Shown: positions 1 through 64,000 of the stretch, one piece after another | Numbering within the stretch: position 1 is the stretch's first letter | How the letters are laid out: every line of letters starts with the position of its first letter | Assembly (NCBI GenBank): GCA_030602715.1 | Contig: JAUVZD010000006.1 | Span: 1 to 64,000 of the forward strand | Direction of reading: 5' to 3' | DNA length: 64,000 nt | Source: Candidatus Coatesiibacteriota bacterium | GTDB taxonomy: Bacteria; RBG-13-66-14; B26-G2; JAUVZD01 | Notes under the pieces: generated by a model | Databases searched by the model: none | What the model saw: only the letters and a program-made list of their open reading frames with translations | Told to the model about the DNA's origin: nothing | Made by a program: the position numbers and the translations under genes

Positions 1-218
1 ATATTGGGGCTGGTGTTATATTTGTAGCCGTAGCAGGAGAGGTGGTCGGCACGGACTGTGTCCAGGGAGATGAGCAGAATATTGAGGGGTGATATTCCGG
101 ATTGGACCTCCTCCAGGCGCTCTTCGTAGTTTGAGCAGGAGGTGAGGAGGGTGCATATCAGGATGATGGCGGCGACCGCTGAAAAAAAGCAAGCTCTCTG
201 GAGTATCTGTCCCTTCAT
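1..218 (-). CDS. Sulfatase-like lipoprotein, N-terminal part (runs off the window)
   Basis: Only the first 72 codons are in the window; the gene continues beyond base 1. The start is the ATG at 218-216, preceded by a purine-rich GGGAGAAG. A hydrophobic signal segment ends in the lipobox LLTSC, so the product should be a lipoprotein. The mature part begins with ISLDTVRADHLSCYGY, the metal-binding opening of the alkaline phosphatase/sulfatase superfamily. It lies 65 bases downstream of a complete paralogue on the same strand and is about 86% identical to it in DNA over the shared 164 bases (counted by eye, no gaps). The two are therefore a recent tandem duplication, probably co-transcribed. Whether the full protein also carries the TPR tail cannot be seen. 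Confidence 0.85.
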   Translation of the reverse strand, partial: MKGQILQRACFFSAVAAIILICTLLTSCSNYEERLEEVQSGISPLNILLISLDTVRADHLSCYGYKYNTSPN

Positions 219-283
219 TTCTTCTCCCGGAAAAAATTAACGCCTATTCTCTTTTGTGGACTGAGTCCTAAGATTGATTTTAA

Positions 284-2224
284 TTATTTTATCAGGGCGT
301 CAAGTTCGTCGCTACGGGGGTCGTTGGGAAATGTCCTATTAAACTGGGAGATATATTCATTCATCTCCTTCATATCTGAGCCGGATTTGTCCATAGCTTT
401 TATTAAGTGGTAGAGGATCTCTGCATTTTCGGGGTCCACTTGGTGGGCGCTTTTCAGCAGGGATGTCTCCTCTTTCAGGTCGTTGTGAGCGTCTCTGGCT
501 ATCATAGCCAGGTACATATAGACTTTAGCTCTGTCCGAAGGAAGCAAGTCCTCGTTAAGTAGGTTCTTTAGGATACCCTCCGCCTTTTGGTATTCCTTCA
601 TAGCTATATAGGTTATCGCCAGATTGGTGTGGTTTGAGTGCCTGTTGGGGTTCAGTTCAAGCGCCTTAAGGGCGAATTCTTCCGCCTTATTCAGTTTCCC
701 TTGCTGGAGGTTGATAGTGGTCAGGGTGGAATATACCGCAGCGATGTTGGGGTCCAGCTCAATAATCTGCAACAGACATTCTTGGGCGGTATCAATATCG
801 TTTGATTGCATGGCGTCGTTCTGTATGCATAAAAGCTTGAGCACCTCCACTCTCTCTTTGGGGTCAATCAACTCATCACCCGTGCCGGGGGAGATACCCC
901 CAGAGCTGATGTAGCCCAAGCTCTGTAGATTCTGCATCGTCTCCGGATCCAGGGGAGGTGTGAGCAGTTGTTGACCAAGATTGGAAACCTCCTCGTTGAT
1001 GGAGATGAGCATTTCGGTAAGTTCGTGAACCTTCTCTCTATTCACATGGTAGAGATTTTCCAGTTCGCCGGGGTCCTCTTTGAGGTTGTATAGCTCCGGG
1101 AAGGGTGCATGGATGTATTTCCAGCCCTGATAGGTGATTCCATAGAGTGGTGACCAGCCGTAGAGGTGGTTGACATCCAGACTCTCGCAGTATATGGGCC
1201 GTTGAGGGAGCTTTTTCTTGTATATCAGGGCATTGAGGAGGCTGTGTCCGTCGCATTCATCCAGTGTGGCGATGCCCAGAATGTCCAGTATGGTGGGCAC
1301 TATATCGGATAGTGAGACCGGCTCTTCTATCTGTCTTCCTTCCGGGATTAGACCCGGGCAGTGGAATATCAGGGGGACTTGGAGGGTTTGGTCGTAGATG
1401 AAGGGGCCGTGGTCTAGCTCGCCGTGTTCCTCCAGTCCCTCGCCGTGGTCGCCGAGCAGGATGATGAGGGTGTTCTCCATCAACCCCATCTCTTCCATCT
1501 TGTTTAACAGTTTACCTACGATAGAGTCGGTGTATGCGATCTCACCATCATATGGATGGCTGAATTCCTTCTTGAAATTTTCTGGAGGTATGTAGGGGAT
1601 ATGGGGGTCAAAGAAGTGGACGAAGGCGAAAAAGGGTTCTTTAGGGTTTCCTTCCAGCCACTTTATGAAGGAGGCGTTTACCACCTCCGCCCTTCTCTCT
1701 ACGGGTTTTTGAAGGGGACCGTAGATACCCTGGGACATGTCGTCGTCGTAGAGGTCAAAGCCCCGCTCCAGTCCGAATCTGGAGTCCAGGATGAAAGCCC
1801 CAACGAAGGCGGCGGTAGCGTAGCCGTGGTTCTTGAGGATTTCAGCGAGAAGGGGGTAGTCGTCTGTGGGAACAAACTGGGAGTTGACCCTGACATCGTT
1901 TTTGAAGGGGTAGAGACCGCTTAGGAGGTTGGTGTGGGAGGGAAGGGTTAGAGGGACGTTTGCCCGACAGTCGTTGAAGAGGGTCCCACCTTCAGCCAGA
2001 TTGTCTATGTTGGGACTGGTGTCCTCTTTGTAACCGTAGCAGGAGAGGTGGTCGGCTCGGACTGTGTCCAGGGAGATTATCAAGATATTGAGGGGGGAGG
2101 TGCCTGATTGAATCTCCTCCAGGCGTTTTCCGTAGTTTGAGCACGATGTGAGGAGGGTGCATATCAGGATTGAAGTGATTATTGTTATCAGAACCAAGAA
2201 AAAGTGGAGATTTTGGCGTTTCAA
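284..2224 (-). CDS. Sulfatase-like hydrolase lipoprotein with C-terminal TPR repeats
   Basis: Lipoprotein (lipobox LLTSC) with an arylsulfatase-type catalytic domain. Visible motifs are ISLDTVRADH (metal binding), LPSHTNLLSG at the nucleophile position and LGDHGEGLEEHGE (second metal site). The nucleophile region lacks the C/S-x-P-x-R formylglycine signature, so this belongs to the wider sulfatase/phosphoglycerol-transferase-like group and substrate is not predictable. From about residue 460 the sequence turns into TPR-like helical repeats (GKLNKAEEFALKALELNPN). I chose the TTG at 2224 because GGGAGG sits 4-5 bases upstream; a second in-frame TTG at 2242 would add six residues. A promoter lies at 2322-2350 and the paralogue follows downstream. 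It probably acts outside the cytoplasmic membrane. Confidence 0.85.
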   Translation of the reverse strand: MKRQNLHFFLVLITIITSILICTLLTSCSNYGKRLEEIQSGTSPLNILIISLDTVRADHLSCYGYKEDTSPNIDNLAEGGTLFNDCRANVPLTLPSHTNLLSGLYPFKNDVRVNSQFVPTDDYPLLAEILKNHGYATAAFVGAFILDSRFGLERGFDLYDDDMSQGIYGPLQKPVERRAEVVNASFIKWLEGNPKEPFFAFVHFFDPHIPYIPPENFKKEFSHPYDGEIAYTDSIVGKLLNKMEEMGLMENTLIILLGDHGEGLEEHGELDHGPFIYDQTLQVPLIFHCPGLIPEGRQIEEPVSLSDIVPTILDILGIATLDECDGHSLLNALIYKKKLPQRPIYCESLDVNHLYGWSPLYGITYQGWKYIHAPFPELYNLKEDPGELENLYHVNREKVHELTEMLISINEEVSNLGQQLLTPPLDPETMQNLQSLGYISSGGISPGTGDELIDPKERVEVLKLLCIQNDAMQSNDIDTAQECLLQIIELDPNIAAVYSTLTTINLQQGKLNKAEEFALKALELNPNRHSNHTNLAITYIAMKEYQKAEGILKNLLNEDLLPSDRAKVYMYLAMIARDAHNDLKEETSLLKSAHQVDPENAEILYHLIKAMDKSGSDMKEMNEYISQFNRTFPNDPRSDELDALIK

Positions 2225-2321
2225 AGTTCCTCCCGTCGGCAAACATACTCCCGATGTTGTTGCAGAAAAATAGTGGAGTTGCTATTTAGGAGATTTAATC
2301 AATGGATTATGGTTAATGGTT

Positions 2322-2350
2322 ATTTTATCAGAATCTTAATCGGATGTCAA
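2322..2350 (-). promoter_or_regulatory. Sigma-70-type promoter for the sulfatase pair
   Basis: On the minus strand TTGACA (2350-2345) and TAAAAT (2327-2322) are separated by 17 bases. It points at the sulfatase gene about 100 bases downstream. Position and match are seen; activity is inferred. Confidence 0.65.
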
Positions 2351-2483
2351 GAAAACTAAGCCCCTCAACCTGACGGGTTTCAAGTCCTCCGACCTTTGGG
2401 ACGGGAATTTTTGTGGCTTTCCATCCGCCTTTTGGTTTGATATACTAGTTGAGTGATAATTGGTAGCGTGAGGAGGTGAAAGG

Positions 2484-2834
2484 ATGATAGTCAATGTCAA
2501 CTGCATAGTTTTTCACGTCTCCGACCTGGCAAAAGCCGGTGATTTCTATCGCAACGTTCTGGGGCTGGGTCTCAAGGAGGAGAAGCCCGACTATGTAGCC
2601 TTCCGCTGTCATGGGGTGGAGGTGGGCTTGGAGCTGGGGGGAAAGGCAGGCGTGGAGGAGAGCGCTCCGGAGGTCTATTTCCTGGTGGATGACATAGAAG
2701 ATTGGCAGAAGCGTTTGGAGTCCGCCGGGGTCAAGATACTCAAGGGGATACGCAAGGAGGATTGGGGGGGTGTGGTGATAACCATCGCCGACCCGGACGA
2801 TAATGTCATCCACCTGGTGCAGTTCGGAAAGTAG
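2484..2834 (+). CDS. VOC (glyoxalase/bleomycin-resistance fold) protein
   Basis: Protein of 116 residues with one vicinal-oxygen-chelate module pair. The opening CIVFHVSDLAKAGDFYRNVLGL is the usual beta-alpha start with a potential metal ligand His, and the end ADPDDNVIHLVQF matches the closing strand DP-x-N-x-I-x-L of the family. Length is normal for a single-domain VOC protein that dimerises. The ATG is set by a strong GAGGAGGTG seven or so bases upstream. Members include glyoxalase I, methylmalonyl-CoA epimerase and many uncharacterised enzymes; the substrate cannot be assigned. It heads a (+) run of genes and is followed after 38 bases by the PP-loop-like gene, so co-transcription is likely. 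Confidence 0.85.
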   Translation: MIVNVNCIVFHVSDLAKAGDFYRNVLGLGLKEEKPDYVAFRCHGVEVGLELGGKAGVEESAPEVYFLVDDIEDWQKRLESAGVKILKGIRKEDWGGVVITIADPDDNVIHLVQFGK

Positions 2835-2872
2835 CGGGCGATCTCTATACTAATTCCTGGGAACTTCAAGGG

Positions 2873-3703
2873 ATGGAGCCAATAGACAGGATTATTGGAG
2901 CGGAGGCTGTTGTTGGCGTCGCCGATGATCAGCTCTCGCCTGAGGATTTGGAAACCCTGCGAGGGGCTAAAAACCCAGCCATCGTGGAGATTGCTGGGCG
3001 GGACAGCATTGCAGCCGCCGTTAAAGCGGTAAGCGACCGCAATTTTGACCTCCTTTTGACTACCGTGGCATATACCGCAACCGAGTTCGGAAGATGGATT
3101 ACCATGGAGGATAGGGTGCGATTCCTGAGGGCTAGGTTGGGCGAGACGGGGAGGGAAGTAGAAGTCCTAGGGCCTATCTACATGGGTTCGCCTCGTTTTT
3201 GGCGGGCGCTATGCGGACGCCATATCACCAGCCTCTTTGAGCGCTTCGGCTTCTACACTCCTTGTCTGGGGTGCCATCTTTATCTCCATTCGGTCCGCAT
3301 TCCCCTGGCAAGGTCAACGGGTGTGAATCTGGTCGTATCCGGCGAGCGGGAAAGCCACGACGGGCAGGTCAAGCTCAATCAGGTTAGCGATGCTCTGGAT
3401 GCATATAGAAATTTCTCAGCCGGTTTTGATGTGGAGCTTTATCTGCCCCTGCGCAACATTTCCGACGGGAGCGCTATAGCTGAACTGGTCGGGGACACCT
3501 GGAGCGAGGATGAGGAGGGAATAGACTGCGTTCTGAGCGGGAATTATCTCAGTCCAACGGGCAAGCTCTCATACCATGAGGACGCTGTCAAGCGCTTCTT
3601 CTCCGAGTTCGCCTTACCGCTTGCAAAAAGTGTGGTCAGTGCCTGGCTTTCCGGAAAAACCCCGGACTATCAAAAGTTGGCAGGGGAGCTGTTAATAGAT
3701 TGA
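2873..3703 (+). CDS. PP-loop-like (ATP-pyrophosphatase fold) enzyme, unassigned
   Basis: A 276-residue cytoplasmic protein. EIAGRDSIAAA (39-49) sits where PP-loop enzymes carry SGGxDS. It is followed by a TPCLGC motif (Cys131, Cys134) and then LVVSGERESHDGQ (153-165), which resembles the G-x-x-x-D motif II of tRNA-thiolation and QueC/ExsB-type enzymes. The Cys pair could bind zinc or a cluster. I infer an adenylating N-type ATP pyrophosphatase; the degenerate first motif leaves room for another fold. Its stop overlaps the TTG start of the next gene (CDP-alcohol phosphatidyltransferase) by four bases, indicating translational coupling and a shared role, possibly modification of a lipid head group or its nucleotide precursor. 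No exact family name is recognised. Confidence 0.6.
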   Translation: MEPIDRIIGAEAVVGVADDQLSPEDLETLRGAKNPAIVEIAGRDSIAAAVKAVSDRNFDLLLTTVAYTATEFGRWITMEDRVRFLRARLGETGREVEVLGPIYMGSPRFWRALCGRHITSLFERFGFYTPCLGCHLYLHSVRIPLARSTGVNLVVSGERESHDGQVKLNQVSDALDAYRNFSAGFDVELYLPLRNISDGSAIAELVGDTWSEDEEGIDCVLSGNYLSPTGKLSYHEDAVKRFFSEFALPLAKSVVSAWLSGKTPDYQKLAGELLID

Positions 3704-4368
3704 ATCAAAAGGAAAAATCCTGGAACGGGCGGGATCTGGACTGGCGTACCAAGTCCACAGACCGCTTCGTCCTGCGCTGGATTAAACTCTATCTCAGCGC
3801 CCCATTGACCCTCATCCTGCGCCACCTTCCCGGCTTGCGACCGTGGATGGTGACCTGCTCTTCCGCCTTTTTGGGCACTGGGGCTGGAGCCTTATTGGCT
3901 CTAGGATACGGTTGGCAGGCGGGGTTGACCGCCGCTGTCGCCCAGGTGCTGGACGGCACAGACGGGCAACTTGCCCGCCTGACAGGTCGCCAGAGCCGAG
4001 CCGGCGCCATGTTTGATTCGGTGCTGGACCGCTACATGGATAACGCTTTGATACTGGGGTGCCTGGTCTATCTGCTCAGATTAAGCCTGCCATTCCCTTT
4101 CGCCTTGCCAACGCTTTTGATAATTGGCTTCCTAGCCCTGGTGGGGTCAAATCTGGTCAGTTTTTCCTCTGCCCGGGCTGGAGAGCTGGATATAGACCTC
4201 GGACGACCCTCTCTGGTGAGTAAAGGGACCAGGACGACGGTTGTCGTGCTCACCGCACTGTTGACCGTCCTTATGCCGACCGCACCCTTTATCGCCCTGG
4301 TGTATATAGCCCTCCACACCAATGCGGTGATTGTCTACCGGCTTGTGCGGACATATCGTCAGAATTGA
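3700..4368 (+). CDS. CDP-alcohol phosphatidyltransferase family membrane enzyme
   Basis: Integral membrane enzyme of 222 residues. The family signature D-x2-DG-x2-AR-x8-G-x3-D-x3-D is present as DGTDGQLARLTG followed by AGAMFDSVLDRYMD, giving all four metal-binding and catalytic Asp residues. Several hydrophobic segments follow, normal for the family. Such enzymes displace CMP from a CDP-alcohol with an acceptor alcohol, making phospholipids or inositol/glycerol phosphates. The donor and acceptor are not evident. The TTG start lies in the TTGA overlap with the upstream PP-loop-like gene, so the two are coupled. It could make an unusual phospholipid; ordinary PgsA or PssA function is the alternative, although the N-terminus and context are not typical of either. 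Confidence 0.85.
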   Translation: MNQKEKSWNGRDLDWRTKSTDRFVLRWIKLYLSAPLTLILRHLPGLRPWMVTCSSAFLGTGAGALLALGYGWQAGLTAAVAQVLDGTDGQLARLTGRQSRAGAMFDSVLDRYMDNALILGCLVYLLRLSLPFPFALPTLLIIGFLALVGSNLVSFSSARAGELDIDLGRPSLVSKGTRTTVVVLTALLTVLMPTAPFIALVYIALHTNAVIVYRLVRTYRQN

Positions 4369-4447
4369 ATCTCCCCCCTTTCCCCCTTGCCACTGCACAC
4401 TTCATATGCTAACATTCCCATCCCTCAATGCCTAAAACCTATAGATT

Positions 4448-6019
4448 ATGCGCATAACCTTCCTCTATCCCGACTTTCCCACCCGCTGGGACCCTCATGA
4501 GTCCACCTACGGCTACTACTCGGAGGGGCTGGCAAGCATCTCTGCGGTGCTAAAGCAAGCCGGACACCACACTCAACTTGTCCACCTCATCCATCCTCCT
4601 GTGGCTGGGGAGGTAACCAGTGCGGTGCGGGCGACGGAGCCGGACCTGTTGGCAATCACCTGTCGCACCACCATCTTCCCCGTCCTTCTGGAGGTGATGC
4701 GCCCCCTGCGCAAGGCTCTGCCCAATCTGCCGGTGGTAATCGGTGGCTACCATCCCACGCTGGACCCCCGGGAGGTGGCGGAGGAGGGAGCCGGGCTGTT
4801 TGATTATATCTGCGTGGGTGAGGGGGAGGGGGCGATGGAGGAGCTCGCTTCCGCTCTTGGGCGGGGAAGGGGCGGTGAGGATATAGATAATCTATGGGTG
4901 GCTCAGAGGGGTGGGGAGTGGAGGAGAAACCCGGTGCGACCGCTGATAGAGGAGCTGGACGGACTGCCCCTGCCGGACACAGAATTGTTTGACTACAGCA
5001 GTCTTTACGACCTGCGGATGAACACCGCCCCGGTGATGGTCTCCCGGGGTTGTCCCTTCCGCTGCACCTACTGTTGTAATCATCAACTGCGCCAGGTCTA
5101 TCCCAACCAGGGTAAGTATGTGCGCTTCAGAAGCCCCGGGCGGGCGATTCAGTATCTGCGCAATATCACAGACAGATACCCCCAGGTGCGCTATATCAAT
5201 TTTATGGATAATATACTGCCCTTAAGACCCCGCTGGATGAGGGAGTTTGTCGTAATGTATGCCCGGGATATCGCTCTGCCCTTTGTTTGTCGTTATCACG
5301 CCAAGGTATCGGATCCGCAGATGATTTATGAGCTGGCAGAGGCTGGTTGTTACCAGATTCATTTCGGAGTGGAGACTGGAAACGATTTTCTGCGCAACGA
5401 GATACTTGACCGCCGGGTGGAGAAGGAGACTATCATTGAGGCTTTTGATGCCTGCCATCGGGCGGGGATCGCCACCCTCTCATACAATATGGTCGGGTTG
5501 CCCCACGAGAACAAGGCGAAGTTTCTGGAGACGGTTAAGCTCAACGCCCGCCTGAACCCGGGCAGGAAGATTCTCTCCGTCTTCTTCCCCTATCCCAACA
5601 CCCGCTTGAAGGTTATAACCGAGGAGAGTGGTTTTCTGGCGGATAGATTTGACTTTGAGCACGAGCTATACCTTATTCAGCCCCAGTTCCAGCACCGGGA
5701 GGTCATCTTCTGTCAGCGCTATTTCCCCTTCCTGGTAAAGTGGTATAATCTACTGTGTCGTCTGCCGAACCTTCTAGGCTCGCCTCTTTCCAGGCTTACC
5801 GATAAGTTTGTGGTCAACCGAAATATCCCCCACGGCGCCCTCATCGCCATAGCCAACGGAGCCCAGTGGACCGTAGCGAGAACCAAGGGGCTTGTTGCCC
5901 GGCTATCGCCCAGGCTCTACACCTGGCTTCGTGGTCGGTTTATCGGAAAGCGCCGGGTTGAGGAGAGAGCCGGCTCCGGCCCCGAGGACCTGCCCACCGC
6001 CGAGGAGCGGACCATATAG
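4448..6019 (+). CDS. B12-binding-domain radical SAM enzyme
   Basis: Protein of 523 residues. The N-terminal 150 residues form a cobalamin-binding Rossmann domain (GGYHPTLDPREV, then the VGEGEG turn). The radical SAM domain begins at SRGCPFRCTYCC with Cys202, Cys206 and Cys209 for the 4Fe-4S cluster, followed by the conserved HFGVETGND region. The last 120 residues have no recognised domain. Members include BchE-, HpnJ- and methylase-type enzymes that act on lipids, porphyrins and antibiotics. Reaction and substrate are unknown. It lies directly after the PP-loop-like and phosphatidyltransferase genes with an 79-base gap, and may act on the same lipid product. The ATG at 4448 is the only good start. 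Confidence 0.85.
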   Translation: MRITFLYPDFPTRWDPHESTYGYYSEGLASISAVLKQAGHHTQLVHLIHPPVAGEVTSAVRATEPDLLAITCRTTIFPVLLEVMRPLRKALPNLPVVIGGYHPTLDPREVAEEGAGLFDYICVGEGEGAMEELASALGRGRGGEDIDNLWVAQRGGEWRRNPVRPLIEELDGLPLPDTELFDYSSLYDLRMNTAPVMVSRGCPFRCTYCCNHQLRQVYPNQGKYVRFRSPGRAIQYLRNITDRYPQVRYINFMDNILPLRPRWMREFVVMYARDIALPFVCRYHAKVSDPQMIYELAEAGCYQIHFGVETGNDFLRNEILDRRVEKETIIEAFDACHRAGIATLSYNMVGLPHENKAKFLETVKLNARLNPGRKILSVFFPYPNTRLKVITEESGFLADRFDFEHELYLIQPQFQHREVIFCQRYFPFLVKWYNLLCRLPNLLGSPLSRLTDKFVVNRNIPHGALIAIANGAQWTVARTKGLVARLSPRLYTWLRGRFIGKRRVEERAGSGPEDLPTAEERTI

Positions 6020-6072
6020 ATTGAGATTTCCTCAATATCTTTAACCTCTCATTGCTTTTATGGAGGTGGCCA

Positions 6073-6732
6073 ATGAAGGTGAGCATTCTAGTTGTGGGCA
6101 CATTGGCAATGGTCTTTTTAAGTCTTGCCTGCCCGGTATCAGCTCAGGTGCCGATTCTAATGAATTGGAGTTTTGAGCTGGAGAAGGGAGGCAGTTTCTC
6201 CACCACTCTATCTATAAGTGTTATGAGCGAGCATGACCTGCCCCAGGCGCTGGCGGAAATAATGTTGCCCACAACCGAAGAGGGTTTTTTACAGGCTTTT
6301 GAAGCAGATGGAGTGGAGGTTGAGAGCCTTGATTTGAATATAGGGAAGAATGAGATGAATATGACCGTAGTTTTACAGTGTGATTCGGTGGAGGCGTTAA
6401 ACCAGACCGAAATAACGGATGGTTTGAGATACAGCAGAGTGGAAGAAGGTGTGGAGTTCAGCATGAGGCATGATATGGACGCCCTGCCCACCAAGGATTT
6501 TCCGGAGGTTCGGGAGGAGATGGTTGAGGAGATGGGCGAGGAGGTAGCTTTCGTCTTGTTTGATATCGCCGACAATTACTATGTGCGGGTGATTGTGAAT
6601 ACCCCCGGGGAGATTCTATCCGCCGAGGGGATTGATGTTGCCGGGGAAGGTAAATCCGCCAGCCTTTTTGATAAGGTGGAAAATCTGGCAAGAAACCAGG
6701 GCATCAACTTCACCATCGTCTATGAGGAATAG
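6073..6732 (+). CDS. Secreted protein of unknown function
   Basis: Not recognised. A 219-residue protein with a clear signal peptide (MKVSILVVGTLAMVF, then LACPVSAQ, cleavage likely after VSA). The mature part alternates acidic and hydrophobic stretches and looks like a small beta-rich exported domain. I take the ATG at 6073, set by GGAGG ten bases upstream, rather than an earlier in-frame TTG at 6052. It sits between the radical SAM gene and dusB, with only six bases to dusB, so it is probably in the same transcript. Confidence 0.75.
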   Translation: MKVSILVVGTLAMVFLSLACPVSAQVPILMNWSFELEKGGSFSTTLSISVMSEHDLPQALAEIMLPTTEEGFLQAFEADGVEVESLDLNIGKNEMNMTVVLQCDSVEALNQTEITDGLRYSRVEEGVEFSMRHDMDALPTKDFPEVREEMVEEMGEEVAFVLFDIADNYYVRVIVNTPGEILSAEGIDVAGEGKSASLFDKVENLARNQGINFTIVYEE

Positions 6733-6738
6733 CCTGTT

Positions 6739-7737
6739 TTGGGCTCGGATGTTGTAAAAGAACTATTCAATCTGGGGCGACCTCCCCTGCTCGCCGCCCC
6801 GATGGCTGGCATAACCGACGACGCCTACCGCCGTATAATCGCCTCTACCGGCGTTGACCTGACCTTTACCCAGATGGTCTCCGCAGAGGGGCTTTCCCGG
6901 GGCACCAGGAAGAGTATGGCAATGCTTGAGGAGGGGCGGGGACTTTCGCCCTGGGCGGTGCAACTCTTCGGCGGTCGTCCTCAGACGATGGCTAAAGCCG
7001 CCGCCTTAGCCGAGGATGCTGGCTATCAGCTTGTGGATATCAATATGGGCTGTCCGGTGCCCAAGGTCTATAAGAAAGGCGCCGGAGCCGCCCTCTTGGA
7101 GGATGTTGACCGGGCTTTTGCGGTGGCGCAGGCGGTAGTTTCGGCGACATCGCTTCCGGTCAGCGCCAAACTGAGGCTGGGACCGACCGTTGATAATGCC
7201 ACCGCTTTCGCCATCGTCCCCGGGCTAAGGGAGCTGGGATTTGCCTTCATCACCGTCCATGCCCGTTACTCCGACCAGGGTTACTACCAGCCTGCAGATT
7301 GGGAGATGTTGTCTGCGCTTAAGAGGCATCTCGGCGATTTCCGCATCGTCGGCAACGGCGATGTGCTCGCACCGGAGGACGGTAGTCGCATGCTCGCCGA
7401 GACCGGGGTGGACGGTATCATGGTAGGGAGGGGGATGCTCGGCAATCCGTGGATATTCTCCGCCCTGAGAACCGAACTCTCTGGTGCCGGGGAGCTTCCC
7501 CGACCGACCCCCAGGCAGAGGGTGGAGCTTATCCGCAAGCATCTGCGTCTGATGGTGGATGTTGCGGGCGAGAGAGTCGCCATCAGGGACTTCCGCAAGC
7601 ATCTTGTCTGGTATCTGCGGGCTTTCCCCGGTGCGGCATCCCTGCGGGAGAGGGCGGTAAAAGTGAAGAAGGTGGGCGAGGTGGAGGAGATTCTAGAAGA
7701 ATATGTCGCCAAAGCGGAGGATGGGGGGGAGGATTAA
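6739..7737 (+). CDS. dusB: tRNA-dihydrouridine synthase
   Basis: FMN-dependent enzyme that reduces specific uridines of tRNA to dihydrouridine using NADPH. Seen motifs: APMAGITD near the N-terminus (FMN binding), NMGCPVPKVYKKGAGAALL with the catalytic Cys, GNGDV and DGIMVGRGMLGNPWIF (phosphate binding). At 332 residues it matches DusB length. The start appears to be TTG at 6739, six bases after the upstream stop; no strong ribosome site is seen. It is followed closely by a LysM-TPR lipoprotein gene. The assignment to the Dus family is firm, to the DusB branch likely. Confidence 0.93.
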   Translation: MGSDVVKELFNLGRPPLLAAPMAGITDDAYRRIIASTGVDLTFTQMVSAEGLSRGTRKSMAMLEEGRGLSPWAVQLFGGRPQTMAKAAALAEDAGYQLVDINMGCPVPKVYKKGAGAALLEDVDRAFAVAQAVVSATSLPVSAKLRLGPTVDNATAFAIVPGLRELGFAFITVHARYSDQGYYQPADWEMLSALKRHLGDFRIVGNGDVLAPEDGSRMLAETGVDGIMVGRGMLGNPWIFSALRTELSGAGELPRPTPRQRVELIRKHLRLMVDVAGERVAIRDFRKHLVWYLRAFPGAASLRERAVKVKKVGEVEEILEEYVAKAEDGGED

Positions 7738-7741
7738 GGTT

Positions 7742-8491
7742 ATGTGGGCTGGGAGGGCGGTTCTCTGCTTTGCGGTCTGGGCGTTAATTATATCAGCCTC
7801 CTGCAAGCACCCGGAGGAGTATTACCGCTACACCGTCCGCCACCAGCAGACCCTGGCGGAGGTGGCTAGGGAGCTGGCGCTGGACGATGAGGAGGCAAAG
7901 GAACTTGCCGACTATAACCAGCTGGGGTTGGATGTCCCCCTTGAGGCGAGCCGACAGGTGCGTATCCCCCGTGATATTTTGAGCAAAGATGAGCGGGAGT
8001 TTATGGAGATGGTGGAGCGGTCCCGGGCTTACTATACCAAGGGGGATTTTGCCTCCGCCGAGGCACTACTGCGACAATTGGTTGAGGAGATGCCGGAGTT
8101 AAAGGGTCTCCACTATCAGCTGGGGTTGGTCCTGTGGCGGGAGAATGCCACGGAAGAAGCTTATCGCTATCTTACCCTGGCAGGCATTGACCATTCCGAT
8201 GACCCGGATGTGGCTTTCGCCCTGGGGACGGTGGCTATGGAGCTCGGACGCCCCTACACCGCCGTCCAGCACTTTCTGGACGCCTTATCCATTCTGGAAC
8301 GGGCTATCTATCCCTATTCCCTTTCGCTGGCTTACTACGAGATTGGAGATGCGGAACTTGCTCTTAAGGAGATGAAGACCGCTCTGGCTATGGAGGGACT
8401 GCCGCAGGTGCTGAGGGAGCGGGCTTTAGAGTATGAACAACAGATGAAGGCGAGTCTTGCAGGCGATGAGGATGACAATGGAGGAGAATAG
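7742..8491 (+). CDS. Lipoprotein with LysM-like and TPR domains
   Basis: A signal segment ends in the lipobox ISASC, marking a lipoprotein of about 249 residues. The next region (YRYTVRHQQTLAEVARELALDDEEAKELADYNQL) has the spacing of a LysM peptidoglycan-binding motif. It is followed by TPR-like repeats (YTKGDFASAEALLRQLVEEMP, then FALGTVAMELGRPYTAVQHF), each written here as visible fragments. The ATG at 7742 follows the dusB stop by four bases and has GGGGGAGG upstream, so I prefer it to the in-frame ATG at 7703 that overlaps dusB. Likely a periplasmic cell-wall scaffold. The sirtuin gene begins at the very next base after its stop. Confidence 0.8.
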   Translation: MWAGRAVLCFAVWALIISASCKHPEEYYRYTVRHQQTLAEVARELALDDEEAKELADYNQLGLDVPLEASRQVRIPRDILSKDEREFMEMVERSRAYYTKGDFASAEALLRQLVEEMPELKGLHYQLGLVLWRENATEEAYRYLTLAGIDHSDDPDVAFALGTVAMELGRPYTAVQHFLDALSILERAIYPYSLSLAYYEIGDAELALKEMKTALAMEGLPQVLRERALEYEQQMKASLAGDEDDNGGE

Positions 8492-9205
8492 ATGGATTTG
8501 AAGGGGCGGATAAAGAATGCGGAGCGGGTTGCCGTGCTCACCGGAGCCGGCATCTCCGCTGAGAGCGGGATTCCCACCTTCAGGGGAGCCGACGGATTGT
8601 GGAAGCAATTCAGGGCGGAGGAGCTTGCCACCCCGCAAGCCTTCCAGCGGGACCCCAAGCTGGTCTGGGAATGGTATGACTGGCGCCGTCAGAAGTGCGC
8701 CCAGGCTGTGCCCAACCCCGGTCACCTGGCTTTAGCCGAACTGGAGAGGATTGCCCCACATTTCACCCTGATTACCCAGAATGTGGACGGTTTGCATGCC
8801 TTAGCCGGCTCAAAACATATTCTGGAGTTGCACGGCAACATATGGAGGATGCGCTGTGTCGCCTGCGAAGCCATGCAGGAGAGCAGGGAGCCTCTGGGTG
8901 GTGAGCTACCCCACTGTGACTGTGGTGCATTGATGCGCCCGGATATCGTCTGGTTCGGTGAAGCCCTTCCTCAGCAGGTGCTATCGGAAGCTTTTAGCTG
9001 TGCCCGTAGTGCTGAGGTGTTTCTCTCCGTGGGCACCAGCGCCTGGGTTATGCCCGCATGCCAGCTGCCGGTGGTAGCCAAGCAGTCCGGCGCTTATGTG
9101 GTGGAGGTGAACCTGGAAAAGACGCCGATAAGCGAAATGGTGGACGAAGCCCACCACAGGAAGGCGGGGGAGATACTGCCCTCTCTTCTGGGGGTGGAAA
9201 TTTAA
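8492..9205 (+). CDS. Sir2-family NAD-dependent protein deacylase
   Basis: Sirtuin of 237 residues. Motifs in order are GAGISAESGIPTFRG (NAD binding), TQNVDGLHALAG, then the catalytic His in LELHGN, followed by a zinc site of four Cys (C-x2-C, then CDCGALMRPDIVWFGE) and SVGTSAWVMPA. It removes acyl groups from lysine using NAD. The residues that mark desuccinylase (CobB-type Tyr/Arg) activity are not clear, so the preferred acyl group is open. The ATG directly abuts the previous gene's TAG, a strong sign of coupling. After this gene comes a new promoter for the EF-G-like gene. Confidence 0.92.
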   Translation: MDLKGRIKNAERVAVLTGAGISAESGIPTFRGADGLWKQFRAEELATPQAFQRDPKLVWEWYDWRRQKCAQAVPNPGHLALAELERIAPHFTLITQNVDGLHALAGSKHILELHGNIWRMRCVACEAMQESREPLGGELPHCDCGALMRPDIVWFGEALPQQVLSEAFSCARSAEVFLSVGTSAWVMPACQLPVVAKQSGAYVVEVNLEKTPISEMVDEAHHRKAGEILPSLLGVEI

Positions 9206-9223
9206 GGAGGGGGGAATATTTGC

Positions 9224-9252
9224 TTGCGGGTTTCACCCATTATTGTTATAAT
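9224..9252 (+). promoter_or_regulatory. Promoter for the EF-G-like gene
   Basis: TTGCGG (9224-9229) and a perfect TATAAT (9247-9252) are 17 bases apart, in the gap between the sirtuin and EF-G-like genes. The -35 is only a half match. Confidence 0.5.
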
Positions 9253-9374
9253 CTAAAGTCTGTGCGATAAATGGGAGATGGGAGATTGTGCAATTGAAAT
9301 TTCCAATTGAATGGCTATAAACTCTTTTTATCTGCTTAAAGCTAACAGCGCCATTTTTATATAGGGGGTAATAA

Positions 9375-11465
9375 GTGAGTTACCGAACTAAAGACATACG
9401 TAATGTCGCCTTTGCCGGTCACAGTTCCAGCGGAAAGACCAGCTTGACAGAGGCACTCTTATATCTGGCAAAAGCCAAGGAGCGTCTGGGCAAGGTGGAG
9501 GAGGGAAACACCACCACGGACTATGACCCAGATGAGGTCAGCCGGGGTTTGACAATAGGCTTGTCTCTAGCCAGCTTTGACTATAAAGACTACCATCTCA
9601 ACCTGGTGGATTTGCCGGGCTTTGCGGACTTCTATGGCGAAGTGGTCGGCGGGATGCGGGCGGTGGATTGTCTGGTTCTGGTGGTGGATGCGGTAAACGG
9701 TGTGGAGGTGGGAACCATCCGTGCCCTCCATACCGCCCGTGAAGCCGGCATCCCCATCGTGGTCTTCATAAACCGCATGGACAAGGAGCGGGCTCGGTTT
9801 GTAGCCACCTTGAACTTGCTTGGTGGATCCTTTGACTTCCTCACCTTCACCACCATGACCATCCCCATTGGGGAGGCGGAGGGCTTCAAGGGGGTGGTGG
9901 ACCTGCTCTCCACGAAGGCATATATGGTCGGTGAGCCCGGTAAGCCGACGGCCATTCCCGAAGATATGCTGGAGACCGTTGAGGAGCAGAGGATGGGCTT
10001 GATGGAATCGGCCTGCGAGGTCTCCGATGAGCTGGTGGAAAAGTATCTGGACCAAGGGGAGATCAGCCAGGATGAGTTTGAGGAGGCGTTAGCCCAAGCC
10101 ATCGCCGCCCGCAACTTCGTCCCCGTGCTCTGCGGTTCCGCCCTCAATCTTGCCGGAGTGGATGTCCTCCTGAAGCATATCTGCTCAGCTTTGCCCTCAC
10201 CGCTGGAGCGGGGTTTGGTCGCCGGGCATAAGCCGGGCACCGAAGAGGTCATCCAGCGGGAGCCGGATGTCAATGCTCCCACCTCCGCCCTCATCTTCAA
10301 GACAATCATAGACCCCTATGCCGGTAAACTTTCCCTGGTGCGGGTCTTCTCCGGCATCCTCCACGGTGGAGGGACAGAGGTGCTCAATTCCACCAAGGAT
10401 CGGACGGTCAAGGTTGGGGCACTGCTGACCGCTCTGGGCAAGGAGCAGAAGCCGATGGACCAGGTAGTCGCCGGGGATATCGGCGTTATTGCCAAAATGG
10501 AGGTTGCCTCTACCGGTGACACACTTTGTTCCGAAGGAGACCCGATCGTCTTTAAGAGGTTTGAATATCCTGAGCCGACCATGCGTTACGCCATCATGCC
10601 CAAGGGCAAGGGGGACGAGGATAAGCTCTCCAACGCCGTCGGGCGCCTTTCCGACGAGGACCCCACCTTCATCGTCACCCGGGATAGTGAAATTCGTCAG
10701 ACGGTGGCTTTCGGTCAGGGGGAGATGCATTTGGATGTGGCTTTATCCCGTCTGAAGAGTCGTTTTGGGGTGGAGGTGAGCCACGAGTTCCCCCGGGTGC
10801 CGTATAAGGAGACCATCAAGAGTCCCGCTAAGGCACGGGGGCGCTATAAAAGGCAGACCGGTGGGCGTGGTCAATTTGGGGATATCTGGTTGGAGATAAA
10901 CCCATTACCCCGGGGAGCCGGTTTTGAGTTTGAGAATAAAATTGTGGGCGGGGTGGTGCCCAGCCGCTTCATCCCGGCAGTGGAGAAGGGCATCGTTGAA
11001 GCCATGGGGGTGGGAGTTGTCTCCGGGAATCCGGTGGTGGATGTTAAAGCCAAACTTTACGATGGTAGTTATCACTCCGTGGATTCGTCAGACATGGCTT
11101 TTAAGATTGCCGCCTCTCTCGGCTTCAAGAGTGCTTTCGAGACAGCACAGCCCACAATTCTGGAGCCGATATATGAGGTGGAGATCACCGTTCCCGATGA
11201 GTTCGCCGGGGATATTACCGGCGACCTGTCAGGCAAGAGGGGAAAGGTGTCCGGTATGGAGCCGAGCGGCAAACTGACCACCATCAGGGGATTGGTGCCT
11301 TTGGGGGAGATGTATCGCTATTCCATAGAACTGCGCTCAATGACCCAGGGCAAGGGCACCTTTACCCTTAAGTTCAGCCATTATGAGGAAGCTCCGCCGG
11401 AAATAAGAACAGCGTTGGTGGAGAAGTATCAGAAGGAACGGGCGGAGGGGGAGCGTTCCTCGTAA
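9375..11465 (+). CDS. Elongation factor G-like GTPase
   Basis: Translational GTPase of 696 residues. The P-loop is GHSSSGKTSL, the G3 motif is DLPGF in place of the DTPGH of canonical EF-G, and G4 is NRMD. C-terminal EF-G domains III-V follow. The altered G3 (no catalytic His) and the shortened N-terminus match the group often annotated as EF-G-like or FusA2 paralogues, whose role is not the housekeeping translocase. The GTG start is supported by AGGGGG six bases upstream. The gene stands alone between a promoter and a strong bidirectional terminator. Confidence 0.88.
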   Translation: MSYRTKDIRNVAFAGHSSSGKTSLTEALLYLAKAKERLGKVEEGNTTTDYDPDEVSRGLTIGLSLASFDYKDYHLNLVDLPGFADFYGEVVGGMRAVDCLVLVVDAVNGVEVGTIRALHTAREAGIPIVVFINRMDKERARFVATLNLLGGSFDFLTFTTMTIPIGEAEGFKGVVDLLSTKAYMVGEPGKPTAIPEDMLETVEEQRMGLMESACEVSDELVEKYLDQGEISQDEFEEALAQAIAARNFVPVLCGSALNLAGVDVLLKHICSALPSPLERGLVAGHKPGTEEVIQREPDVNAPTSALIFKTIIDPYAGKLSLVRVFSGILHGGGTEVLNSTKDRTVKVGALLTALGKEQKPMDQVVAGDIGVIAKMEVASTGDTLCSEGDPIVFKRFEYPEPTMRYAIMPKGKGDEDKLSNAVGRLSDEDPTFIVTRDSEIRQTVAFGQGEMHLDVALSRLKSRFGVEVSHEFPRVPYKETIKSPAKARGRYKRQTGGRGQFGDIWLEINPLPRGAGFEFENKIVGGVVPSRFIPAVEKGIVEAMGVGVVSGNPVVDVKAKLYDGSYHSVDSSDMAFKIAASLGFKSAFETAQPTILEPIYEVEITVPDEFAGDITGDLSGKRGKVSGMEPSGKLTTIRGLVPLGEMYRYSIELRSMTQGKGTFTLKFSHYEEAPPEIRTALVEKYQKERAEGERSS

Positions 11466-11524
11466 TTGGAAATTTTACAGTGGAGGTCGGAAACCTCCGC
11501 TTCAACAAAACATTTTAGGGAAAA

Positions 11525-11560
11525 GAAGCGACCGGATAAGACCGGTCGCTTCGCTTTTTC
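11525..11560. terminator. Bidirectional rho-independent terminator
   Basis: A perfect 11-bp stem (11525-11535 with 11542-11552) with loop ATAAGA is followed by GCTTTTT on the plus strand and by TTTT on the minus strand. It separates the convergent EF-G-like and coaX genes. Confidence 0.88.
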
Positions 11561-11593
11561 CCGTGCATAGATTATTTTACCAACGATCTGTGC

Positions 11594-12379
11594 CTATGGT
11601 TTCCCTCGCTTTGCCACCTTCTTGGCGATAATCTGCAGTCCTTTGAGGGTGAAAAGGCGGTCCAGCACATCCACCCTCTCAGTGAGGGCGCAGATGGTCG
11701 GAGCCAGTCCGCCGGTGGCGATGACTGTAGCCCTTTCAGCCAACTCTTGCTCTACCAGCTTAACGATGCCCTCAAGGGAGGTGGAGGCTTGCAGGAGGAT
11801 ACCCGCTCGCAGTGAGTCGGCGGTGTTCTTTCCGATGACCTTGCCGGGGAAGGTCAGCTCCACCGGCGCCAGCCGGGAAGCCCGATGGAAGAGATCGGCG
11901 GCGGAGGTCTCCACCCCGGGGCAGATAATTCCTCCCAGGTATTCCCGCTCTCTGGAGATGACATCGTATGTGGTGGCGGTGCCGAAATCAACCACAATAG
12001 CGGGAAGCGGGTGTAGTTTGGCGGCGGCGGCCGCATTTACCAGGCGGTCGGGACCCACCTCCGAGGGATTGTCGTAGAGGACCTTTATGCCCATATCTGT
12101 ATTGTGGTTTACCACCAGTGGTTCAATGCCTAGTATGTGGGTTACAGCTTCGCTGACGGTTGGAGTCAGGCGGGGCACCACGGAACATAGAATAGCCATT
12201 TCCATGGAGGGGATTTCCGTCTCCCCTCCTTTCAGAATATTCTGTATGAGCAGGCGATATTCGTCGGGGGTCTTGTTCTGTTCCGTTGCCAGGCGATAGT
12301 GAGCGGTAACCTCGGCGCCTGAGAAAACCCCCAGCATTATGTTGGTGTTGCCGATGTCTACTGCTAAGAGCCTTTCCAC
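11594..12379 (-). CDS. coaX: Type III pantothenate kinase
   Basis: Catalyses ATP-dependent phosphorylation of pantothenate, the first step of CoA synthesis. The 261-residue protein shows the ASKHA-fold motifs: DIGNTN near the N-terminus (phosphate loop), GPDRLVNA, VVDFGTATTYDVI with the catalytic Asp, and GGIICPGV. Length fits the family. Its start overlaps the end of the glycosyltransferase gene upstream by 16 bases, so it is probably read from the glycan operon transcript, and it is ended by the terminator at 11525-11560. The assignment is firm. Confidence 0.95.
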   Translation of the reverse strand: MERLLAVDIGNTNIMLGVFSGAEVTAHYRLATEQNKTPDEYRLLIQNILKGGETEIPSMEMAILCSVVPRLTPTVSEAVTHILGIEPLVVNHNTDMGIKVLYDNPSEVGPDRLVNAAAAAKLHPLPAIVVDFGTATTYDVISREREYLGGIICPGVETSAADLFHRASRLAPVELTFPGKVIGKNTADSLRAGILLQASTSLEGIVKLVEQELAERATVIATGGLAPTICALTERVDVLDRLFTLKGLQIIAKKVAKRGKP

Positions 12380-13590
12380 GACTCCCTTCCTCCTTCTGAC
12401 ATAAACTCATCTATAATCGTCTCCAGGTGGGCGACGGACCTCTCCCAGCCCCAGTGGCGTTCTACGAATCTACGTCCGTGCTCACCCATCTGAACCCTCC
12501 GCCTGGGGTCTTTCAGCAGTTTGGCAAGCTCTTTGCTGAAGGTGGGAAGATGGCGGTCGGCGAGCAGGGCACCTTTGCAGTCCTTCAAGGTCTCTCGGAA
12601 CCCCCCTTCCCGCACCGCCAGGACAGGTCGCCCCACAGCTAGTGCTTCCAGGGGGATCAAGCCGAATGGCTCCACCACCTGACAGCAGAGCACCACCTCC
12701 GCCCCGGCGTAGGCATCACATAGCTGTCGGTCATTTAAGTTCATGCGAATGACCAGCTTCACATCCAGCTTTTGAGCCATTTTGCGCAGTCTTTCGCCCC
12801 ACCTCTCAAGCTCCAGGTTGGCGACGATGTGCAGAGGAAATTTGAGTTCCTTGGGAAGGGCGGCTATTGCTTCTAGAGCAAACCAGTGCCCCTTCTGGGC
12901 GGTGAGGGCGCCGACGGAAAGGAGATAGCCGTTCTCCTTTGGGGGTTTTTTGGGGGGGGCAAAAGCCGAAAAGTCGACGCCAAGGCTGGCTACGCGGGGG
13001 AAGATGCCGTATGTTTTTATGACTCCCTCCGCTGTGTGGTAGCTATTGGCGACAACCAGGTCTGCTGATGTCAATCCCTTATAATCCAGGTGCTTCCTTA
13101 TGAGGTTGTAGGGGAAGTTGATTATCTTTGAGAGCCTTTTTTTGAAACTGAGGGAGGTTTCTAAACCATAGAGTGGGGCTTCATACAGGCGACGGTGGGG
13201 TTCCTGACAGTAGTATATTTTGGGGAGGTTGCACAGGGAAAGGACCTGCGGTGCCTGGGTGCCCCAATGGGGGAAAGCGAGCAGAAGGTTGAAGCCCTCC
13301 TTTTCTACTGTTCTGGCGATGCGTTTCTCTGAGCGGCGATAACGGACCAGGTCTATCAGGCTTGCCAGATTCGATAGAAGAGGGAGTCTTTTCAAGGGGC
13401 GAGGGATTTTAATCGGCGTAGTGGGGATGGATATAGTTTTGACTTCAGGGCTTGTCGCTTGGGGGAGATTGGGTTCATCATAAGTTGTGAAGATGGTCAC
13501 CTGGTGCCTCTTTGCCAGGTATTTTGCCACCTTCGCCATGTGGCGGAAAGCGCCCCCGAATGGAGTGTGATGGAATATGGCGATCTTCAT
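12364..13590 (-). CDS. Glycosyltransferase family 4 type
   Basis: A 408-residue GT-B fold enzyme. The N-terminal half opens with KIAIFHHTPFGGAFRHMAKVAKYLA, shown by its start, typical of GT4 acceptor domains. The C-terminal half has LLSVGALTAQKGHWFALEA and then EPFGLIPLEALAVGRPV, the nucleotide-sugar binding E-x7-E type motif. It transfers a sugar from a nucleotide donor to a cell-surface glycan in the cytoplasm; donor and acceptor are not predictable. It sits downstream of a second glycosyltransferase and an O-antigen ligase-like gene on the same strand. Confidence 0.88.
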   Translation of the reverse strand: MKIAIFHHTPFGGAFRHMAKVAKYLAKRHQVTIFTTYDEPNLPQATSPEVKTISIPTTPIKIPRPLKRLPLLSNLASLIDLVRYRRSEKRIARTVEKEGFNLLLAFPHWGTQAPQVLSLCNLPKIYYCQEPHRRLYEAPLYGLETSLSFKKRLSKIINFPYNLIRKHLDYKGLTSADLVVANSYHTAEGVIKTYGIFPRVASLGVDFSAFAPPKKPPKENGYLLSVGALTAQKGHWFALEAIAALPKELKFPLHIVANLELERWGERLRKMAQKLDVKLVIRMNLNDRQLCDAYAGAEVVLCCQVVEPFGLIPLEALAVGRPVLAVREGGFRETLKDCKGALLADRHLPTFSKELAKLLKDPRRRVQMGEHGRRFVERHWGWERSVAHLETIIDEFMSEGGRESWKGS

Positions 13591-13631
13591 TTGTAAGAAT
13601 TTAATGATTTAGTTGTAATTAGGACTGATGT

Positions 13632-14882
13632 TTAAAACCTCTCCAACTCCTGTAATCTTTCATAGATTAACTCAAGTATGCGGTTGGTCCTCTTCTCCCA
13701 GGTATTTTCAAAGGCTAGGGCTATCCGCCTGCGCCTGGTTAGAGCGCTATCGGAGGTGAGCAGTTTCTCCGTCTCCCTTATGAAACCTGCAGAACCTTCA
13801 GGCATAGGAACCAGTTCACGGTAGCCGGCGATTGCCGACAGAGGTGTGGAAATTGTAGGTTTCCCGCTGGCGAGATATTCAAAAAACTTTATGGGAAAGC
13901 AGGAGTTGGTGTATTCGTTCATATTGTATGGGATGGCGCAGACATCAAATCCTTTGAGGTATGTGGGGAGTAATCTATATGGTCGGTATCCGAGGAGATG
14001 GATGTTGTTGATCCCGCTTAGAGCTTTTTGGGAATTGTCCTCTTTCTCTATGTTACCCACCAGCACCCAGTGCCAGCTTGGTTTCTTTCGGGCTATCTCA
14101 AGGATTAAGGGTATGTTCAGTTTGTATTCCGTCACCGCCCCAATAAAACCTATTCGTGGGTGGGGAATGTGCTCTAGGTCTTGGGGTTCATCCAGGTCCG
14201 ACTGTTGAGCCTGAGCGAAGAAGGGGGCATCAGCTACATTGGGCACCAGATGTGTATTGGGATTTCTCAAAGAGAGGTATTTATAGAGCGAGGGAGCTGT
14301 AGCGAAGACCACTTCCGCCCTCCTGAGCAATAGCTCCTCACCTAACTCAAGAACCTCTCTAGCTTCGGAGTTCTGTTTGTAGAAGGGGAATTCTCTAATG
14401 TTATCTACGCAGTCATAAGCCAATAGGTCATACGGTTGTTTGTGGATACTTGGGGTTATCTCCGGGGGATAGACCAGGGCGACGATGGGGGAGTCGCTGG
14501 CTCCCCTAATTTTGCGGGCAAAATGCAAGATGCGGGGGGCGTTCCACTTTGCATCTAGGTAGCGGTTGAGTCTGCGGATGATGTGTTTGTTCCTGAGGGG
14601 GAAGATAGCCGGCTGGTATATCCAAAGGTTCTTCCGGTCAAGAAAAATTGTATTGGGGAAGGGACCCTTTCCGGTTAAGAATAGGCGCAGGCGACCCCAA
14701 AGGTGATAACGACTGGGGACGTTCAGGATGGTGGGGTTTACGAAGATGATTTTATGGCCGGCTTTGGCAAAGTGGACTGCAAGGTGTTGTTTGTTGGTCC
14801 AATTCTGTTCATCCCAGACCTGGACGGAGAATATTACTATTATCAGGGGAGTTTGATTATGTGTCGCATTGCTTTTTTTCAT
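13632..14882 (-). CDS. Glycosyltransferase (TuaH-like GT-B)
   Basis: A 416-residue GT-B enzyme. The N-terminal domain (VQVWDEQNWTNKQHLAVHFA, then KIIFVNP) and the acceptor-domain Asp motif LLAYDCVDNIREFP resemble teichuronic-acid TuaH-type transferases. The donor domain reads PRIGFIGAVTEYKLNIPLI and then FPIKFFEYLASGKP. The ATG at 14882 overlaps the TGA of the upstream ligase gene (TGATG), which decides the start over an in-frame TTG three bases before it. This is coupled surface-glycan synthesis; the sugar is unknown. Confidence 0.82.
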   Translation of the reverse strand: MKKSNATHNQTPLIIVIFSVQVWDEQNWTNKQHLAVHFAKAGHKIIFVNPTILNVPSRYHLWGRLRLFLTGKGPFPNTIFLDRKNLWIYQPAIFPLRNKHIIRRLNRYLDAKWNAPRILHFARKIRGASDSPIVALVYPPEITPSIHKQPYDLLAYDCVDNIREFPFYKQNSEAREVLELGEELLLRRAEVVFATAPSLYKYLSLRNPNTHLVPNVADAPFFAQAQQSDLDEPQDLEHIPHPRIGFIGAVTEYKLNIPLILEIARKKPSWHWVLVGNIEKEDNSQKALSGINNIHLLGYRPYRLLPTYLKGFDVCAIPYNMNEYTNSCFPIKFFEYLASGKPTISTPLSAIAGYRELVPMPEGSAGFIRETEKLLTSDSALTRRRRIALAFENTWEKRTNRILELIYERLQELERF

Positions 14883-16378
14883 CAAGAATCGTTTTCTTTT
14901 CGGGCTAATTTTTCAGGAAGATTCTTTTTCTCTTGCTCTTTCTGGTAGAGCTTGAAAGCGACATACATGAGTCCCAATAAGATCCAGAAGATGGACTGTG
15001 GCTGGCTTCTTTTCATGGTGTTGTCCACAAGTTGATGGGGCATAAAAGCCAGGATACTGCCAAAGACACCCAAGGCTATCCGGGAGTATCTGGAGTCTTT
15101 GACCTGGCGTATAAATTGTAGGTTTTTTCGGAAAATAAGAAAGAGCAGTATGCAAAAGGGGATAAAATAGATTAATCCACCCTTTACCATCTGGTCGAAG
15201 ACCATACTGTTTAGGGCACTTGTTTTCCGAATGGGGAATTTGGAGACGACGAAGTAGCCGTATTGCTCCGGAGATTCAGCTACACCCCATCCCACTCCCA
15301 GGATGGGGTGGTGGATGATGTTATCCACATAACCAATATATTGGAGCACCCTTCCTCGCATGGAGGGGTCGGCCAGGAGCATTTCGTAGTTGAACAGAAA
15401 CATCTGTCGGGAGACTAGAGTGGTTGTGGTGGCTAACCCGGCAATTAATACCAATAACAGGATGATGATGATTATACTTTTCCCCCGAAACCTGAGCAGT
15501 AAAAGGATGAACAGGGAGAATAAAGTGCTGAAAAAACCGGCTCGGGAATAAGTGAATACCAGGCTGATTGTGGGGGGAACGACTATCAGTAGATAGAACA
15601 ACCTTTTCTTCCACTCTTTTGCCTCCAACGAATAGACAACCATTAAAGGTATGGTCAATTCAAAGAGTCCGGCAAGTATATTGGCGTTATGGAAAGTGGA
15701 TCCAATGCGATGGGAGACATATGTTGATAGTCGGACCATTTCTGGGGCAAATTTAAAATATCGGACCAAACCCATAAAGCTGACTATTAGGGTTAGGAGG
15801 AAGATGAATTTGATAAGTCTATCAATTTGGGAATGTTTTGATATTGCATTTATTACTATGAAAAAGATTAGGATACCGCTGGGGTAGGTGATCAGTTCTC
15901 TGAAGATGTTATACCAATAATTTCCCTCCCAGAAGGAAAGAGCGGCTTCAAAGATGGTAACAGATAGGAAGATTAACACTATCCAGTCAAACTCAGTCGC
16001 CTGAAAGATAGGTCTTTTGTGGGAGGTTTGATAAATGACAAAGGCTAAGAACACAATCAGTAGGACTATATGCACATTATCATAATTGTAAGAATGTTTA
16101 TAAAAGCACTCCGAACCCAGAAAAAAGACAAAGGCCAAAAAGAGATAGAATAGGTCCGATATCTCAAAGCGATATAGCATGAATAAAAGTGCTCCTAAAA
16201 ATATCAAAAAGACAACCGGCTTCCTACTACCTTCAATACAGGAGAGTGAGCTGTATGAGATTACAACTAATAGGATAATCAACCCCAAAGCCAGTGCCTG
16301 GCGCAGATTTCCAATGCGAAAGACCTTGGGAATGGGGTCTATGGGAGAATTTAACCTTTTAAATATTGAAGTTTTCAT
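14882..16378 (-). CDS. O-antigen ligase/polymerase (Wzy/WaaL family)
   Basis: Very hydrophobic 498-residue protein with about 12 membrane segments. A large periplasmic loop holds the O-antigen ligase domain: RIGSTFHNANILAGLFEL, then TYSRAGFFSTLFSLF, and GRVLQYIGYVDNIIHHPILG before VGWG. These are the usual conserved Arg and His regions. It polymerises or ligates lipid-linked oligosaccharide at the outer face of the inner membrane. It is first in a (-) operon, behind the promoter at 16402-16430, and is coupled to the next glycosyltransferase by a TGATG overlap. ATG 16378 is chosen; an in-frame TTG lies one codon earlier. Confidence 0.85.
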   Translation of the reverse strand: MKTSIFKRLNSPIDPIPKVFRIGNLRQALALGLIILLVVISYSSLSCIEGSRKPVVFLIFLGALLFMLYRFEISDLFYLFLAFVFFLGSECFYKHSYNYDNVHIVLLIVFLAFVIYQTSHKRPIFQATEFDWIVLIFLSVTIFEAALSFWEGNYWYNIFRELITYPSGILIFFIVINAISKHSQIDRLIKFIFLLTLIVSFMGLVRYFKFAPEMVRLSTYVSHRIGSTFHNANILAGLFELTIPLMVVYSLEAKEWKKRLFYLLIVVPPTISLVFTYSRAGFFSTLFSLFILLLLRFRGKSIIIIILLLVLIAGLATTTTLVSRQMFLFNYEMLLADPSMRGRVLQYIGYVDNIIHHPILGVGWGVAESPEQYGYFVVSKFPIRKTSALNSMVFDQMVKGGLIYFIPFCILLFLIFRKNLQFIRQVKDSRYSRIALGVFGSILAFMPHQLVDNTMKRSQPQSIFWILLGLMYVAFKLYQKEQEKKNLPEKLARKENDS

Positions 16379-16401
16379 CAATTGAGCCCCGTTTTTTCAA
16401 C

Positions 16402-16430
16402 AGTATAGGATAACGATCGTGGGGTGTCAA
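16402..16430 (-). promoter_or_regulatory. Sigma-70-type promoter for the glycan/coaX operon
   Basis: Minus strand TTGACA (16430-16425), 17-base spacer, TATACT (16407-16402). It ends about 24 bases before the ligase ATG. Confidence 0.7.
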
Positions 16431-16454
16431 TATTTTGAGAAATATAGTATAGAC

Positions 16455-17516
16455 TCACCGTTCTTCCAATGTGGATAGATAGATAGCCCGAATCCTGTCG
16501 GCGATCTCGTTCCAGCTGACCTCTCCAAGTTTCCTCCGTGCTTCCACGGCAATATGGGAACGACCCGTCTCCTTAACCCTTATCATCGCCTCGGCGAGAG
16601 TTCTCGCATCCCTACTCTCGTAGTAAACCCCCACACCTCCGAGTTGTTCGGTAAGACAGCCTTCGTCCGGGGCTACCGCCGGTTTCTGGAAGGTCAGGGC
16701 TAGGAGAGCTACCCCCGAAGTCGTTACCCGACGATAGGGCATAACAATGCAGTCGCATGCGGTCAAGTGAAGGGCAAGTTCTTCGTCAGTCAGGTATCCG
16801 AGATGCAACCTTATCCTTCTGTCCTCTCCAGCTAAATGGAGCAGTTTCTGGGCATATTCGTTGTTTATTGGTTTGCCGGCGATAAGCAAAATGTCCTCGC
16901 TTCCACAAGCGCGCTTAAAGGTGGGAATCAGCTCCTCCAACCCTTTGTAAACCCGTAGTTTTCCGATGTGGAGATATACATATCTATCTGCAGAAATCTT
17001 CAACCGCCTGCGGGCTTCTGCTTTGGATATCCTGAGACCTGACGGCTCCTGCAATGGGCCGTGGGCAATTACCTCTATCCGGCGTTTGTAGTTGGGAAAC
17101 TCAGCCCAAAATTCCCCCTTTGCCCTCTGGCAATGGGCTATTACCACACCGCTATGAGCTAGAACCTTTCTCATCGCAATCCGGTCCATAAAGGGTAGAT
17201 ACTCTTCGTGGGGCAGGAGGTTGTGCAGTGTATAGATAATCGGTATGCGCAACATCGCTGCCGAAGGAATGGCGACCAAGATGAAGTAAGCCCAAGCCAG
17301 AAGCGAGAGTAAGGTGCGAAAGAGGGTAGGGCGTAATTTGTAGTAAAACTCGGGCCAATGGATGTGCCAGATGCGGCGCCGCCCCAGGAAATGGATGGGC
17401 ATAGGCCAGAATCGCCTAAGGACTCTTACACCCTCCTTCTGCAAAGCGTCAGCCAGGAAGCGGGTATAGGCAGCCTCTTCACGCCGATAGAGCAGGACCT
17501 TGACCTCTTGTGCCAT
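16455..17516 (-). CDS. Glycosyltransferase family 4 type
   Basis: A 353-residue GT-B enzyme. The N-terminal part includes IWHIHWPEFYY and IIYTLHNLLPHE, typical of acceptor domains in exopolysaccharide transferases. The C-terminal domain has YLHIGKLRVYKGLEELI, ILLIAGKP and a closing VMPYRRVTTSGVALLAL with the donor-binding region. It probably adds a sugar to the surface glycan made by the neighbouring genes, although it ends 73 bases before the ligase gene's start and lies upstream of the operon promoter. No promoter of its own is evident. Confidence 0.85.
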   Translation of the reverse strand: MAQEVKVLLYRREEAAYTRFLADALQKEGVRVLRRFWPMPIHFLGRRRIWHIHWPEFYYKLRPTLFRTLLSLLAWAYFILVAIPSAAMLRIPIIYTLHNLLPHEEYLPFMDRIAMRKVLAHSGVVIAHCQRAKGEFWAEFPNYKRRIEVIAHGPLQEPSGLRISKAEARRRLKISADRYVYLHIGKLRVYKGLEELIPTFKRACGSEDILLIAGKPINNEYAQKLLHLAGEDRRIRLHLGYLTDEELALHLTACDCIVMPYRRVTTSGVALLALTFQKPAVAPDEGCLTEQLGGVGVYYESRDARTLAEAMIRVKETGRSHIAVEARRKLGEVSWNEIADRIRAIYLSTLEER

Positions 17517-17813
17517 CCGTTCCTACTCCTTGTGGGCGACTAGGCACAGACACCCGGAATCAGCTTTGGTGGGATGTGGCGGCTTTTTGGTCAGCACAGC
17601 GCCGGTTTTGGGGATGTAACAAATCAAATAAGGCATCCTTCCCATCGCTGTGTTTTATCATCGGTCGTTGGTTCAACTGTTCAACCAACCACGGTTTGGT
17701 GGTATCCTTGTTCAGATGGCCAGGGACATAGCCCGGTTTCAGCCCGCCGAGCTTCAACAATCTGCGTTCCTGTAATCCAGAACCCATCTCCTCAGGGAAG
17801 GGATGTATCGTCT
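17517..17813. other. Intergenic segment with an unconvincing ORF
   Basis: This 297-base stretch lies between ahcY and a glycosyltransferase gene, both on the minus strand. A minus ORF (17832-17560, 90 codons, also an internal ATG with GAGGAG directly against it) and a plus ORF (17574-17834) cover it. Neither resembles a known protein, and neither has a properly spaced ribosome site. A short inverted repeat (GTTGGTT 17667-17673 with AACCAAC 17683-17689) could form a hairpin. No terminator or riboswitch motif was seen. Confidence 0.3.
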
Positions 17814-19070
17814 TTAGGTCCCCAATTCCCATGATGACAGGTAGGCTTCCTGCTCCTTGGTAAGGGTGTCTATGGTCACATTCATTGACTCCAGCTTCAT
17901 CCGGGCTACGGTTTCGTCTATCGTTTTGGGGACTTTATATACCTTATTCTCCAGTTTCCCCTCCTGCTGTAGGAGGAAGCGAGTGCACAGCGCCTGGTTG
18001 GCGAAGGACATATCCATCACCATAGCCGGATGACCTTCTGCGGCGCTCAGGTTTACCAGCCGACCATCAGCAAGAAGGAAGATGCGCTTGCCATCTTTCA
18101 TGCTGAATTCGGTCACCACCCCTCGCAGGCGGCGAGCTTCCTTTGCCATCTTCTGCAAACCCTCCAGGTCCAGCTCTACATCAAAATGACCGGAGTTTGC
18201 GATTACCGCTCCATCCTTCATAGCCTTGAATTCCTCGGTGGTGATTACCTTGGTGCATCCAGTCAAGGTGACAAAGATATCTCCTATCTTTGCCGCTTCG
18301 GCGATGGGCATCACCTGGAATCCGTCCATAATCGCCTCTAAGGCTTTTTGGGGATTCACTTCGGTCACGATGACCTGAGCTCCCATCCCCTTTGCCCGCA
18401 TGGCGGTTCCCTTTCCGCACCATCCGTATCCACAGACGACGAATTTAGAGCCGGCAATGAGGTGATTGGTTGCCCGCAGGATTCCGTCTATGGTGGACTG
18501 ACCCGTGCCGTAGCGGTTGTCAAAGAGGTGCTTGGTCTCGGCGTCGTTTATGGCAATCACCGGAAAGAGCAAATCCCCCTTCTTATCCATAGAACGAAGA
18601 CGAATAACTCCAGTGGTGGTTTCCTCACAGCCCCCGAGCACATTGGAAGCCAGCTCCCTTTTTCTCTTGTGTATGGTGGAGATCAGGTCGGCGCCGTCGT
18701 CCATGGTCACCGTCGGCTCGATGGAGAGCACCGAATCTATATGCTTGTAGTAGTTTTTGTTGTCCTCCCCTTTTACGGCGAAAGTGGGAATCTCGTAGAT
18801 GATGGCTAGAGCTGCGGCGACATCGTCCTGGGTGGATAGGGGGTTTGAGGCACACAATGCAACTTCCGCTCCACCGTCTTTTAAAGTGCGCATCAGGTTG
18901 GCGGTCTCTGCGGTCACATGGAGACAGCAAGCGACCTTTGCTCCGGAAAGCGGTTTTTCCTTGGCGAAGTAACCTTGTATCCTTTTAAGAACCGGCATAT
19001 TTATAGCCGACCATTCAACTTTCTTCTGGCCAATACTTGCCAGTTTGGGGTCTTTTACATCGTAATCCAT
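17814..19070 (-). CDS. ahcY: Adenosylhomocysteinase
   Basis: Hydrolyses S-adenosylhomocysteine to adenosine and homocysteine in an NAD-dependent reaction, closing the SAM cycle. The 418-residue protein has [14 protein letters not shown], the substrate-binding [10 protein letters not shown] region, the NAD motif [20 protein letters not shown] and the C-terminal segment ending in KLESM. The ATG at 19070 follows AAGGAG. It is the last gene of the riboswitch-led methyl operon, 29 bases after metK. Homocysteine from this enzyme is the acceptor for the MetE-like protein encoded upstream, which closes a complete cycle within one gene set. The assignment is firm. Confidence 0.97.
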
Positions 19071-19099
19071 GGTTGCTCCTTAGGTGAGATGTGATAGGT

Positions 19100-20266
19100 C
19101 TATTTTAGCCCGGCGCCGTCTGCCAGGATCTTTGCCATATCGGTGCGCTCCCAGGTGAAGTCCTTCTCCTCACGACCGAAATGCCCGTAAACCGCCGTCT
19201 GACGATAGATGGGGCGCAGAAGGTTCAGGTGGTAGATGATGGCTTTGGGACGCAGGTCAAAGTGTTCCAGAATCAGTTTCTCAATTAGATCCTCATCAAC
19301 TTGGTTGGTGCCTTTGGTATTGATCAACAGAGAGACCGGTTGAGCAACACCTATGGCGTAGGCAATCTGCAGTTCACACTGCTTGGCAAGTCCTGCAGAC
19401 ACCACATTTTTGGCGACATAGCGAGCCATGTATGAAGCTGAACGGTCCACTTTTGAGGGGTCTTTGCCGGAGAAACAGCCTCCGCCGTGGCTTCCCTGAC
19501 CGCCATAGGTGTCCACGATTATCTTGCGACCGGTGAGACCGGTGTCCGCCTGGGGTCCGCCGATGGCAAAGCGACCGGTGGGATTGATGTGATACTTGGT
19601 CTCCTTATCCATCATATTTTCGGGTATGACTAGTTTGACGACGGACTCCATGACCCCTTCCACCACTTCATTGCGCTCCACATCCTCGGTGTGCTGGGCA
19701 GCGACGACCACCGCCTCAATCCGCTTGGGTTTGCCCCCGTTGTATTCAACGGTCACCTGGCTCTTACCGTCGGGGCGCAGGAACCAAAGCTCTCCGTTCT
19801 TCCGCACCTTGGCTAGCTGGCGAGTCAGCCTGTGCGCCAGGCTGATAGGAAGGGGCATCAGCTCCGGGGTCTCGTCGCAGGCGAAGCCGAACATCAACCC
19901 CTGGTCGCCGGCACCTTGTTCGTGGTCATCATATTCGTTGACCCCCAAGGCGATGTCCGGCGACTGCTCATCAATGGCGGTTACCACGGCAATGGAATGG
20001 TGGTCAAACCCCATTCTGGCGTCGGTGTAACCGATTTCCTCAACCATATTGCGCACGATTTTAGGGATGTCCACATAGGTCTTGGTGGTAATCTCTCCGG
20101 CGACGAAAGCCATCCCGGTGGTAACCATGGTTTCGCATGCCACCCGACTGTTGGGGTCATCGGTCAAGCAGGCGTCAAGCACCGAATCGGATATCTGGTC
20201 CGCTACCTTGTCCGGGTGCCCTTCAGTAACCGACTCGGAGGTGAAAAGGTGTTTCTTAGGAGCCAA
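19100..20266 (-). CDS. metK: S-adenosylmethionine synthetase
   Basis: Makes SAM from methionine and ATP. The 388-residue protein shows all family signatures: [16 protein letters not shown] at the N-terminus, [10 protein letters not shown], and [20 protein letters not shown]. The start is TTG at 20266, fixed by AAGGAGGAG about eight bases upstream. An in-frame alternative is not needed. It lies 50 bases downstream of cooC and before ahcY. Since SAM-I riboswitches commonly control metK, placing it at the end of a long operon led by such a switch is consistent with feedback by its own product. Confidence 0.97.
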
Positions 20267-20316
20267 TTTCCTCTCCTCCTTGGCTTTTTAACTCTTTTAT
20301 CTTAACATATTTTTTT

Positions 20317-21063
20317 TCAACTCTTAGCTATTGCCCAGTCAATTAATCGGTCCAAGCTCTCATCCACCTGCATGAGTATCTTCCCCCAGTCAGGGGGGCG
20401 GTCGGATATCCTGCCCTTTTCCAAGATCGGCAAACGGGGAATGGTAACATACCTGTCAAGTCCGCAGATTGTGGATATTTCCACTACGGCGTCGTCCGCT
20501 GACTGGTTCACCACCAGCGCCTTGTTAGCGATATCCAAGCCCAACTCTTCTGATAAGGCGATTATCCGCTTTGCGGACATCACCTCCATCCTCTCCGGTC
20601 GGCAGAGCACCGCCAGCAGATTTACCTTGAAGGGCAAACCCCGGGAGAGGTGTTCCAGCCCCGCTTCGTTATCCACCACCACCGAGCGATACTCCTCCGC
20701 CAGATTTCCCAAAAGGCGCCGGGTGAGGTCGTTCACTGCACAGTAACAGCCGGTGCCCTGCCCCCGCCCCATGGTCAGTATGTCGAACTCCTCCCCCTCG
20801 GCGAGGCACTGCAATATTCCCATCTGAGCCATCTGCGCCTTACCCTGAGGAAGGTTGCTACCCTTCAGGCTCTCCTTCAGCTCGCCGACGGTGCAGTCCG
20901 GCTCAAGGTTCATATACCAGCTCAAGGCACCATCGGGGTCGGCGTCCACCCCCAGTATGGGGCTTTCCCCCCGTTGTGTCAGACGATGGATGAGCAGGGC
21001 GGCAAGGGTGGATTTTCCTGAACCGCCTTTGCCGGCGACGGCGATGGTAATTGGTGTGGGCAT
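20317..21063 (-). CDS. CooC/AcsF-like nickel or corrinoid maturation ATPase
   Basis: MinD-superfamily ATPase of 248 residues. The deviant Walker A GKGGSGKS spans residues 11-18, VDADPDGALSW follows as the A' region, and GRGQGTGCYCAVND carries the CxC pair (Cys106, Cys108) that binds metal at the CooC dimer interface. CooC proteins insert nickel into CO dehydrogenase, and AcsF into acetyl-CoA synthase. Neither nickel enzyme is encoded in this window. Here the gene follows the MetE-like gene by 57 bases and precedes metK. It may mature CFeSP or a CODH/ACS encoded elsewhere. The family is firm; the client is unknown. Confidence 0.85.
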   Translation of the reverse strand: MPTPITIAVAGKGGSGKSTLAALLIHRLTQRGESPILGVDADPDGALSWYMNLEPDCTVGELKESLKGSNLPQGKAQMAQMGILQCLAEGEEFDILTMGRGQGTGCYCAVNDLTRRLLGNLAEEYRSVVVDNEAGLEHLSRGLPFKVNLLAVLCRPERMEVMSAKRIIALSEELGLDIANKALVVNQSADDAVVEISTICGLDRYVTIPRLPILEKGRISDRPPDWGKILMQVDESLDRLIDWAIAKS

Positions 21064-21120
21064 CGGTATGTTCTGTATTCCTCTTCTGGATGTGAGGAGT
21101 AAAAAATTAATGGTTATCGC

Positions 21121-22164
21121 TCACAACTCATACTTGTCCCTCATCCTCCGGGAAAGCTCGCCGGTGGCTTGGGCTATGGTCAGTGTCCGCTCAACGGTCT
21201 GCAAGCCCATACCGCAAGAGGGGGTTATCAGGCTTGCCTTTAGTAGTTGGGTGCGGTCTATACCCTTTTCGGTGAGCAGGGCAATGGTTTGCTCCAGCCG
21301 TTCCTCCAGCGTTTCCACCGTCTCCTTATCCATCTGCTCGTCAAAGGTGGGGACAATCCCCCAGGCTATCGTCCCCCCTCGGGCAAGAAAGTTATCCACC
21401 TCCTCTGCATAGAGAGCCAGGTTGATCGCATATTGATAGGCGTCCAGGGAGATGATGTCCACCCCGGCCTCCATCAGCAGGGACCAGTCGGTATTGCTAC
21501 AGCAGTGGGTGCCCCAGACGATACCCTCAACCTGGTATATCTCCGAGAGGCGGGAGACCACCTCATCGCGTTTAATGGCGAAGATGCTTGAGCCATAGGC
21601 GGAGAGATAGGGTTCATCCAGAAAGATGACCACTCGCTGGCATATCTTGGAGAGCAAGTCGGCTTGCCAGCGGGAGAGCATGATGACCATTTTGACCAGC
21701 ACATCGGAGAGGACCGGATGGTAGATGATGGGTTTGCGCTCTCGGTCGGTGATGGTCATGCCCAGGGTGAAGGGACCGGTGACCTGCCCTTTGATGGCGT
21801 AGATTTCGCCCAGGTGTTCAACTCTATCCAGCAGGGCATAGAGCCCCTGGCAGTAGTTCGGGCTTATGGCGAAGGAGCCGACATCATCGGCGAGAATCCG
21901 CTCGTAGAATTGCTCCACCTGGTGCATAAAGCTGCCGTCGGTATCCACAAAAAGCTTCTCATCTCGGATAGCCACCCCGGGTAGATGCTGGGAGTACATC
22001 ATGTTCATGTCCTCCAGCAGACTGCGCCGGGGCAGTTGCGGCCAGATGGGTATACGGTCAAAGTTCTCCAGGATGATGTCAAGCGACTCCTGGGAGTTGA
22101 GATGGGGGAAACTGCCAATGCCCGTGGCTTGCAGGTTCGCTCTGAATTTACTCTTTTCGGTCAA
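21121..22164 (-). CDS. Short MetE-like (core) methionine synthase, MesB-type candidate
   Basis: A 347-residue protein of the UROD/MetE TIM-barrel superfamily. It corresponds only to the catalytic C-terminal half of MetE and lacks the N-terminal domain that binds polyglutamyl folate. Zinc ligands can be seen as His220 and Cys222 in THCCSN and Cys317 in TPSCGMGLQT; LDEPYL (182-187) matches the MetE DEP motif. Short folate-independent synthases (MesA-MesD, core-MetE) are known, and those of the Dehalococcoides type take methyl from the CFeSP. Its place between RACo/acsCD and metK/ahcY supports that role: methyl-CFeSP plus homocysteine gives methionine. The start is TTG 22164, with only a weak GGGAAG upstream. 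An alternative is a methylcobamide methyltransferase (MtbA-like). Confidence 0.75.
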   Translation of the reverse strand: MTEKSKFRANLQATGIGSFPHLNSQESLDIILENFDRIPIWPQLPRRSLLEDMNMMYSQHLPGVAIRDEKLFVDTDGSFMHQVEQFYERILADDVGSFAISPNYCQGLYALLDRVEHLGEIYAIKGQVTGPFTLGMTITDRERKPIIYHPVLSDVLVKMVIMLSRWQADLLSKICQRVVIFLDEPYLSAYGSSIFAIKRDEVVSRLSEIYQVEGIVWGTHCCSNTDWSLLMEAGVDIISLDAYQYAINLALYAEEVDNFLARGGTIAWGIVPTFDEQMDKETVETLEERLEQTIALLTEKGIDRTQLLKASLITPSCGMGLQTVERTLTIAQATGELSRRMRDKYEL

Positions 22165-22411
22165 TTTTGTCTTCCCGGGTGGTATTTAATGATTAAAATC
22201 CTAGAGTGAAAAAGTCATCCGTAAATAAAACTTAGGAAAATCAAACCCCGTATTGTAGGGATGACTACAGCTCAGCAGTTTAAATATCAGCCGTATTGTC
22301 CGGGCAAGCTTCTCCTCAAATATGTTTCATTTATACATCCTATTGTGGATTAATATTAATGTGTTGCTATCTTTATTTGCCATCTCTTTTCTCATTATTA
22401 GTGCCTGAAAA
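22165..22411 (-). other. AT-rich gap inside the methyl operon
   Basis: A 247-base stretch between the RACo stop and the MetE-like start is the only large gap in an otherwise tight gene set. It is visibly richer in A and T than its neighbours. AGTCATCC and GGATGACT near its downstream end can pair across about 40 bases. No complete promoter, terminator or second riboswitch was recognised by eye. Confidence 0.4.
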
Positions 22412-23977
22412 TTACAAGTCCCATTTTAGGTCGGTGTGGGGCAGGAAACTGGAAGCGGTGAAATGTTCTATAAAGCGCTGGTCCTCGCTGAGGTCAATGA
22501 AGGCGGCGGAGCGAGAAAGCTCTAAAGCCTTTCTGCGGAAGTTCTCCGAGAGGATGGCGGAGCAGGCTCCCAGAAGGGAGCTGTTTTTCGGCTGGACTAC
22601 CTCTCCGGCAGGCAAGCGGGGAATTAGACCAATTCCCTTTGCCGCCTCCAGGTCAATTCGGCTTCCGAAGTTTCCGCTGAGATACAGCTTTCTCACCTCC
22701 GCCAAGCTCAAGCCGATGCGCTCCACTGCGGTCAGCAGACCTGCCTGGATCGCCGCTTTGGTGCGGATGATGTTTTTGATGTCCACCTCGGAGATGTAGA
22801 TGGGAAGACCTGAACCGCTCTCCTGGGAGTTGACCACGATGAAGGCGGTCCCCTCCGAGGCGGTTTTACGGAAACGGGAGGAACCGTCCGGGCGCATCCC
22901 GCCGTCCTGTTCTATAACCCCCAACTCTAGCAGACATGCCAGCAGTTGGATGAGACCGCTCCCGCAGATGCCCTCGGGCTTAGCACCTCCGATGGTCTGG
23001 TATGAGGGCTTCAGGTCGTCCTTCAGGCTGATGGAGCTTATCGCTCCCTTGCGGGCGGGAATACCGCAGGCGGTCTCCCCGCCCTCAAAAGCCGGACCGG
23101 CGGAGGTCGCCAGAGCCACCACAGCGCCGTCCACCACCGCAGATACCTCGCCGTTGGTTCCGCCGTCAATCAGCACCGCAGGTTCGTTCTCCCCCACTCG
23201 CAATGCCACCAGACCGGCGACGATATCCCCGCCGACATAGCCGGATATGGGAGGAAGGAGGTATGTTGGCGTGTCCCCAAATCCCAATATACCCATCTCA
23301 TCAGAGCGGAACTCCCCACCGACTGCGGAGTAGTCGGCGGCGGATTGGTATCTTATCCGGGTGGGAGGTTGATTGAGGAGGAAGTGAGCAAGAACGGTGT
23401 TGGCGGATACCGCAATTGCACCGATGTCTTGAGTTCTCAAGCCGGCATCCTGTAGCGCCCGCTGAGCGATATGGTTGATGCTATCCCTGAGCAGACGCAC
23501 CAGCCGATGATGCACCTCACGCTCCCGCTCGGCGGAGATGATGCGGGTGAGCACATCGGCGCCGAGGACGCGCTGGCGGTTGGGACCGGTGGCTCCTCCC
23601 AGCACCATCCCCCGCACCGCATCCAATACCGCGATCTCAATATTGCTGGTGCCCACATCTATAGCCAAAGCCCTCTCCGCACCGCAGAAGATTCCACCGT
23701 CGCGCCAGTTGGAGAGGTAATCATCCACCTGCGACAGCTCACCCTCAAGACCCTCGATAAGGACTACCTCCTGACCGGCTAGCGCTTTTTCTTGGCAGGC
23801 AAATTTGAGCTTGCCGTCCACCTCCACCCGACATTTTCCGCAAGTGCCCTCCCCCCCGCAGGGAGCCTCAATGAAAATACCCTTGCTTCTCGCCGCATCC
23901 AAGATGGTTCCCTGCGCTTCTGCGGAGATACGCTCCTCGCCCACCAGGAAGTGGAAGGTGTTCTTGCTCTCAGCCAA
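22412..23977 (-). CDS. Reductive activator of corrinoid protein (RACo-type)
   Basis: ATP-dependent enzyme that reduces inactive Co(II) CFeSP to the methyl-accepting Co(I) state. The N-terminal 2Fe-2S ferredoxin domain holds Cys40, Cys46, Cys49 and Cys61 (APCGGEGTCGKC, then FACQ). The large ASKHA-fold domain follows: AIDVGTSNIEIAVLD, VLIDGGTNGEV and GGETACGIPA. At 521 residues it is of the usual RACo/RamA-like size, though RACo rather than RamA because the cluster is at the N-terminus. I take TTG 23977, eight bases inside the end of acsC, because GGAGG sits seven bases upstream; a longer frame overlapping acsC further has no such support. The position next to acsC gives its partner. Confidence 0.9.
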   Translation of the reverse strand: MAESKNTFHFLVGEERISAEAQGTILDAARSKGIFIEAPCGGEGTCGKCRVEVDGKLKFACQEKALAGQEVVLIEGLEGELSQVDDYLSNWRDGGIFCGAERALAIDVGTSNIEIAVLDAVRGMVLGGATGPNRQRVLGADVLTRIISAEREREVHHRLVRLLRDSINHIAQRALQDAGLRTQDIGAIAVSANTVLAHFLLNQPPTRIRYQSAADYSAVGGEFRSDEMGILGFGDTPTYLLPPISGYVGGDIVAGLVALRVGENEPAVLIDGGTNGEVSAVVDGAVVALATSAGPAFEGGETACGIPARKGAISSISLKDDLKPSYQTIGGAKPEGICGSGLIQLLACLLELGVIEQDGGMRPDGSSRFRKTASEGTAFIVVNSQESGSGLPIYISEVDIKNIIRTKAAIQAGLLTAVERIGLSLAEVRKLYLSGNFGSRIDLEAAKGIGLIPRLPAGEVVQPKNSSLLGACSAILSENFRRKALELSRSAAFIDLSEDQRFIEHFTASSFLPHTDLKWDL

Positions 23978-25319
23978 GGTGAACCTCCTTGGGCGAGGAG
24001 TAGGAGTGCAGGAAGGCTGGCAGGCGAGAGGAATCTTTGGGTCCCACAACAATCTCCCAACCGCACTCCTCAGCAAGCTCCCCGGATATTTTGGAGACCA
24101 GACCGGGGATTATTAGCCGATGGTGGTTGACCTTCTCCTCTATGCCACAGCTCTCCAGCAGTTTCCTGACCCGGGTGGGGGTCAGTTTGCCGGAGGCGTA
24201 GGCGGTTAGCACCGACTGTCCCTCCACATCAACGATAAGCAGGTGGGAGGGCACCGAGCTAGCCTCAATATCCCCGGAGACCAGGAAGTAGGTGAGCGAG
24301 AAGTTGGTGGTCAGGATTACCGGGGAGTCCTTGCCGGGGGCGCCAAGAGGATAGACGCCAGGGGGGATCTGGATGGGCTTCTGCGGGTCTGCATAGAGCT
24401 CCGAGCGCAGAACCATTAGCGGAGAGAGGGCTGAAACGTCAAGTGAATCCATGACCACGGCGTTGGCGTAGCGGCAGACCGCCAGAGCGTTCTTGATACT
24501 CTGTTCTGCAGGGCTTTCGCCGGGGAAATAATAGAGTGTGGGTCGGTTCAGGGTCTGCTCTTTTCCAACAATAGCCAGCCTGCGTAAGTGGGCGAGCATC
24601 CGCAGGACACTTCCCGACTGCCAATCCCCGCCGAGGGAGAGCACTATATCCTCCATGCCCGCATCTACTGCGGTCTCTATCTCCTGTGCCACTTGTTTCA
24701 GGCTCTGCCCCCATCTGAAGGGGATGAGCAGGGGTTGACCCAGCCGGGCGACGGAAGTCAGGTCCCGGGGATTTGTGGGTGCGAGAAGGGTGCGGTGCTC
24801 TTTGGGGATGATTTCGGACGCCTTCTTCAGTTCATCACTCCCACCGACTACCGCCAGGGGCGGGCGGTTTTTGCTGACTAGAAACTCAATTATGTCCAGG
24901 TCTTGCTTGCCCTCAATCTCCACCAGGAACCCCTGAGGGGCGAGCACCTCCCCAGCCCGCTCCACAACCGCATTCTGGAGGGCGCCGAGAGCCTCCTTTG
25001 CTCCCCGGGTTCCCGAAGAGCTGGAAAGCCGAAGGAGGATGGCGGTGGGGCTGTGGAAGCGCTTGTCGTGGCGGAATAGGACCTCCTCACCACCGAGGGG
25101 GATAGGGTTTTCCTCATATCCAAGCTCCACCTTGCGCATGGGTAGAGTGGTGGAAGCGCCTAAAAAGGCTAAGGCTTCCTTTGTAAGATAAGGACAGTCG
25201 GCGAGCTCAGCCTCCCCAGCTATCAGTATCATGGCGAAGCCCAAGCAGGTGGCTACCGCACACTCCCCGCAGTTCTTCTGGGGCAGGTGCTTGTATATCT
25301 CCAGGGCGGACAGTGCCAT
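23970..25319 (-). CDS. acsC: Corrinoid iron-sulfur protein, large subunit (CdhE/AcsC)
   Basis: Large subunit of the CFeSP of the Wood-Ljungdahl pathway; it carries the 4Fe-4S cluster and the cobamide that moves methyl groups. The N-terminal cluster motif is present with Cys17, Cys20, Cys25 and Cys42 (NCGECAVATC, then ADCPY). A TIM-barrel follows (LSLGGDWQ), then the C-terminal corrinoid-binding domain (VILTTNFSLTYFLVSGDIE, given in part). The length of 449 residues is normal. The ATG at 25319 shares one base with the acsD stop (TGATG), so I reject the upstream in-frame extension to 25502. It is coupled to acsD before it and RACo after it. No acsB, acsA or acsE is in this window. Confidence 0.93.
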   Translation of the reverse strand: MALSALEIYKHLPQKNCGECAVATCLGFAMILIAGEAELADCPYLTKEALAFLGASTTLPMRKVELGYEENPIPLGGEEVLFRHDKRFHSPTAILLRLSSSSGTRGAKEALGALQNAVVERAGEVLAPQGFLVEIEGKQDLDIIEFLVSKNRPPLAVVGGSDELKKASEIIPKEHRTLLAPTNPRDLTSVARLGQPLLIPFRWGQSLKQVAQEIETAVDAGMEDIVLSLGGDWQSGSVLRMLAHLRRLAIVGKEQTLNRPTLYYFPGESPAEQSIKNALAVCRYANAVVMDSLDVSALSPLMVLRSELYADPQKPIQIPPGVYPLGAPGKDSPVILTTNFSLTYFLVSGDIEASSVPSHLLIVDVEGQSVLTAYASGKLTPTRVRKLLESCGIEEKVNHHRLIIPGLVSKISGELAEECGWEIVVGPKDSSRLPAFLHSYSSPKEVHLG

Positions 25320-26269
25320 CAGACCGCCTCCTCGGGCTCTGCATTTATCTCCCTCACTGCCTCGCGGACATAAGCAAAGGCTTGCGGGTGAAGCAGGGCG
25401 CATGCATCGGCACCGGCGACGATACCGCAGATGGCGGTCTGGGCTTCCCACAGGGGAGCGCGCTTTTCGGGGTCGCCTAAAGGACCTTGCCCGCTGTAGC
25501 ATTCCCGACCGGACCAGGCTTCGCCGGAGTTGACCAGTATCAGCCCCGAAGTCGCCTCATCACCGGCCAGGGCGCCCAGCCGCAGGCGCTCAATGACCGA
25601 GAAGGTGTATTGTGCGCCATAGCCCAGCCCCCCGGTAAGCGGGTCGTGAATGATGCGCTCATAGTGGATACCGTTTGAGTGCAGGAGGATATTCAGCTGT
25701 TTTGCCAGGTTGATGTCCATCGGCGACTGGGCGAGTACCCCTAAGTCGTAAGCCTGTGCCGCGGCTGCATAGGTGCGATAGGTGTCCTCCTCGGCGCGCC
25801 CCAGCCAATCCTTCCCCCCTCTTAGCGCCCCGGCAACGGCGTTAAGCAAGGTATCCAGCAGACGTTTCTCCGCAGAAAGCTCAACGATAAGGGGAAGGTC
25901 GGTCAGCTGGGCAAGCTCGCTTAGCAGTCCCACCGCGCCCTCTATCTCATTGGAGCTCAAGCTTTCGCCCTCCTCAATTTCAAAGGAGAGGGGGACGAAG
26001 AGGAAGTCAGCGCCGACGCCGACAGCCTCCTGAGCGTATTTTAGAGGAACGTAGTTCTCCCCGCCCAGCTCAACGGTTAGGGTGGGGGGTAGACCCCCCA
26101 GGTGGGGAAGGACGGTCAGCCCCAAAGCGACCTTGAGCGGTGAGCTTTCAAAGAGGGGCATGGCGGTGCGCCCACCCAGGCGAAGTTCGCCTAGAGCTAC
26201 CTCCAGAGTGGGGGTGGCTTCCGCTGAAGGTAAAGTGTAACCTTCTGTTATCTCTTCCCAGGATGGCAT
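25319..26269 (-). CDS. acsD: Corrinoid iron-sulfur protein, small subunit (CdhD/AcsD)
   Basis: Small subunit of the CFeSP, a TIM barrel that pairs with AcsC to hold the corrinoid. The 316-residue protein has the typical SPMDINLAKQLN, IIHDPLTGGLGYG and TFSVIERLRLGALAGDE blocks. The ATG at 26269 lies 16 bases after the lipoprotein gene's stop, and the stop overlaps the acsC start. In acetogens acsD/acsC usually accompany acsE and acsB; here they stand with methionine-cycle genes instead. The assignment is firm from the conserved blocks and from its partner. Confidence 0.93.
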   Translation of the reverse strand: MPSWEEITEGYTLPSAEATPTLEVALGELRLGGRTAMPLFESSPLKVALGLTVLPHLGGLPPTLTVELGGENYVPLKYAQEAVGVGADFLFVPLSFEIEEGESLSSNEIEGAVGLLSELAQLTDLPLIVELSAEKRLLDTLLNAVAGALRGGKDWLGRAEEDTYRTYAAAAQAYDLGVLAQSPMDINLAKQLNILLHSNGIHYERIIHDPLTGGLGYGAQYTFSVIERLRLGALAGDEATSGLILVNSGEAWSGRECYSGQGPLGDPEKRAPLWEAQTAICGIVAGADACALLHPQAFAYVREAVREINAEPEEAV

Positions 26270-26285
26270 GGCACTCTTCGGGCTT

Positions 26286-26711
26286 TTAAGGGTTGTCAGT
26301 CTCGTTTATTTGATATATCCGGTATCCATCGTTCTCAAAGACCATATAAAATTCAATGCCTCCCCCGTCTTCAAAGGCGGTGGTGAGAACGAAATATTCT
26401 CCCTCTATGCGCAATCCCTCGGCGCTGAGGTTGAAGAATAACTCGGCGGCATCCTCGGGGATGGGGTCTTCTTCCATTGCTTTTTCCAGCTCCTCAACGG
26501 TGGCGATGTCCCGCCGAAAGTCGCTTTCCACCGAGAAGGAGTCAAGCAATGCCTGAGCGTCCATAAGTAACGACGCCTGTACAAAAGTCTCCAGGGTATC
26601 CCAGGGGGTGGCGTAGCTGGGGACGAAGGGCTCCTCTGCAGGCTCCTTGCAGGTGGCAAGGAGCAGAACCAGGGAAAGTGCTATCAGTAATTTTCTATGA
26701 TTTATTTTCAT
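26286..26711 (-). CDS. Small lipoprotein at the head of the methyl operon
   Basis: Not recognised. A lipoprotein of 141 residues with signal MKINHRKLLIALSLVLLL and lipobox LLATC. The mature part (TPWDTLETFVQASLLMDAQALLDSFS, in part) resembles small NTF2-like or DUF4878-type exported domains, with a C-terminal strand region GIEFYMVFENDGYRIYQI. I use the ATG at 26711 and not a TTG at 26732, because the lipoprotein signal starts there. It is the first gene after the SAM riboswitch and is only 16 bases ahead of acsD. Why an exported lipoprotein leads this cytoplasmic pathway is unclear. Confidence 0.78.
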   Translation of the reverse strand: MKINHRKLLIALSLVLLLATCKEPAEEPFVPSYATPWDTLETFVQASLLMDAQALLDSFSVESDFRRDIATVEELEKAMEEDPIPEDAAELFFNLSAEGLRIEGEYFVLTTAFEDGGGIEFYMVFENDGYRIYQINETDNP

Positions 26712-26799
26712 TTGAGATGCTCTCTGAGTCAAGGATGTTTTTCCGATTTAATGAATCTGATGTTTCAAGTTGGGTTGTTATGGAGATGGACAGGGGCTG

Positions 26800-26834
26800 A
26801 TAAGAACAGCCCACCCTCTTTTGTGAAAGGTGGG
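26800..26834 (-). terminator. Possible riboswitch expression platform (weak terminator)
   Basis: After the SAM aptamer, CCCACC (26834-26829) can pair with GGTGGG (26815-26810), followed by CTGTTCTTA, a poor U-tract. TTCTTATC (26806-26799) copies the aptamer's P1 5' strand and could compete for its P1 3' strand (GATGAG). This is an alternative helix of the kind used in S-box switches. The pairing is seen; the mechanism is inferred. Confidence 0.4.
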
Positions 26835-26860
26835 GTGAGATTTGAAGGCCGGTTACCGGA

Positions 26861-26994
26861 CCCCTCATCTCCCAGGGGAAAACTCCACCCCTGCAGGAAT
26901 TGGCACCTTAAAGGTTGATTCAGGTTGATGAATATCCAACCTTTGGTTGCCAAGGCTTCTTAGGGCCTGTCCCTCAGCCTTTCTGGATAAGAGG
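26861..26994 (-). promoter_or_regulatory. SAM-I (S-box) riboswitch aptamer
   Basis: On the minus strand the S-box core is plain: CCTCTTATC, AGAAAGGCTGAGGGAC, AGGCCC, GAAGCC, TTGGCAACC, AAGGTGCCAATTCC and GATGAGGGG. P1 pairs 26994-26986 with 26869-26861 over nine positions including wobbles. P2 uses AGGCT/AGCCT, P3 uses TTGGC-ACC/GGT-GCCAA extended by AAAGGTTG/CAACCTTT, and P4 is CAGGGG/CCCCTG. It binds SAM and normally shuts off expression. A consensus promoter ends about ten bases upstream. It precedes the lipoprotein-acsDC-RACo-MetE-like-cooC-metK-ahcY gene set. Confidence 0.93.
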
Positions 26995-27003
26995 TTAACG
27001 GCT

Positions 27004-27032
27004 AATTTAGCAGAAAGTAAAGGTTTTGTCAA
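27004..27032 (-). promoter_or_regulatory. Sigma-70-type promoter of the SAM-riboswitch operon
   Basis: Minus strand TTGACA (27032-27027), 17-base spacer, TAAATT (27009-27004). The expected start of transcription is near 26997, just before the aptamer. It is divergent from the dedA promoter at 27114-27142. Confidence 0.78.
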
Positions 27033-27113
27033 GGGAAATTGGGGGGGATTGAGGGGGAGTTTGGGTGTAGCTGATCTGGAAATTTGTGGTTTTACCTCCA
27101 CCCTTCTATCTCC

Positions 27114-27142
27114 TTGACAAATTCCACCCCCTTCGCTAATAT
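27114..27142 (+). promoter_or_regulatory. Sigma-70-type promoter of the dedA operon
   Basis: TTGACA (27114-27119), 17-base spacer, TAATAT (27137-27142). It ends about 40 bases ahead of the DedA start. Confidence 0.72.
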
Positions 27143-27180
27143 ACTCATCACTATATTCACTCCATCTGAAGGGGATTTTC

Positions 27181-27858
27181 TTGGGTCATCTTTTCTCGTT
27201 GGTAGAGGCAATCCTTGCGCCGGTGGTGGGCTGGACCATCAATCTGATCAGCTCGCTCTCCTATTTCGGCGTCATATTGGCTATGGCTATAGAGAGCGCC
27301 TGCATTCCCCTGCCCTCGGAGATCATTATGCCCTTCTCCGGCTATCTGGTCTCCACCGGCACTTTCAACTTCCATCTGGTCTCCTGGGCTGGTGCCTTGG
27401 GCAATCTGCTCGGATCGCTTTTGGCTTACTATGTTGGCTACTACGGCGGTCGCCCCTTCATTCTGCGCTTCGGAAAATATATCCTCATCCGCAAAGAGGA
27501 GCTCGCCCGCGCCGACCGCTTCTTTGAACGCTGGGGCTCCTGGGCGGTGTTCATCTGCCGGATGCTTCCCATCGTGCGCACATTCATCTCCCTTCCGGCG
27601 GGCATCTCCCGCATGCGTATCGTTCCTTTCATCCTGCTCACCTTCTTCGGCTCCCTGCCCTGGTGTTATCTACTCACCTACATCGGAAGGGTGATGGGAG
27701 AGAATTGGGAGGATATCAGAGGTTACTTCCACCGCTTTGATCTGGTCATCGCCGGCATCCTCCTACTGCTCTTCGGCTGGTGGCTGTGGGCTTATCTGAG
27801 AAGGCGGAAGAAGAAAACCAAAGAGGATTCCGGGGTAGCAGAAAAGAAGATAGATTGA
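27181..27858 (+). CDS. DedA/SNARE-associated (VTT domain) membrane protein
   Basis: Membrane protein of 225 residues. Family signs are the N-terminal ESACIPLPSEIIMPFSG (with the conserved Glu and Pro), GSLLAYYVGYYGGRP and then FICRMLPIVRTFISLPAGISRM, shown in part, with the conserved Arg and Pro. DedA proteins act as lipid scramblases or transporters, including undecaprenyl-phosphate recycling. The start is the TTG at 27181, with AAGGGG upstream. The polysaccharide deacetylase gene follows after two bases, so the pair is co-translated. Confidence 0.9.
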   Translation: MGHLFSLVEAILAPVVGWTINLISSLSYFGVILAMAIESACIPLPSEIIMPFSGYLVSTGTFNFHLVSWAGALGNLLGSLLAYYVGYYGGRPFILRFGKYILIRKEELARADRFFERWGSWAVFICRMLPIVRTFISLPAGISRMRIVPFILLTFFGSLPWCYLLTYIGRVMGENWEDIRGYFHRFDLVIAGILLLLFGWWLWAYLRRRKKKTKEDSGVAEKKID

Positions 27859-27860
27859 CT

Positions 27861-28796
27861 ATGAAGAATCTTATATTTAACATATATTTTCTTTTCACGA
27901 TAATACTCCTTCTGGCGATCGCTTTTCTGGAAATCTTCAGGATACTTGACCGGCGAACCAGAATAGTCATCGTCATACTTCTGGCAATATTTTTAATTTT
28001 CAGCTACCTGTTCTTCACCTTGGTTATCGCCCGGTTTATGGTCTTTGGGCTGGCTCTGTTCATCGCCACATGTTTGATAATCTTTTATCTCGTATATGGT
28101 ATCCTATTCTCCAAGAGCGAGATCTGGGGCAAGGTCTTCTGGCATGGGGAGAGTGAGGAGTGGGCTGTCGCCCTGACCTTTGACGACGGACCCACGCCCC
28201 GGAACACGCCGCAGATATTGGAGATACTGGAGAAATTTAACATCAAAGCCACATTTTTTATGGTGGGGAAAAGCATCCGCCGTTATCGGGAACTTGCCAG
28301 GCAGGTGGATTCCGCCGGGCATGCCATCGGCAATCATTCTTTCAGCCATCCGGTTCTGGTCTCCGAGCGTAAGGGGCAGATTCGCCGGGAGGTGATGCTT
28401 ACCGACCGCATTATCCGCCAGGTTATCGGCAAGCGTCCCTATATTTTTCGTCCCCCACATGGGTTCAAGGACCCTCGGGTATTCAACATAGCCAGAGAAC
28501 TGCAGTATGTTATCGTTTCCTGGTCCAATATGCCGGAAGATTGGAAGGAGATAAGCGCAGAGAAGATTGCCGAGCGGGTTTTGGAGAGGGCTGAGCCGGG
28601 GGATATTATCCTGCTACATGACGGTGACCGGGGGGAGAGAGAGGCTGATAGAACGGAGACGGTGAAGTCCCTGCCGTTGATAATTGAGGGTATCCTTTCG
28701 CAGGGATACGCCTTCAAGACCATACCTGAGATGTTAGGGGAGTCGGAGTGGATTCTGGAAATGATTCGCCGCTGGGGCTGGCAGATACCCCACTGA
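27861..28796 (+). CDS. Membrane-anchored polysaccharide deacetylase (NodB domain)
   Basis: Zinc-dependent carbohydrate esterase family 4 enzyme. The N-terminal 90 residues form membrane helices (IIILLLAIAFL-type segments), then the NodB domain begins at LTFDDGPTP (metal Asp and base Asp). HSFSHP gives the two metal His residues, and FRPPHG and ILLHDGD are the later motifs. It removes acetyl groups from peptidoglycan, chitin-like or exopolysaccharide GlcNAc. I choose ATG 27861, two bases after the DedA stop; the longer frame from 27780 lies inside dedA. Its end overlaps the next gene by about 50 bases. Confidence 0.9.
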   Translation: MKNLIFNIYFLFTIILLLAIAFLEIFRILDRRTRIVIVILLAIFLIFSYLFFTLVIARFMVFGLALFIATCLIIFYLVYGILFSKSEIWGKVFWHGESEEWAVALTFDDGPTPRNTPQILEILEKFNIKATFFMVGKSIRRYRELARQVDSAGHAIGNHSFSHPVLVSERKGQIRREVMLTDRIIRQVIGKRPYIFRPPHGFKDPRVFNIARELQYVIVSWSNMPEDWKEISAEKIAERVLERAEPGDIILLHDGDRGEREADRTETVKSLPLIIEGILSQGYAFKTIPEMLGESEWILEMIRRWGWQIPH

Positions 28797-29968
28797 TAGT
28801 CTGCTTTCACGCCGGAATTGGCTACGGTCACACCAAGGGTTCCCAGGCGATAGCAGAGGCGATAAAATTTCTTAATACGGGGGTGAGGCTGGAGGTTCTG
28901 GATTGCCTGGATTTCTCTTCGTCCATTCGTGCCTGGCTGACCAAAAATCTCTATCTGTTCACCGTTAAGAATTTTCCCCGTCTGTGGGAGAGACTGTATA
29001 GTAGCAAGGGGCGTTTCCACCGGCTGAGTTTGTGTTTCTCCCGTTTCCTGATGGTGCGTTCACTTAGAAAGCGGCTCGGTCGCTTCCTGGGAGACAATCC
29101 CGTCGCTTCGGTTATATGTACCCATTTTTTCGCCCCTGCTGCATTGGTCAAATTGCGGGAAAAGAAAGGTTTTGACTTTAAAATATTTGTAGCCATCACC
29201 GACTACGACGCTCATCCCTTCTGGAGTATGCCCGGTGTTGACGGCTACTTTGTCGCCAATGATACCGCCAAGAAGCGATTGATGAAAGTTGATGTCCCCC
29301 GGGAGTTGGTCAAAGTCAATGGTGTGCCCATAGAGATGAAGTATATGCGCTGGCGCCCCAGGGATTTAGCCCGCCGTAAGCTGGGGCTCTCCCGCAGGCG
29401 GGAGGGAGTGTTGGTCGTCGGCGGGGGCGATGGTCTTGGTCCCATCTATAAGCTGGTGGAGGGATTGGACAGACGCTTGAAGGACGCTTTGATACTGGTC
29501 GTCTGCGGAAAGAATGAGAGACTGCGCAGAAGATTGGAGGATTATTCACCCGTTGGCGACAATGAGATAAAGTTATACGGTTTTGTGGATTATATGGACA
29601 TGATGTATGATGCCTGCGATCTGGTGGTGACCAAGCCGGGGGGAGTTACCTCTGCAGAGCTGTTGGCAAAGGGTGTGCCGGTGGTCAGCATGGAGATTTT
29701 CGGAGGTCAGGAACGGCGCAACCTGGAGTATCTGCACCATTCCGGTGGACTCTTTGAGGTGGGCGATGTTGAAGAAGGTGTGGAGAGGGTTGCTGAGCTT
29801 TTACCCAGGAAGAAATACCTGGCAAAGTTGAAGCGACGCATGCGCCGTTTTGCTCGCCCGGACTCCTCTCTGCTCATCGCCGGACAGGTGCTCTCCGCCC
29901 TGGGGCTTCCCCCCACGCCCAAAAAACCCACCCCCAAAGAGGAACCCAGGAAAACATCGGGAAGTTAA
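28748..29968 (+). CDS. MGDG-synthase/MurG-like glycosyltransferase (GT28)
   Basis: A 406-residue GT-B enzyme. The N-terminal part (CFHAGIGYGHTKGSQAIAEAI) is the MGDG synthase N-domain with the glycine-rich GHTKG turn. The C-terminal part has VVGGGDGLGPIYKLVEGL and DLVVTKPGGVTSAEL, the UDP-sugar binding signature of the GT28 family, and ends in a Lys/Pro-rich tail. It probably glycosylates diacylglycerol or another lipid at the inner membrane. GTG 28748 overlaps the deacetylase gene's end by 49 bases; a shorter start cannot be excluded. It is followed by folC after five bases. Confidence 0.85.
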   Translation: MDSGNDSPLGLADTPLIVCFHAGIGYGHTKGSQAIAEAIKFLNTGVRLEVLDCLDFSSSIRAWLTKNLYLFTVKNFPRLWERLYSSKGRFHRLSLCFSRFLMVRSLRKRLGRFLGDNPVASVICTHFFAPAALVKLREKKGFDFKIFVAITDYDAHPFWSMPGVDGYFVANDTAKKRLMKVDVPRELVKVNGVPIEMKYMRWRPRDLARRKLGLSRRREGVLVVGGGDGLGPIYKLVEGLDRRLKDALILVVCGKNERLRRRLEDYSPVGDNEIKLYGFVDYMDMMYDACDLVVTKPGGVTSAELLAKGVPVVSMEIFGGQERRNLEYLHHSGGLFEVGDVEEGVERVAELLPRKKYLAKLKRRMRRFARPDSSLLIAGQVLSALGLPPTPKKPTPKEEPRKTSGS

Positions 29969-29973
29969 GAACC

Positions 29974-31284
29974 GTGCTTTATACCGACGCATTAGAATTT
30001 CTATATTCCTTCGTGGACTATGAGCGGCAGGAGATAACCCCCAGAGCCACCCGGGACTTTGACCTGGAGCGCTTCGCCCGTCTGCTCCATCTGTTGGACA
30101 AGCCGCAGGATTCCTTCAGGATAGTCCATATCGCCGGCACCAACGGCAAGGGTTCCACCGCTGCGATTCTGGCTAATATACTCTCCAACGCCGGTCTTCG
30201 TGTGGGGCTATACACCTCCCCCCATCTCAAGCACATTCGGGAGCGCATACGGGTGGACGGAGTGGATATAAACCGGGAGGAGTTCGCAGAGGGAATTGAG
30301 CAAATCCAGATGAAGCACTCCTTGTTGGATGGGAGTCAAGGGGGTTACCGCACCGTCTTTGAGATCGTAACCGCTCTGTCTTTGCTTTACTTTCAGAGGC
30401 GTAATGTGGATTGGGCGGTGGTGGAAGCCGGGTTGGGCGGTCGGCTGGATGCCACCAACGTGCTCACTGCCGAGATGACCCTGCTTACACCTATAGACAT
30501 AGACCATAGCAGAATCCTCGGTGAAACCCTGTCCGAGATAGCCACCGAGAAGGTGGCAATCATCAAGCCGGGAACGTTAGCCCTCTCCGCTCCCCAGAAG
30601 CCTGCCGTCAGGAGGGTTTTGTTTTCTAAAGGGGATGAACTGGGCGTTAGCGTGCGCATTTTAGGTCGGGACTATGAATATCAGGTATTACGGGCGGATT
30701 TATCCGGCACTGACTTTCTCCTGGAGGGGAAGGAGTATCAAACAACGCTTCTCGGAGGCTACCAGGTGATCAATTGCGCTCTGGCTGGTGCTGCCATTCT
30801 CTATCTACAAGAGAAGGGGTTGGTTGATGGTATTGAGGGGGCAATTGCCCCTGGCTTTCAAAATCCTCGCTGGCCCGGTCGTCTGGAGGTCTGGGCGGGA
30901 AAGCCCACCTTAGTTTTTGACGGAGCGCACAACCCCGGCGGTGCTGAACAGTTGGCTCGCTCATTTAAGGAGCTTTTCGGTGAGGAGAAGTGTGTGTTGG
31001 TTTTAGGGGTAACCAGGGGAAAGGATGCGGTGGGAATCGCATCTGCCCTGGCGCCTTTGGCACATGCGGTCGTTATCACCCAGGCTGATTTCCCCCGGGC
31101 TATGCCGGCGGGTCAGCTTGCGAGAATTGTGGGTGAATATATAGACAATGTGAGGGTTGAGGAGAGGATGATGTACGCCCTGGAGGTGGCTAAAGAGCTT
31201 TCCTGCGGCAATCGCCCAATTCTGGTCGCCGGCTCGCTATATCTTATCGGCGATGTCCAGCGAAAACTGTCTCCTGATGACTGA
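29974..31284 (+). CDS. folC: Folylpolyglutamate synthase/dihydrofolate synthase
   Basis: Mur-ligase-family enzyme that adds glutamate to folates and, in bifunctional forms, to dihydropteroate. The 436-residue protein has IAGTNGKGSTAAILANIL (P-loop), VEAGLGGRLDATN, the carbamylated-Lys region around EKVAIIKPG, and FDGAHNPGGA near the start of the C-terminal domain. The GTG start at 29974 comes five bases after the preceding stop. The presence of folC shows the cell has ordinary folates. This bears on the folate-independent methionine route proposed for the minus-strand operon. The assignment is firm. Confidence 0.95.
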   Translation: MLYTDALEFLYSFVDYERQEITPRATRDFDLERFARLLHLLDKPQDSFRIVHIAGTNGKGSTAAILANILSNAGLRVGLYTSPHLKHIRERIRVDGVDINREEFAEGIEQIQMKHSLLDGSQGGYRTVFEIVTALSLLYFQRRNVDWAVVEAGLGGRLDATNVLTAEMTLLTPIDIDHSRILGETLSEIATEKVAIIKPGTLALSAPQKPAVRRVLFSKGDELGVSVRILGRDYEYQVLRADLSGTDFLLEGKEYQTTLLGGYQVINCALAGAAILYLQEKGLVDGIEGAIAPGFQNPRWPGRLEVWAGKPTLVFDGAHNPGGAEQLARSFKELFGEEKCVLVLGVTRGKDAVGIASALAPLAHAVVITQADFPRAMPAGQLARIVGEYIDNVRVEERMMYALEVAKELSCGNRPILVAGSLYLIGDVQRKLSPDD

Positions 31285-31299
31285 AAGACGGAGTGAGGC

Positions 31300-31827
31300 T
31301 TGAGACCATCACAGGTTACATCCATGTTGGCTAAAGAACTGGTGGTGCAAGCCCTCCTTGTTGAGGGACGCAGTCTGTTGCTCACAGTTTCTGGAAGTTC
31401 CATGGAGCCCAATATTCTGGACGGTGATCTGGTGGATGTAGCGCCCATAGATGAAATCAGCAAACTAAAAATCGGCGATGTGGTCCTGTTTGAGGAATAT
31501 GGGGTGCTAATGCTTCATCGGGTTCTTAGGATTTATAGGAAAAGGGCACTTCTCAAGGGAGATGGAGCGTTGTTGAGCGAGGGAGCGGTCGCCTGGGACT
31601 TAGTTGTGGGTCGGGCGGAGAGCATTCGTCGGGGGGAGAGGGAGTACGACCTGAGGGGTTTGCGTGCAGGCAGTCGCGCCAGAGCCTGGGCAGGGATATC
31701 CCACCTGGTGGATTTTCTATTTAGATTGCTGGCGAGGATCAGTTGGGGGTTGGGGGGACGGGGTTCGTCAGCCCTGCGATGGGTCCTTCTCTTTCTTTCA
31801 CGCATATTCAGATTGCCCTTGACTTGA
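31300..31827 (+). CDS. S26B/S24-like signal peptidase-type protein
   Basis: A 175-residue protein with the peptidase S24/S26 fold. The nucleophile Ser is in VSGSSMEPN, the second motif is IGDVVLFE, and LMLHRVL supplies His in place of the Lys of bacterial leader peptidase, as in the S26B (archaeal/ER) type. A hydrophobic C-terminal tail may anchor it. Such peptidases are often found in clusters with PqqD and HPr-kinase-like proteins, which lie 2.7 kb downstream, so it might process exported or RiPP peptides. The start is TTG 31300, or ATG 31324; no strong ribosome site is seen at either. Confidence 0.78.
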   Translation: MRPSQVTSMLAKELVVQALLVEGRSLLLTVSGSSMEPNILDGDLVDVAPIDEISKLKIGDVVLFEEYGVLMLHRVLRIYRKRALLKGDGALLSEGAVAWDLVVGRAESIRRGEREYDLRGLRAGSRARAWAGISHLVDFLFRLLARISWGLGGRGSSALRWVLLFLSRIFRLPLT

Positions 31828-31848
31828 GCATAGAGCATTTAATATAAT
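31819..31848 (+). promoter_or_regulatory. Sigma-70-type promoter for the secreted-protein pair
   Basis: TTGACT (31819-31824), 18-base spacer, TATAAT (31843-31848). It overlaps the 3' end of the S26-like gene and sits about 48 bases ahead of the next ATG. Confidence 0.65.
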
Positions 31849-31895
31849 CAGTGGAAATGTATGAGCTTTTTGTAGTTTCACCGAAGGGGAATGCA

Positions 31896-32486
31896 ATGCG
31901 AATATCATTAATCCTGCTGGTGCTTATTTCAATTTTGAGCTGGGGAGGAGCTTATTGTGCACAGATGGAACTTCCCCGCACAGCTGTCCTGGGGGAGGAG
32001 ATCACCCTTGCCCTCACTCTTGATGGAGCGGAGGTATGTCTGGTCTTTACCCCGTATGAAGGCGGGGAGGCTTTCACCTACTCCTGCTTCTTTAGGGACG
32101 GGACCTTCCCCATAGATACCGGCAGATTTGCCCCCGGCAGTTACCTTGTGGAGCTGAGGGATGATGGCGACGGAGAAATCCTGGACAGCACTATATTGAT
32201 TATTACCACTGAGCCGGTATTCCAGTTAACCGACATCTATACCCGCCCCAATCCTTTTGACCTGACCGCTACCAACCCCAGAGTTGAGTTCGTCAATGTT
32301 CCTCCCTGGGCTACGGTGCGCATCTTTGACCTGGGCGGGGAGTTGGTCATCAACTTGACCGGTAATCCCATCTTGTGGGACGGTCGCAACCAGGACGGAG
32401 ATTTTGTCAGCGCCGGTAGCTACATCTACCTGGTGGAAGATGAAAGCGGTAATGAATTCGTGGGAAAGATGGCGGTGTTAAAATAA
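31896..32486 (+). CDS. Secreted protein with FlgD-like Ig C-terminal domain
   Basis: A 196-residue exported protein. The signal peptide is MRISLILLVLISILS and on to AYCA. The mature part has an N-terminal beta domain and a C-terminal FlgD Ig-like fold: TRPNPF, VRIFDLGGELV, ILWDGRNQDGDFVSAGSYIY and the closing FVGKMAVLK. Such tails serve in protein sorting or surface assembly in FCB-type bacteria. I use ATG 31896 with AAGGGGA upstream rather than an upstream in-frame start at 31851. It is followed after two bases by the AMIN/GATase-like protein, so they are co-transcribed. Confidence 0.78.
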   Translation: MRISLILLVLISILSWGGAYCAQMELPRTAVLGEEITLALTLDGAEVCLVFTPYEGGEAFTYSCFFRDGTFPIDTGRFAPGSYLVELRDDGDGEILDSTILIITTEPVFQLTDIYTRPNPFDLTATNPRVEFVNVPPWATVRIFDLGGELVINLTGNPILWDGRNQDGDFVSAGSYIYLVEDESGNEFVGKMAVLK

Positions 32487-32488
32487 CT

Positions 32489-33589
32489 ATGCCGAAAGCT
32501 GTTGTCCTGTTGCTTCTGGTGGGGATGTTCATAGCTCTGGTCACTATGACCGGGGCGATTGATTTGGTCTCGGTAAGCGCTTTCCCCCATCTGACCTACA
32601 CCCGCCTGGAGTTTACCTTTGATGGTGAGTTTGAGGTCGCCCAAAAGCCAGCACCTGAGGGGGGATTGCGTTTCGTGGTAGCAACGGTCGGAATCGGTGA
32701 TCTCCTCTCCTTACCCGATCTGTCTGTGGATAGGCTGGTTACGGGCGTATCGGTGGAGGGGACCGCACAGGGGCTGGAGCTATGCCTGGCTACTTCAATC
32801 TTTGCCGACCGCTTTGAGGCTTATGCGACTTCCGACCCGGATAGGTTGGTGGTCAAGGTTTATCGCAAGTTGGTCAACCTGGAGGAATATGCCACTTTAC
32901 AGAGACGATTGGAAGCCGTCAGGGGGATGAAGATTCTTCTGGTTGATGATGACGACGGGATAAATAATGGGAATATTCTCGGGGGAGTGGATGTAGATGG
33001 GATATATGAGAAAATCTTGACCGAAAACCTTATCACCTATGATATTCTGCGGGTGGGACACGGCTCTGCGGGTCCCTCCTACGACAAACTGAAGGACTAT
33101 GACTGCGTCATCTGGTTTACCGGCATAGACGCCCTTCCATGTCTGCTCTGTTCCGCAGACCAGTCCAACTTGACCGGCTTTTTAGAGGGGGGAGGGCGCT
33201 TGCTATTGGTCAGCCAGAATTACCTCTCCGAGTTGGGGGTGAAGAACCCTACCGCCAATCTGGCTTTCAAGATGGGTATATGCAAGATAAAAGCGGACAC
33301 TCAGGAGACCGATGTCTTTGGGGCTGAAGGGAGTTTCGCCTGGGGGCTGGCATTGGATTTGGATTACAGGTTCAGGCCCGGGGGAAACTGGGGGGACGGC
33401 TTTGAGATTTCCGATAGTTCCTACAGCCGGGCGGTGCTTGTTGGGGATGATGGCAGATACTACGGCTTGCAAGGTGAGGTAGGACGAGGGAATTTTGTAT
33501 TCTTTTCGGTGGCTTTTGAGAATGCCTCCATGCCCGTAGATCGGGAGGAGTTATTTTTGGCAGCCCTCGGCTGGTTAACGGGAAAATAA
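32489..33589 (+). CDS. Secreted protein with AMIN-like and GATase1-like domains
   Basis: A 366-residue protein with an N-terminal signal (MPKAVVLLLLVGMFIALV). Residues about 25-130 (RLEFTFDGEF, then PDRLVVKVYRKL) resemble AMIN domains, which bind envelope components. The remainder begins with KILLVDDDDGINNG and continues with YDCVIWFTG and GGGRLLLVSQNYLSE, which resembles glutamine-amidotransferase-type domains of secreted peptidases and glycan-binding proteins. No catalytic Cys-His-Glu triad is obvious. An AMIN plus GATase1 pairing is uncommon. It is coupled to the FlgD-tail protein. The function is unknown. Confidence 0.7.
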   Translation: MPKAVVLLLLVGMFIALVTMTGAIDLVSVSAFPHLTYTRLEFTFDGEFEVAQKPAPEGGLRFVVATVGIGDLLSLPDLSVDRLVTGVSVEGTAQGLELCLATSIFADRFEAYATSDPDRLVVKVYRKLVNLEEYATLQRRLEAVRGMKILLVDDDDGINNGNILGGVDVDGIYEKILTENLITYDILRVGHGSAGPSYDKLKDYDCVIWFTGIDALPCLLCSADQSNLTGFLEGGGRLLLVSQNYLSELGVKNPTANLAFKMGICKIKADTQETDVFGAEGSFAWGLALDLDYRFRPGGNWGDGFEISDSSYSRAVLVGDDGRYYGLQGEVGRGNFVFFSVAFENASMPVDREELFLAALGWLTGK

Positions 33590-33602
33590 AGATGAGTTTA
33601 AC

Positions 33603-33631
33603 TTGACTTGTCCTTCTGCCTGTGATAAATT
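33603..33631 (+). promoter_or_regulatory. Sigma-70-type promoter for the RiPP region
   Basis: TTGACT (33603-33608), 17-base spacer, TAAATT (33626-33631), the same form as the riboswitch and repeat-protein promoters. An overlapping second -10, TATAAT, lies at 33632-33637. The expected start is near 33638. Confidence 0.7.
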
Positions 33632-33661
33632 TATAATGAGATTGAAAAGGAACTCAGTTTG

Positions 33662-34495
33662 ATGTTATTCCCCACGACGAAATTTCTCATTTTGGCGGGT
33701 AATCTTATGAGTTTACTGAAATGCTTGGCGACCCTCTTTCTGGTTTTGGCTTTTGCCGGAAGTGCTTTGGGAGTTGCCATAACATACCAGTTTCAAACCG
33801 ATCCACCGGAGCCCCAACCCATCGGATTGACCTATGACGGTAACTATCTTTGGGTTATGGGCCTAGTGAGCGGGGAACTCTATAAATACAGCACGGATGG
33901 CACTCTCATTGGCTCCTATACTCCGATTCCCACGATTACCTGGGTAACCGGGCTGGCTTATATCCCCGACGAGTACAGTATTTATGCCCTGAGGAATAAC
34001 TATCCTGACCTTTCTGTGTATTCCATTTTTCTGTTTAATTTTCACACCGAAAATCTCTTCTCCGTCTCCATCTCATATCCTAATGGCTTGGCTTACGATG
34101 GTGATGATGGGCTGTGGATAGGTTCATCTAACTACGACCGATATGTTTATGGATTGGATATGAACGGCGTGGAGTGGACCAGTTTTCCCACTTTGGCGAA
34201 GTACCCCTATGGGGTAATGACCGACGGGACCTATGTCTATGTCCTGGGTTACCAGGACGGGAAAATTTGGAAGTACGATACGGACGGCAACACAATTTAC
34301 GAAGACCCTTTTCCCCTGGACCCGCTCTTTGAGGTCGGTGAAGAGCACAATTACTGTGGTAATCTAGTATGGGCTGGGGACGGCGTCTTCTATCAGTCCT
34401 GTCGGGATACCTTTACCATATATAAAATTGACCTGAATGTAGAAGAAGCCGTTCAACCAAACAGCATCGGTTACATCAAAGCCTTGATGCGTTGA
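33662..34495 (+). CDS. Secreted beta-propeller-like protein
   Basis: A 277-residue exported protein, not a recognised enzyme. The signal segment includes MSLLKCLATLFLVLAFAGSALG. The mature part holds repeats such as GLTYDGNYLWVMG, LAYDGDDGLWIGS and MTDGTYVYVLG, typical of YncE/NHL-like propellers. ATG 33662 has AAGGA about ten bases upstream and fits the promoter; ATG 33707 would give a shorter, more typical signal peptide. It is the first gene after the promoter at 33603, followed by the HPr-kinase-like gene of the RiPP cassette after 33 bases. Confidence 0.7.
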   Translation: MLFPTTKFLILAGNLMSLLKCLATLFLVLAFAGSALGVAITYQFQTDPPEPQPIGLTYDGNYLWVMGLVSGELYKYSTDGTLIGSYTPIPTITWVTGLAYIPDEYSIYALRNNYPDLSVYSIFLFNFHTENLFSVSISYPNGLAYDGDDGLWIGSSNYDRYVYGLDMNGVEWTSFPTLAKYPYGVMTDGTYVYVLGYQDGKIWKYDTDGNTIYEDPFPLDPLFEVGEEHNYCGNLVWAGDGVFYQSCRDTFTIYKIDLNVEEAVQPNSIGYIKALMR

Positions 34496-34528
34496 TGGTG
34501 GTCAGGCTTTTTCAGGAAGACCGACTAT

Positions 34529-35389
34529 ATGGCTGAGAATCTTCTCCCTCCTCGGATGAACATAGCGGACATCTCGTTTTTACTTGCTCTGCAAAACGAA
34601 GGACAGAGGGAGATAGTAGAAGGTTATTTAGACCATTCCGAAGCTCTGAGCGATAATATATACAAAATCGCTTTCTTTGAGCACGGAAAATATTTTAACC
34701 GACCCCCGGGTTACGAACCCACTTACGAAAGCCCTTATTATTATCGTGGGGGTGGTTTGGTTCATTATCTGTGGAGCCAGACATTCTTTGGGTTCATTGA
34801 TCTTCTGGTAAAGAGGGGACGTTTCTTTTTTTCCAGTAATAAGGAGCTTTTTGCAGAACCTTTTCTGCGTTTCTGCTCCGCTTGGGCTCTCTTCGATGGT
34901 GCCGGATTAATGTTCCATTCCGCTGGGTTGTCTCTTGCCGGATGCGGACTTCTCTTTCCTGCCCGACCGGAGGGGGGAAAGAGCACCATATGCAGTTTAT
35001 CTTTGGGGTTGGCGGAAGTATTATGCGATGAGATGAACGTAGCCCGGCGCAGAGCCGACGGTTGGTATCTGTGGGGAACCCCCTTCTGGGGAGATGCGGA
35101 TTCGGGAAGTAGGATTAGTCAGGGATTTCCCTTAAAGGCTATACTCTTCCCCCATAAAGACAAAAGATTTTGGCTGAAGAGGTGCGACGGCTCCAGCGCA
35201 GTTATCGGAATCCTTGCCAACATCCTTATGTTTGGACGCTCTGCGCAGGTTGGAAGGAAAGCTTTTGAGCTTGCCTGGGATATGGCGTTGAATGTCCCCA
35301 CTTTTGACTTTGGGTTTACTCAGAGTAAAGATTTGGTATCCTATCTGAGGGAGAATCTTGTCGGAAAAATTTGCACAGAATCCCAATAG
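34529..35389 (+). CDS. HPr-kinase-like protein of a RiPP cassette
   Basis: A 286-residue protein. The last 160 residues hold an HprK/PEPCK-type P-loop domain: FPARPEGGKSTICSL (Walker A), LCDEMNVA (second metal motif) and a downstream region with LPLKAILFPHK-like strands. The N-terminal 110 residues are unrecognised. Such kinase-like proteins recur beside PqqD, radical SAM enzymes or lasso-peptide genes; some phosphorylate the peptide, others have unknown roles. The ATG has AGGAAG upstream. Its 3' end overlaps the PqqD gene by 32 bases, so translation is coupled. Confidence 0.8.
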   Translation: MAENLLPPRMNIADISFLLALQNEGQREIVEGYLDHSEALSDNIYKIAFFEHGKYFNRPPGYEPTYESPYYYRGGGLVHYLWSQTFFGFIDLLVKRGRFFFSSNKELFAEPFLRFCSAWALFDGAGLMFHSAGLSLAGCGLLFPARPEGGKSTICSLSLGLAEVLCDEMNVARRRADGWYLWGTPFWGDADSGSRISQGFPLKAILFPHKDKRFWLKRCDGSSAVIGILANILMFGRSAQVGRKAFELAWDMALNVPTFDFGFTQSKDLVSYLRENLVGKICTESQ

Positions 35390-35630
35390 TGCCTTTCGCA
35401 TCATAGACGGTGAGGCGGTCATACTCGTCCCTGAAAGGCAGACGCTCCATCGTTTGGCTGATGTTGGACTGCGAGTGTGGGAGCTAGCCTGTGAGGGCAA
35501 GGCAGAGGAGGAGATAAGTAAGCAGATTGCCGAGGAGTATGAGGTAGAAGCGGATAAGGCGGAGCGGGAGGCAAAGGAATTTTTGGAACTTTTGGTGAAA
35601 AATGGCATTATCATCCCCCAGAGTGAGTGA
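35358..35630 (+). CDS. PqqD-family RiPP recognition element
   Basis: A 90-residue PqqD-like protein. FRIIDGEAVILVPERQTLHRLADVG and VWELACEGKAEEEISKQIAEEY (both parts of the fold) show the three-stranded sheet and winged helix that bind RiPP leader peptides and present them to the modifying enzyme. The start is TTG 35358, with GAGGGAGAA upstream, inside the kinase-like gene. It overlaps the radical SAM gene by 29 bases. Overlap on both sides shows a tightly coupled unit whose likely client is the peptide encoded at 36722-36871. Confidence 0.88.
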   Translation: MSEKFAQNPNSAFRIIDGEAVILVPERQTLHRLADVGLRVWELACEGKAEEEISKQIAEEYEVEADKAEREAKEFLELLVKNGIIIPQSE

Positions 35631-36729
35631 GAGTAAGACCGTCGTTGAGGAGAAGCCCTCCGATATCTATAGCTGGCTGTTAGCCACCTCCTGGCAAGAG
35701 CTTATTCCCCTCTATACTTTGATTGAGCTTACCGGGGAGTGTAACCTCAACTGTCGGCATTGTTACCTGACCGCCGAGGAGAAGACTAATAAGGGTCTGT
35801 CAACAGCCCAGTGGTTTGAGCTACTGGAGCAGTTGTATCACAGCAAGACATTATTCCTCAGTCTGAGCGGGGGAGAGATATTCCTGCGCCAGGACCTGTT
35901 CTCCATCATAGAAAAGGCAAGAGAACTCAACTTCTCCACACGTTTGTTTACCAACGGAACGCTCATCACCAGGGATGTCGCCAGGCGGGTAGCCGAGACG
36001 TCTCCTGAAGCGGTGGAGGTGAGCCTTTACGGCGCTCTCCTTGAAACTCACGATTGGTTGACCGGCGTTCCCGGTTCCTTCAAAAAGACTATTGGGGCGG
36101 TTGAAGCGCTGGTGGAGTTGGGAGTCATGGTGGTAATCAAGAATGTGTGGATGAACTTTAATTGGACTGAAGCCGAAAGGTGGCTTTCCCTGGTCAGAAG
36201 GTTGGGAGCCCTTCCCCGTTGGTGCGTCAATGTGGTTCCGCAAAATGACGGGGCTTTAAGCCCCACGGAGTTTCGCATGGGAGACGAGGAGCTTGCCGAA
36301 CTGCATCGCTGGGAGCTTTCCGTGGAAAGAGATTATGATGGAGCGGAAGGCGCCGATGCCAATCCCTTTTGCGGGGCGGACGGCGATGGGGTTACCTCCC
36401 GCAGTAAGGAGAGGGTTTTGGGTTGCGGAGCGGCGGCTAATCATTGTATAATTGACATCAACGGAGAGGTGCTTCCCTGTTCACAGATTCGCATCTCCGC
36501 CGGAAATGTTACCAAGGAGCCTTTTGGACACATCTGGCGAGATTCCCGTTTTCTAAATCAACTCAGGGCAATTCGGGAACTGCCGGTATCGGGATGTGCG
36601 GGATGTTCCTATCTGGAGCAATGTGTGAGGTGTCCCGGACTGGCTTGGCTTGAGGACGGTGGTTTGGCTCTGCGGTCATCGTGGGCATGTAAAGTAGCCA
36701 GGATTTATTCGGAGGTGGAAGATGAATAA
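35602..36729 (+). CDS. Radical SAM/SPASM peptide maturase
   Basis: A 375-residue radical SAM enzyme. The cluster motif is CNLNCRHCYL (Cys47, Cys51, Cys54), followed by SLSGGEIFLRQDL. The C-terminal SPASM region has CGAAANHCIIDINGEVLPC and then SGCAGCSYLEQCVRC, enough Cys for auxiliary 4Fe-4S clusters. SPASM enzymes form thioether or C-C/C-O crosslinks in ribosomal peptides. It starts inside the PqqD gene, and its last eight bases overlap the ATG of the precursor gene. A sactipeptide-, ranthipeptide- or other crosslinking role is inferred; the exact bond is unknown. Confidence 0.9.
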   Translation: MALSSPRVSESKTVVEEKPSDIYSWLLATSWQELIPLYTLIELTGECNLNCRHCYLTAEEKTNKGLSTAQWFELLEQLYHSKTLFLSLSGGEIFLRQDLFSIIEKARELNFSTRLFTNGTLITRDVARRVAETSPEAVEVSLYGALLETHDWLTGVPGSFKKTIGAVEALVELGVMVVIKNVWMNFNWTEAERWLSLVRRLGALPRWCVNVVPQNDGALSPTEFRMGDEELAELHRWELSVERDYDGAEGADANPFCGADGDGVTSRSKERVLGCGAAANHCIIDINGEVLPCSQIRISAGNVTKEPFGHIWRDSRFLNQLRAIRELPVSGCAGCSYLEQCVRCPGLAWLEDGGLALRSSWACKVARIYSEVEDE

Positions 36730-36871
36730 AAAGAAGAAATACAGCAAACCGACATTGGTATCCCAGAAGGTCTTTACCGCCACGTTGGGCTGTACCTGGA
36801 CAAAGACCACTCCAGGCTGTATTTTACAGGAAAAACATCCTGGAGGATGGCCTCCGATTCCTCGCACCTGA
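36722..36871 (+). CDS. Candidate RiPP precursor peptide, 49 residues
   Basis: A short gene beginning with ATG 36722, overlapping the radical SAM stop by eight bases, and ending with TGA at 36869-36871. The Lys-rich N-terminus (MNKKKKYSKPTLVSQKVF) resembles leaders of the KKYxKPxLxxxKVF type seen beside PqqD/radical SAM pairs. It is followed by TATLGC, with Cys24 and Cys33 and a Thr-, Gly- and Pro-rich tail ending GGWPPIPRT. It has no start-to-stop rival on the same strand, and sits ahead of a strong terminator. The core probably starts near the LGC. Overlap with the maturase gene, gene order and composition support the call; the modification and cleavage site are unknown. Confidence 0.85.
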   Translation: MNKKKKYSKPTLVSQKVFTATLGCTWTKTTPGCILQEKHPGGWPPIPRT

Positions 36872-37026
36872 TGCTCTATCGCCCTTGGCATCATGTCAAT
36901 GTCGGTCTCAGCGGGAGTTGTAGCCCTTTCATCTGGAGGCGAAGATGTGCCTGGAGGTAAAATGGGAGGTGTGGGAACATCCTGCCGGGCGGTGGTTAAG
37001 GGATAGATTACAGTTTTTGTGTATCC
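36872..37026 (+). other. Leader-less stretch between precursor and terminator
   Basis: After the precursor stop the same frame stays open to a TAG at 37009-37011, with internal ATGs at 36896 and 36902, giving a possible 37-residue peptide with a Gly-rich end and one Cys. No ribosome site supports it. A minus-strand frame also crosses the region but looks like chance. Nothing else was seen. Confidence 0.3.
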
Positions 37027-37058
37027 AGCGGATGGGAGCTTTACCCATCCGCTTTTTT
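37027..37058 (+). terminator. Rho-independent terminator of the RiPP operon
   Basis: A perfect ten-base stem (AGCGGATGGG 37027-37036 with CCCATCCGCT 37044-37053) with a seven-base loop is followed by a run of six T. Confidence 0.9.
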
Positions 37059-37109
37059 CTCGCTTTCGTATCATCAAAATGCCCCACACATTTTTAATAA
37101 CCTCACCAC

Positions 37110-37138
37110 TTGACTTATGGGGTGTAGGGGTGTAAATT
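37110..37138 (+). promoter_or_regulatory. Sigma-70-type promoter for the repeat protein
   Basis: TTGACT (37110-37115), 17-base spacer, TAAATT (37133-37138). It precedes the AAGGAGG ribosome site at 37168-37174 of the next gene. Confidence 0.75.
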
Positions 37139-37178
37139 AATATATAAGTGAAAAGAGATTTACTAGAAAGGAGGTTTT

Positions 37179-38846
37179 GTGGTGCGTTACTTAACTGCGG
37201 GAATAGGGTTCTTGCTGGTTTTAGCCCTGGCGATGGGGTTAACCTTCGCCGGGAGTTGGGAGATAACCTCTGTTGATACATCGCTGGAACAATATAGTGG
37301 GCAAACCTCCATAGTGATTGACTCATCTGACTATCCCCACATATCGTATTTTGATAATTGGTATACCGCCGATCTAAAATATGCGTTCTGGGATGTTTCC
37401 GGTTGGGAGATAAGCGCTGTTGATACGGAGGAGTATGTAGGTTCTTTCAGCTCCATAGCAATTGACTTTTTCAACAAACCCCACATATCGTATTACGATA
37501 TTGGCAACGGTGACCTCAAATATACGCATTGGGATGGTTCTATCTGGCTGACGGTGACCGTTGACGCTGAAGGATATACGGGCTTTCATAGCTCAATTGC
37601 CCTTGACTCATCCAATAATCCCCACATATCTTATTACAACTGGAGCAACGGGGACCTCAAATATGCGTTTTGGGATGACTATAGTTGGCAGATAATGACT
37701 GTAGATACTGCGGGGGATGTAGGTATGACCCCATCCATTGTGCTTGACGCATATAACCGCCCTCACATATCGTATTACGATAACAGCGCCGGTGACCTCA
37801 AGTATGCCTACTATGGAGGCTCTACCTGGCAGATCTCCTCAGTTGATACTTCGGGAGACGTAGGTTGGAATACCTCCATTGCAATTGACTCGGATGATTG
37901 TCCCCACATATCGTATTACGATGCTACCGATGGGAACCTCAAATATGCCTATTACGATGGTTCCAACTGGCAGATAATCTCCGTTGACACTTCTGGAAAT
38001 GTGGGTGATTGTAGTTCCATTGCGATTGACTCAGATGATTATCCTCACATATCGTATCTGCACCTGGATGACTTAGACCTTAAGTATGCCTGGTGGTCGG
38101 GAAGCAAATGGAAATTCGTGACCGTGGACAGTGAAGGATGGGTGGGCTTTGATACCTCCATAGCCCTGGATAGCCAGGATAATCCCCACATCTCGTATTA
38201 TGACTCCACCAACAACGACCTCAAGTATGCCCGGTATATTCCTTCTGTAGAGGTTGAACTTGCCTCCTTCACAGCTCAGGGGGAGGGGGATTCTATCTCC
38301 TTATGCTGGATAGTCCATGCTACCGAGGGCGAGGACATCCTGGGCTTCAACCTTTATCGCCGGGAGGCTGAGGTAAGAGAACCATCTTCCCCCTTAGGGA
38401 CGGATTTTTCCCAAATATGCAAGCCCATCAATTCGGGGCTTATCACCGGACAGAACCCCTACAATTACACCGACTCCGGAGTGGAGGGGGGGCGCAGATA
38501 CGAATATCGCCTGGAGGCGGTGTTTGCCGACGATACTCCGACCACGCTGGGCACCTGTCAGGTGACCGCCGGCATCACACCCCGATGGTTCTCCATCATT
38601 GCCGTCTATCCCAATCCCGCCTGCGAGCGGCTGACCTGTCTTCTCTTTGTGCCCGATGCAGGTGCGGTGGAGCTATGCCTATACGACCTCTCCGGTCGCC
38701 TGGTGGCGGAGAAGCGCCTAACTGCCGACGAGGCGGGGGAGATGGAAGCCGAACTATGTGTTGCCGGACTTGCGTCGGGGGTTTATTCACTGCGGGCGTA
38801 CGCTTTCGGTGCAAGCGCTGATGGTTGTGCGGTTATAGTCAGGTAA
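37179..38846 (+). CDS. Secreted seven-repeat propeller protein with sorting-type tail
   Basis: A 555-residue exported protein. The signal peptide is VRYLTAGIGFLLVLALAMGLTFA. Seven tandem repeats of 45-48 residues follow, each with a core PHISYYD and DLKYA, together likely one seven-bladed beta-propeller. Next comes a fibronectin-like section (ASFTAQGEGDSISLCWIVHATEGEDILGF, in part) and a C-terminal domain VYPNPACERLTCLLF with YDLSGRLV, the form of Por/T9SS or FlgD-type sorting tails. GTG 37179 or 37182 lies a few bases after AAGGAGG. It has its own promoter and stands apart from the RiPP operon. It is probably a surface or extracellular binding protein. Confidence 0.85.
   Translation: MVRYLTAGIGFLLVLALAMGLTFAGSWEITSVDTSLEQYSGQTSIVIDSSDYPHISYFDNWYTADLKYAFWDVSGWEISAVDTEEYVGSFSSIAIDFFNKPHISYYDIGNGDLKYTHWDGSIWLTVTVDAEGYTGFHSSIALDSSNNPHISYYNWSNGDLKYAFWDDYSWQIMTVDTAGDVGMTPSIVLDAYNRPHISYYDNSAGDLKYAYYGGSTWQISSVDTSGDVGWNTSIAIDSDDCPHISYYDATDGNLKYAYYDGSNWQIISVDTSGNVGDCSSIAIDSDDYPHISYLHLDDLDLKYAWWSGSKWKFVTVDSEGWVGFDTSIALDSQDNPHISYYDSTNNDLKYARYIPSVEVELASFTAQGEGDSISLCWIVHATEGEDILGFNLYRREAEVREPSSPLGTDFSQICKPINSGLITGQNPYNYTDSGVEGGRRYEYRLEAVFADDTPTTLGTCQVTAGITPRWFSIIAVYPNPACERLTCLLFVPDAGAVELCLYDLSGRLVAEKRLTADEAGEMEAELCVAGLASGVYSLRAYAFGASADGCAVIVR
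37251..38240 (+). repeat. Seven tandem coding repeats, about 140 bases each
   Basis: The repeats of the propeller protein are visible in the DNA. A block close to CCCACATATCGTATTACGA recurs about every 135-145 bases near 37338, 37480, 37620, 37763, 37904, 38044 and 38185. The near-identity in this block suggests recent duplication or gene conversion of blades. Confidence 0.8.
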
Positions 38847-39142
38847 AACGCAGTTCTTTTCGTCTTGCGGATGGGTTGAGCCCAAACCACGAGCTAAGGG
38901 TTGCTCATCCCCAAATATTTTACTTTCATGTTGCTAAGTTCCCTTGAGCCGACCGAGCAATAGGACAATTGTAATTTTTTCAAATTACTCACCCTGGTGT
39001 GAGGAGAGTTGGTGGAATACTTGATGGGAACAGTTGTATAAGGGCATAAATTAAAAGAGTTTTATTTGAGTAAATGGAACGGGTATGATACATTTTTTTA
39101 CCTATTTTTTTCTTACAGCAATTTTGAATTGGTGGGGAAGAT

Positions 39143-40687
39143 TTGAGAGTTCGGGGATATATCAAGTGGCTGGTTGCGGTAGGAATATTTCTGGCTCTCT
39201 TGCTTCTGGACTATTTCCAGAGGGGAGAGGTGGAAAAACTGTCCCGGCAAAACCTCACCCTTGCCAGTGAGAAGGTAACCCTTTCTGTGGAGCGCTCCCT
39301 GACCGAGCCGGCGAGTATCGTGCGCCGCTTGCTGGGGATTGTGGAGACCTTCGGGATGGTTGGACAGAAGGAGTATGAATCCCCGGGCATAAGCGTCGCA
39401 GAGGATTATTCCTTCGTCGTCCAATCGGGGATAATCACCCAGGACAATCAAGTGTTGGCGGAATATCCCCACCATCCCTCCTCGCTTAACGGTGAGACCG
39501 TCGCCAAAATGCTCCATTCCGGTGGAAAGACCTTCGTCGGCGGTGAGGGGAAGGTGCCGGTATATGTGAGCGACCTTACCGAGACCGCCGACGATAAAAT
39601 CCTCCTTTACAGCGCCCGGATGCGAGAAGAGAAGGAAGTCGGCTATCTCTATCTGGCTGTCTCCGTTGCCGACCTGATTCCCCAACCACCGGCTTTGAGT
39701 GAGGATGAGGGCTATTGGATGGCAATATACGATTCCAGTAGACAAGAGGTCCTCTCCCACCGAATGGACCAAGCCCAGGATTTGGGCATCTCCGCCGAAC
39801 TTTTTAGCGGGGGGGAGAATCCCTGGACTCTCAAGGTGGGCTATGTCTCCGGCAGTAGCAAAGGTTGGGTTGTGGGTCGTTTCGTCAACTTTACCTTCGG
39901 CATCCTGGTTGCCATCATCATCTGGATTTTGATATTCTTGCTGGACCGCCGGGCTAATACCCTCGCCTCTGCAGTGAAGAAACGCACCCAGTCCCTGGAG
40001 AATGTCAACAAGGAGATGGAGGAGTTCGTCTATGTGGTCTCCCACGACCTGAAGTCGCCGCTTATCACCATCCAGGGGATGATAGACCTGTTTGTGGACT
40101 CACCTCAGGGGAAGAGGCTCTCCAAGCGCAGTCGGGAGTTTATGGAGACCATCAAAGCAGCCTCGGAGCGGATGGGGGACCTGATAGGCGACCTGCTTCA
40201 GCTTTCCCGGGTGGGCAGGTTTGATGTGGAGACGGAGCAAGTCAACATCGCCGAGGTAGTGGAAGTGGTCTTCTCCGAGGTGCGCACCGTAGGTGTGAAA
40301 TACCGCTTCAACTTCTCCATGGAGGGCAATTTCCCCACTCTGCGAGTAAACCGCCGGCGCATCTATCAGATATTCGCCAACTTAATCAATAATGCGGTCA
40401 AGTTCATGGGTGAGGACAACACCGAGCCCTATGTGCTGGTCACCTGTGAGGATAAGGGCGGGTTCTACGAATTTCGGGTCAAGGACAACGGTCCGGGAAT
40501 AGACCCCCGTTACCATAGGAGAATCTTCGGGGTCTTCAAGCGCCTGCACGGTCGGCGGGTGGAAGGCACCGGCATCGGTCTGGCTTTCGTTAAAAAGATT
40601 GTGGAAACGCAGGGGGGTATCATCTGGGTGGAGTCGGATGTCGGCAGGGGCGCCGAGTTTATCTTCACCCTTCCCAAAGAGGATTAA
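39143..40687 (+). CDS. Sensor histidine kinase with extracytoplasmic domain
   Basis: A 514-residue kinase. Membrane helix 1 covers about residues 7-25, followed by a 230-residue extracytoplasmic sensor of Cache-like composition and a second helix (FGILVAIIIWILIFLL). HisKA follows with the phosphorylated His301 in VVSHDLKSP, then the HATPase motifs NLINNAVKF (N box), DNGPGID and GTGIGLAFVKK. The TTG start at 39143 follows GGTGGGGAAG. It is 15 bases upstream of the response regulator, its evident partner. The 296 bases upstream hold no firm promoter. The stimulus is unknown. Confidence 0.9.
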   Translation: MRVRGYIKWLVAVGIFLALLLLDYFQRGEVEKLSRQNLTLASEKVTLSVERSLTEPASIVRRLLGIVETFGMVGQKEYESPGISVAEDYSFVVQSGIITQDNQVLAEYPHHPSSLNGETVAKMLHSGGKTFVGGEGKVPVYVSDLTETADDKILLYSARMREEKEVGYLYLAVSVADLIPQPPALSEDEGYWMAIYDSSRQEVLSHRMDQAQDLGISAELFSGGENPWTLKVGYVSGSSKGWVVGRFVNFTFGILVAIIIWILIFLLDRRANTLASAVKKRTQSLENVNKEMEEFVYVVSHDLKSPLITIQGMIDLFVDSPQGKRLSKRSREFMETIKAASERMGDLIGDLLQLSRVGRFDVETEQVNIAEVVEVVFSEVRTVGVKYRFNFSMEGNFPTLRVNRRRIYQIFANLINNAVKFMGEDNTEPYVLVTCEDKGGFYEFRVKDNGPGIDPRYHRRIFGVFKRLHGRRVEGTGIGLAFVKKIVETQGGIIWVESDVGRGAEFIFTLPKED

Positions 40688-40702
40688 GGAGGATATTTTA
40701 TC

Positions 40703-41110
40703 ATGCTCAATATTTTGCTTATTGAGGACGAGCCGGAGCACCGAACTATCACCCGGCTGGTTCTGGAGGACCGCTTAGGTCCTTTTCGCCTAATGGAGGT
40801 GGAGGACGGTCTGGAGGGGATGAAGTATATGCAAGGTCGGGGAAAATACCGCAACCGCAGCAAGTATCCCCTTCCGGATATTATCCTGCTGGACATCCGT
40901 ATGCCCAAGGTGGACGGCTTTGAGTTCATGGAGGAGATAAGTGGAAACCGCTTAATGGAGCAGATTCCGGTGATAATCATCTCCACCTCAACCCAGGAAC
41001 AGGAGATATCAAGAGCCTTCTCCCTGGGGGCTTACGCCTACATCACCAAGCCCATAAATTTTGATAAACTGGTGGAGAAGATAATATCCGCCAGGGATGC
41101 GAAGGGATGA
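40703..41110 (+). CDS. Single-domain response regulator (Rcp1/CheY type)
   Basis: A receiver domain of 135 residues with no DNA-binding output. Acidic residues are in IEDEPEHR, the phosphorylated Asp64 in ILLDIRMPKVDGFEFM, then the Thr/Ser in IISTST and the Lys in ITKPINF. The long loop before the Asp (RGKYRNRSKYP) marks the Rcp1 subgroup, often paired with phytochrome-like or other two-component kinases. The ATG follows GGAGG by 11 bases. The kinase beside it should phosphorylate it; the downstream target is not encoded here. Confidence 0.92.
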   Translation: MLNILLIEDEPEHRTITRLVLEDRLGPFRLMEVEDGLEGMKYMQGRGKYRNRSKYPLPDIILLDIRMPKVDGFEFMEEISGNRLMEQIPVIIISTSTQEQEISRAFSLGAYAYITKPINFDKLVEKIISARDAKG

Positions 41111-41220
41111 TGTTCGTCGGCATATTTTGAGTAAAACAGTTGGGATTAAGCTGTTATGCTCTCCTTCCGGGGTTGTCGTTAGCATCGTCGCCTTTAACCT
41201 ATGAAGGTTCAAATAAGGTA

Positions 41221-41247
41221 ATCCCCGTCCTGAAAAGGGCGGGGATG
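41221..41247. terminator. Hairpin between the response regulator and tRNA-Glu
   Basis: ATCCCCGTCC (41221-41230) pairs with GGGCGGGGAT (41238-41247) with one G-U pair. Neither side has a clear U-run, so it may be a weak terminator for either strand. Confidence 0.5.
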
Positions 41248-41260
41248 GTTGTATTCGGAA

Positions 41261-41332
41261 TGACCCCAAGGGGACTCGAACCCCTGCTGCCGCCGTGAAA
41301 GGGCGGAGTCCTTACCGCTAGACGATGGGGCC
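41261..41332 (-). tRNA. tRNA-Glu (UUC)
   Basis: A 72-base cloverleaf on the minus strand. The acceptor stem GGCCCCA pairs with TGGGGTC plus discriminator A. The anticodon stem CCGCC/GGCGG encloses the CTTTCAC loop with anticodon TTC, and the T arm is GGGGTTCGAGTCCCC. CCA is not encoded. A consensus promoter lies just upstream. Confidence 0.96.
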
Positions 41333-41345
41333 TCAGTAATTTAGC

Positions 41346-41374
41346 ATTTTAAGACAACTTTGGCGCCGAATCAA
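41346..41374 (-). promoter_or_regulatory. Promoter of tRNA-Glu
   Basis: Minus strand TTGATT (41374-41369), 17-base spacer, TAAAAT (41351-41346), placing the start about seven bases before the tRNA. This supports the spacing used for the other promoter calls. Confidence 0.75.
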
Positions 41375-41385
41375 GGGGAAAATCG

Positions 41386-42366
41386 TCACTGGGTGTAGCG
41401 ATTGACAATCGCCAGCGCCTGGGGGTCGGCGAACCCCCCCATGGTCATCAGAGTATCCCCGGTGGTGCCTATGTGCACCAGTTGGTTGTTTGTGGGGTCG
41501 GCGACCCAACAGGTTAAACCGTCATACACCGCGCCGATACAGCTGATGGTGCCGAAGCCGGATACGGTGTATTCAATTGAAGCATCTGTGCGCACCAGGT
41601 GGAGGTCGCCGTCCTCTTCGGCGAGCCAAATATACTGCGAGGGCTCATCATATGACATCATAACCGGTCTTTCGCAGACGGGATTGTTCACATCAAATTC
41701 AAGCACTTCCCCGTTCAACTGATACAGGAAGAGGTTGCCGGTCTCATACTCTACAACCCAGCAGGAGCCGGTATCCGTCTCCACCACCGGGCTTACGGGG
41801 GTGGTCACCTCAAAGGAGACCAGCTCGTCTCCGCCGGAGGTGATGCAGGTAAGGGTTCCACTGTAGTCGGCTACCCACACATACCCCCGAGCCTTATCCA
41901 CATCCAGGTGGCGCACCTCGGTGAAGCCATCGTAGCGTGCAATTATGTCCCCCTCGCTTGACAGGTGCACCACCCGCCCGCCCAGACCGTCAGCCACCCA
42001 CACGGTGTCGTCATAATAACTATATACCACCCAGCGGGGGTCGGTGAAGCCGGCGATTATCTTCTCAATCTCTCCGTCCCTGCTTAAGCGATAGAGCTTC
42101 TTCTGCCCGGCGTCCAATGCCCACAGTTGGCTGTCCTCAAAATCCACGCTCATACTGACAATGTCCTCAAAGCCCCCCATGTTGATGACATACTCGCCGG
42201 GTTCGGGGTCTATCTTGACCAGGCGGTCGGTGCCGGAACTGAAGACCCAGACGAAGTCGCTGTCATCGGGCTGAAACTGCCAATCAACCGGGCAGGATAT
42301 TATTATAGTGACCGTTGCTAGAAGCATGAGGGTGGTTAAGAGCCTTTTTACCGTTTTCATTTTCAT
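41386..42366 (-). CDS. Propeller-type lipoprotein (NHL/YncE-like)
   Basis: A 326-residue lipoprotein: signal MKTVKRLLTTLMLLATVTI and lipobox IIISC. The mature part is a series of short repeats such as SQLWALDAGQKKLYRL, DTVWVADGLGGRVVHLS and GYVWVADYSGTLTCI. This is the form of a six- or seven-bladed beta-propeller. The function is unknown; such proteins bind ligands or partners at the envelope. ATG 42366 is used, with an in-frame ATG at 42360 as an alternative. It follows a second propeller lipoprotein by 13 bases, probably in the same transcript from the promoter at 43614-43642. Confidence 0.8.
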   Translation of the reverse strand: MKMKTVKRLLTTLMLLATVTIIISCPVDWQFQPDDSDFVWVFSSGTDRLVKIDPEPGEYVINMGGFEDIVSMSVDFEDSQLWALDAGQKKLYRLSRDGEIEKIIAGFTDPRWVVYSYYDDTVWVADGLGGRVVHLSSEGDIIARYDGFTEVRHLDVDKARGYVWVADYSGTLTCITSGGDELVSFEVTTPVSPVVETDTGSCWVVEYETGNLFLYQLNGEVLEFDVNNPVCERPVMMSYDEPSQYIWLAEEDGDLHLVRTDASIEYTVSGFGTISCIGAVYDGLTCWVADPTNNQLVHIGTTGDTLMTMGGFADPQALAIVNRYTQ

Positions 42367-42379
42367 CGTTTCCCGGGGG

Positions 42380-43102
42380 CTAGGGTTTTTGGCATTTTAG
42401 CAGGCTGTGGATGCGAATATCAACTACCCAGAGTATGTCTCCGTCAATAGCCAGACCGGTGGGGTTATGCCATGGGGCTAGATGGTATTCAAATATGCTC
42501 ATCTCGCTGTTAAAAAGGTAGATGAGCCCCTGAAAGTAGTCGCAAGCCCAGAGGGTGTCCCCGTCAAAGGTGAGACCGAAGTAAAAGTCATAGTTGTAAG
42601 TGCCGGCGTAGGTTTCGGCGACGGAGAGGTCGTTTTCGTGCAGATAGATACAACCAGCGACCCTATCCGCACTCCACAACCGCCCCTGGGGGTCAAATGC
42701 CAGCCCGGAGATGTCCTCGGCGGGTGCGGGGTAGGTTTTGGCGACGGTGAAGTCGGGGTTTAGCTTATAGATGCTGTCGCTGTCCTCGTCGGAGACCCAG
42801 AAGTTAGCCCCATCATAGGCGATAGCGGTGGGCTTCACCCCGGGGGCGCCATATATGGAGATGGTGCTGCCGTCGTCCGCTGAGACCAGGTAGATATAAC
42901 CGGGATAATCCCTATCCACCAGCCAGATTCCCTGGGAGGTTGCCACCAGACCGCAGGGGGAGGTAGCCTCCAGGGGATAGTGGTTGAGGACGGTCAGGTC
43001 GGATTGATAGGGGTCCTCTTTCTCGGTCTCATTGCCGCAATTGGCAAGCAGGGCGCTCAGGAGAAGGAGTATCAGTAAGGCTGTGTTTTTACTCTTGGTC
43101 AT
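42380..43102 (-). CDS. Second propeller-type lipoprotein
   Basis: A 240-residue lipoprotein with signal KNTALLILLLLSALL and lipobox LLANC. Repeats such as GIWLVDRDYPGYIYLV, NFWVSDEDSDSIYKL, GRLWSADRVAGCIYL and DTLWACDYFQGLIYLF form a partial beta-propeller. It is related in design to the next gene downstream but is not a close copy. It lies between the small membrane protein and that gene on the same strand. The function is unknown. Confidence 0.8.
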   Translation of the reverse strand: MTKSKNTALLILLLLSALLANCGNETEKEDPYQSDLTVLNHYPLEATSPCGLVATSQGIWLVDRDYPGYIYLVSADDGSTISIYGAPGVKPTAIAYDGANFWVSDEDSDSIYKLNPDFTVAKTYPAPAEDISGLAFDPQGRLWSADRVAGCIYLHENDLSVAETYAGTYNYDFYFGLTFDGDTLWACDYFQGLIYLFNSEMSIFEYHLAPWHNPTGLAIDGDILWVVDIRIHSLLKCQKP

Positions 43103-43178
43103 AGGTGGATTGAAAGGGATCTTTGGGATTGGCGCACACTCCCAAATTAACTAGCGAATAAGGGGACCTGTTAGCAGG

Positions 43179-43520
43179 TTATCTATTATGAGCGGTGGCT
43201 TTTTGCTCAATTTCTTCCGGGGTGGTATCCTCGGTCTCCTCATTGAGGGGGATTATGATGGTCTCTTGCTCCTCCTGCTGGTGCTTCTTCTTATAGTGGT
43301 CAAGTATACCCTGGTATATGGCAAATCCGGCGAAGCCGGCGGCGACAATAAATACTATCGCCGGGACCCCTCCATCCTCCCCCGAACTACTCCCGCCAGG
43401 ATCTCCTGGGTCTCGGGCTAGAGCTTCACCCAGCCCGGTCCATAGAAGGACGGCGCAACAGGTAAAGAGGCCAGTAGTTACCAGACCAGCAAACCTGAAC
43501 CAGTAAGCTCCAGTAAACAT
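43179..43520 (-). CDS. Small two-helix membrane protein
   Basis: Not recognised. A 113-residue protein with one hydrophobic N-terminal segment (FAGLVTTGLFTCCAVLLW), a Gly/Asp/Ser linker, a second helix (AIVFIVAAGFAGFAIYQGIL) and an acidic C-terminal tail. I choose ATG 43520, set by GGGGAGG seven bases upstream, rather than the in-frame ATG at 43550. It is first after a near-perfect promoter. Confidence 0.75.
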   Translation of the reverse strand: MFTGAYWFRFAGLVTTGLFTCCAVLLWTGLGEALARDPGDPGGSSSGEDGGVPAIVFIVAAGFAGFAIYQGILDHYKKKHQQEEQETIIIPLNEETEDTTPEEIEQKATAHNR

Positions 43521-43613
43521 AGATAAGCCTCCCCGATAACGCATTGGCAAGGGGATGGTGTTGAAGGACTGCTACCAAAAGGACGATGCGTCTATTCAGA
43601 TGAACTCATATAC

Positions 43614-43642
43614 ATTATATTCCCTTTTGCAGGCTAAGTCAA
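43614..43642 (-). promoter_or_regulatory. Sigma-70-type promoter for the small membrane/propeller genes
   Basis: Minus strand TTGACT (43642-43637), 17-base spacer, perfect TATAAT (43619-43614). Confidence 0.78.
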
Positions 43643-43751
43643 GGGAATTTATAGCAAATGGAAATTGTTGAAAACAAACCCGTTCTGTGTTAATTTCTGA
43701 TTGTAAAATCCTTTAGCCATTTCCGGCTGAGTAGGAGGCGGAAGGTATTCC

Positions 43752-45131
43752 ATGTCTTATCTTTCCACTGTTCTCCTCATCCCCACAGTCTGCGCGACGG
43801 TATGTTATTTCCTCTGCTTCCGCACACCTCGTCTGGCTGGATATGTTTCTCTAGCAGGTTCGGTGTCCGCTCTGGTGATTCTGGGGTTTCTCTATCATCA
43901 ATTTCATACCTCCGTAGTGTCCCCGGTCTCCTTTGGTAGCGGCTTTTTTGCCCTGAATTTTGAAGTCAATCACATTGCCCTGGTCCTGGCTTTCCTTTCC
44001 GCACTCACTGCACTCATCAGTTCCCTTATCTCCCCCAGAGATGTGGGCAGTTATCATTATGTGCTCATCCAACTGTCCCTGGCGGTGGTATTCGCCTTTC
44101 TCTTCAGCACCTCCCTGGTCTATTTCCTCCTGTTCTTGGAGCTTGCCAGCTTCCTCGCCTGGCGCTTGGGTGATACCACCCCGCTGGTCAAGGTGATGGT
44201 GCTAAATGACCGTTCTCTTCTGGTTCGCCAGGTGGGTATCCTGCTCTTGCTCATCGGATTGGTGCTGGCGGCTAAGACCTTCGGTTACGATGTGGCACAT
44301 CTGGGGGCGAATGCTACCGGCTCGGCTCGCTTTCTCATGTTGCTGGGCATTTTGGCTTTGTGTGGGCAGGTGCCCTTCCAGACCTGGTTTCACGATGTGG
44401 GCACAGCAATGCCTTCCGCAGGAGCGCTTATCAACACGGTTCTCACCGCCAACCTGGGGTTCTACTCCTATGTGATTCTCTTTGGGGGTGAGCCGATTAC
44501 CGGCTTTTCCATCGCCTTTGCCTCCTATCTTGCTCTGGCTACGGCGATAATCTGCGGCGGAGCGGCGGTTATTGAGAATGATATGGGGAGGATGTTGGGT
44601 TACTCCACCGCCAGCGTGGTGGCTTTAGCCCTGCTTTCCGTCTTTCGTGGCGGGGATTTCGGTCTTGCTATGGGCTTACTGCTCATCGTGGTCAACTCCC
44701 TGATCAAGATGGGCTTCTTCGCCTTTATGGCTATAAACGACTCTCTGGGGTTGAAACGAGACTTCCGCTTCATGGGCGGATACGGCAAATCCTTCCCCTG
44801 GGTGGTGGTCGGGGCGATTCTCCTGAGCTTAGCCCTGACCCCATTCTCCCCCTTGATAAGCTTTTTCGCCTATTCGTTGTTTGCGGTTAATTTAGCCTGG
44901 GTCGGCTCCACCTGGATGGTGGTGCTGATAATGGGCGTTCTGGTGCTATACTGTGCCAATTCGTTGAGGATTATCTATTTCATATCCTTTGGTGCCCGGA
45001 GTGAGAGTCAGGTGGAGGGGAGGATGGTTGCCTCTCGGGTGCTTGCCTTCTCTCTCTCCGTGCTGTTTCTGCTCTTGTTTTCTCTGGGTGCCGTCCTCTA
45101 TCCCCGTTTGATATATTCAATTGTGGGCTGA
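43752..45131 (+). CDS. Complex I antiporter-like membrane subunit 1 (NuoL/M-like)
   Basis: A 459-residue protein with about 14 membrane segments. The antiporter core is visible: the conserved Glu region LFLELASFLAWRLGD, and GQVPFQTWFHDVGTAMPSAGALIN, which matches the PFHTWLPDA-x-PTPVSALI motif of NuoL/M/MrpA-D proteins, shown here in part. LGYSTASVVALALL follows. These subunits move protons or sodium. It is the first of three such genes, six bases before the second; no NADH dehydrogenase, hydrogenase or Mrp small subunits are next to it. The ATG has GGAAGG close upstream. The partner complex is not known. Confidence 0.82.
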   Translation: MSYLSTVLLIPTVCATVCYFLCFRTPRLAGYVSLAGSVSALVILGFLYHQFHTSVVSPVSFGSGFFALNFEVNHIALVLAFLSALTALISSLISPRDVGSYHYVLIQLSLAVVFAFLFSTSLVYFLLFLELASFLAWRLGDTTPLVKVMVLNDRSLLVRQVGILLLLIGLVLAAKTFGYDVAHLGANATGSARFLMLLGILALCGQVPFQTWFHDVGTAMPSAGALINTVLTANLGFYSYVILFGGEPITGFSIAFASYLALATAIICGGAAVIENDMGRMLGYSTASVVALALLSVFRGGDFGLAMGLLLIVVNSLIKMGFFAFMAINDSLGLKRDFRFMGGYGKSFPWVVVGAILLSLALTPFSPLISFFAYSLFAVNLAWVGSTWMVVLIMGVLVLYCANSLRIIYFISFGARSESQVEGRMVASRVLAFSLSVLFLLLFSLGAVLYPRLIYSIVG

Positions 45132-45137
45132 TGTAGG

Positions 45138-46865
45138 ATGTATGTAGCTAACTTCTCCATCGCACTGGTGATTCCCTTTCTTGCCGGTCTGCTCATCCCC
45201 CTGACCGGCTCTGCCGGTAAATCTGTTGGTCGCTGGATTTTGGGCTTAGCCGGTCTTTCTGTCGCAGGGCTCTGGGGGGTCTGCGCCCTCCTTTATCCCC
45301 GGGGAGAACTCCTCCTCATCAAGGGTGGAATGATGGGTTTGGGGTTTTCGTTCCGTTCGGGAATTCTGGAATACTGTCTGCTTATTCTCCTCTCCCTGGT
45401 TTCCGCCGTCTCCCTGTTTTATTCCAAAAAGGAGGATGAGGGCAGACCCGCCTTCTTATCCCTTGTGGCGTTCTGCTGGTGCTCCGTTCAGCTCTTTTTG
45501 GTCAGCTCGTTTATATTCCAGGGGATGTTCTTCCTCTTCATCTGGGGTTTACTGGTGGTGGTGAGGACCGCCTGGGTGGGTGGGGATTTGGGAAAGGAGG
45601 AGGGCAAGAGGAGCGCTTATTATTTTGCCGGGGTGATAATATTTTTGCTTTTTGCCTGGATAACTGGCTACAAAATTGTAAGTGGCTTTGGGAATGTCTA
45701 CATTTCGCCGTCTCTCACCGAAGCCTCCAGGACCGGTCTGGTCTTTGCCGCCCTGGCAACGCTGACTATCTGGGGAGGAGCGCCGTTTTCCACATATAAC
45801 TATACACTGCGCCGGAGGGTTGGGTCGGAGGAGAGGTTCCTCTTCTTCGCCCAAACTGCGGTTTTAGGGGGCTATCTACTGATAAAGGTGGGGACCGCTT
45901 TCATTGCTGGGGGGAGTTTTCTACCCTTTCTCATCCTGGGCTCAATAGCCGTCCTCGGCGGGGGGTTTGCTGCCCTCAAAGAATCCGACCCCCAGCATTA
46001 TCTCGTGCAGGCACGTTCGGTATTGGGTGGAATACTGCTCATCTTTTTGGGGGCGGGCGTTCCCCAGGGGACAACAGCCGCATTTATCGGGGTTATGCTT
46101 TCGGTTGTGCTTTTCTTTTCCCTGGATGTGCTCTGGCGCAATCGTGAGGTAAGCCCCGGTGTGGTCAGGGTGGCTACCTGGGCTTTGGCGGTTCTCGTGT
46201 GTGGTCTTCCCCCCTTTGCTGGTTATTTCATGTTCTACTTTGGCTACACCGCCCTACTTACCCTCCCCTTGTGGCAGAAGATATTATTTATTCCCATAGC
46301 CGTCCTCGGTCAGGGGCTTTTGCTCTCCGCCTTACTGCGGGTGGCGCCTGCAAAAAGCGTTGTTGAATCGCCTGGTGAGGGTTCTGATGGGGTGGGAAGG
46401 TGGAAAGTCATCCCCGCCATCGTTGGCGTGGTTTTAATCGCCCTCGGTCCTCTGTGGTATCATCTCTCCACAAGGGCGAAGGCGATTATGTTAAACGAGT
46501 TTGTGCCCTTCTTTGGGGGGTGGGGTTTTGAATGGAGGATTGAGGTGCTCCTTTTGCTTCTCTTGGGCGTGGGGGTGTGGATAGTGTTGACCGGAATGAC
46601 CCGTGATGCTCCGGGCAAGCTGGGCGGGGGAGATAGCCCCATCTTCCACTGGAAGCCCATTGCTTTGCTTTACTCCTTCTCCGCCGGAGGATGGCTTGAT
46701 GCTTACCGCTATATTTCCTCAGCCATTTGGTTCACATCCTTCGCCCTTCTCCGTACTGAGAGGGCTATAGACCACATGCCCCGCTCTATCGCCTGGGCGC
46801 TGACCTTGCCGGCGCGCCTGCTCTATGACCGTATATTTGAGGATAAGGGTAAAGGGAGAGGGTAG
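45138..46865 (+). CDS. Complex I antiporter-like membrane subunit 2 (divergent NuoL-like)
   Basis: A 575-residue membrane protein. The antiporter core is strongly degraded: WGGAPFSTYNYTLRR stands at the place of the PFHTW motif, and the usual charged residues are mostly missing. The C-terminal part (AGGWLDAYRYISSA, then RAIDHMPRSIAWALTLPARLLYDRIF in part) resembles the end of NuoL with its lateral helix region. It starts six bases after subunit 1 and precedes subunit 3. It may be a scaffolding member of a non-canonical ion-translocating complex. The fold assignment is moderately supported and the activity is unknown. Confidence 0.65.
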   Translation: MYVANFSIALVIPFLAGLLIPLTGSAGKSVGRWILGLAGLSVAGLWGVCALLYPRGELLLIKGGMMGLGFSFRSGILEYCLLILLSLVSAVSLFYSKKEDEGRPAFLSLVAFCWCSVQLFLVSSFIFQGMFFLFIWGLLVVVRTAWVGGDLGKEEGKRSAYYFAGVIIFLLFAWITGYKIVSGFGNVYISPSLTEASRTGLVFAALATLTIWGGAPFSTYNYTLRRRVGSEERFLFFAQTAVLGGYLLIKVGTAFIAGGSFLPFLILGSIAVLGGGFAALKESDPQHYLVQARSVLGGILLIFLGAGVPQGTTAAFIGVMLSVVLFFSLDVLWRNREVSPGVVRVATWALAVLVCGLPPFAGYFMFYFGYTALLTLPLWQKILFIPIAVLGQGLLLSALLRVAPAKSVVESPGEGSDGVGRWKVIPAIVGVVLIALGPLWYHLSTRAKAIMLNEFVPFFGGWGFEWRIEVLLLLLLGVGVWIVLTGMTRDAPGKLGGGDSPIFHWKPIALLYSFSAGGWLDAYRYISSAIWFTSFALLRTERAIDHMPRSIAWALTLPARLLYDRIFEDKGKGRG

Positions 46866-46903
46866 CGACACCTGATGCCGACGGATAAAATTGAGGGGTG
46901 GTT

Positions 46904-48277
46904 ATGTCCTGGATATACATCTTCGCTATATTAATACCGGCGGTCAAGGCGGTTCTGTTGTTTGCCATATGGAAAAGCCCCCGTTGGTTGTATCTGGTCT
47001 TTGCTCTTTCGTTTGCATTCTGCTTCATTTTCTTCCTCGCCTTGACCCTGGGCACTTACTTCAACCTGGGTTTCCTCTCCCATCTATCCAGCACGGTAGA
47101 ACCTCAACCGCTCTTCTTTATCGCCGCCTTCAATATATTCTCCGCCTCCGTATTTGCTTACCTGGCATTCTTGAGAGAGGGGCTGTTTCATATCTCCGCA
47201 GTCAAACTATATATCCCTCTGCAGGTGCTCTTCTCCTGGACACTTCTTTTCCCCAGCTGGCCCAACCTTCCCCTGGCATTGATTGTCTCCTCACTGGTCC
47301 TGTTCTTCGCTCTCTTATGGTGGGGGCATTTAGTGGGGCACAGATTCTGGGTCTATTTTCTGACCACCGGTGCGGTAGTGGGTCTTCTTGTCTGGTTAAT
47401 TCTGGAGATGTTCATTCCCCAAGGTGTCGGCTATGCGGGCGCAGGGATGTTATATCTGCTTTCGGTGGTCTTCGCCCATCTCGGTCTGGGTTTTCTTGCC
47501 GGTCAGGCGGTCATCACCCTATCCATACGCAAAAGGCATACTAAAAACGGCTTTCTGGCTCCGCTGGGTATCCTGACCGCTTTTTCGGTGCCGTTTATCT
47601 TCTGGACGATTTGGGGGGCGCACCATCCACCCTTGCGCATACCCTTGATGGTGGTTGGGCTGTTCCTTCTGGGCGTGGGGGCTCTGCTCTCCGGCAGCCG
47701 CCGCAACCAGCACTCCACCCCCATCTTCACTCTGCTCTGCAACTTTGGTTTAGTCTCCCTGGGGCTTGCCGCGGGAGGAGTTGAGGGCTATCTGGGGGCG
47801 GTTTTGGTGATGATGGGGATGCTTCTAACCAAACTTCCTCAAGCGATAGCCGTCTTCTATGGGGTGGATGCTGCTGGGGAGAAATTCAACTACGACCTGG
47901 AGGGGTTGGGAGAGGCTATGCCCCGTATGCAGAAGGTGCTGCGCTTCGCCGATGCCGCAGAGGCCGGGCTTCCGCCATTCCCCGGCTTCTTTGGAAGGCT
48001 TCTTATTGTCATCGCCTGCGTCAAAGCATTTCACTTCTCCGTGGCTTTGGTAGCCGCGGTGTTGGCTTTGGCTATCTTCGGACTGCTCTTAAATATGGAG
48101 ATGCGCACTTATAGAGGAAAGCCCACACTGGATGTCTCCTCCATAAATGACATCGGAAGACTTCAGGTCATTCTTTTAGGCAGTACAATCATAATTCTTT
48201 TCATCTTCGGTCTGCTCTCCCCTTGGCTTATTGATGGACTGGGCAGTGTGGTCGTCTCTCGCTTTGCTGGAATGTAG
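46904..48277 (+). CDS. Complex I antiporter-like membrane subunit 3 (NuoM/N-like)
   Basis: A 457-residue membrane protein. The C-terminal half has DLEGLGEAMPRMQKVLRF and AEAGLPPFPGFFGRLLIV, matching the DL-GLGRR-P and SLAGLPPTAGF-KF motifs of NuoM/N. The N-terminal half lacks a clear TM5 Glu. The ATG at 46904 is preceded by GAGGGG; an in-frame GTG at 46898 is less favourable. It closes the three-gene set. The CoA-binding protein gene follows after 73 bases and is probably a separate unit. Confidence 0.72.
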   Translation: MSWIYIFAILIPAVKAVLLFAIWKSPRWLYLVFALSFAFCFIFFLALTLGTYFNLGFLSHLSSTVEPQPLFFIAAFNIFSASVFAYLAFLREGLFHISAVKLYIPLQVLFSWTLLFPSWPNLPLALIVSSLVLFFALLWWGHLVGHRFWVYFLTTGAVVGLLVWLILEMFIPQGVGYAGAGMLYLLSVVFAHLGLGFLAGQAVITLSIRKRHTKNGFLAPLGILTAFSVPFIFWTIWGAHHPPLRIPLMVVGLFLLGVGALLSGSRRNQHSTPIFTLLCNFGLVSLGLAAGGVEGYLGAVLVMMGMLLTKLPQAIAVFYGVDAAGEKFNYDLEGLGEAMPRMQKVLRFADAAEAGLPPFPGFFGRLLIVIACVKAFHFSVALVAAVLALAIFGLLLNMEMRTYRGKPTLDVSSINDIGRLQVILLGSTIIILFIFGLLSPWLIDGLGSVVVSRFAGM

Positions 48278-48350
48278 GGATGGAGGGAATTTTTCAATCA
48301 TTCGGGTAGTTAACTAAAATGGATATTTGAAAGGTTTCAGGAGATTGGTT

Positions 48351-48788
48351 ATGGGTGGAAATGAGGAACTGATACTGAAAATTCTCCGGGAGGCAAAGAC
48401 ACTTGCAGTTGTGGGCTTGTCTGACAAGCTCGGTCGGGCAAGCCACCGGGTGGGTGCTTATATGAAGAATAAAGGCTATCGCATAATACCGGTCAATCCC
48501 CGCTGTAAGGATGTATTGGGTGAGCGATGCTATCCTTCCTTGAAGGATGTTCCCGAGAGAGTGGATGTGGTGTTGGTGTTCCGCCGACCGGAGGACACCC
48601 CTCCCATAGCAGAAGATGCGGTGGCGGTCGGTGCCGGGTATCTCTGGCTGCAGGAGGGGATCTCAAATGAGCAGGCGAAGAGTGTAGCTGTTGAGGGCGG
48701 GCTTGAGGTGGTGATGGACAGGTGTATGATGAAGGCGCATATGGAGCATAAAGAAAAACTGGGAGGAAATCCAAGCTCGGATGTGTGA
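48351..48788 (+). CDS. CoA-binding (YccU-type) protein
   Basis: A 145-residue single-domain protein with the Rossmann CoA-binding fold of succinyl-CoA ligase alpha relatives. AVVGLSDKLGRASHRVGAYM is the nucleotide-binding turn, followed by RIIPVNPRCKDVLGERCYPSL and the end MDRCMMKAHMEH. Homologues bind CoA and have no known enzymatic role. The ATG follows CAGGAGA by six bases; the in-frame TTG at 48327 is less likely. A thioredoxin-reductase-like fragment follows in the same frame right after its TGA. Confidence 0.88.
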   Translation: MGGNEELILKILREAKTLAVVGLSDKLGRASHRVGAYMKNKGYRIIPVNPRCKDVLGERCYPSLKDVPERVDVVLVFRRPEDTPPIAEDAVAVGAGYLWLQEGISNEQAKSVAVEGGLEVVMDRCMMKAHMEHKEKLGGNPSSDV

Positions 48789-48791
48789 GAG

Positions 48792-48956
48792 GTGGTCATA
48801 GTGGGCGGAGGCCCTGCGGCGTTGACTGCAGCTATCTACGCCTCACGCAGTGGCAACCGTACTCTGCTGCTGGAGGCCGGTCTGCCCGGTGGGATGGTGC
48901 GGCGGCGGTGTTTTCAGCCCATCGTTATCTTGAAGGATATTAGGAGGCAAAGATGA
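48792..48956 (+). pseudogene. Remnant of thioredoxin reductase (5' end only)
   Basis: Frame 48792-48956 encodes [20 protein letters not shown], then [12 protein letters not shown], which is the FAD-binding N-terminus of TrxB-type flavoproteins. After that the sequence loses similarity and stops at TGA, 54 codons in. The rest of the enzyme (about 260 residues) is missing. It is in the same frame as the CoA-binding gene, four bases after its stop. Its 3' end overlaps the start of the small membrane protein. It is best read as a truncated gene whose body was deleted. Confidence 0.8.
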
Positions 48957-49072
48957 ACGAATTCAAAGAGAAGAGCGGAAAGTGGATGATAGCCCTTATT
49001 ATCGGCTTAGCACTTTTCGCCCTGTTAATCTACATCAGCGGAATGCTGGGCTGGTTCGGCGGGAGTAGCTGA
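48953..49072 (+). CDS. 39-residue single-pass membrane protein
   Basis: Not recognised. A short gene with a strong AGGAGG (48942-48947) correctly spaced from ATG 48953. The product has a charged N-terminus ([11 protein letters not shown]), one hydrophobic helix ([19 protein letters not shown]) and a Gly-rich tail. It overlaps the flavoprotein remnant and is followed by a hairpin and a terminator, so it is a complete small transcription unit end. The function is unknown; small membrane proteins of this form often tune a larger partner. Confidence 0.7.
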
Positions 49073-49088
49073 ATGTAATTGGAGCGGT

Positions 49089-49110
49089 GCTCTTGAGGAG
49101 GCTCAAGAGC
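49089..49110 (+). other. Perfect nine-base hairpin after the small membrane gene
   Basis: GCTCTTGAG (49089-49097) pairs perfectly with CTCAAGAGC (49102-49110) around a GAGG tetraloop. No T-run follows, so it is not a simple terminator. It could stabilise the transcript or be part of a small RNA. Confidence 0.6.
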
Positions 49111-49172
49111 TGAGAAATGGGGGAGGGAAAAAACCTTACCCGATAAAGTCTGTTTGTGCCGGAAACATTTTG

Positions 49173-49210
49173 ATGAGGGGATATCTATTTGGATATCTCC
49201 TCATTTATTA
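49173..49210 (+). terminator. Rho-independent terminator
   Basis: A 13-base stem with one wobble (ATGAGGGGATATC 49173-49185 with GATATCTCCTCAT 49192-49204), loop TATTTG, then a T/A-rich tail. It ends the transcript of the small membrane protein. Confidence 0.8.
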
Positions 49211-49275
49211 TAAATAGGTTGGTATTCGTGGAAATTATCTTAGACTCTATTTAAAAAAAAAACAGCAAAAAAGCC

Positions 49276-49304
49276 TTGACAGGGGAAAGAAATTTTGGTA
49301 ATAT
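49276..49304 (+). promoter_or_regulatory. Consensus promoter of the RHH-like gene
   Basis: Perfect TTGACA (49276-49281), exactly 17 bases, TAATAT (49299-49304). Confidence 0.8.
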
Positions 49305-49355
49305 GTAATTGAATTACGAGTAACTATGTTTCTTATTTTAAGAAGGAGGTGAACG

Positions 49356-49898
49356 ATGGAAGAGAAAAAAGGTAAGAAGAGAGCTCACCGTGCAGGCGTT
49401 GGGCGCAAAGGCAAGGAAGAGCCTACTAAGGGAGAAAAGAAGGGGGAGGAAGAGGTGGAGGAGCGCTTGATTGAGCGCATCGGTCGGGGAATTCGTCAAT
49501 CCCGCATCACCGAAGCCATCTCCTCAGCAGGCGAAGTTACCGGAGAGGTAATCAGGGGCTTGATGAGCGGAAGAGAGAATGTCCTCATGGTGCGAATAAG
49601 CCGGGAGGTGATGGAGAAGATTGATAGTCTGGTGGATGCGGGCATGGCGCGAAGTCGCTCCGAGGGCGCCGCTTTCCTGATGGCTGTGGGCATCAGCTCC
49701 CAGGAGGAGCTCTTTAAGCTGATTGGAAAAAAGATCGCCCAGATCCGTAAGATTCGTGAAGAGCTACAGGGAATGGTCAAGGAAAGGGTCAAGGGATTCG
49801 TCGCCGAAGAGGCGAAGCAGGGTAAGAGACCGGAGAAAAAGCCTGCTGATGAGCCGGAGAAGAAACCAGATGAGGAACCCGAAGGGAGCCCGCAGTAA
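49356..49898 (+). CDS. Ribbon-helix-helix-like protein with charged tails
   Basis: A 180-residue protein. The central part (VLMVRISREVMEKIDSLVDAG, in part, then SRSEGAAFLMAVGI) has the beta-strand and two-helix form of ribbon-helix-helix DNA-binding proteins. The N-terminal 40 residues are very Lys/Glu/Gly-rich and the C-terminal 35 are Lys/Glu/Pro-rich repeats. A perfect ribosome site AAGGAGGTG precedes the ATG, and its promoter is near consensus, so high expression is expected. It could be a DNA-organising protein or regulator. It stands alone between two terminators. No exact family is recognised. Confidence 0.72.
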   Translation: MEEKKGKKRAHRAGVGRKGKEEPTKGEKKGEEEVEERLIERIGRGIRQSRITEAISSAGEVTGEVIRGLMSGRENVLMVRISREVMEKIDSLVDAGMARSRSEGAAFLMAVGISSQEELFKLIGKKIAQIRKIREELQGMVKERVKGFVAEEAKQGKRPEKKPADEPEKKPDEEPEGSPQ

Positions 49899-49924
49899 GC
49901 AAGACGCCTGAAACCTACACAAAA

Positions 49925-49958
49925 AAAAGACCGTCTGAATCGTCTCGGACGGTCTTTT
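49925..49958. terminator. Bidirectional rho-independent terminator
   Basis: AAAAGACCGTC (49925-49935) pairs with GACGGTCTTTT (49948-49958). It has T-runs on both strands and separates the convergent RHH-like and gmhB genes. Confidence 0.88.
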
Positions 49959-49973
49959 ACTTCTCAGGCAGGA

Positions 49974-50552
49974 CTATTTGTTATATGCCAGAAGCCAGCG
50001 CACCGCCCAGAGCAGGTCGGGAAAGACCATTTTTGGAGCAACCTGCAAAGCCCGCACATCTTTCTGCTGGAGACAACCAGAGAGAACCAGGATGGGCTCG
50101 CAATAGACCGCCTTGCCGGCGGTTATATCACGTTCGTTGTCCCCGATGATATATCTGTTTTTGGGGATTATCCCCTTCTCCCGGGAAAGCGTCTTCAGTA
50201 TCTCCTCCAACATACCCGCCTTTGGCTTTCGGCACCCACAGTCCTCATCCGGCTTGTGCGGGCAGTATCTGGCAATGGTGATTCTTCCCCCCGCCTGGCG
50301 GATGTCGCTCATCATTTGGTTGTGCACCGCCATCAACTGTTCCTGACTCATCAACCCCCGCCCAACGCCAGATTGGTTGGAGACGATAGCGGTGAGGATT
50401 CCTGCCTCCTTGAGCAGACGCAGTGCTTGAAGTGAGCCGGGGATGTATGTGATGTCCTCGGGACGGGTGATAAACTCTCCGCTCTCGGTGGTGATTACTC
50501 CATCACGGTCCAGAAAGACCAAGATGGTGCTAGATGGGGAGCTTTTTTTCAT
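49974..50552 (-). CDS. gmhB: D-glycero-D-manno-heptose-1,7-bisphosphate 7-phosphatase type HAD hydrolase
   Basis: HAD-superfamily phosphatase of 192 residues. VFLDRDGVIT gives the nucleophile Asp, IVSNQSGVGRG motif II, and the zinc loop CPHKPDEDCGCRKPKAGM is diagnostic of the GmhB/histidinol-phosphatase branch. GDNERDI is the last motif. It acts in heptose or related nucleotide-sugar synthesis for lipopolysaccharide or surface glycan. Other heptose genes are not nearby. It overlaps nothing but lies three bases after the epimerase gene, last in its (-) transcript. Confidence 0.88.
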   Translation of the reverse strand: MKKSSPSSTILVFLDRDGVITTESGEFITRPEDITYIPGSLQALRLLKEAGILTAIVSNQSGVGRGLMSQEQLMAVHNQMMSDIRQAGGRITIARYCPHKPDEDCGCRKPKAGMLEEILKTLSREKGIIPKNRYIIGDNERDITAGKAVYCEPILVLSGCLQQKDVRALQVAPKMVFPDLLWAVRWLLAYNK

Positions 50553-50555
50553 GGA

Positions 50556-51482
50556 CTAGTCGGATAGGCTTTGCAGGAGGAGGTCTATGCCCTCTTTCAG
50601 GTTGACAATCGGCTCCCAGCCGAGCTCTTTTTTTGCCTTGTTGCAGTCCAGGCAGATGTGATTGATATCGCCTAATTTTGGTGAGGAATAGGTGGGTTTT
50701 TTCTTGTAGGAGAGGGCATCTGCCAGGAGGTGGAATATCTCCTTGACCGAGGTCTCCACTCCGCTGCCGATGTTGTAACTGCCTGTGGGCACATTGTTGG
50801 TTACCAATAGGTTGGAGCGCACCACATCGGAGACGAATAGGTAATCTCTGGTGGCGCTGCCGTCACCGAAGATGGTGAGGGGTTTGCCCTCCAGCATGGC
50901 TTGGCTGAAGATAGCCAACACCCCCGCTTCCCCGTGTGGGTCCTGCCGGGGACCATAAACATTGGGGTAGCGCAGGCAGACATAGGGCAGATTGGTCTGG
51001 CAGTGGATGAGCCTCAGGTACTCCTCCACGGTGTATTTTGAGAGTCCGTATGGGGAGACGGGGTTGATGGGATGGTCTTCTGGCACCGGGCAGTATAGCG
51101 GCTCACCATAGATGGCTCCGCCGGAGGATATGTAGATAAATTTTTCCGCCCCGGCTTTGACCCCGGCTTTGATGACATTTATGGAGCCGATGATGTTTAT
51201 CCGGGCGTCGTAGGAGGGTTTTTTCACCGATAGACGGGCATCAATTTGGGCGGCGTAATGGTGGATGTAGTTGGGGGAAAAATCGTGGATAGACTTAAAT
51301 ATCGCCTCCTCATCGCAGATGTCCAGCACCTTCAGTTCCGCCCGGGGGTTTACATTCTCCCGCCTTCCGCTGGATAGGTTGTCAATGACCAGAACCTCGT
51401 GTCCCAGCTCAACCAGGGAATCTACCAGATGGGAACCGATGAAGCCGGCGCCGCCGGTTACCAACGACCTCAATTTATACAC
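50556..51482 (-). CDS. NAD-dependent sugar epimerase/dehydratase (GalE-type)
   Basis: A 308-residue extended [17 protein letters not shown] gives NAD binding, SSGGAIYGEP the Ser, YGLSKYTVEEYLR the catalytic Tyr-x3-Lys, and PNVYGPRQDP the substrate region. The family includes UDP-glucose 4-epimerases and UDP-GlcNAc epimerases; the substrate is not fixed. The GTG at 51482 is the likely start, though a TTG at 51473 is possible. It is between the sugar transferase and gmhB genes, so it supplies a nucleotide sugar for the surface polysaccharide. Confidence 0.9.
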   Translation of the reverse strand: MYKLRSLVTGGAGFIGSHLVDSLVELGHEVLVIDNLSSGRRENVNPRAELKVLDICDEEAIFKSIHDFSPNYIHHYAAQIDARLSVKKPSYDARINIIGSINVIKAGVKAGAEKFIYISSGGAIYGEPLYCPVPEDHPINPVSPYGLSKYTVEEYLRLIHCQTNLPYVCLRYPNVYGPRQDPHGEAGVLAIFSQAMLEGKPLTIFGDGSATRDYLFVSDVVRSNLLVTNNVPTGSYNIGSGVETSVKEIFHLLADALSYKKKPTYSSPKLGDINHICLDCNKAKKELGWEPIVNLKEGIDLLLQSLSD

Positions 51483-51491
51483 CGCCCTTCA

Positions 51492-52979
51492 TCAATAGGC
51501 ACCTTTCATTGTAAATACCGAGGGAAGAGTCATAAGCAGAATCTTTATGTCTAACCAGAGGCTCCAATTTTCAATGTAGAAGAGGTCCAGCTTTATTATC
51601 TCATCAAAGGATAATTCTGAACGACCCCTTACCTGGGGCAATCCGGTAATTCCCTGAGGCGCCTGCAAACGGCGGTAATGCCAGGGCTTGAATCTTTCTA
51701 CCTCTTTGGGAGTAAGAGGGCGGGGTCCGATGATGGACATATGGCCCAAGAGGACATTTAGCAGTTGGGGGAGCTCGTCCAGGGAGGTCTTGCGCAGGAA
51801 GCGTCCTACTCTGGTTATTCGTGGGTCATCCTTCTGTTTAAAGAGGACTTCATCCTTCTTCAGCCTTTTTAAATGCTCCTTCATCGCCTCCGCATTCTGT
51901 TGCATGGAACGGAATTTGAAGATGCGGAAGATTTTATTCCCCTCTCCCACTCTTTCCTGGCGGAAGAATACCGGTCCGGGGGAATCCAGTTTTATCGCCA
52001 GGGCGATGATGAGCCATATGGGTGAAGTAACGGCGATGGTTATAGAGGAGATGGAAAAATCTGCCAGCCGTTTGATAGATCGGAAGAACCAGTTTAAACG
52101 ACTGCCCACCAGGGAGTACAAGGTGATGGAGCCGATCTGATAGGGTTTCACCTTAAAGCTGATCACCTCAAAGACGTCCGGCATAATTCGGAAGGTGATT
52201 TCGTTCTTTCTCAGTATGGTGATTATTTTTAGCAGTTTGTCATGGCTTATTGAGGGCATGGCGATGAATACCTGGCTTACATCCATCTTTTCACAAAGGC
52301 TGATCAGCCTCCCCCCTTTTCCAAGATATGGCAATTTCTTGCCCTGGTAGATGGTGATTCCTTTACCTTTGCCTTTGGGGTCATCGTCCACAAATCCTTG
52401 CAGGGCTTTGGCATGTGGTGAGAACAGGAGAATCTCTGAGGCAAGTAGCTTTCCCGCTTTACCGGCGCCATAGATGATGATATTTCCGAGATTGTATCCT
52501 CGCTGTAGAAGGAAGGTGTTTATTGAATAGAGCAGAACCCGCCAACCTCCGACGAGTATTATAGTGAACATCATGCTCCACAGGACGATAAAGCGGGAGA
52601 TTTTAATCCACTTAAAGAAATAGCAGATGCCGATGGTTATTATCAGACCAAAGATGGCGATCTTGGCTGCATTGGCGAACTCGTCCAGTCTGGAGGACCG
52701 TTGCTCAAGGTCGTAGGCACGAAAGTGGAGGCTTACCAAAGTCATAATGGCGCTGTAGAGCACCGAGGCTTTGATGTAGGTATAGATTCTTACGGGTATA
52801 AAAACGTCGGGAATGTGAAGAATATCATGGATTCCTAGGTTTTGTACCAGGCTGTATAGAATATCGCTCAACAGGAAACGCAGTTCGTATGCCAGAAACA
52901 TCGCCAGGTAGAAGAGCAGAAAATCTACCACCCAGACCAATATTTTGGTTGTCAGTTGTGCTTGCCTCTTTCGCTTCAT
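51492..52979 (-). CDS. Polyprenyl-phosphate sugar-1-phosphate transferase (WbaP-like)
   Basis: A 495-residue priming enzyme. The N-terminal 140 residues have membrane helices (FLLFYLAMFLAYELRFLL and others). A Rossmann-like CoA-binding_3 domain follows (IIYGAGKAGKLLASEI). The C-terminal 200 residues are the bacterial sugar transferase domain: DSPGPVFFRQERVGEGNKIF, then RKTSLDELPQLLNVLLGHM and GPRPLTPKEVERF. It starts polysaccharide synthesis by loading a sugar-1-phosphate on undecaprenyl phosphate. It is in the (-) operon with epimerase and gmhB. Confidence 0.93.
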   Translation of the reverse strand: MKRKRQAQLTTKILVWVVDFLLFYLAMFLAYELRFLLSDILYSLVQNLGIHDILHIPDVFIPVRIYTYIKASVLYSAIMTLVSLHFRAYDLEQRSSRLDEFANAAKIAIFGLIITIGICYFFKWIKISRFIVLWSMMFTIILVGGWRVLLYSINTFLLQRGYNLGNIIIYGAGKAGKLLASEILLFSPHAKALQGFVDDDPKGKGKGITIYQGKKLPYLGKGGRLISLCEKMDVSQVFIAMPSISHDKLLKIITILRKNEITFRIMPDVFEVISFKVKPYQIGSITLYSLVGSRLNWFFRSIKRLADFSISSITIAVTSPIWLIIALAIKLDSPGPVFFRQERVGEGNKIFRIFKFRSMQQNAEAMKEHLKRLKKDEVLFKQKDDPRITRVGRFLRKTSLDELPQLLNVLLGHMSIIGPRPLTPKEVERFKPWHYRRLQAPQGITGLPQVRGRSELSFDEIIKLDLFYIENWSLWLDIKILLMTLPSVFTMKGAY

Positions 52980-52983
52980 AGAC

Positions 52984-53469
52984 TCAATCTATCTCCAATA
53001 CCTCGGTTTCCATCTGCGGAAGTTTAAGGAGCACGGCGGTCTTTTTCCCGAAAAGCCAACCCCCAAGTTCGCCGGGATTGATGACTAATGTGTTATGCCT
53101 GGTCTCTATCAGTAGCTGGTGGTTGTGTCCGAAGACGACGATGTCCGATTCGCCGATGAAGGGTTCGGCGGTTTGGGGGCGGTGGCAGACCACCATGCTT
53201 TTTCCCATCATCTCCAGAGAGAACGGCTCCTCATGGACGGGGAAACCAACCGCACTGAAACGTTCGGTGATGAGCTTTCGCTCACCCTCGTTGTTCCCCA
53301 AGACCACAGTTAGGGGAAGACCGGCTTCCTTGAACGGCTCCAGGGTGAAGGGAGAGACCAGGTCCCCGGCGTGAATCACCTGTTCCACCCCCCGCTCTGT
53401 GAATATACCCAGGACCGCTTTCATGGCGGGGAGGTTATCGTGGCTGTCGGAGATGATGCCTGTAAGCAT
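52984..53469 (-). CDS. YfcE/MJ0936-type metallophosphoesterase
   Basis: A 161-residue calcineurin-like phosphoesterase. GIISDSHDNLPA gives the first metal motif, HAGDLV the second, LGNNEGE the third, MVVCHR the fourth and GHNHQ the fifth. Length is normal for the YfcE family. ATG 53469 is chosen with GAGAGG upstream; the frame extends to 53517 without support. Substrates of this family are mostly phosphodiesters in vitro. It is four bases upstream of the sugar transferase gene, a tight coupling that may be functional. Confidence 0.9.
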   Translation of the reverse strand: MLTGIISDSHDNLPAMKAVLGIFTERGVEQVIHAGDLVSPFTLEPFKEAGLPLTVVLGNNEGERKLITERFSAVGFPVHEEPFSLEMMGKSMVVCHRPQTAEPFIGESDIVVFGHNHQLLIETRHNTLVINPGELGGWLFGKKTAVLLKLPQMETEVLEID

Positions 53470-53540
53470 TGTAAATCCTCTCTTCAAATTTGAGATATTA
53501 ACATAGTTAGTGCTCAAAATACATTACTTCATACAACGAA

Positions 53541-54548
53541 TTACCACCAGATTGAAAAATATTGACAATCCCTACAGAGGGGAGTTGCTTGAAAACGCCC
53601 CTCTAAATGGGCTTCCCGAAATTGATTTATAATCTCACCGTGCCATATTTCGATAATACTTTGTTTTGTGGAGTTACCCAATGGCACTTTTGCGTCGAAA
53701 TCCCGACAACAGAGGGGCACCGTGCCATCCCAGTAGATGTTGACCTGACTCCAAAGGTGGATGCAGGGTGAGCGGTAGCTGGGTAAAATTGCGCTATGAG
53801 GTGTCTTAATTCCATTGGGAAGGGTAATTTGTCCCGCCCAAGATTCAGGCCGGCGGAAGATCAGTTTGTCGGCGATACCTTGCAGAAGTTTTTTCATAGA
53901 CCTTTTCTCTCTCTCGTTTTGCGGAGTTAGTATTACATCAACCGTTATCATCGGCTTTCCTTGGCGACGGATTGAGGATAAGTACCGCAGATTGTTAATC
54001 ACCACATCAAAGTCCAGATTGGGCCGGATGGCGTTGTAAGTTTCGGGAGTGGCGCCGTCTATAGAGACATCTATGGCTGTAAGTCCGGCTTCAACTAGCT
54101 CCAGTGCCCGCTTGGGTGTGAGCAGGGAACCGTTGGTGAAGAAGCCTACGTACTCAATACCCGCATTCTTGGCAAAGGCGACTTTATCGGCAAGGTTCTT
54201 GTCCATTAAGGGTTCGCCGAAGCCGGAGAGGTATAACCTTGTCCTGGGGTGTTGTTTTATCTGTTCAATCAGGCTGCGGTATAGCTTGTTCGACATTACC
54301 CCCAACTTTCGTTTCATCACCTTACGGGTGCAGAGAAGGCAGTTGGCGTTGCACAATGCGGAGGATTCAATTGCGATAGTGTGGGGGAACTTTAGCATAC
54401 TGCGAATACGGTTTTCAATCCTACACTGGTGAAGACGGCGATAGAGATAGTTGCCCAATACCGCCGGCCGGGTGAGCATAAAGTAGGCGAATTCGCGGGG
54501 AATATAGTGACTCCGCGCCCACCAATGGATTTTTTCGTATATCAACAT
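53541..54548 (-). CDS. Radical SAM/SPASM-type enzyme near the polysaccharide genes
   Basis: A 335-residue radical SAM protein. The cluster motif is ALCNANCLLC (Cys66, Cys70, Cys73), followed by YLSGFGEPLMDKNL and a VSIDGATPETYNAI region. The C-terminal part has a SPASM-like Cys set (CIHLWSQVNIYWDGTVPLCC, then PLCRDCQY). SPASM enzymes act on peptides, but those in glycan loci may act on sugars. The reaction is unknown. It is the first gene after the promoter at 54621-54649 and 71 bases ahead of the phosphoesterase gene. Confidence 0.85.
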   Translation of the reverse strand: MLIYEKIHWWARSHYIPREFAYFMLTRPAVLGNYLYRRLHQCRIENRIRSMLKFPHTIAIESSALCNANCLLCTRKVMKRKLGVMSNKLYRSLIEQIKQHPRTRLYLSGFGEPLMDKNLADKVAFAKNAGIEYVGFFTNGSLLTPKRALELVEAGLTAIDVSIDGATPETYNAIRPNLDFDVVINNLRYLSSIRRQGKPMITVDVILTPQNEREKRSMKKLLQGIADKLIFRRPESWAGQITLPNGIKTPHSAILPSYRSPCIHLWSQVNIYWDGTVPLCCRDFDAKVPLGNSTKQSIIEIWHGEIINQFREAHLEGRFQATPLCRDCQYFSIWW

Positions 54549-54620
54549 CCGTTAGCTTTCCTGTCGCTTAGAAGCTTTTGCTGTCGGAAAAATCAATATT
54601 TGCTAAAAACCAACGATTAG

Positions 54621-54649
54621 GTTATAAAATACAAAGGTCAATTAGTCAA
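54621..54649 (-). promoter_or_regulatory. Sigma-70-type promoter for the radical SAM/sugar transferase operon
   Basis: Minus strand TTGACT (54649-54644), 17-base spacer, TATAAC (54626-54621). Confidence 0.72.
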
Positions 54650-54741
54650 GGAAGGAATGAGCTTATATTCAGAACCACCTTAGCCTGCTTTATGCTATCA
54701 TTTGGGAGGATTAATCACTACATAAAACTTATGGAGGCAAG

Positions 54742-56739
54742 GTGTTTCTGAAGTCATCCCTTTTTCGGTTCCTGTTGGTAGTGTTTGCGTCTGTATCTAT
54801 CATCTCTACTGTCGGATGTAAGCATGACCAGGTTGACCAGGAGGTTCAACCCGCCCAGAAGGAACTAGCCCGGTCGGGACCATATCTAAAGAGCGACCAG
54901 GAGTCCTACCTGCGCTACGAGGTGGTGCAGATAGACCTCTTTTTGCCAGGTGTGGACATAGAGAGCGCCAAGAATATGGCTATTGAGGCTCGGGGGAAGA
55001 TATATAAAGACGATGAACAGGTCCTTGGCGTTGCAGGATTTTCGGATTTTCCCCTCAGCTACGACCCCCATCAGGGCTGTTGGGTGGGGAAGTGGGCTAT
55101 GCCCTGGAACCCGGAACTGGGCGATTATCAGGCGGTGGTTACCGCGGTCACACCGGAGGGAAACCTGAAACTGTCCGCTCAATTTGAGATTTGCGGAAAA
55201 TCCCCCAGCAAGGATGTTTCCTTTCCGCTTACCGCAGTTACACTGGAGACGGATACCAGATATGACCGCATCAAATTTATGCAACCCGACGGCAGTTTGG
55301 GAGATTGGCAGGGGGTGATAGATTGGGCGGAATTTATGGGCGCCGATTCCGTCTGGTATCTGACCGGCTTGACCAAGGCTATGTATTACCCCACTCCGGA
55401 TGAGCCCTTCAGGGAGTATAATTTTGAGCTGGCGAAGAAACTGGGTGCTTATGCTCACCAGCGGGGATTGAAGTTCGGTGCCTGGATCGGTTGTTTTCTC
55501 CCCTACGGCAGGACCCAGCCGGATGTGGGGGCAAAGTTCTCTCGCAACTATGTGGACGGTTCCTTCATATATACGCTTCACTTCTCTTTGGCTGATGAGA
55601 AACGTAAGGGGGATATCATAGACCTTGTAAGGTGGATGGACGGGCAGGCGGAGATAGATTATATCGGCTTTGATTATATCCGCACCGGCTTCGGGGGCTA
55701 TGAGCTGGTGGATGAGTTTGTCAGGGACCTGGGTTTGGAGGTGCCGGAAGATTTTTGGCAGAGGAGGCTTGAGGGGCGGATGCTGTGGTTGGTGAGCAAA
55801 CTGGCGAACCGGGTTCCCGGCTGGATTGAGCTCTGGCAGTGGTGGCGGGCAAGCAAGGTAGCCCGTCTGGTGAAAGAGCTGGTGGAAGCGTCAGGCACGG
55901 AAAAGCCCATATTCTGCTTCACCCTGGGCTGGGAGATGGGGCACCAACACGGTCAGGATGTGCTCATGATGAATGACGCCGGGGTGGATTTCGTAGCCCT
56001 TATGTTATACGAGGCTACCCGGGACGAGTTTGACTATATGATGCTCAGTTGGCCCCAATATATCCGTGATAACCAGGCAAATCTGGTCCTGGGCAACTGC
56101 CTCAATGAGCACCTGCTGGATAACAAGTGGTATCCCGGTCAGATCGCCCCCAAGGAGTATTTTGACCGTTCGGTTACCGCTCTGGAGAAGCTCTATCCCG
56201 ACGGCGTCCCGGAGGGCGTCTTCTGGCACGACATAGACCGAGCCCTCTCCGGACTGGGAGGGGATTTTCCAGTGATGGAGTTCGCCCTGGCGGGCGGGGC
56301 GGCATTCTCCACCGTGCGGGAGATGAACGGAACCCTGCCCCTTGCGGTCCATATCAAAGATATAGGCGAGAGTGGAGCCGGTGATTGGGCTCTTGAGGTG
56401 GAACTCATCAACCATACCTCTGCGGATATTGAGGATGTAATGCTCCAGATACCTCCCACTCTGGGGGTTAAACCGGCGCAGAAGGAGTGGTCTCTCGGCA
56501 AGGTCCCCGCAGGGCAGACGATGAACATCACCCTCCCTCTATCCCTGGGCAGAGCGCGCTATACATTGCTGGTGGGGGTGCTGTGCACCTGGGGTGAAGG
56601 TGGGGTGGATGAGCGTTCCTTTGATGTGGTCACTGTGCACATATTTAAGAAGCCCAAAGAGAAGGTTGATGAGGGGGCTTCAGAGGTTGGCAGCGATTCA
56701 AGCACAGAAAGCATGGAGTTGAGTAAAGATGGGTTTTGA
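54742..56739 (+). CDS. Lipoprotein glycosidase-like TIM-barrel protein
   Basis: A 665-residue lipoprotein with lipobox STVGC. An N-terminal beta domain (to about residue 150) is followed by a TIM-barrel-like region: FMGADSVWYLTGLTKAMYYP, then LKFGAWIGCFLPYG and IDYIGFDYIRTGFGGYE, where the Asp residues may be catalytic. The C-terminal 150 residues are an Ig-like domain (LAVHIKDIGESG). The barrel resembles putative glycoside hydrolases of the GH10/DUF4015-like type. The GTG follows GGAGGCAAG. Its stop overlaps the next gene's start by 11 bases. Probably an envelope enzyme acting on polysaccharide; the substrate is unknown. Confidence 0.65.
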   Translation: MFLKSSLFRFLLVVFASVSIISTVGCKHDQVDQEVQPAQKELARSGPYLKSDQESYLRYEVVQIDLFLPGVDIESAKNMAIEARGKIYKDDEQVLGVAGFSDFPLSYDPHQGCWVGKWAMPWNPELGDYQAVVTAVTPEGNLKLSAQFEICGKSPSKDVSFPLTAVTLETDTRYDRIKFMQPDGSLGDWQGVIDWAEFMGADSVWYLTGLTKAMYYPTPDEPFREYNFELAKKLGAYAHQRGLKFGAWIGCFLPYGRTQPDVGAKFSRNYVDGSFIYTLHFSLADEKRKGDIIDLVRWMDGQAEIDYIGFDYIRTGFGGYELVDEFVRDLGLEVPEDFWQRRLEGRMLWLVSKLANRVPGWIELWQWWRASKVARLVKELVEASGTEKPIFCFTLGWEMGHQHGQDVLMMNDAGVDFVALMLYEATRDEFDYMMLSWPQYIRDNQANLVLGNCLNEHLLDNKWYPGQIAPKEYFDRSVTALEKLYPDGVPEGVFWHDIDRALSGLGGDFPVMEFALAGGAAFSTVREMNGTLPLAVHIKDIGESGAGDWALEVELINHTSADIEDVMLQIPPTLGVKPAQKEWSLGKVPAGQTMNITLPLSLGRARYTLLVGVLCTWGEGGVDERSFDVVTVHIFKKPKEKVDEGASEVGSDSSTESMELSKDGF

Positions 56740-57484
56740 CCGCTATAGTAGGCAATATATCCTCTCCGAGATAGGTGCCAAGGGACAGGATAGATTGGCT
56801 TCCTCTCGGGTGGTGGTGGTCGGTCTGGGGGCATCGGGCGGGATAACTGCCGAATACCTGGCTAGAGCCGGTGTGGGTTATCTTCGGATAATTGACCGGG
56901 ATATTGTGGAGGAATCCAATCTGTCCCGCCAGACGCTCTTCACCCAGAAAGATGCCGATGAGGGCTTGCCCAAGGCTTTGGCGGCGAAACGTTATCTGCA
57001 TCTGGTAAACGCCACTATAGAGATAGAGTCTCATAACTCGGACCTTAACGCCTCCAACTGTGATGAGTTGCTCTCCGATGTGGATATTATCCTGGACGGA
57101 ACGGATAACTATCCCACCCGTTTCCTGATAAATGACTATGCGGTGAAGATGGGTTTGCCGTGGATATATACCGCCGTTTTGGGGATGGAAGGGGTCTGTA
57201 TGGCCATAGTCCCCGCCAAAGGTCCCTGCTTAACTTGCCTTATGGAGAGGGAGCCGGAGGCGGGCAGTTTTGGGACTACCGAGTGTGTGGGTGTGCTTGG
57301 ACCAATGCCCGGCTTGGTTAGCTGTCTGCAGTCAGCGAGGGCAATCCGTTATCTTGTGGAGGGGGATGTGGACCTCAACCTGGTATCCGTAAATATCTGG
57401 ACCGGAGATTTTCGCAGTCGTTCCTTAGCTAGAAGAAAAGACTGCCCCACTTGCGGGCGGGGCGAATTCCCCTATCTTGGTTAG
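56729..57484 (+). CDS. ThiF/MoeB/HesA-type E1-like adenylyltransferase
   Basis: A 251-residue E1-like enzyme. VVVGLGASGGITAEYLARAG gives ATP binding, DRDIVEESNLSRQ the conserved Arg, ILDGTDNYPTR the Asp, TTECVGVLGP the catalytic Cys, and PCLTC with CPTC the zinc site. It adenylates the C-terminus of a small ubiquitin-like sulfur carrier (ThiS or MoaD). No such carrier or MoaE/ThiG is in this window. It overlaps the glycosidase-like lipoprotein gene by 11 bases, an odd pairing. A terminator follows. The fold is firm; the pathway is open. Confidence 0.92.
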   Translation: MGFDRYSRQYILSEIGAKGQDRLASSRVVVVGLGASGGITAEYLARAGVGYLRIIDRDIVEESNLSRQTLFTQKDADEGLPKALAAKRYLHLVNATIEIESHNSDLNASNCDELLSDVDIILDGTDNYPTRFLINDYAVKMGLPWIYTAVLGMEGVCMAIVPAKGPCLTCLMEREPEAGSFGTTECVGVLGPMPGLVSCLQSARAIRYLVEGDVDLNLVSVNIWTGDFRSRSLARRKDCPTCGRGEFPYLG

Positions 57485-57492
57485 AAACATAG

Positions 57493-57517
57493 AAGGCGAG
57501 GGTGGAATCCTCGCCTT
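57493..57517 (+). terminator. Hairpin terminator after the ThiF-like gene
   Basis: AAGGCGAGG (57493-57501) pairs with CCTCGCCTT (57509-57517), loop GTGGAAT. The T-run after it is short. Confidence 0.65.
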
Positions 57518-57532
57518 TAGAAATAGATGAAA

Positions 57533-57557
57533 AGCGACCCCATTTTAACAGGTCGCT
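57533..57557 (-). terminator. Terminator of the (-) polysaccharide operon
   Basis: On the minus strand AGCGACC (57557-57551) pairs with GGTCGCT (57539-57533), followed by TTTTC. It directly follows the UXS stop. Confidence 0.75.
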
Positions 57558-57558
57558 C

Positions 57559-58509
57559 TTATTCTTGCAGTCTCTCCCGGAAGTAATCCAGGGTTTCCTT
57601 CAAGCCCGCTTCCAGCTCAATCTTTGGTTCCCAGCAAAGAATCTCCCGTGCTTTGGTGATGTCCGGCTTGCGGCGAGCGGGGTCGTCGGGGGGCATCTTC
57701 TTGGTGGTGTATTTCGGCTTCTTCCCCAGTATCTTCCAGATGAGTTCACCCAGTTCCCTGATGGTCATCTCCAAGGGGTTGCCAATATTGATTGGAAGGT
57801 GGTAGTCGCTTTCAAGCAGGCGCAGGAGACCCTCAACCATGTCGCTTATGTAGCAGAAAGAGCGGGTCTGGCTACCGTCGCCGTAGAGGGTAAGTGATTT
57901 TCCAGTGAGGGCTTGCACCATGAAGTTGGGTATGACCCGCCCGTCGTTTAAGCGCATGCGAGGACCGAAGGTGTTGAATATGCGGGCGATGCGCACCTTC
58001 AAGCCGTGGATGCGGTGATAAGCCATGGTGATGGCTTCGGCGAAGCGCTTGGATTCATCGTAAGCTCCTCTAATGCCAATGGGATTGACATTGCCTCGAT
58101 ATTCCTCCGTCTGGGGATGCTCCAATGGGTCGCCGTAGACCTCGGATGTGGAGGCAAGGAGCATCACTGCCCCTTTGGCTTTGGCGATTCCCAGTGCGTT
58201 ATGAGTTCCCAGGGCGCCGACCTTTAATATCTGTATTGGTAGGGTGGCGAAGTCGGCGGGACTTGCCGGACTTGCCAGGTGGAGAACATAGTCCAGAGAG
58301 CCCTCAATATTGATGCCTTTGGTGACATCGGCTTCAATGAAGGTGAAGCGGGGGTGGTCGGTGATAGCGGCAAGGTTCTCCCGCCTGCCGGTGATCAGAT
58401 TGTCGATGCAGATTACCTGATGACCCTCATCTATCAGCCGTTCACAGAGATGAGAACCGATAAAACCGGCACCGCCGGTTACCAGTGTGCAGGGAGCTTT
58501 CTTTACCAT
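57559..58509 (-). CDS. UDP-glucuronate decarboxylase (UXS-type)
   Basis: A 316-residue extended [20 protein letters not shown] gives NAD binding, [12 protein letters not shown] the family-typical region, STSEVYGDP the Ser, [17 protein letters not shown] the catalytic Tyr-x3-Lys, and [10 protein letters not shown] the UXS block. It converts UDP-glucuronate to UDP-xylose. Ugd, encoded two genes upstream, makes its substrate UDP-glucuronate from UDP-glucose. The pair therefore supplies pentose/uronate sugars for the surface polysaccharide. It is the last gene of the operon. Confidence 0.92.
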
Positions 58510-58523
58510 AGAAATATAGTGGT

Positions 58524-60116
58524 TTAGAGGTTGAAGCGAACCAGTCCGAAAAATCTAATAAGGTTTCGGCTTACTCCTTGCTGATTGGATAGGTTTTTTA
58601 TGCTTTCGTAACGTATGCCCAGCGAGTAGTCCATCCGCCACAGGAGGGGCTCACCCTCAATCACACAGCCGAAGGCGTTTGAGGTCTCCACAATCCCAGA
58701 GGGAAAGGGCAAGCCCTTGGCGTCTATCCCCTCCTGCCAGGTCTCATCAATGGTGCCCTCACCCTTTCGCTGGCGGTCAAAGAATAGATGGGTGGAGAGC
58801 TGGGGAGAGATGAAATAGCTCACCTGCACAAAGAGCTGGTCGGCGTCCGGTCCCAACCAGAAGCCGATACAGCGGTCTTTGTTAATATAACGGTTACGTT
58901 CGTATATATGAGTGTAGGTGTAGCGGTTTACGCGGGCGTATTCCACATGTAGGTCCAGGCTGGGGAGAAAGGCGGGGATATACTGTCCCCCGATGGAGAA
59001 GCCCAGCTTGTTGGGCGCTCCCTGGGGGATGCTCTCGTATTGGAAGTCGTCTATCAAAAACTCACCGTAGAGGCGCAAGCCATCAAACGGGCGACATTCG
59101 CCGTCAAGCGACCAGAGGATGTTGTCCTTATCCTTCTGATTCCACTGTAGAACGTAGTAGGGGATAATGGGGTTGAAATACTGCACCATAATCCCCTGCT
59201 CGGCGAAGAATAGCACCTCTGAGGCGGAGAGGGCTATGCGGTCGGTCACCCGCACCGTTACCCGATGACCGGAGAGGAAGGAGTCTGTGGGAGGGTCTAT
59301 TGCTGCAGCGAAGGATTCAAAGGTTATCCTGCCGAAGCCGGTGCGCAGGCGGAAGAAATCCATGGAGGGTTGATTGAGGGACAGGAGCAGACCACTGCGA
59401 TAGCCCGGTCCCCATATCATCCTATCCCGCCCCACCTCAAGGGTCAGATATTTCAGGTCCAGGTTGATGTAAGCCTGCTCCACAGCTGGCAGGAAACCTG
59501 CCCAGTCCCTTGATGAAGTTATCATATCCGCAGGAAAATCAAAGGGATGAGGTTCGTCCCTGAAGATTCTTCGCACGCGCATCTGGTTGTGGAGAAGGAT
59601 TCGCTCTCCGAGGGCAACCCCACCGAATATCCCCAATCCAGCAAACAGGGTGTCCTCTTTAAGGCTCCGGCGGTAGAGTATCCCCCCCAGGACCAGATTT
59701 CCCCCCAGATGGTATTTGATGCCGTCATCTTCTCCAAGAATAAGGTAGCCGGGAAGATAGCCGATATTTCCCTCTTCAACGGCGACATTGGAGGTGCTTG
59801 GTGGGTAAATGTCCAGAAGCTTGCTCAGACGCTGGAGGTAGTAGTTGTCCAGCTCATCCAGCCTGTTGGGGGGGATGTTGCGGTTGATGTGGTCCAGGAC
59901 CTCGGCGAACTCCCTCTCGGTTATTGGACGCTCCAGATAAAACTTACCGGGAAGGTAGCCCTTGGCGGAGAAGTGGTCCAGAGCCTGGTAAGCCCAATCC
60001 TGCTGCCAGGGAATCGCCCAATCCTCCAGATTAACATTCTCCAGCTCCAGGGCGCCTGCTGTTGTGCTGGTAATTATGCAGATGAGCAGAATAGGGGGGA
60101 GTAGGAGACGATACAT
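58524..60116 (-). CDS. Wzi-like capsule assembly outer-membrane protein
   Basis: A 530-residue exported protein. The signal peptide is [19 protein letters not shown] and ends near AGALE. Early helical segment DLDHINRN-like residues are followed by many amphipathic strands, with the sequence [20 protein letters not shown] (typical of Wzi) and a C-terminal Phe-rich end ([11 protein letters not shown]), as in outer-membrane barrels. Wzi helps retain or assemble capsule at the cell surface. It sits between ugd and the UXS gene, fitting that job. Confidence 0.8.
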
Positions 60117-60128
60117 ATTACAACTTTT

Positions 60129-61418
60129 CTACCTTCCGATGCCGTAATAGGTGAAGCCCAGCTCCCTCATCTCCCGGGGGTGGTAAATATTTCGCCCGTC
60201 TATGATGATGGGGGAAGCCATCAGCCCTTTTATCTTTTTTATGTCAGCCTGCTTGAATTCGTTCCACTCGGTCATTATCAGCAGGGCGACCGCTCCCTTG
60301 ACCGCACCATAGGAGTCCGAGGCGTATTCTATATCCGGCAGGATTTTTTGGGTATTTTCCCCCGCTACCGGGTCATATGCGGACACCTCCGCGCCCATCT
60401 CCAGCAACTTGATGATCACATCTGTTGCCGGTGCCTCACGGATGTCGTCGGTATTGGGTTTGAACGATAATCCCCACACCGCGACGCGTTTCCCGCTCAA
60501 GTCACGAAACTCCGTGAGCAGTTTGTCAATTACCCGAAATCGCTGGCGGGCGTTTACCTCAATGACCGAGTTTAGAACCTTGAAGTTGTAGCCGACATTA
60601 TCAGCGATGTTGACCAGAGCCAGGGTGTCCTTGGGGAAGCAGGAGCCACCATAGCCCACGCCGGCATTTAGAAAGGCGGGGTTGATGCGCTTGTCCAGAC
60701 CCATACCGTGAACTACCTCATTGATGTCTGCTCCTACCAGTTCGCAGATGTTGGCGATTTCGTTGATGAAGCTGATTTCGGTGGCTAGAAAGGCGTTGGA
60801 GGAGTATTTTATCATCTCTGCAGAGAGGATATCGGTGATGATGATGGGACAGTTAAGCGGACGGTATAGCTGGGCAATCTCCGCGCCGGCGGTATCGCTG
60901 TCGGTGCCGATGACCACCCGGTCGGGGTTCATGAAGTCGAAGATAGCCGCTCCTTCTCTGAGAAACTCCGGATTGGAGACCACGGTCACTTCGGGGTGGT
61001 GCACAGTATTTTCGGCTATCAGCCTTGCCACCAGATTTCCAGTGCCCACCGGGACGGTTGACTTGTTGACCACTACCGCATTATGGTCCAGGTGCCTGGC
61101 AATCTCCATGGCTACGTTCTCCACTTGCGATAGGTCCGCCTCGCCATTGGGTCCGGAAGGGGTGCCCACGGCGATGAAGATGGCTTCGGCTTTCTCAATG
61201 CCCTCCTTTAATGAGGTGGTGAAATGGAGACGACCACGCTCGGAGTTCTCCCGGACCATCTCAAAGAGACGTGGTTCGTAGATGGGAATCTCCCCCTGAG
61301 AAAGCCTCTCTATCTTCTCCTTGTCGGTGTCTATACAGAATACGTTGTTGCCCAGGTCGGCAAAGCAGACTCCGGTTACCAAGCCAACATATCCTGTTCC
61401 GATTACGGCAATCTCCAT
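60129..61418 (-). CDS. ugd: UDP-glucose 6-dehydrogenase
   Basis: Oxidises UDP-glucose to UDP-glucuronate with two NAD. The 429-residue protein has IGTGYVGLVTGVCFADLG (NAD), VGTPSGPNGEADL, NPEFLREGAAIFDFMNPDRV, and GVGYGGSCFPKDTLAL with the catalytic Cys. Length is normal. The ATG is 1 base downstream of the GMD-like gene stop (tight operon). The product feeds the UXS two genes downstream and possibly uronate residues in the capsule. The assignment is firm. Confidence 0.96.
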   Translation of the reverse strand: MEIAVIGTGYVGLVTGVCFADLGNNVFCIDTDKEKIERLSQGEIPIYEPRLFEMVRENSERGRLHFTTSLKEGIEKAEAIFIAVGTPSGPNGEADLSQVENVAMEIARHLDHNAVVVNKSTVPVGTGNLVARLIAENTVHHPEVTVVSNPEFLREGAAIFDFMNPDRVVIGTDSDTAGAEIAQLYRPLNCPIIITDILSAEMIKYSSNAFLATEISFINEIANICELVGADINEVVHGMGLDKRINPAFLNAGVGYGGSCFPKDTLALVNIADNVGYNFKVLNSVIEVNARQRFRVIDKLLTEFRDLSGKRVAVWGLSFKPNTDDIREAPATDVIIKLLEMGAEVSAYDPVAGENTQKILPDIEYASDSYGAVKGAVALLIMTEWNEFKQADIKKIKGLMASPIIIDGRNIYHPREMRELGFTYYGIGR

Positions 61419-61419
61419 T

Positions 61420-62382
61420 TTAAACTCTTTCTCGCCAGTATTGAATTAGGTCCTCAATGGTCTTTTCCAGTTTTATCTCATTCTTCCATCCGGTTGCTTT
61501 GCGAAATTTGCTGGAATCTCCTATGAGTATGGGGACATCGCTGGGCCGTATTCTCTCCGGATTTTGACTGACCTTCACCTTCTTGGGGTCAAGTCTGGAT
61601 TTGCTGATGATAAGCTCAAGAATATCCTTGATGGGCACCCCGGTCCCGCTGGCGATGTTATACGCTTCCCCCGGTTTACCCTTTTCCACCGCCATCCAGT
61701 AAGCTCTGACCACATCACGAACATCGGTGAAATCCCTGATTGCGTCTAAATTCCCTACCATTATCTCCTTACGTTTACCTTTCTCCATCTCCACCAACTG
61801 AAGGGCAAAGTTGGAACAGACAAAGACCCTTCCTCTCCTTGGTCCGGTGTGGTTGAAAGCCCGGGTGCGAAAAACAGGTATTTTGTAGCTTTGGAAGTAT
61901 TGGTATCCGAGCATATCCTGGGCTACCTTACTTACCCCGTAGGGGGAGAGGGGGCGCAGAGGACATTCTTCAGTTATAGGCAGGTCATCTTTTTGCACCT
62001 TGCCGTATTCCTCTGAGGAACAAGCCAGTTGTACCTTCGGGGGGTCGGCTAGAGTGCGGGCTGCTTCAAGAATATACAATGTGGAGAGGACATTGGTAGT
62101 TATGGTTTCACCGGGGGCGGACCAGGATGTGGGCACGAAGCTTTGGGCGGCGAGGTGGAAGATGATTTCTGGTTTTGCCTGAGTAATCAGGCTCTTTGTG
62201 GAGGAGGAGTCTCGCAGGTCGGTCTCAATCAGATTGACCCTGCCCTCCAGGTGGCGGATGTTCTCCATAGGACTGCGCCAGCGGATGGTGCCGATGATCT
62301 CCGCCTGCGGGAAGTTGTCCAGGATATACTCCGCCAGGTGGCTTCCGGCAAATCCGGTTACTCCGGTAATCAAAACTCGCAT
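61420..62382 (-). CDS. GDP-mannose 4,6-dehydratase/reductase-like SDR
   Basis: A 320-residue extended SDR. TGVTGFAGSHLAEYIL gives NAD(P) binding, HLAAQSFVPTSW is the GMD/RMD block, SSEEYGKV the Ser/Glu, YGVSKVAQDMLGY the Tyr-x3-Lys, and FNHTGPRRG the substrate region. GMD makes GDP-4-keto-6-deoxymannose, and RMD relatives reduce it to GDP-rhamnose. The exact branch cannot be fixed from these motifs. ATG 62382 follows AGGAAG. It is first after the promoter at 62430-62458 and precedes ugd. Confidence 0.88.
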   Translation of the reverse strand: MRVLITGVTGFAGSHLAEYILDNFPQAEIIGTIRWRSPMENIRHLEGRVNLIETDLRDSSSTKSLITQAKPEIIFHLAAQSFVPTSWSAPGETITTNVLSTLYILEAARTLADPPKVQLACSSEEYGKVQKDDLPITEECPLRPLSPYGVSKVAQDMLGYQYFQSYKIPVFRTRAFNHTGPRRGRVFVCSNFALQLVEMEKGKRKEIMVGNLDAIRDFTDVRDVVRAYWMAVEKGKPGEAYNIASGTGVPIKDILELIISKSRLDPKKVKVSQNPERIRPSDVPILIGDSSKFRKATGWKNEIKLEKTIEDLIQYWRERV

Positions 62383-62429
62383 ATTGACTTCCTGATGGAT
62401 GTTTTTGAGGGGAATAATAATTAAATGGG

Positions 62430-62458
62430 ATTATATCCCACTTATATACATGGGTCAA
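62430..62458 (-). promoter_or_regulatory. Sigma-70-type promoter of the capsule-sugar operon
   Basis: Minus strand TTGACC (62458-62453), 17-base spacer, perfect TATAAT (62435-62430). The -10 lies in a small inverted repeat (GGGAT/ATCCC). Confidence 0.75.
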
Positions 62459-62475
62459 CCACTTTCGCTTTGGGA

Positions 62476-63411
62476 TTAGTCTTTCTGTGCCAGTCTGCCC
62501 ACTATATCGGTAATTTCTTCATAACCTTTTTCTAAAAGGTATTGACTTAGACCGTCGCAGATTCTCTCGGCAATGTCCGGCTGGACGAAGATGGCGGTTC
62601 CCACCTGCACCGCGCTCGCTCCTGCCAGAAGGAAAGCGCAAGCGTCATCAGAACAGCTTATCCCCCCCATCCCCACAACGGGAATCTTGACCGCTTGGGC
62701 GACCATATAGACCTGGCGCAGGGCAAAGGGTAGAATCGCTGGACCGGATAGCCCCCCGAAGGTGTTCCCCAGCACTGTTCTTTGGCGTTCAACATCAACA
62801 ACCAGGGCGGGGAGGGTATTTACGAGAGAGATGGCGTCGGCGCCGGCGTCCTCGGCGGACCTGGCTATAACCGTGATGTCGGTGACCAGAGGGGCGAGCT
62901 TTACCCAGATGGGAAGTGCAGTGGCTTTCTTAACTGCGGAAGTAATTTTAGAGACTACTTTGGGGTCGGTGCCGAAGTGCATTCCCCCGGCTTTAATGTT
63001 GGGGCAGGAGAGGTTTAGCTCCAGAACATCAAGGGGTGAGGCTTGGTTGCACTTCTCGGCCATACTTACAAAACCATTATCGTCGTCTGCGGATAGATTG
63101 AGAATGATGCGGGTGCCGGCGGACGCCAAGTCCTCAAGCTGGGGTAGTTTCTCCTTGATGACCACAGCTATCCCCGGGTTCTCCAGTCCGATGGAGTTGA
63201 CCAATCCCGCCGGCGTCTCCACCAGTCTGGGAGGGGGATTTCCCGCCTGGGGCTTGGGGGTGGTGCCCTTGAGCGCCACCCCGCCGAAGACTCTTGGGTC
63301 GGCGCTGGGTTCATACTCCCTCCCGTAGCCGAAGGTTCCGGATGCGGCTATGATCGGGTTCTTGAACTCCAGACTCCCCACAGTGGTGGCAAGTGACGGA
63401 TGTGTTACCAT
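62476..63411 (-). CDS. pyrD: Dihydroorotate dehydrogenase B, catalytic subunit
   Basis: Class 1B flavoenzyme that oxidises dihydroorotate to orotate in pyrimidine synthesis. The 311-residue protein has NPIIAASGTFGYG, NSIGLENPG, VLELNLSCPNIKAGG with the catalytic Cys of class 1B, and PVVGMGGISCSDDACAFLLAGASAVQVGTA, shown as fragments. It works with PyrK, encoded just upstream; the two overlap by seven bases. The assignment is firm. Confidence 0.95.
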   Translation of the reverse strand: MVTHPSLATTVGSLEFKNPIIAASGTFGYGREYEPSADPRVFGGVALKGTTPKPQAGNPPPRLVETPAGLVNSIGLENPGIAVVIKEKLPQLEDLASAGTRIILNLSADDDNGFVSMAEKCNQASPLDVLELNLSCPNIKAGGMHFGTDPKVVSKITSAVKKATALPIWVKLAPLVTDITVIARSAEDAGADAISLVNTLPALVVDVERQRTVLGNTFGGLSGPAILPFALRQVYMVAQAVKIPVVGMGGISCSDDACAFLLAGASAVQVGTAIFVQPDIAERICDGLSQYLLEKGYEEITDIVGRLAQKD

Positions 63412-64000
63412 CTCAGCTCCTCAATTCTGAAAACCGGTCCCTGCCGGCAGACGGTGGCGTAGCTTCCGTCGGCGAGCTGGACGGAGCAACCCAGGCAAGC
63501 CCCCACCCCGCAAGCCATTGTCTCCTCTAGGGAGATAAAGCAGGGGGGGGTTGAGGGGATGACTTCTTTGAGGGCGGAAAGCATCTCCCGGGGACCGCAG
63601 GCATAAACCGCATCGTGGGCACCGGGAAGATGTTCCTTTGCCAGCGTGACTACATCGCCTGCAAAGCCCACGGTCCCGTCCTCGGTGGCTAAATGTATCT
63701 CTGCCCGACCCAGTTCTGGGAGGGGGATGAGCTCATCCTCGGTTCTGGCTCCGAAGAGGATTTTGGGGACTATGAGCTTGTCAAGGAAACGTCTGGCGAG
63801 GAAGTGGAGTGAGGCTATGCCGGTGCCTCCGCCGATTAGCAGGGGGCTTACCCCCTCAATGGGATAAGGTTTTCCCAATGGACCAAGGATGGAGACTTGG
63901 TCTCCAGCCTTCAGGTGGGACATAATCCTCGTCGCTTGCCCTACGACCTTGTAGAGAATTTCCACACGTGGAGCCATCCCTGCAATCTTTGAGGCGTTGA
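63405..64000 (-). CDS. pyrK: Dihydroorotate dehydrogenase B, electron-transfer subunit (partial)
   Basis: The C-terminal 198 codons are present and the start lies beyond the window edge. The FAD/NAD domain shows KVVGQATRIMSHLKAGD, ILGPLGKPYPI and LLIGGGTGIASLHFLA. The 2Fe-2S motif EETMACGVGACLGC with a later CRQGPVF gives the four Cys typical of PyrK. It carries electrons from PyrD to NAD. A frame begins at ATG 63977, but codons upstream remain open, so the window simply cuts the gene. Confidence 0.93.
   Translation of the reverse strand, partial: NASKIAGMAPRVEILYKVVGQATRIMSHLKAGDQVSILGPLGKPYPIEGVSPLLIGGGTGIASLHFLARRFLDKLIVPKILFGARTEDELIPLPELGRAEIHLATEDGTVGFAGDVVTLAKEHLPGAHDAVYACGPREMLSALKEVIPSTPPCFISLEETMACGVGACLGCSVQLADGSYATVCRQGPVFRIEELRW

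Follow-up and report, generated by a model that had tools for sequence, protein, structure and literature searches.

The window analyzed here, a stretch of 64,000 nucleotides from a Candidatus Coatesiibacteriota bacterium, probably carries a Dehalococcoides-type methionine pathway in one strand-wise gene set that is led by a SAM-I riboswitch. On the minus strand between positions 17814 and 27032, a promoter-like site and a SAM-I aptamer are followed by genes for a lipoprotein, the small and large subunits of the corrinoid protein CFeSP (acsD and acsC), the CFeSP activator RACo, a short MetE-like protein (mesB), a CooC-like ATPase, methionine adenosyltransferase (metK), and adenosylhomocysteinase (ahcY). 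The analysis confirmed every part listed in the first-pass annotation, in the order and on the single strand reported there. Gene content and order, the aptamer, active-site residues and the missing alternatives constitute evidence at the level of the sequence.

The first gene of the set (26286–26732, minus strand, as for all features below) encodes a putative small lipoprotein; its start codon is unsure, its product contains only a weak lipobox (LLATC), and it has neither a Pfam or NCBIfam family match nor a relative among the 80 MesB loci considered below. The small subunit gene acsD (25319–26269) belongs to PF03599 and matches PDB chain 4djd_D (E 1.6e-39), while the product of acsC (23970–25319), the large subunit with its Fe-S domain, scores 391 bits against NF003195 (cut-off 306) and matches 2h9a_A (E 4.7e-85). 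The longest open reading frame would start acsC at 25502, a start that was rejected because homology begins at the ATG at 25319, which shares one base with the acsD stop codon. The RACo-type reductive activator of CFeSP (22412–23977) matches 3zyy (E 1e-76), and its 2Fe-2S (PF00111), middle (PF17651), and ASKHA (PF14574) domains all score over their cut-offs; the protein falls below the NCBIfam AcsV cut-off (343 versus 800). Its start codon is the TTG at 23977, which overlaps the end of acsC and has a strong Shine-Dalgarno sequence (AAGGAGG) immediately 5′. Beyond mesB (21121–22164) lie the gene for the CooC-like P-loop ATPase (20317–21063; 3kje CooC, E 1e-11), whose translation contains a deviant Walker A P-loop (GKGGSGKST) and a CxC motif (GCYC), then metK (19100–20266; TIGR01034, 596 bits, cut-off 309) and ahcY (17814–19070; TIGR00936, 638 bits, cut-off 498).

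The aptamer (26862–26993) was assigned to the SAM-I (S-box) family RF00162 with 91.2 bits (cut-off 44.4, E 1.8e-20) and is the only match above the cut-off in the genome. A second match, on contig 3, was set aside as a chance hit (27 bits, within a thiC-like open reading frame). The position of the aptamer, ahead of methionine and SAM genes, is that seen in SAM-I regulons. SAM binding to SAM-I aptamers usually reduces expression. Just upstream of the aptamer, a promoter-like TTGACA-17-TAAATT site (27004–27032) agrees with the consensus at 10 of 12 positions; 15 sites of the same grade were found against 8.4 expected by chance, and this consensus match therefore carries little weight by itself. 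On the other side of the aptamer, a possible expression platform (26800–26861) consists of two hairpins: the first competes with P1, and the second, a terminator-like one (CCCACC..GGGUGGG), has a poor U tract and is present in both predicted folds.

The 347-residue product of mesB went unrecognized in Pfam, NCBIfam and PDB sequence searches and so had to be identified by fold comparison. An AlphaFold model (alignment of 50 sequences, mean pLDDT of 95) adopts the MetE catalytic fold, with no N-terminal folate domain, the form that defines the MesB core synthases (~340 residues). The model aligns with the catalytic half of MetE (residues ~385–743 of MetE; in PDB ID: 3l7r, residues 396–743, with a Z score of 25.4 and rmsd of 3.0 over 288 residues) and with the single-domain synthase MesD (PDB ID: 3rpd, Z score of 25.3), and both score well above unrelated barrels. 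The zinc ligands are H220, C222, D241 and C317, and are kept in 79 of 81 aligned MesB rows, the other two being gapped at these sites; this is the HCDC set of MesB, in which Asp replaces the Glu of MetE (PMC7857596, PMC7005905). A genome scan with a profile of two sequences, the window MesB and a distant plasmid homolog from Desulfosarcina ovata, returned hundreds of relatives in named genomes, of which 80 were kept for comparison. In the genome studied here, MesB co-occurs with AcsC/AcsD. The protein is 36 to 45% identical to MesB proteins from Dehalococcoidia, among others. Viral contigs scanned with MesB, AcsD, and AcsC gave no matches. On the basis of its sequence and modeled fold, we call the short MetE-like protein MesB, and it would act as a folate-independent core methionine synthase.

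To look for SAM-I at the 80 MesB loci, we derived a covariance model from four copies of the aptamer. An aptamer was found upstream of mesB in 12 loci, all from Chloroflexota, on the strand of the gene and 1.1 to 2.9 kb away; three of these loci had been used in building the model, and the nine independent ones scored 66 to 100 bits. A thirteenth match (L044, 23.8 bits) was discarded, as it lies inside mesB. Within the stretch examined at the 12 loci, mtnA comes first, ahcY is present in nine and metK in six, and no acsC, acsD, RACo, or cooC gene was seen. These Chloroflexota sets, of the form SAM-I-mtnA-(mtnP)-mesB-pfkB-ahcY-metK (L021, L029, L050, L064, and others), share SAM-I, mesB, ahcY, and metK with the window, but they open with methylthioadenosine-salvage genes and have ahcY before metK, the reverse of the order in the window.

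A different neighborhood is found in other phyla, where mesB adjoins cooC and CODH/ACS genes without SAM-I (L007, L038, L047, and L073), and mesB is also known from Wood-Ljungdahl clusters of methanogens (PMC7857596). The Wood-Ljungdahl loci (those of methanogens, and L007, L038, L057, and L073) resemble the window in that mesB adjoins genes for CFeSP, acsB and/or cooC; unlike the window, they contain CODH, have no metK or ahcY close by and gave no SAM-I match. Given that the Chloroflexota sets carry SAM-I and those of other phyla carry cooC with CODH/ACS genes, the window combines both kinds of neighborhood. CFeSP or RACo genes within a SAM-I-led set were found at none of the 80 other MesB loci, and no other member of the phylum, which comprises 14 genomes, has MesB or a full CFeSP. 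In a phylogenetic tree, the window MesB sits on a long branch outside a well supported Chloroflexota clade, a position that does not support recent transfer of mesB from Chloroflexota.

The first-pass annotation described mostly small gaps or overlaps between the genes, which holds for most of the set (0 to 60 bp) but not for RACo and mesB, which are separated by 247 bp (22165–22411) with a GC content of ~37% compared with 55 to 60% in the surroundings. Operon continuity is uncertain at this point, and the gap also contains a weak hairpin with a T-rich tail (22262–22245). These features would suit two transcription units, in which the riboswitch governs lipoprotein-acsD-acsC-RACo only, and mesB-cooC-metK-ahcY is served by a promoter inside the gap; SAM would then limit methyl supply, that is, CFeSP and its activator, and not the enzymes of the cycle. 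However, a promoter scan gave no promoter-like match in the gap on the minus strand, and the SAM-I-led sets of Chloroflexota take in mesB and often ahcY and metK. We consider division into two units possible but rather unlikely. A search for regulatory RNA in the gap gave no Rfam family match. Given the gap and the doubtful expression platform, SAM feedback on the whole branch, as proposed in the first-pass annotation, is tentative for mesB through ahcY, and acsB, which encodes the methyl-entry enzyme, is not behind any SAM-I switch according to a genome-wide SAM-I search. In the broad reading, which in our judgment has about an even chance of being correct, AcsB and CFeSP would be given over to supplying the SAM cycle with methyl groups, and SAM, through a single SAM-I, would adjust the joint level of CFeSP, its activator, the methionine synthase, SAM synthetase, and SAH hydrolase.

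The remainder of the genome (2.31 Mb in 18 contigs, completeness of 100) was analyzed by six-frame profile searches, on which the absences reported here are based. The CFeSP family occurs only in the riboswitch-led set. The first-pass annotation had noted that no acsB lies in the window, as is the case, but the genome holds acsB on another contig (contig 4; 840 bits against an equivalog cut-off of 800), which would provide the missing methyl source and makes the system Dehalococcoides-like. The encoded protein aligns over its full length with ACS structures and retains the A-cluster Cys motifs. The acsB gene lies 3 bp behind a gene for a nucleoside-kinase-like PfkB protein, for which the best solved relative is PDB entry 3kd6 and which has 39% identity to the PfkB protein of a Chloroflexota mesB operon. 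A nucleoside kinase could remove the adenosine made by AhcY, and such a role would tie acsB to the SAM cycle.

No match was obtained in the genome for prismane/CODH, the MetE catalytic domain, the MetH homocysteine domain, MTHFR (MetF), or the MtaC/MetH-type corrinoid domain (B12-binding_2), although the same searches all recovered their families in several control genomes. The sole pterin-binding protein of the genome is dihydropteroate-synthase-like (DHPS), which argues that AcsE is missing as well. Thus, cooS/acsA, acsE, metH, and full-length metE, which the first-pass annotation proposed to look for outside the window, were not found in these searches, and its view that CFeSP here serves methionine synthesis, rather than carbon fixation, is well supported by the lack of MetE, MetH, MTHFR, CODH, AcsE, and an MtaC/MetH-type corrinoid protein.

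The closest precedent in the literature is Dehalococcoides mccartyi, in which metK, ahcY, and core-MetE form one operon (Deobald et al. 2020, PMC7005905), and for which a route has been argued that leads from the methyl group of acetate to acetyl-CoA, AcsB, CFeSP, MesB, and methionine, with release of CO (PMC7005905, PMC7857596). The genome studied here and D. mccartyi have in common MesB with the HCDC ligands, and AcsB and CFeSP without CODH, AcsE, MetF, MetE, or MetH, as well as the grouping of mesB with metK and ahcY. Unlike in D. mccartyi, acsD, acsC, RACo, and the CooC-like gene belong to the same set as mesB, SAM-I stands in front, and the host lies outside Chloroflexota. No riboswitch is mentioned for the D. 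mccartyi pathway in either report (PMC7005905, PMC7857596).

Given that the gene pattern matches that of D. mccartyi, the methyl route most likely runs from acetyl-CoA through AcsB and CFeSP to MesB and methionine. AcsB, encoded elsewhere, would act as an acetyl-CoA decarbonylase, splitting acetyl-CoA and charging CFeSP (AcsCD) with the methyl group, and RACo would re-reduce the oxidized corrinoid of CFeSP. MesB would pass the methyl group from CFeSP to zinc-bound homocysteine, MetK would make SAM, and AhcY would turn SAH back into homocysteine. As the genome has no CODH to mature, AcsB is the most likely recipient of nickel from the CooC-like ATPase; AcsF, a homolog of this ATPase, is reported to serve A-cluster maturation. 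At high SAM, the aptamer would lower transcription of at least lipoprotein-acsD-acsC-RACo and probably of the whole set. We infer the CFeSP-to-MesB transfer, acetyl-CoA as the methyl source, the nickel role of the CooC-like ATPase, and repression of the full set. Our literature search found no biochemical demonstration of methyl transfer from CFeSP to MesB in any organism.

Another hypothesis is that CFeSP is methylated not from acetyl-CoA but by some other, unrecognized donor, such as a methyltransferase that uses methylated compounds. The location of acsB on a separate contig, outside the SAM-I switch, would allow for this, and methyltransferase families were searched in part. However, the genome encodes no MtaC/MetH-type corrinoid domain, and it does encode AcsB, for which CFeSP is the known methyl partner, so that we regard another donor as improbable. 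Improbable, too, is a conventional Wood-Ljungdahl pathway, whether a remnant or one that fixes carbon, in which AcsB and CFeSP would form acetyl-CoA with external CO and MesB would be a side user, because, although acsB and CFeSP are intact, the absence of CODH, AcsE, and MTHFR means that neither CO2-derived CO nor the methyl group of methyl-THF would reach AcsB, and the CFeSP genes are grouped with mesB, metK, and ahcY and not with acsB.

The pathway via acetyl-CoA, AcsB, CFeSP, and MesB and the mesB-metK-ahcY operon are already known (PMC7005905). The statement in the first-pass annotation that such an operon is undescribed was therefore too strong, given the D. mccartyi operon reported in 2020 (PMC7005905) and the SAM-I aptamers before mesB at the 12 Chloroflexota loci. 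What appears to be new, as far as our searches reach, is that a SAM-I-led set includes genes for CFeSP and RACo, outside Chloroflexota; a literature search conducted mostly outside subscription journals found no publication in which genes for CFeSP or RACo are preceded by SAM-I. SAM-I before the mesB operons of Chloroflexota is likewise apparently unreported in the literature found by this limited search, and its repeated occurrence there amounts to a second, testable regulatory link.

The sole CFeSP of this genome is encoded together with mesB, its activator and the genes of the SAM cycle, and the tested folate routes to methionine are missing. The gene set thus supports, independently of the Chloroflexota, the proposal that MesB would take the methyl group directly from CFeSP, and offers a compact set of genes for in vitro study of this transfer. 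It also places a carbon-fixation corrinoid protein under the apparent control of a methylation cofactor. If this is true, a corrinoid protein of the Wood-Ljungdahl pathway would be subject to riboswitch feedback by SAM.

A SAM-I aptamer lies 1.1 to 2.9 kb 5′ of mesB, which encodes the folate-independent core methionine synthase, in 12 of the compared Chloroflexota loci (L021, L029, L050, L064, L059, L058, L051, L032, L024, L015, L027, and L062), in all of which the first gene is mtnA. We predict this arrangement to be a SAM-responsive operon for methylthioadenosine salvage and methionine, a description of which was not found in the literature searched. Some Chloroflexota mesB sets also encode a second protein, next to MetK or in its place, that judged by eye resembles archaeal-type methionine adenosyltransferases; it is found in L021 (7148–8362), L024, L051, and L062. 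A PfkB protein from a Chloroflexota mesB operon shares 39% identity with the PfkB nucleoside-kinase-like protein whose gene ends 3 bp upstream of acsB on contig 4 of the window's genome (L089:9098–12139), and the latter is near the solved structure 3kd6.

A distant MesB relative, annotated as hypothetical, is encoded on a mobilizable Desulfosarcina ovata plasmid (L006:7983–9011), remote from any CFeSP gene, and aligns poorly around the third cysteine ligand. The same-class relatives L091, L092, L093, L094, and L095 are without MesB and encode HgcA-like corrinoid proteins with an NVWCAAG motif; the L091 protein has the form NVWCAAGK, the one present in HgcA of mercury methylation.

Within the window, a B12-binding radical SAM protein (4448–6019) is likely an additional user of cobalamin and SAM. 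Glycosyltransferase and O-antigen-ligase-like genes (12364–17516) lie immediately downstream of the methionine set, and genes for Wzi-like proteins and sugar dehydrogenases occur at a greater distance (57559–61418); the region also houses surface polysaccharide genes.
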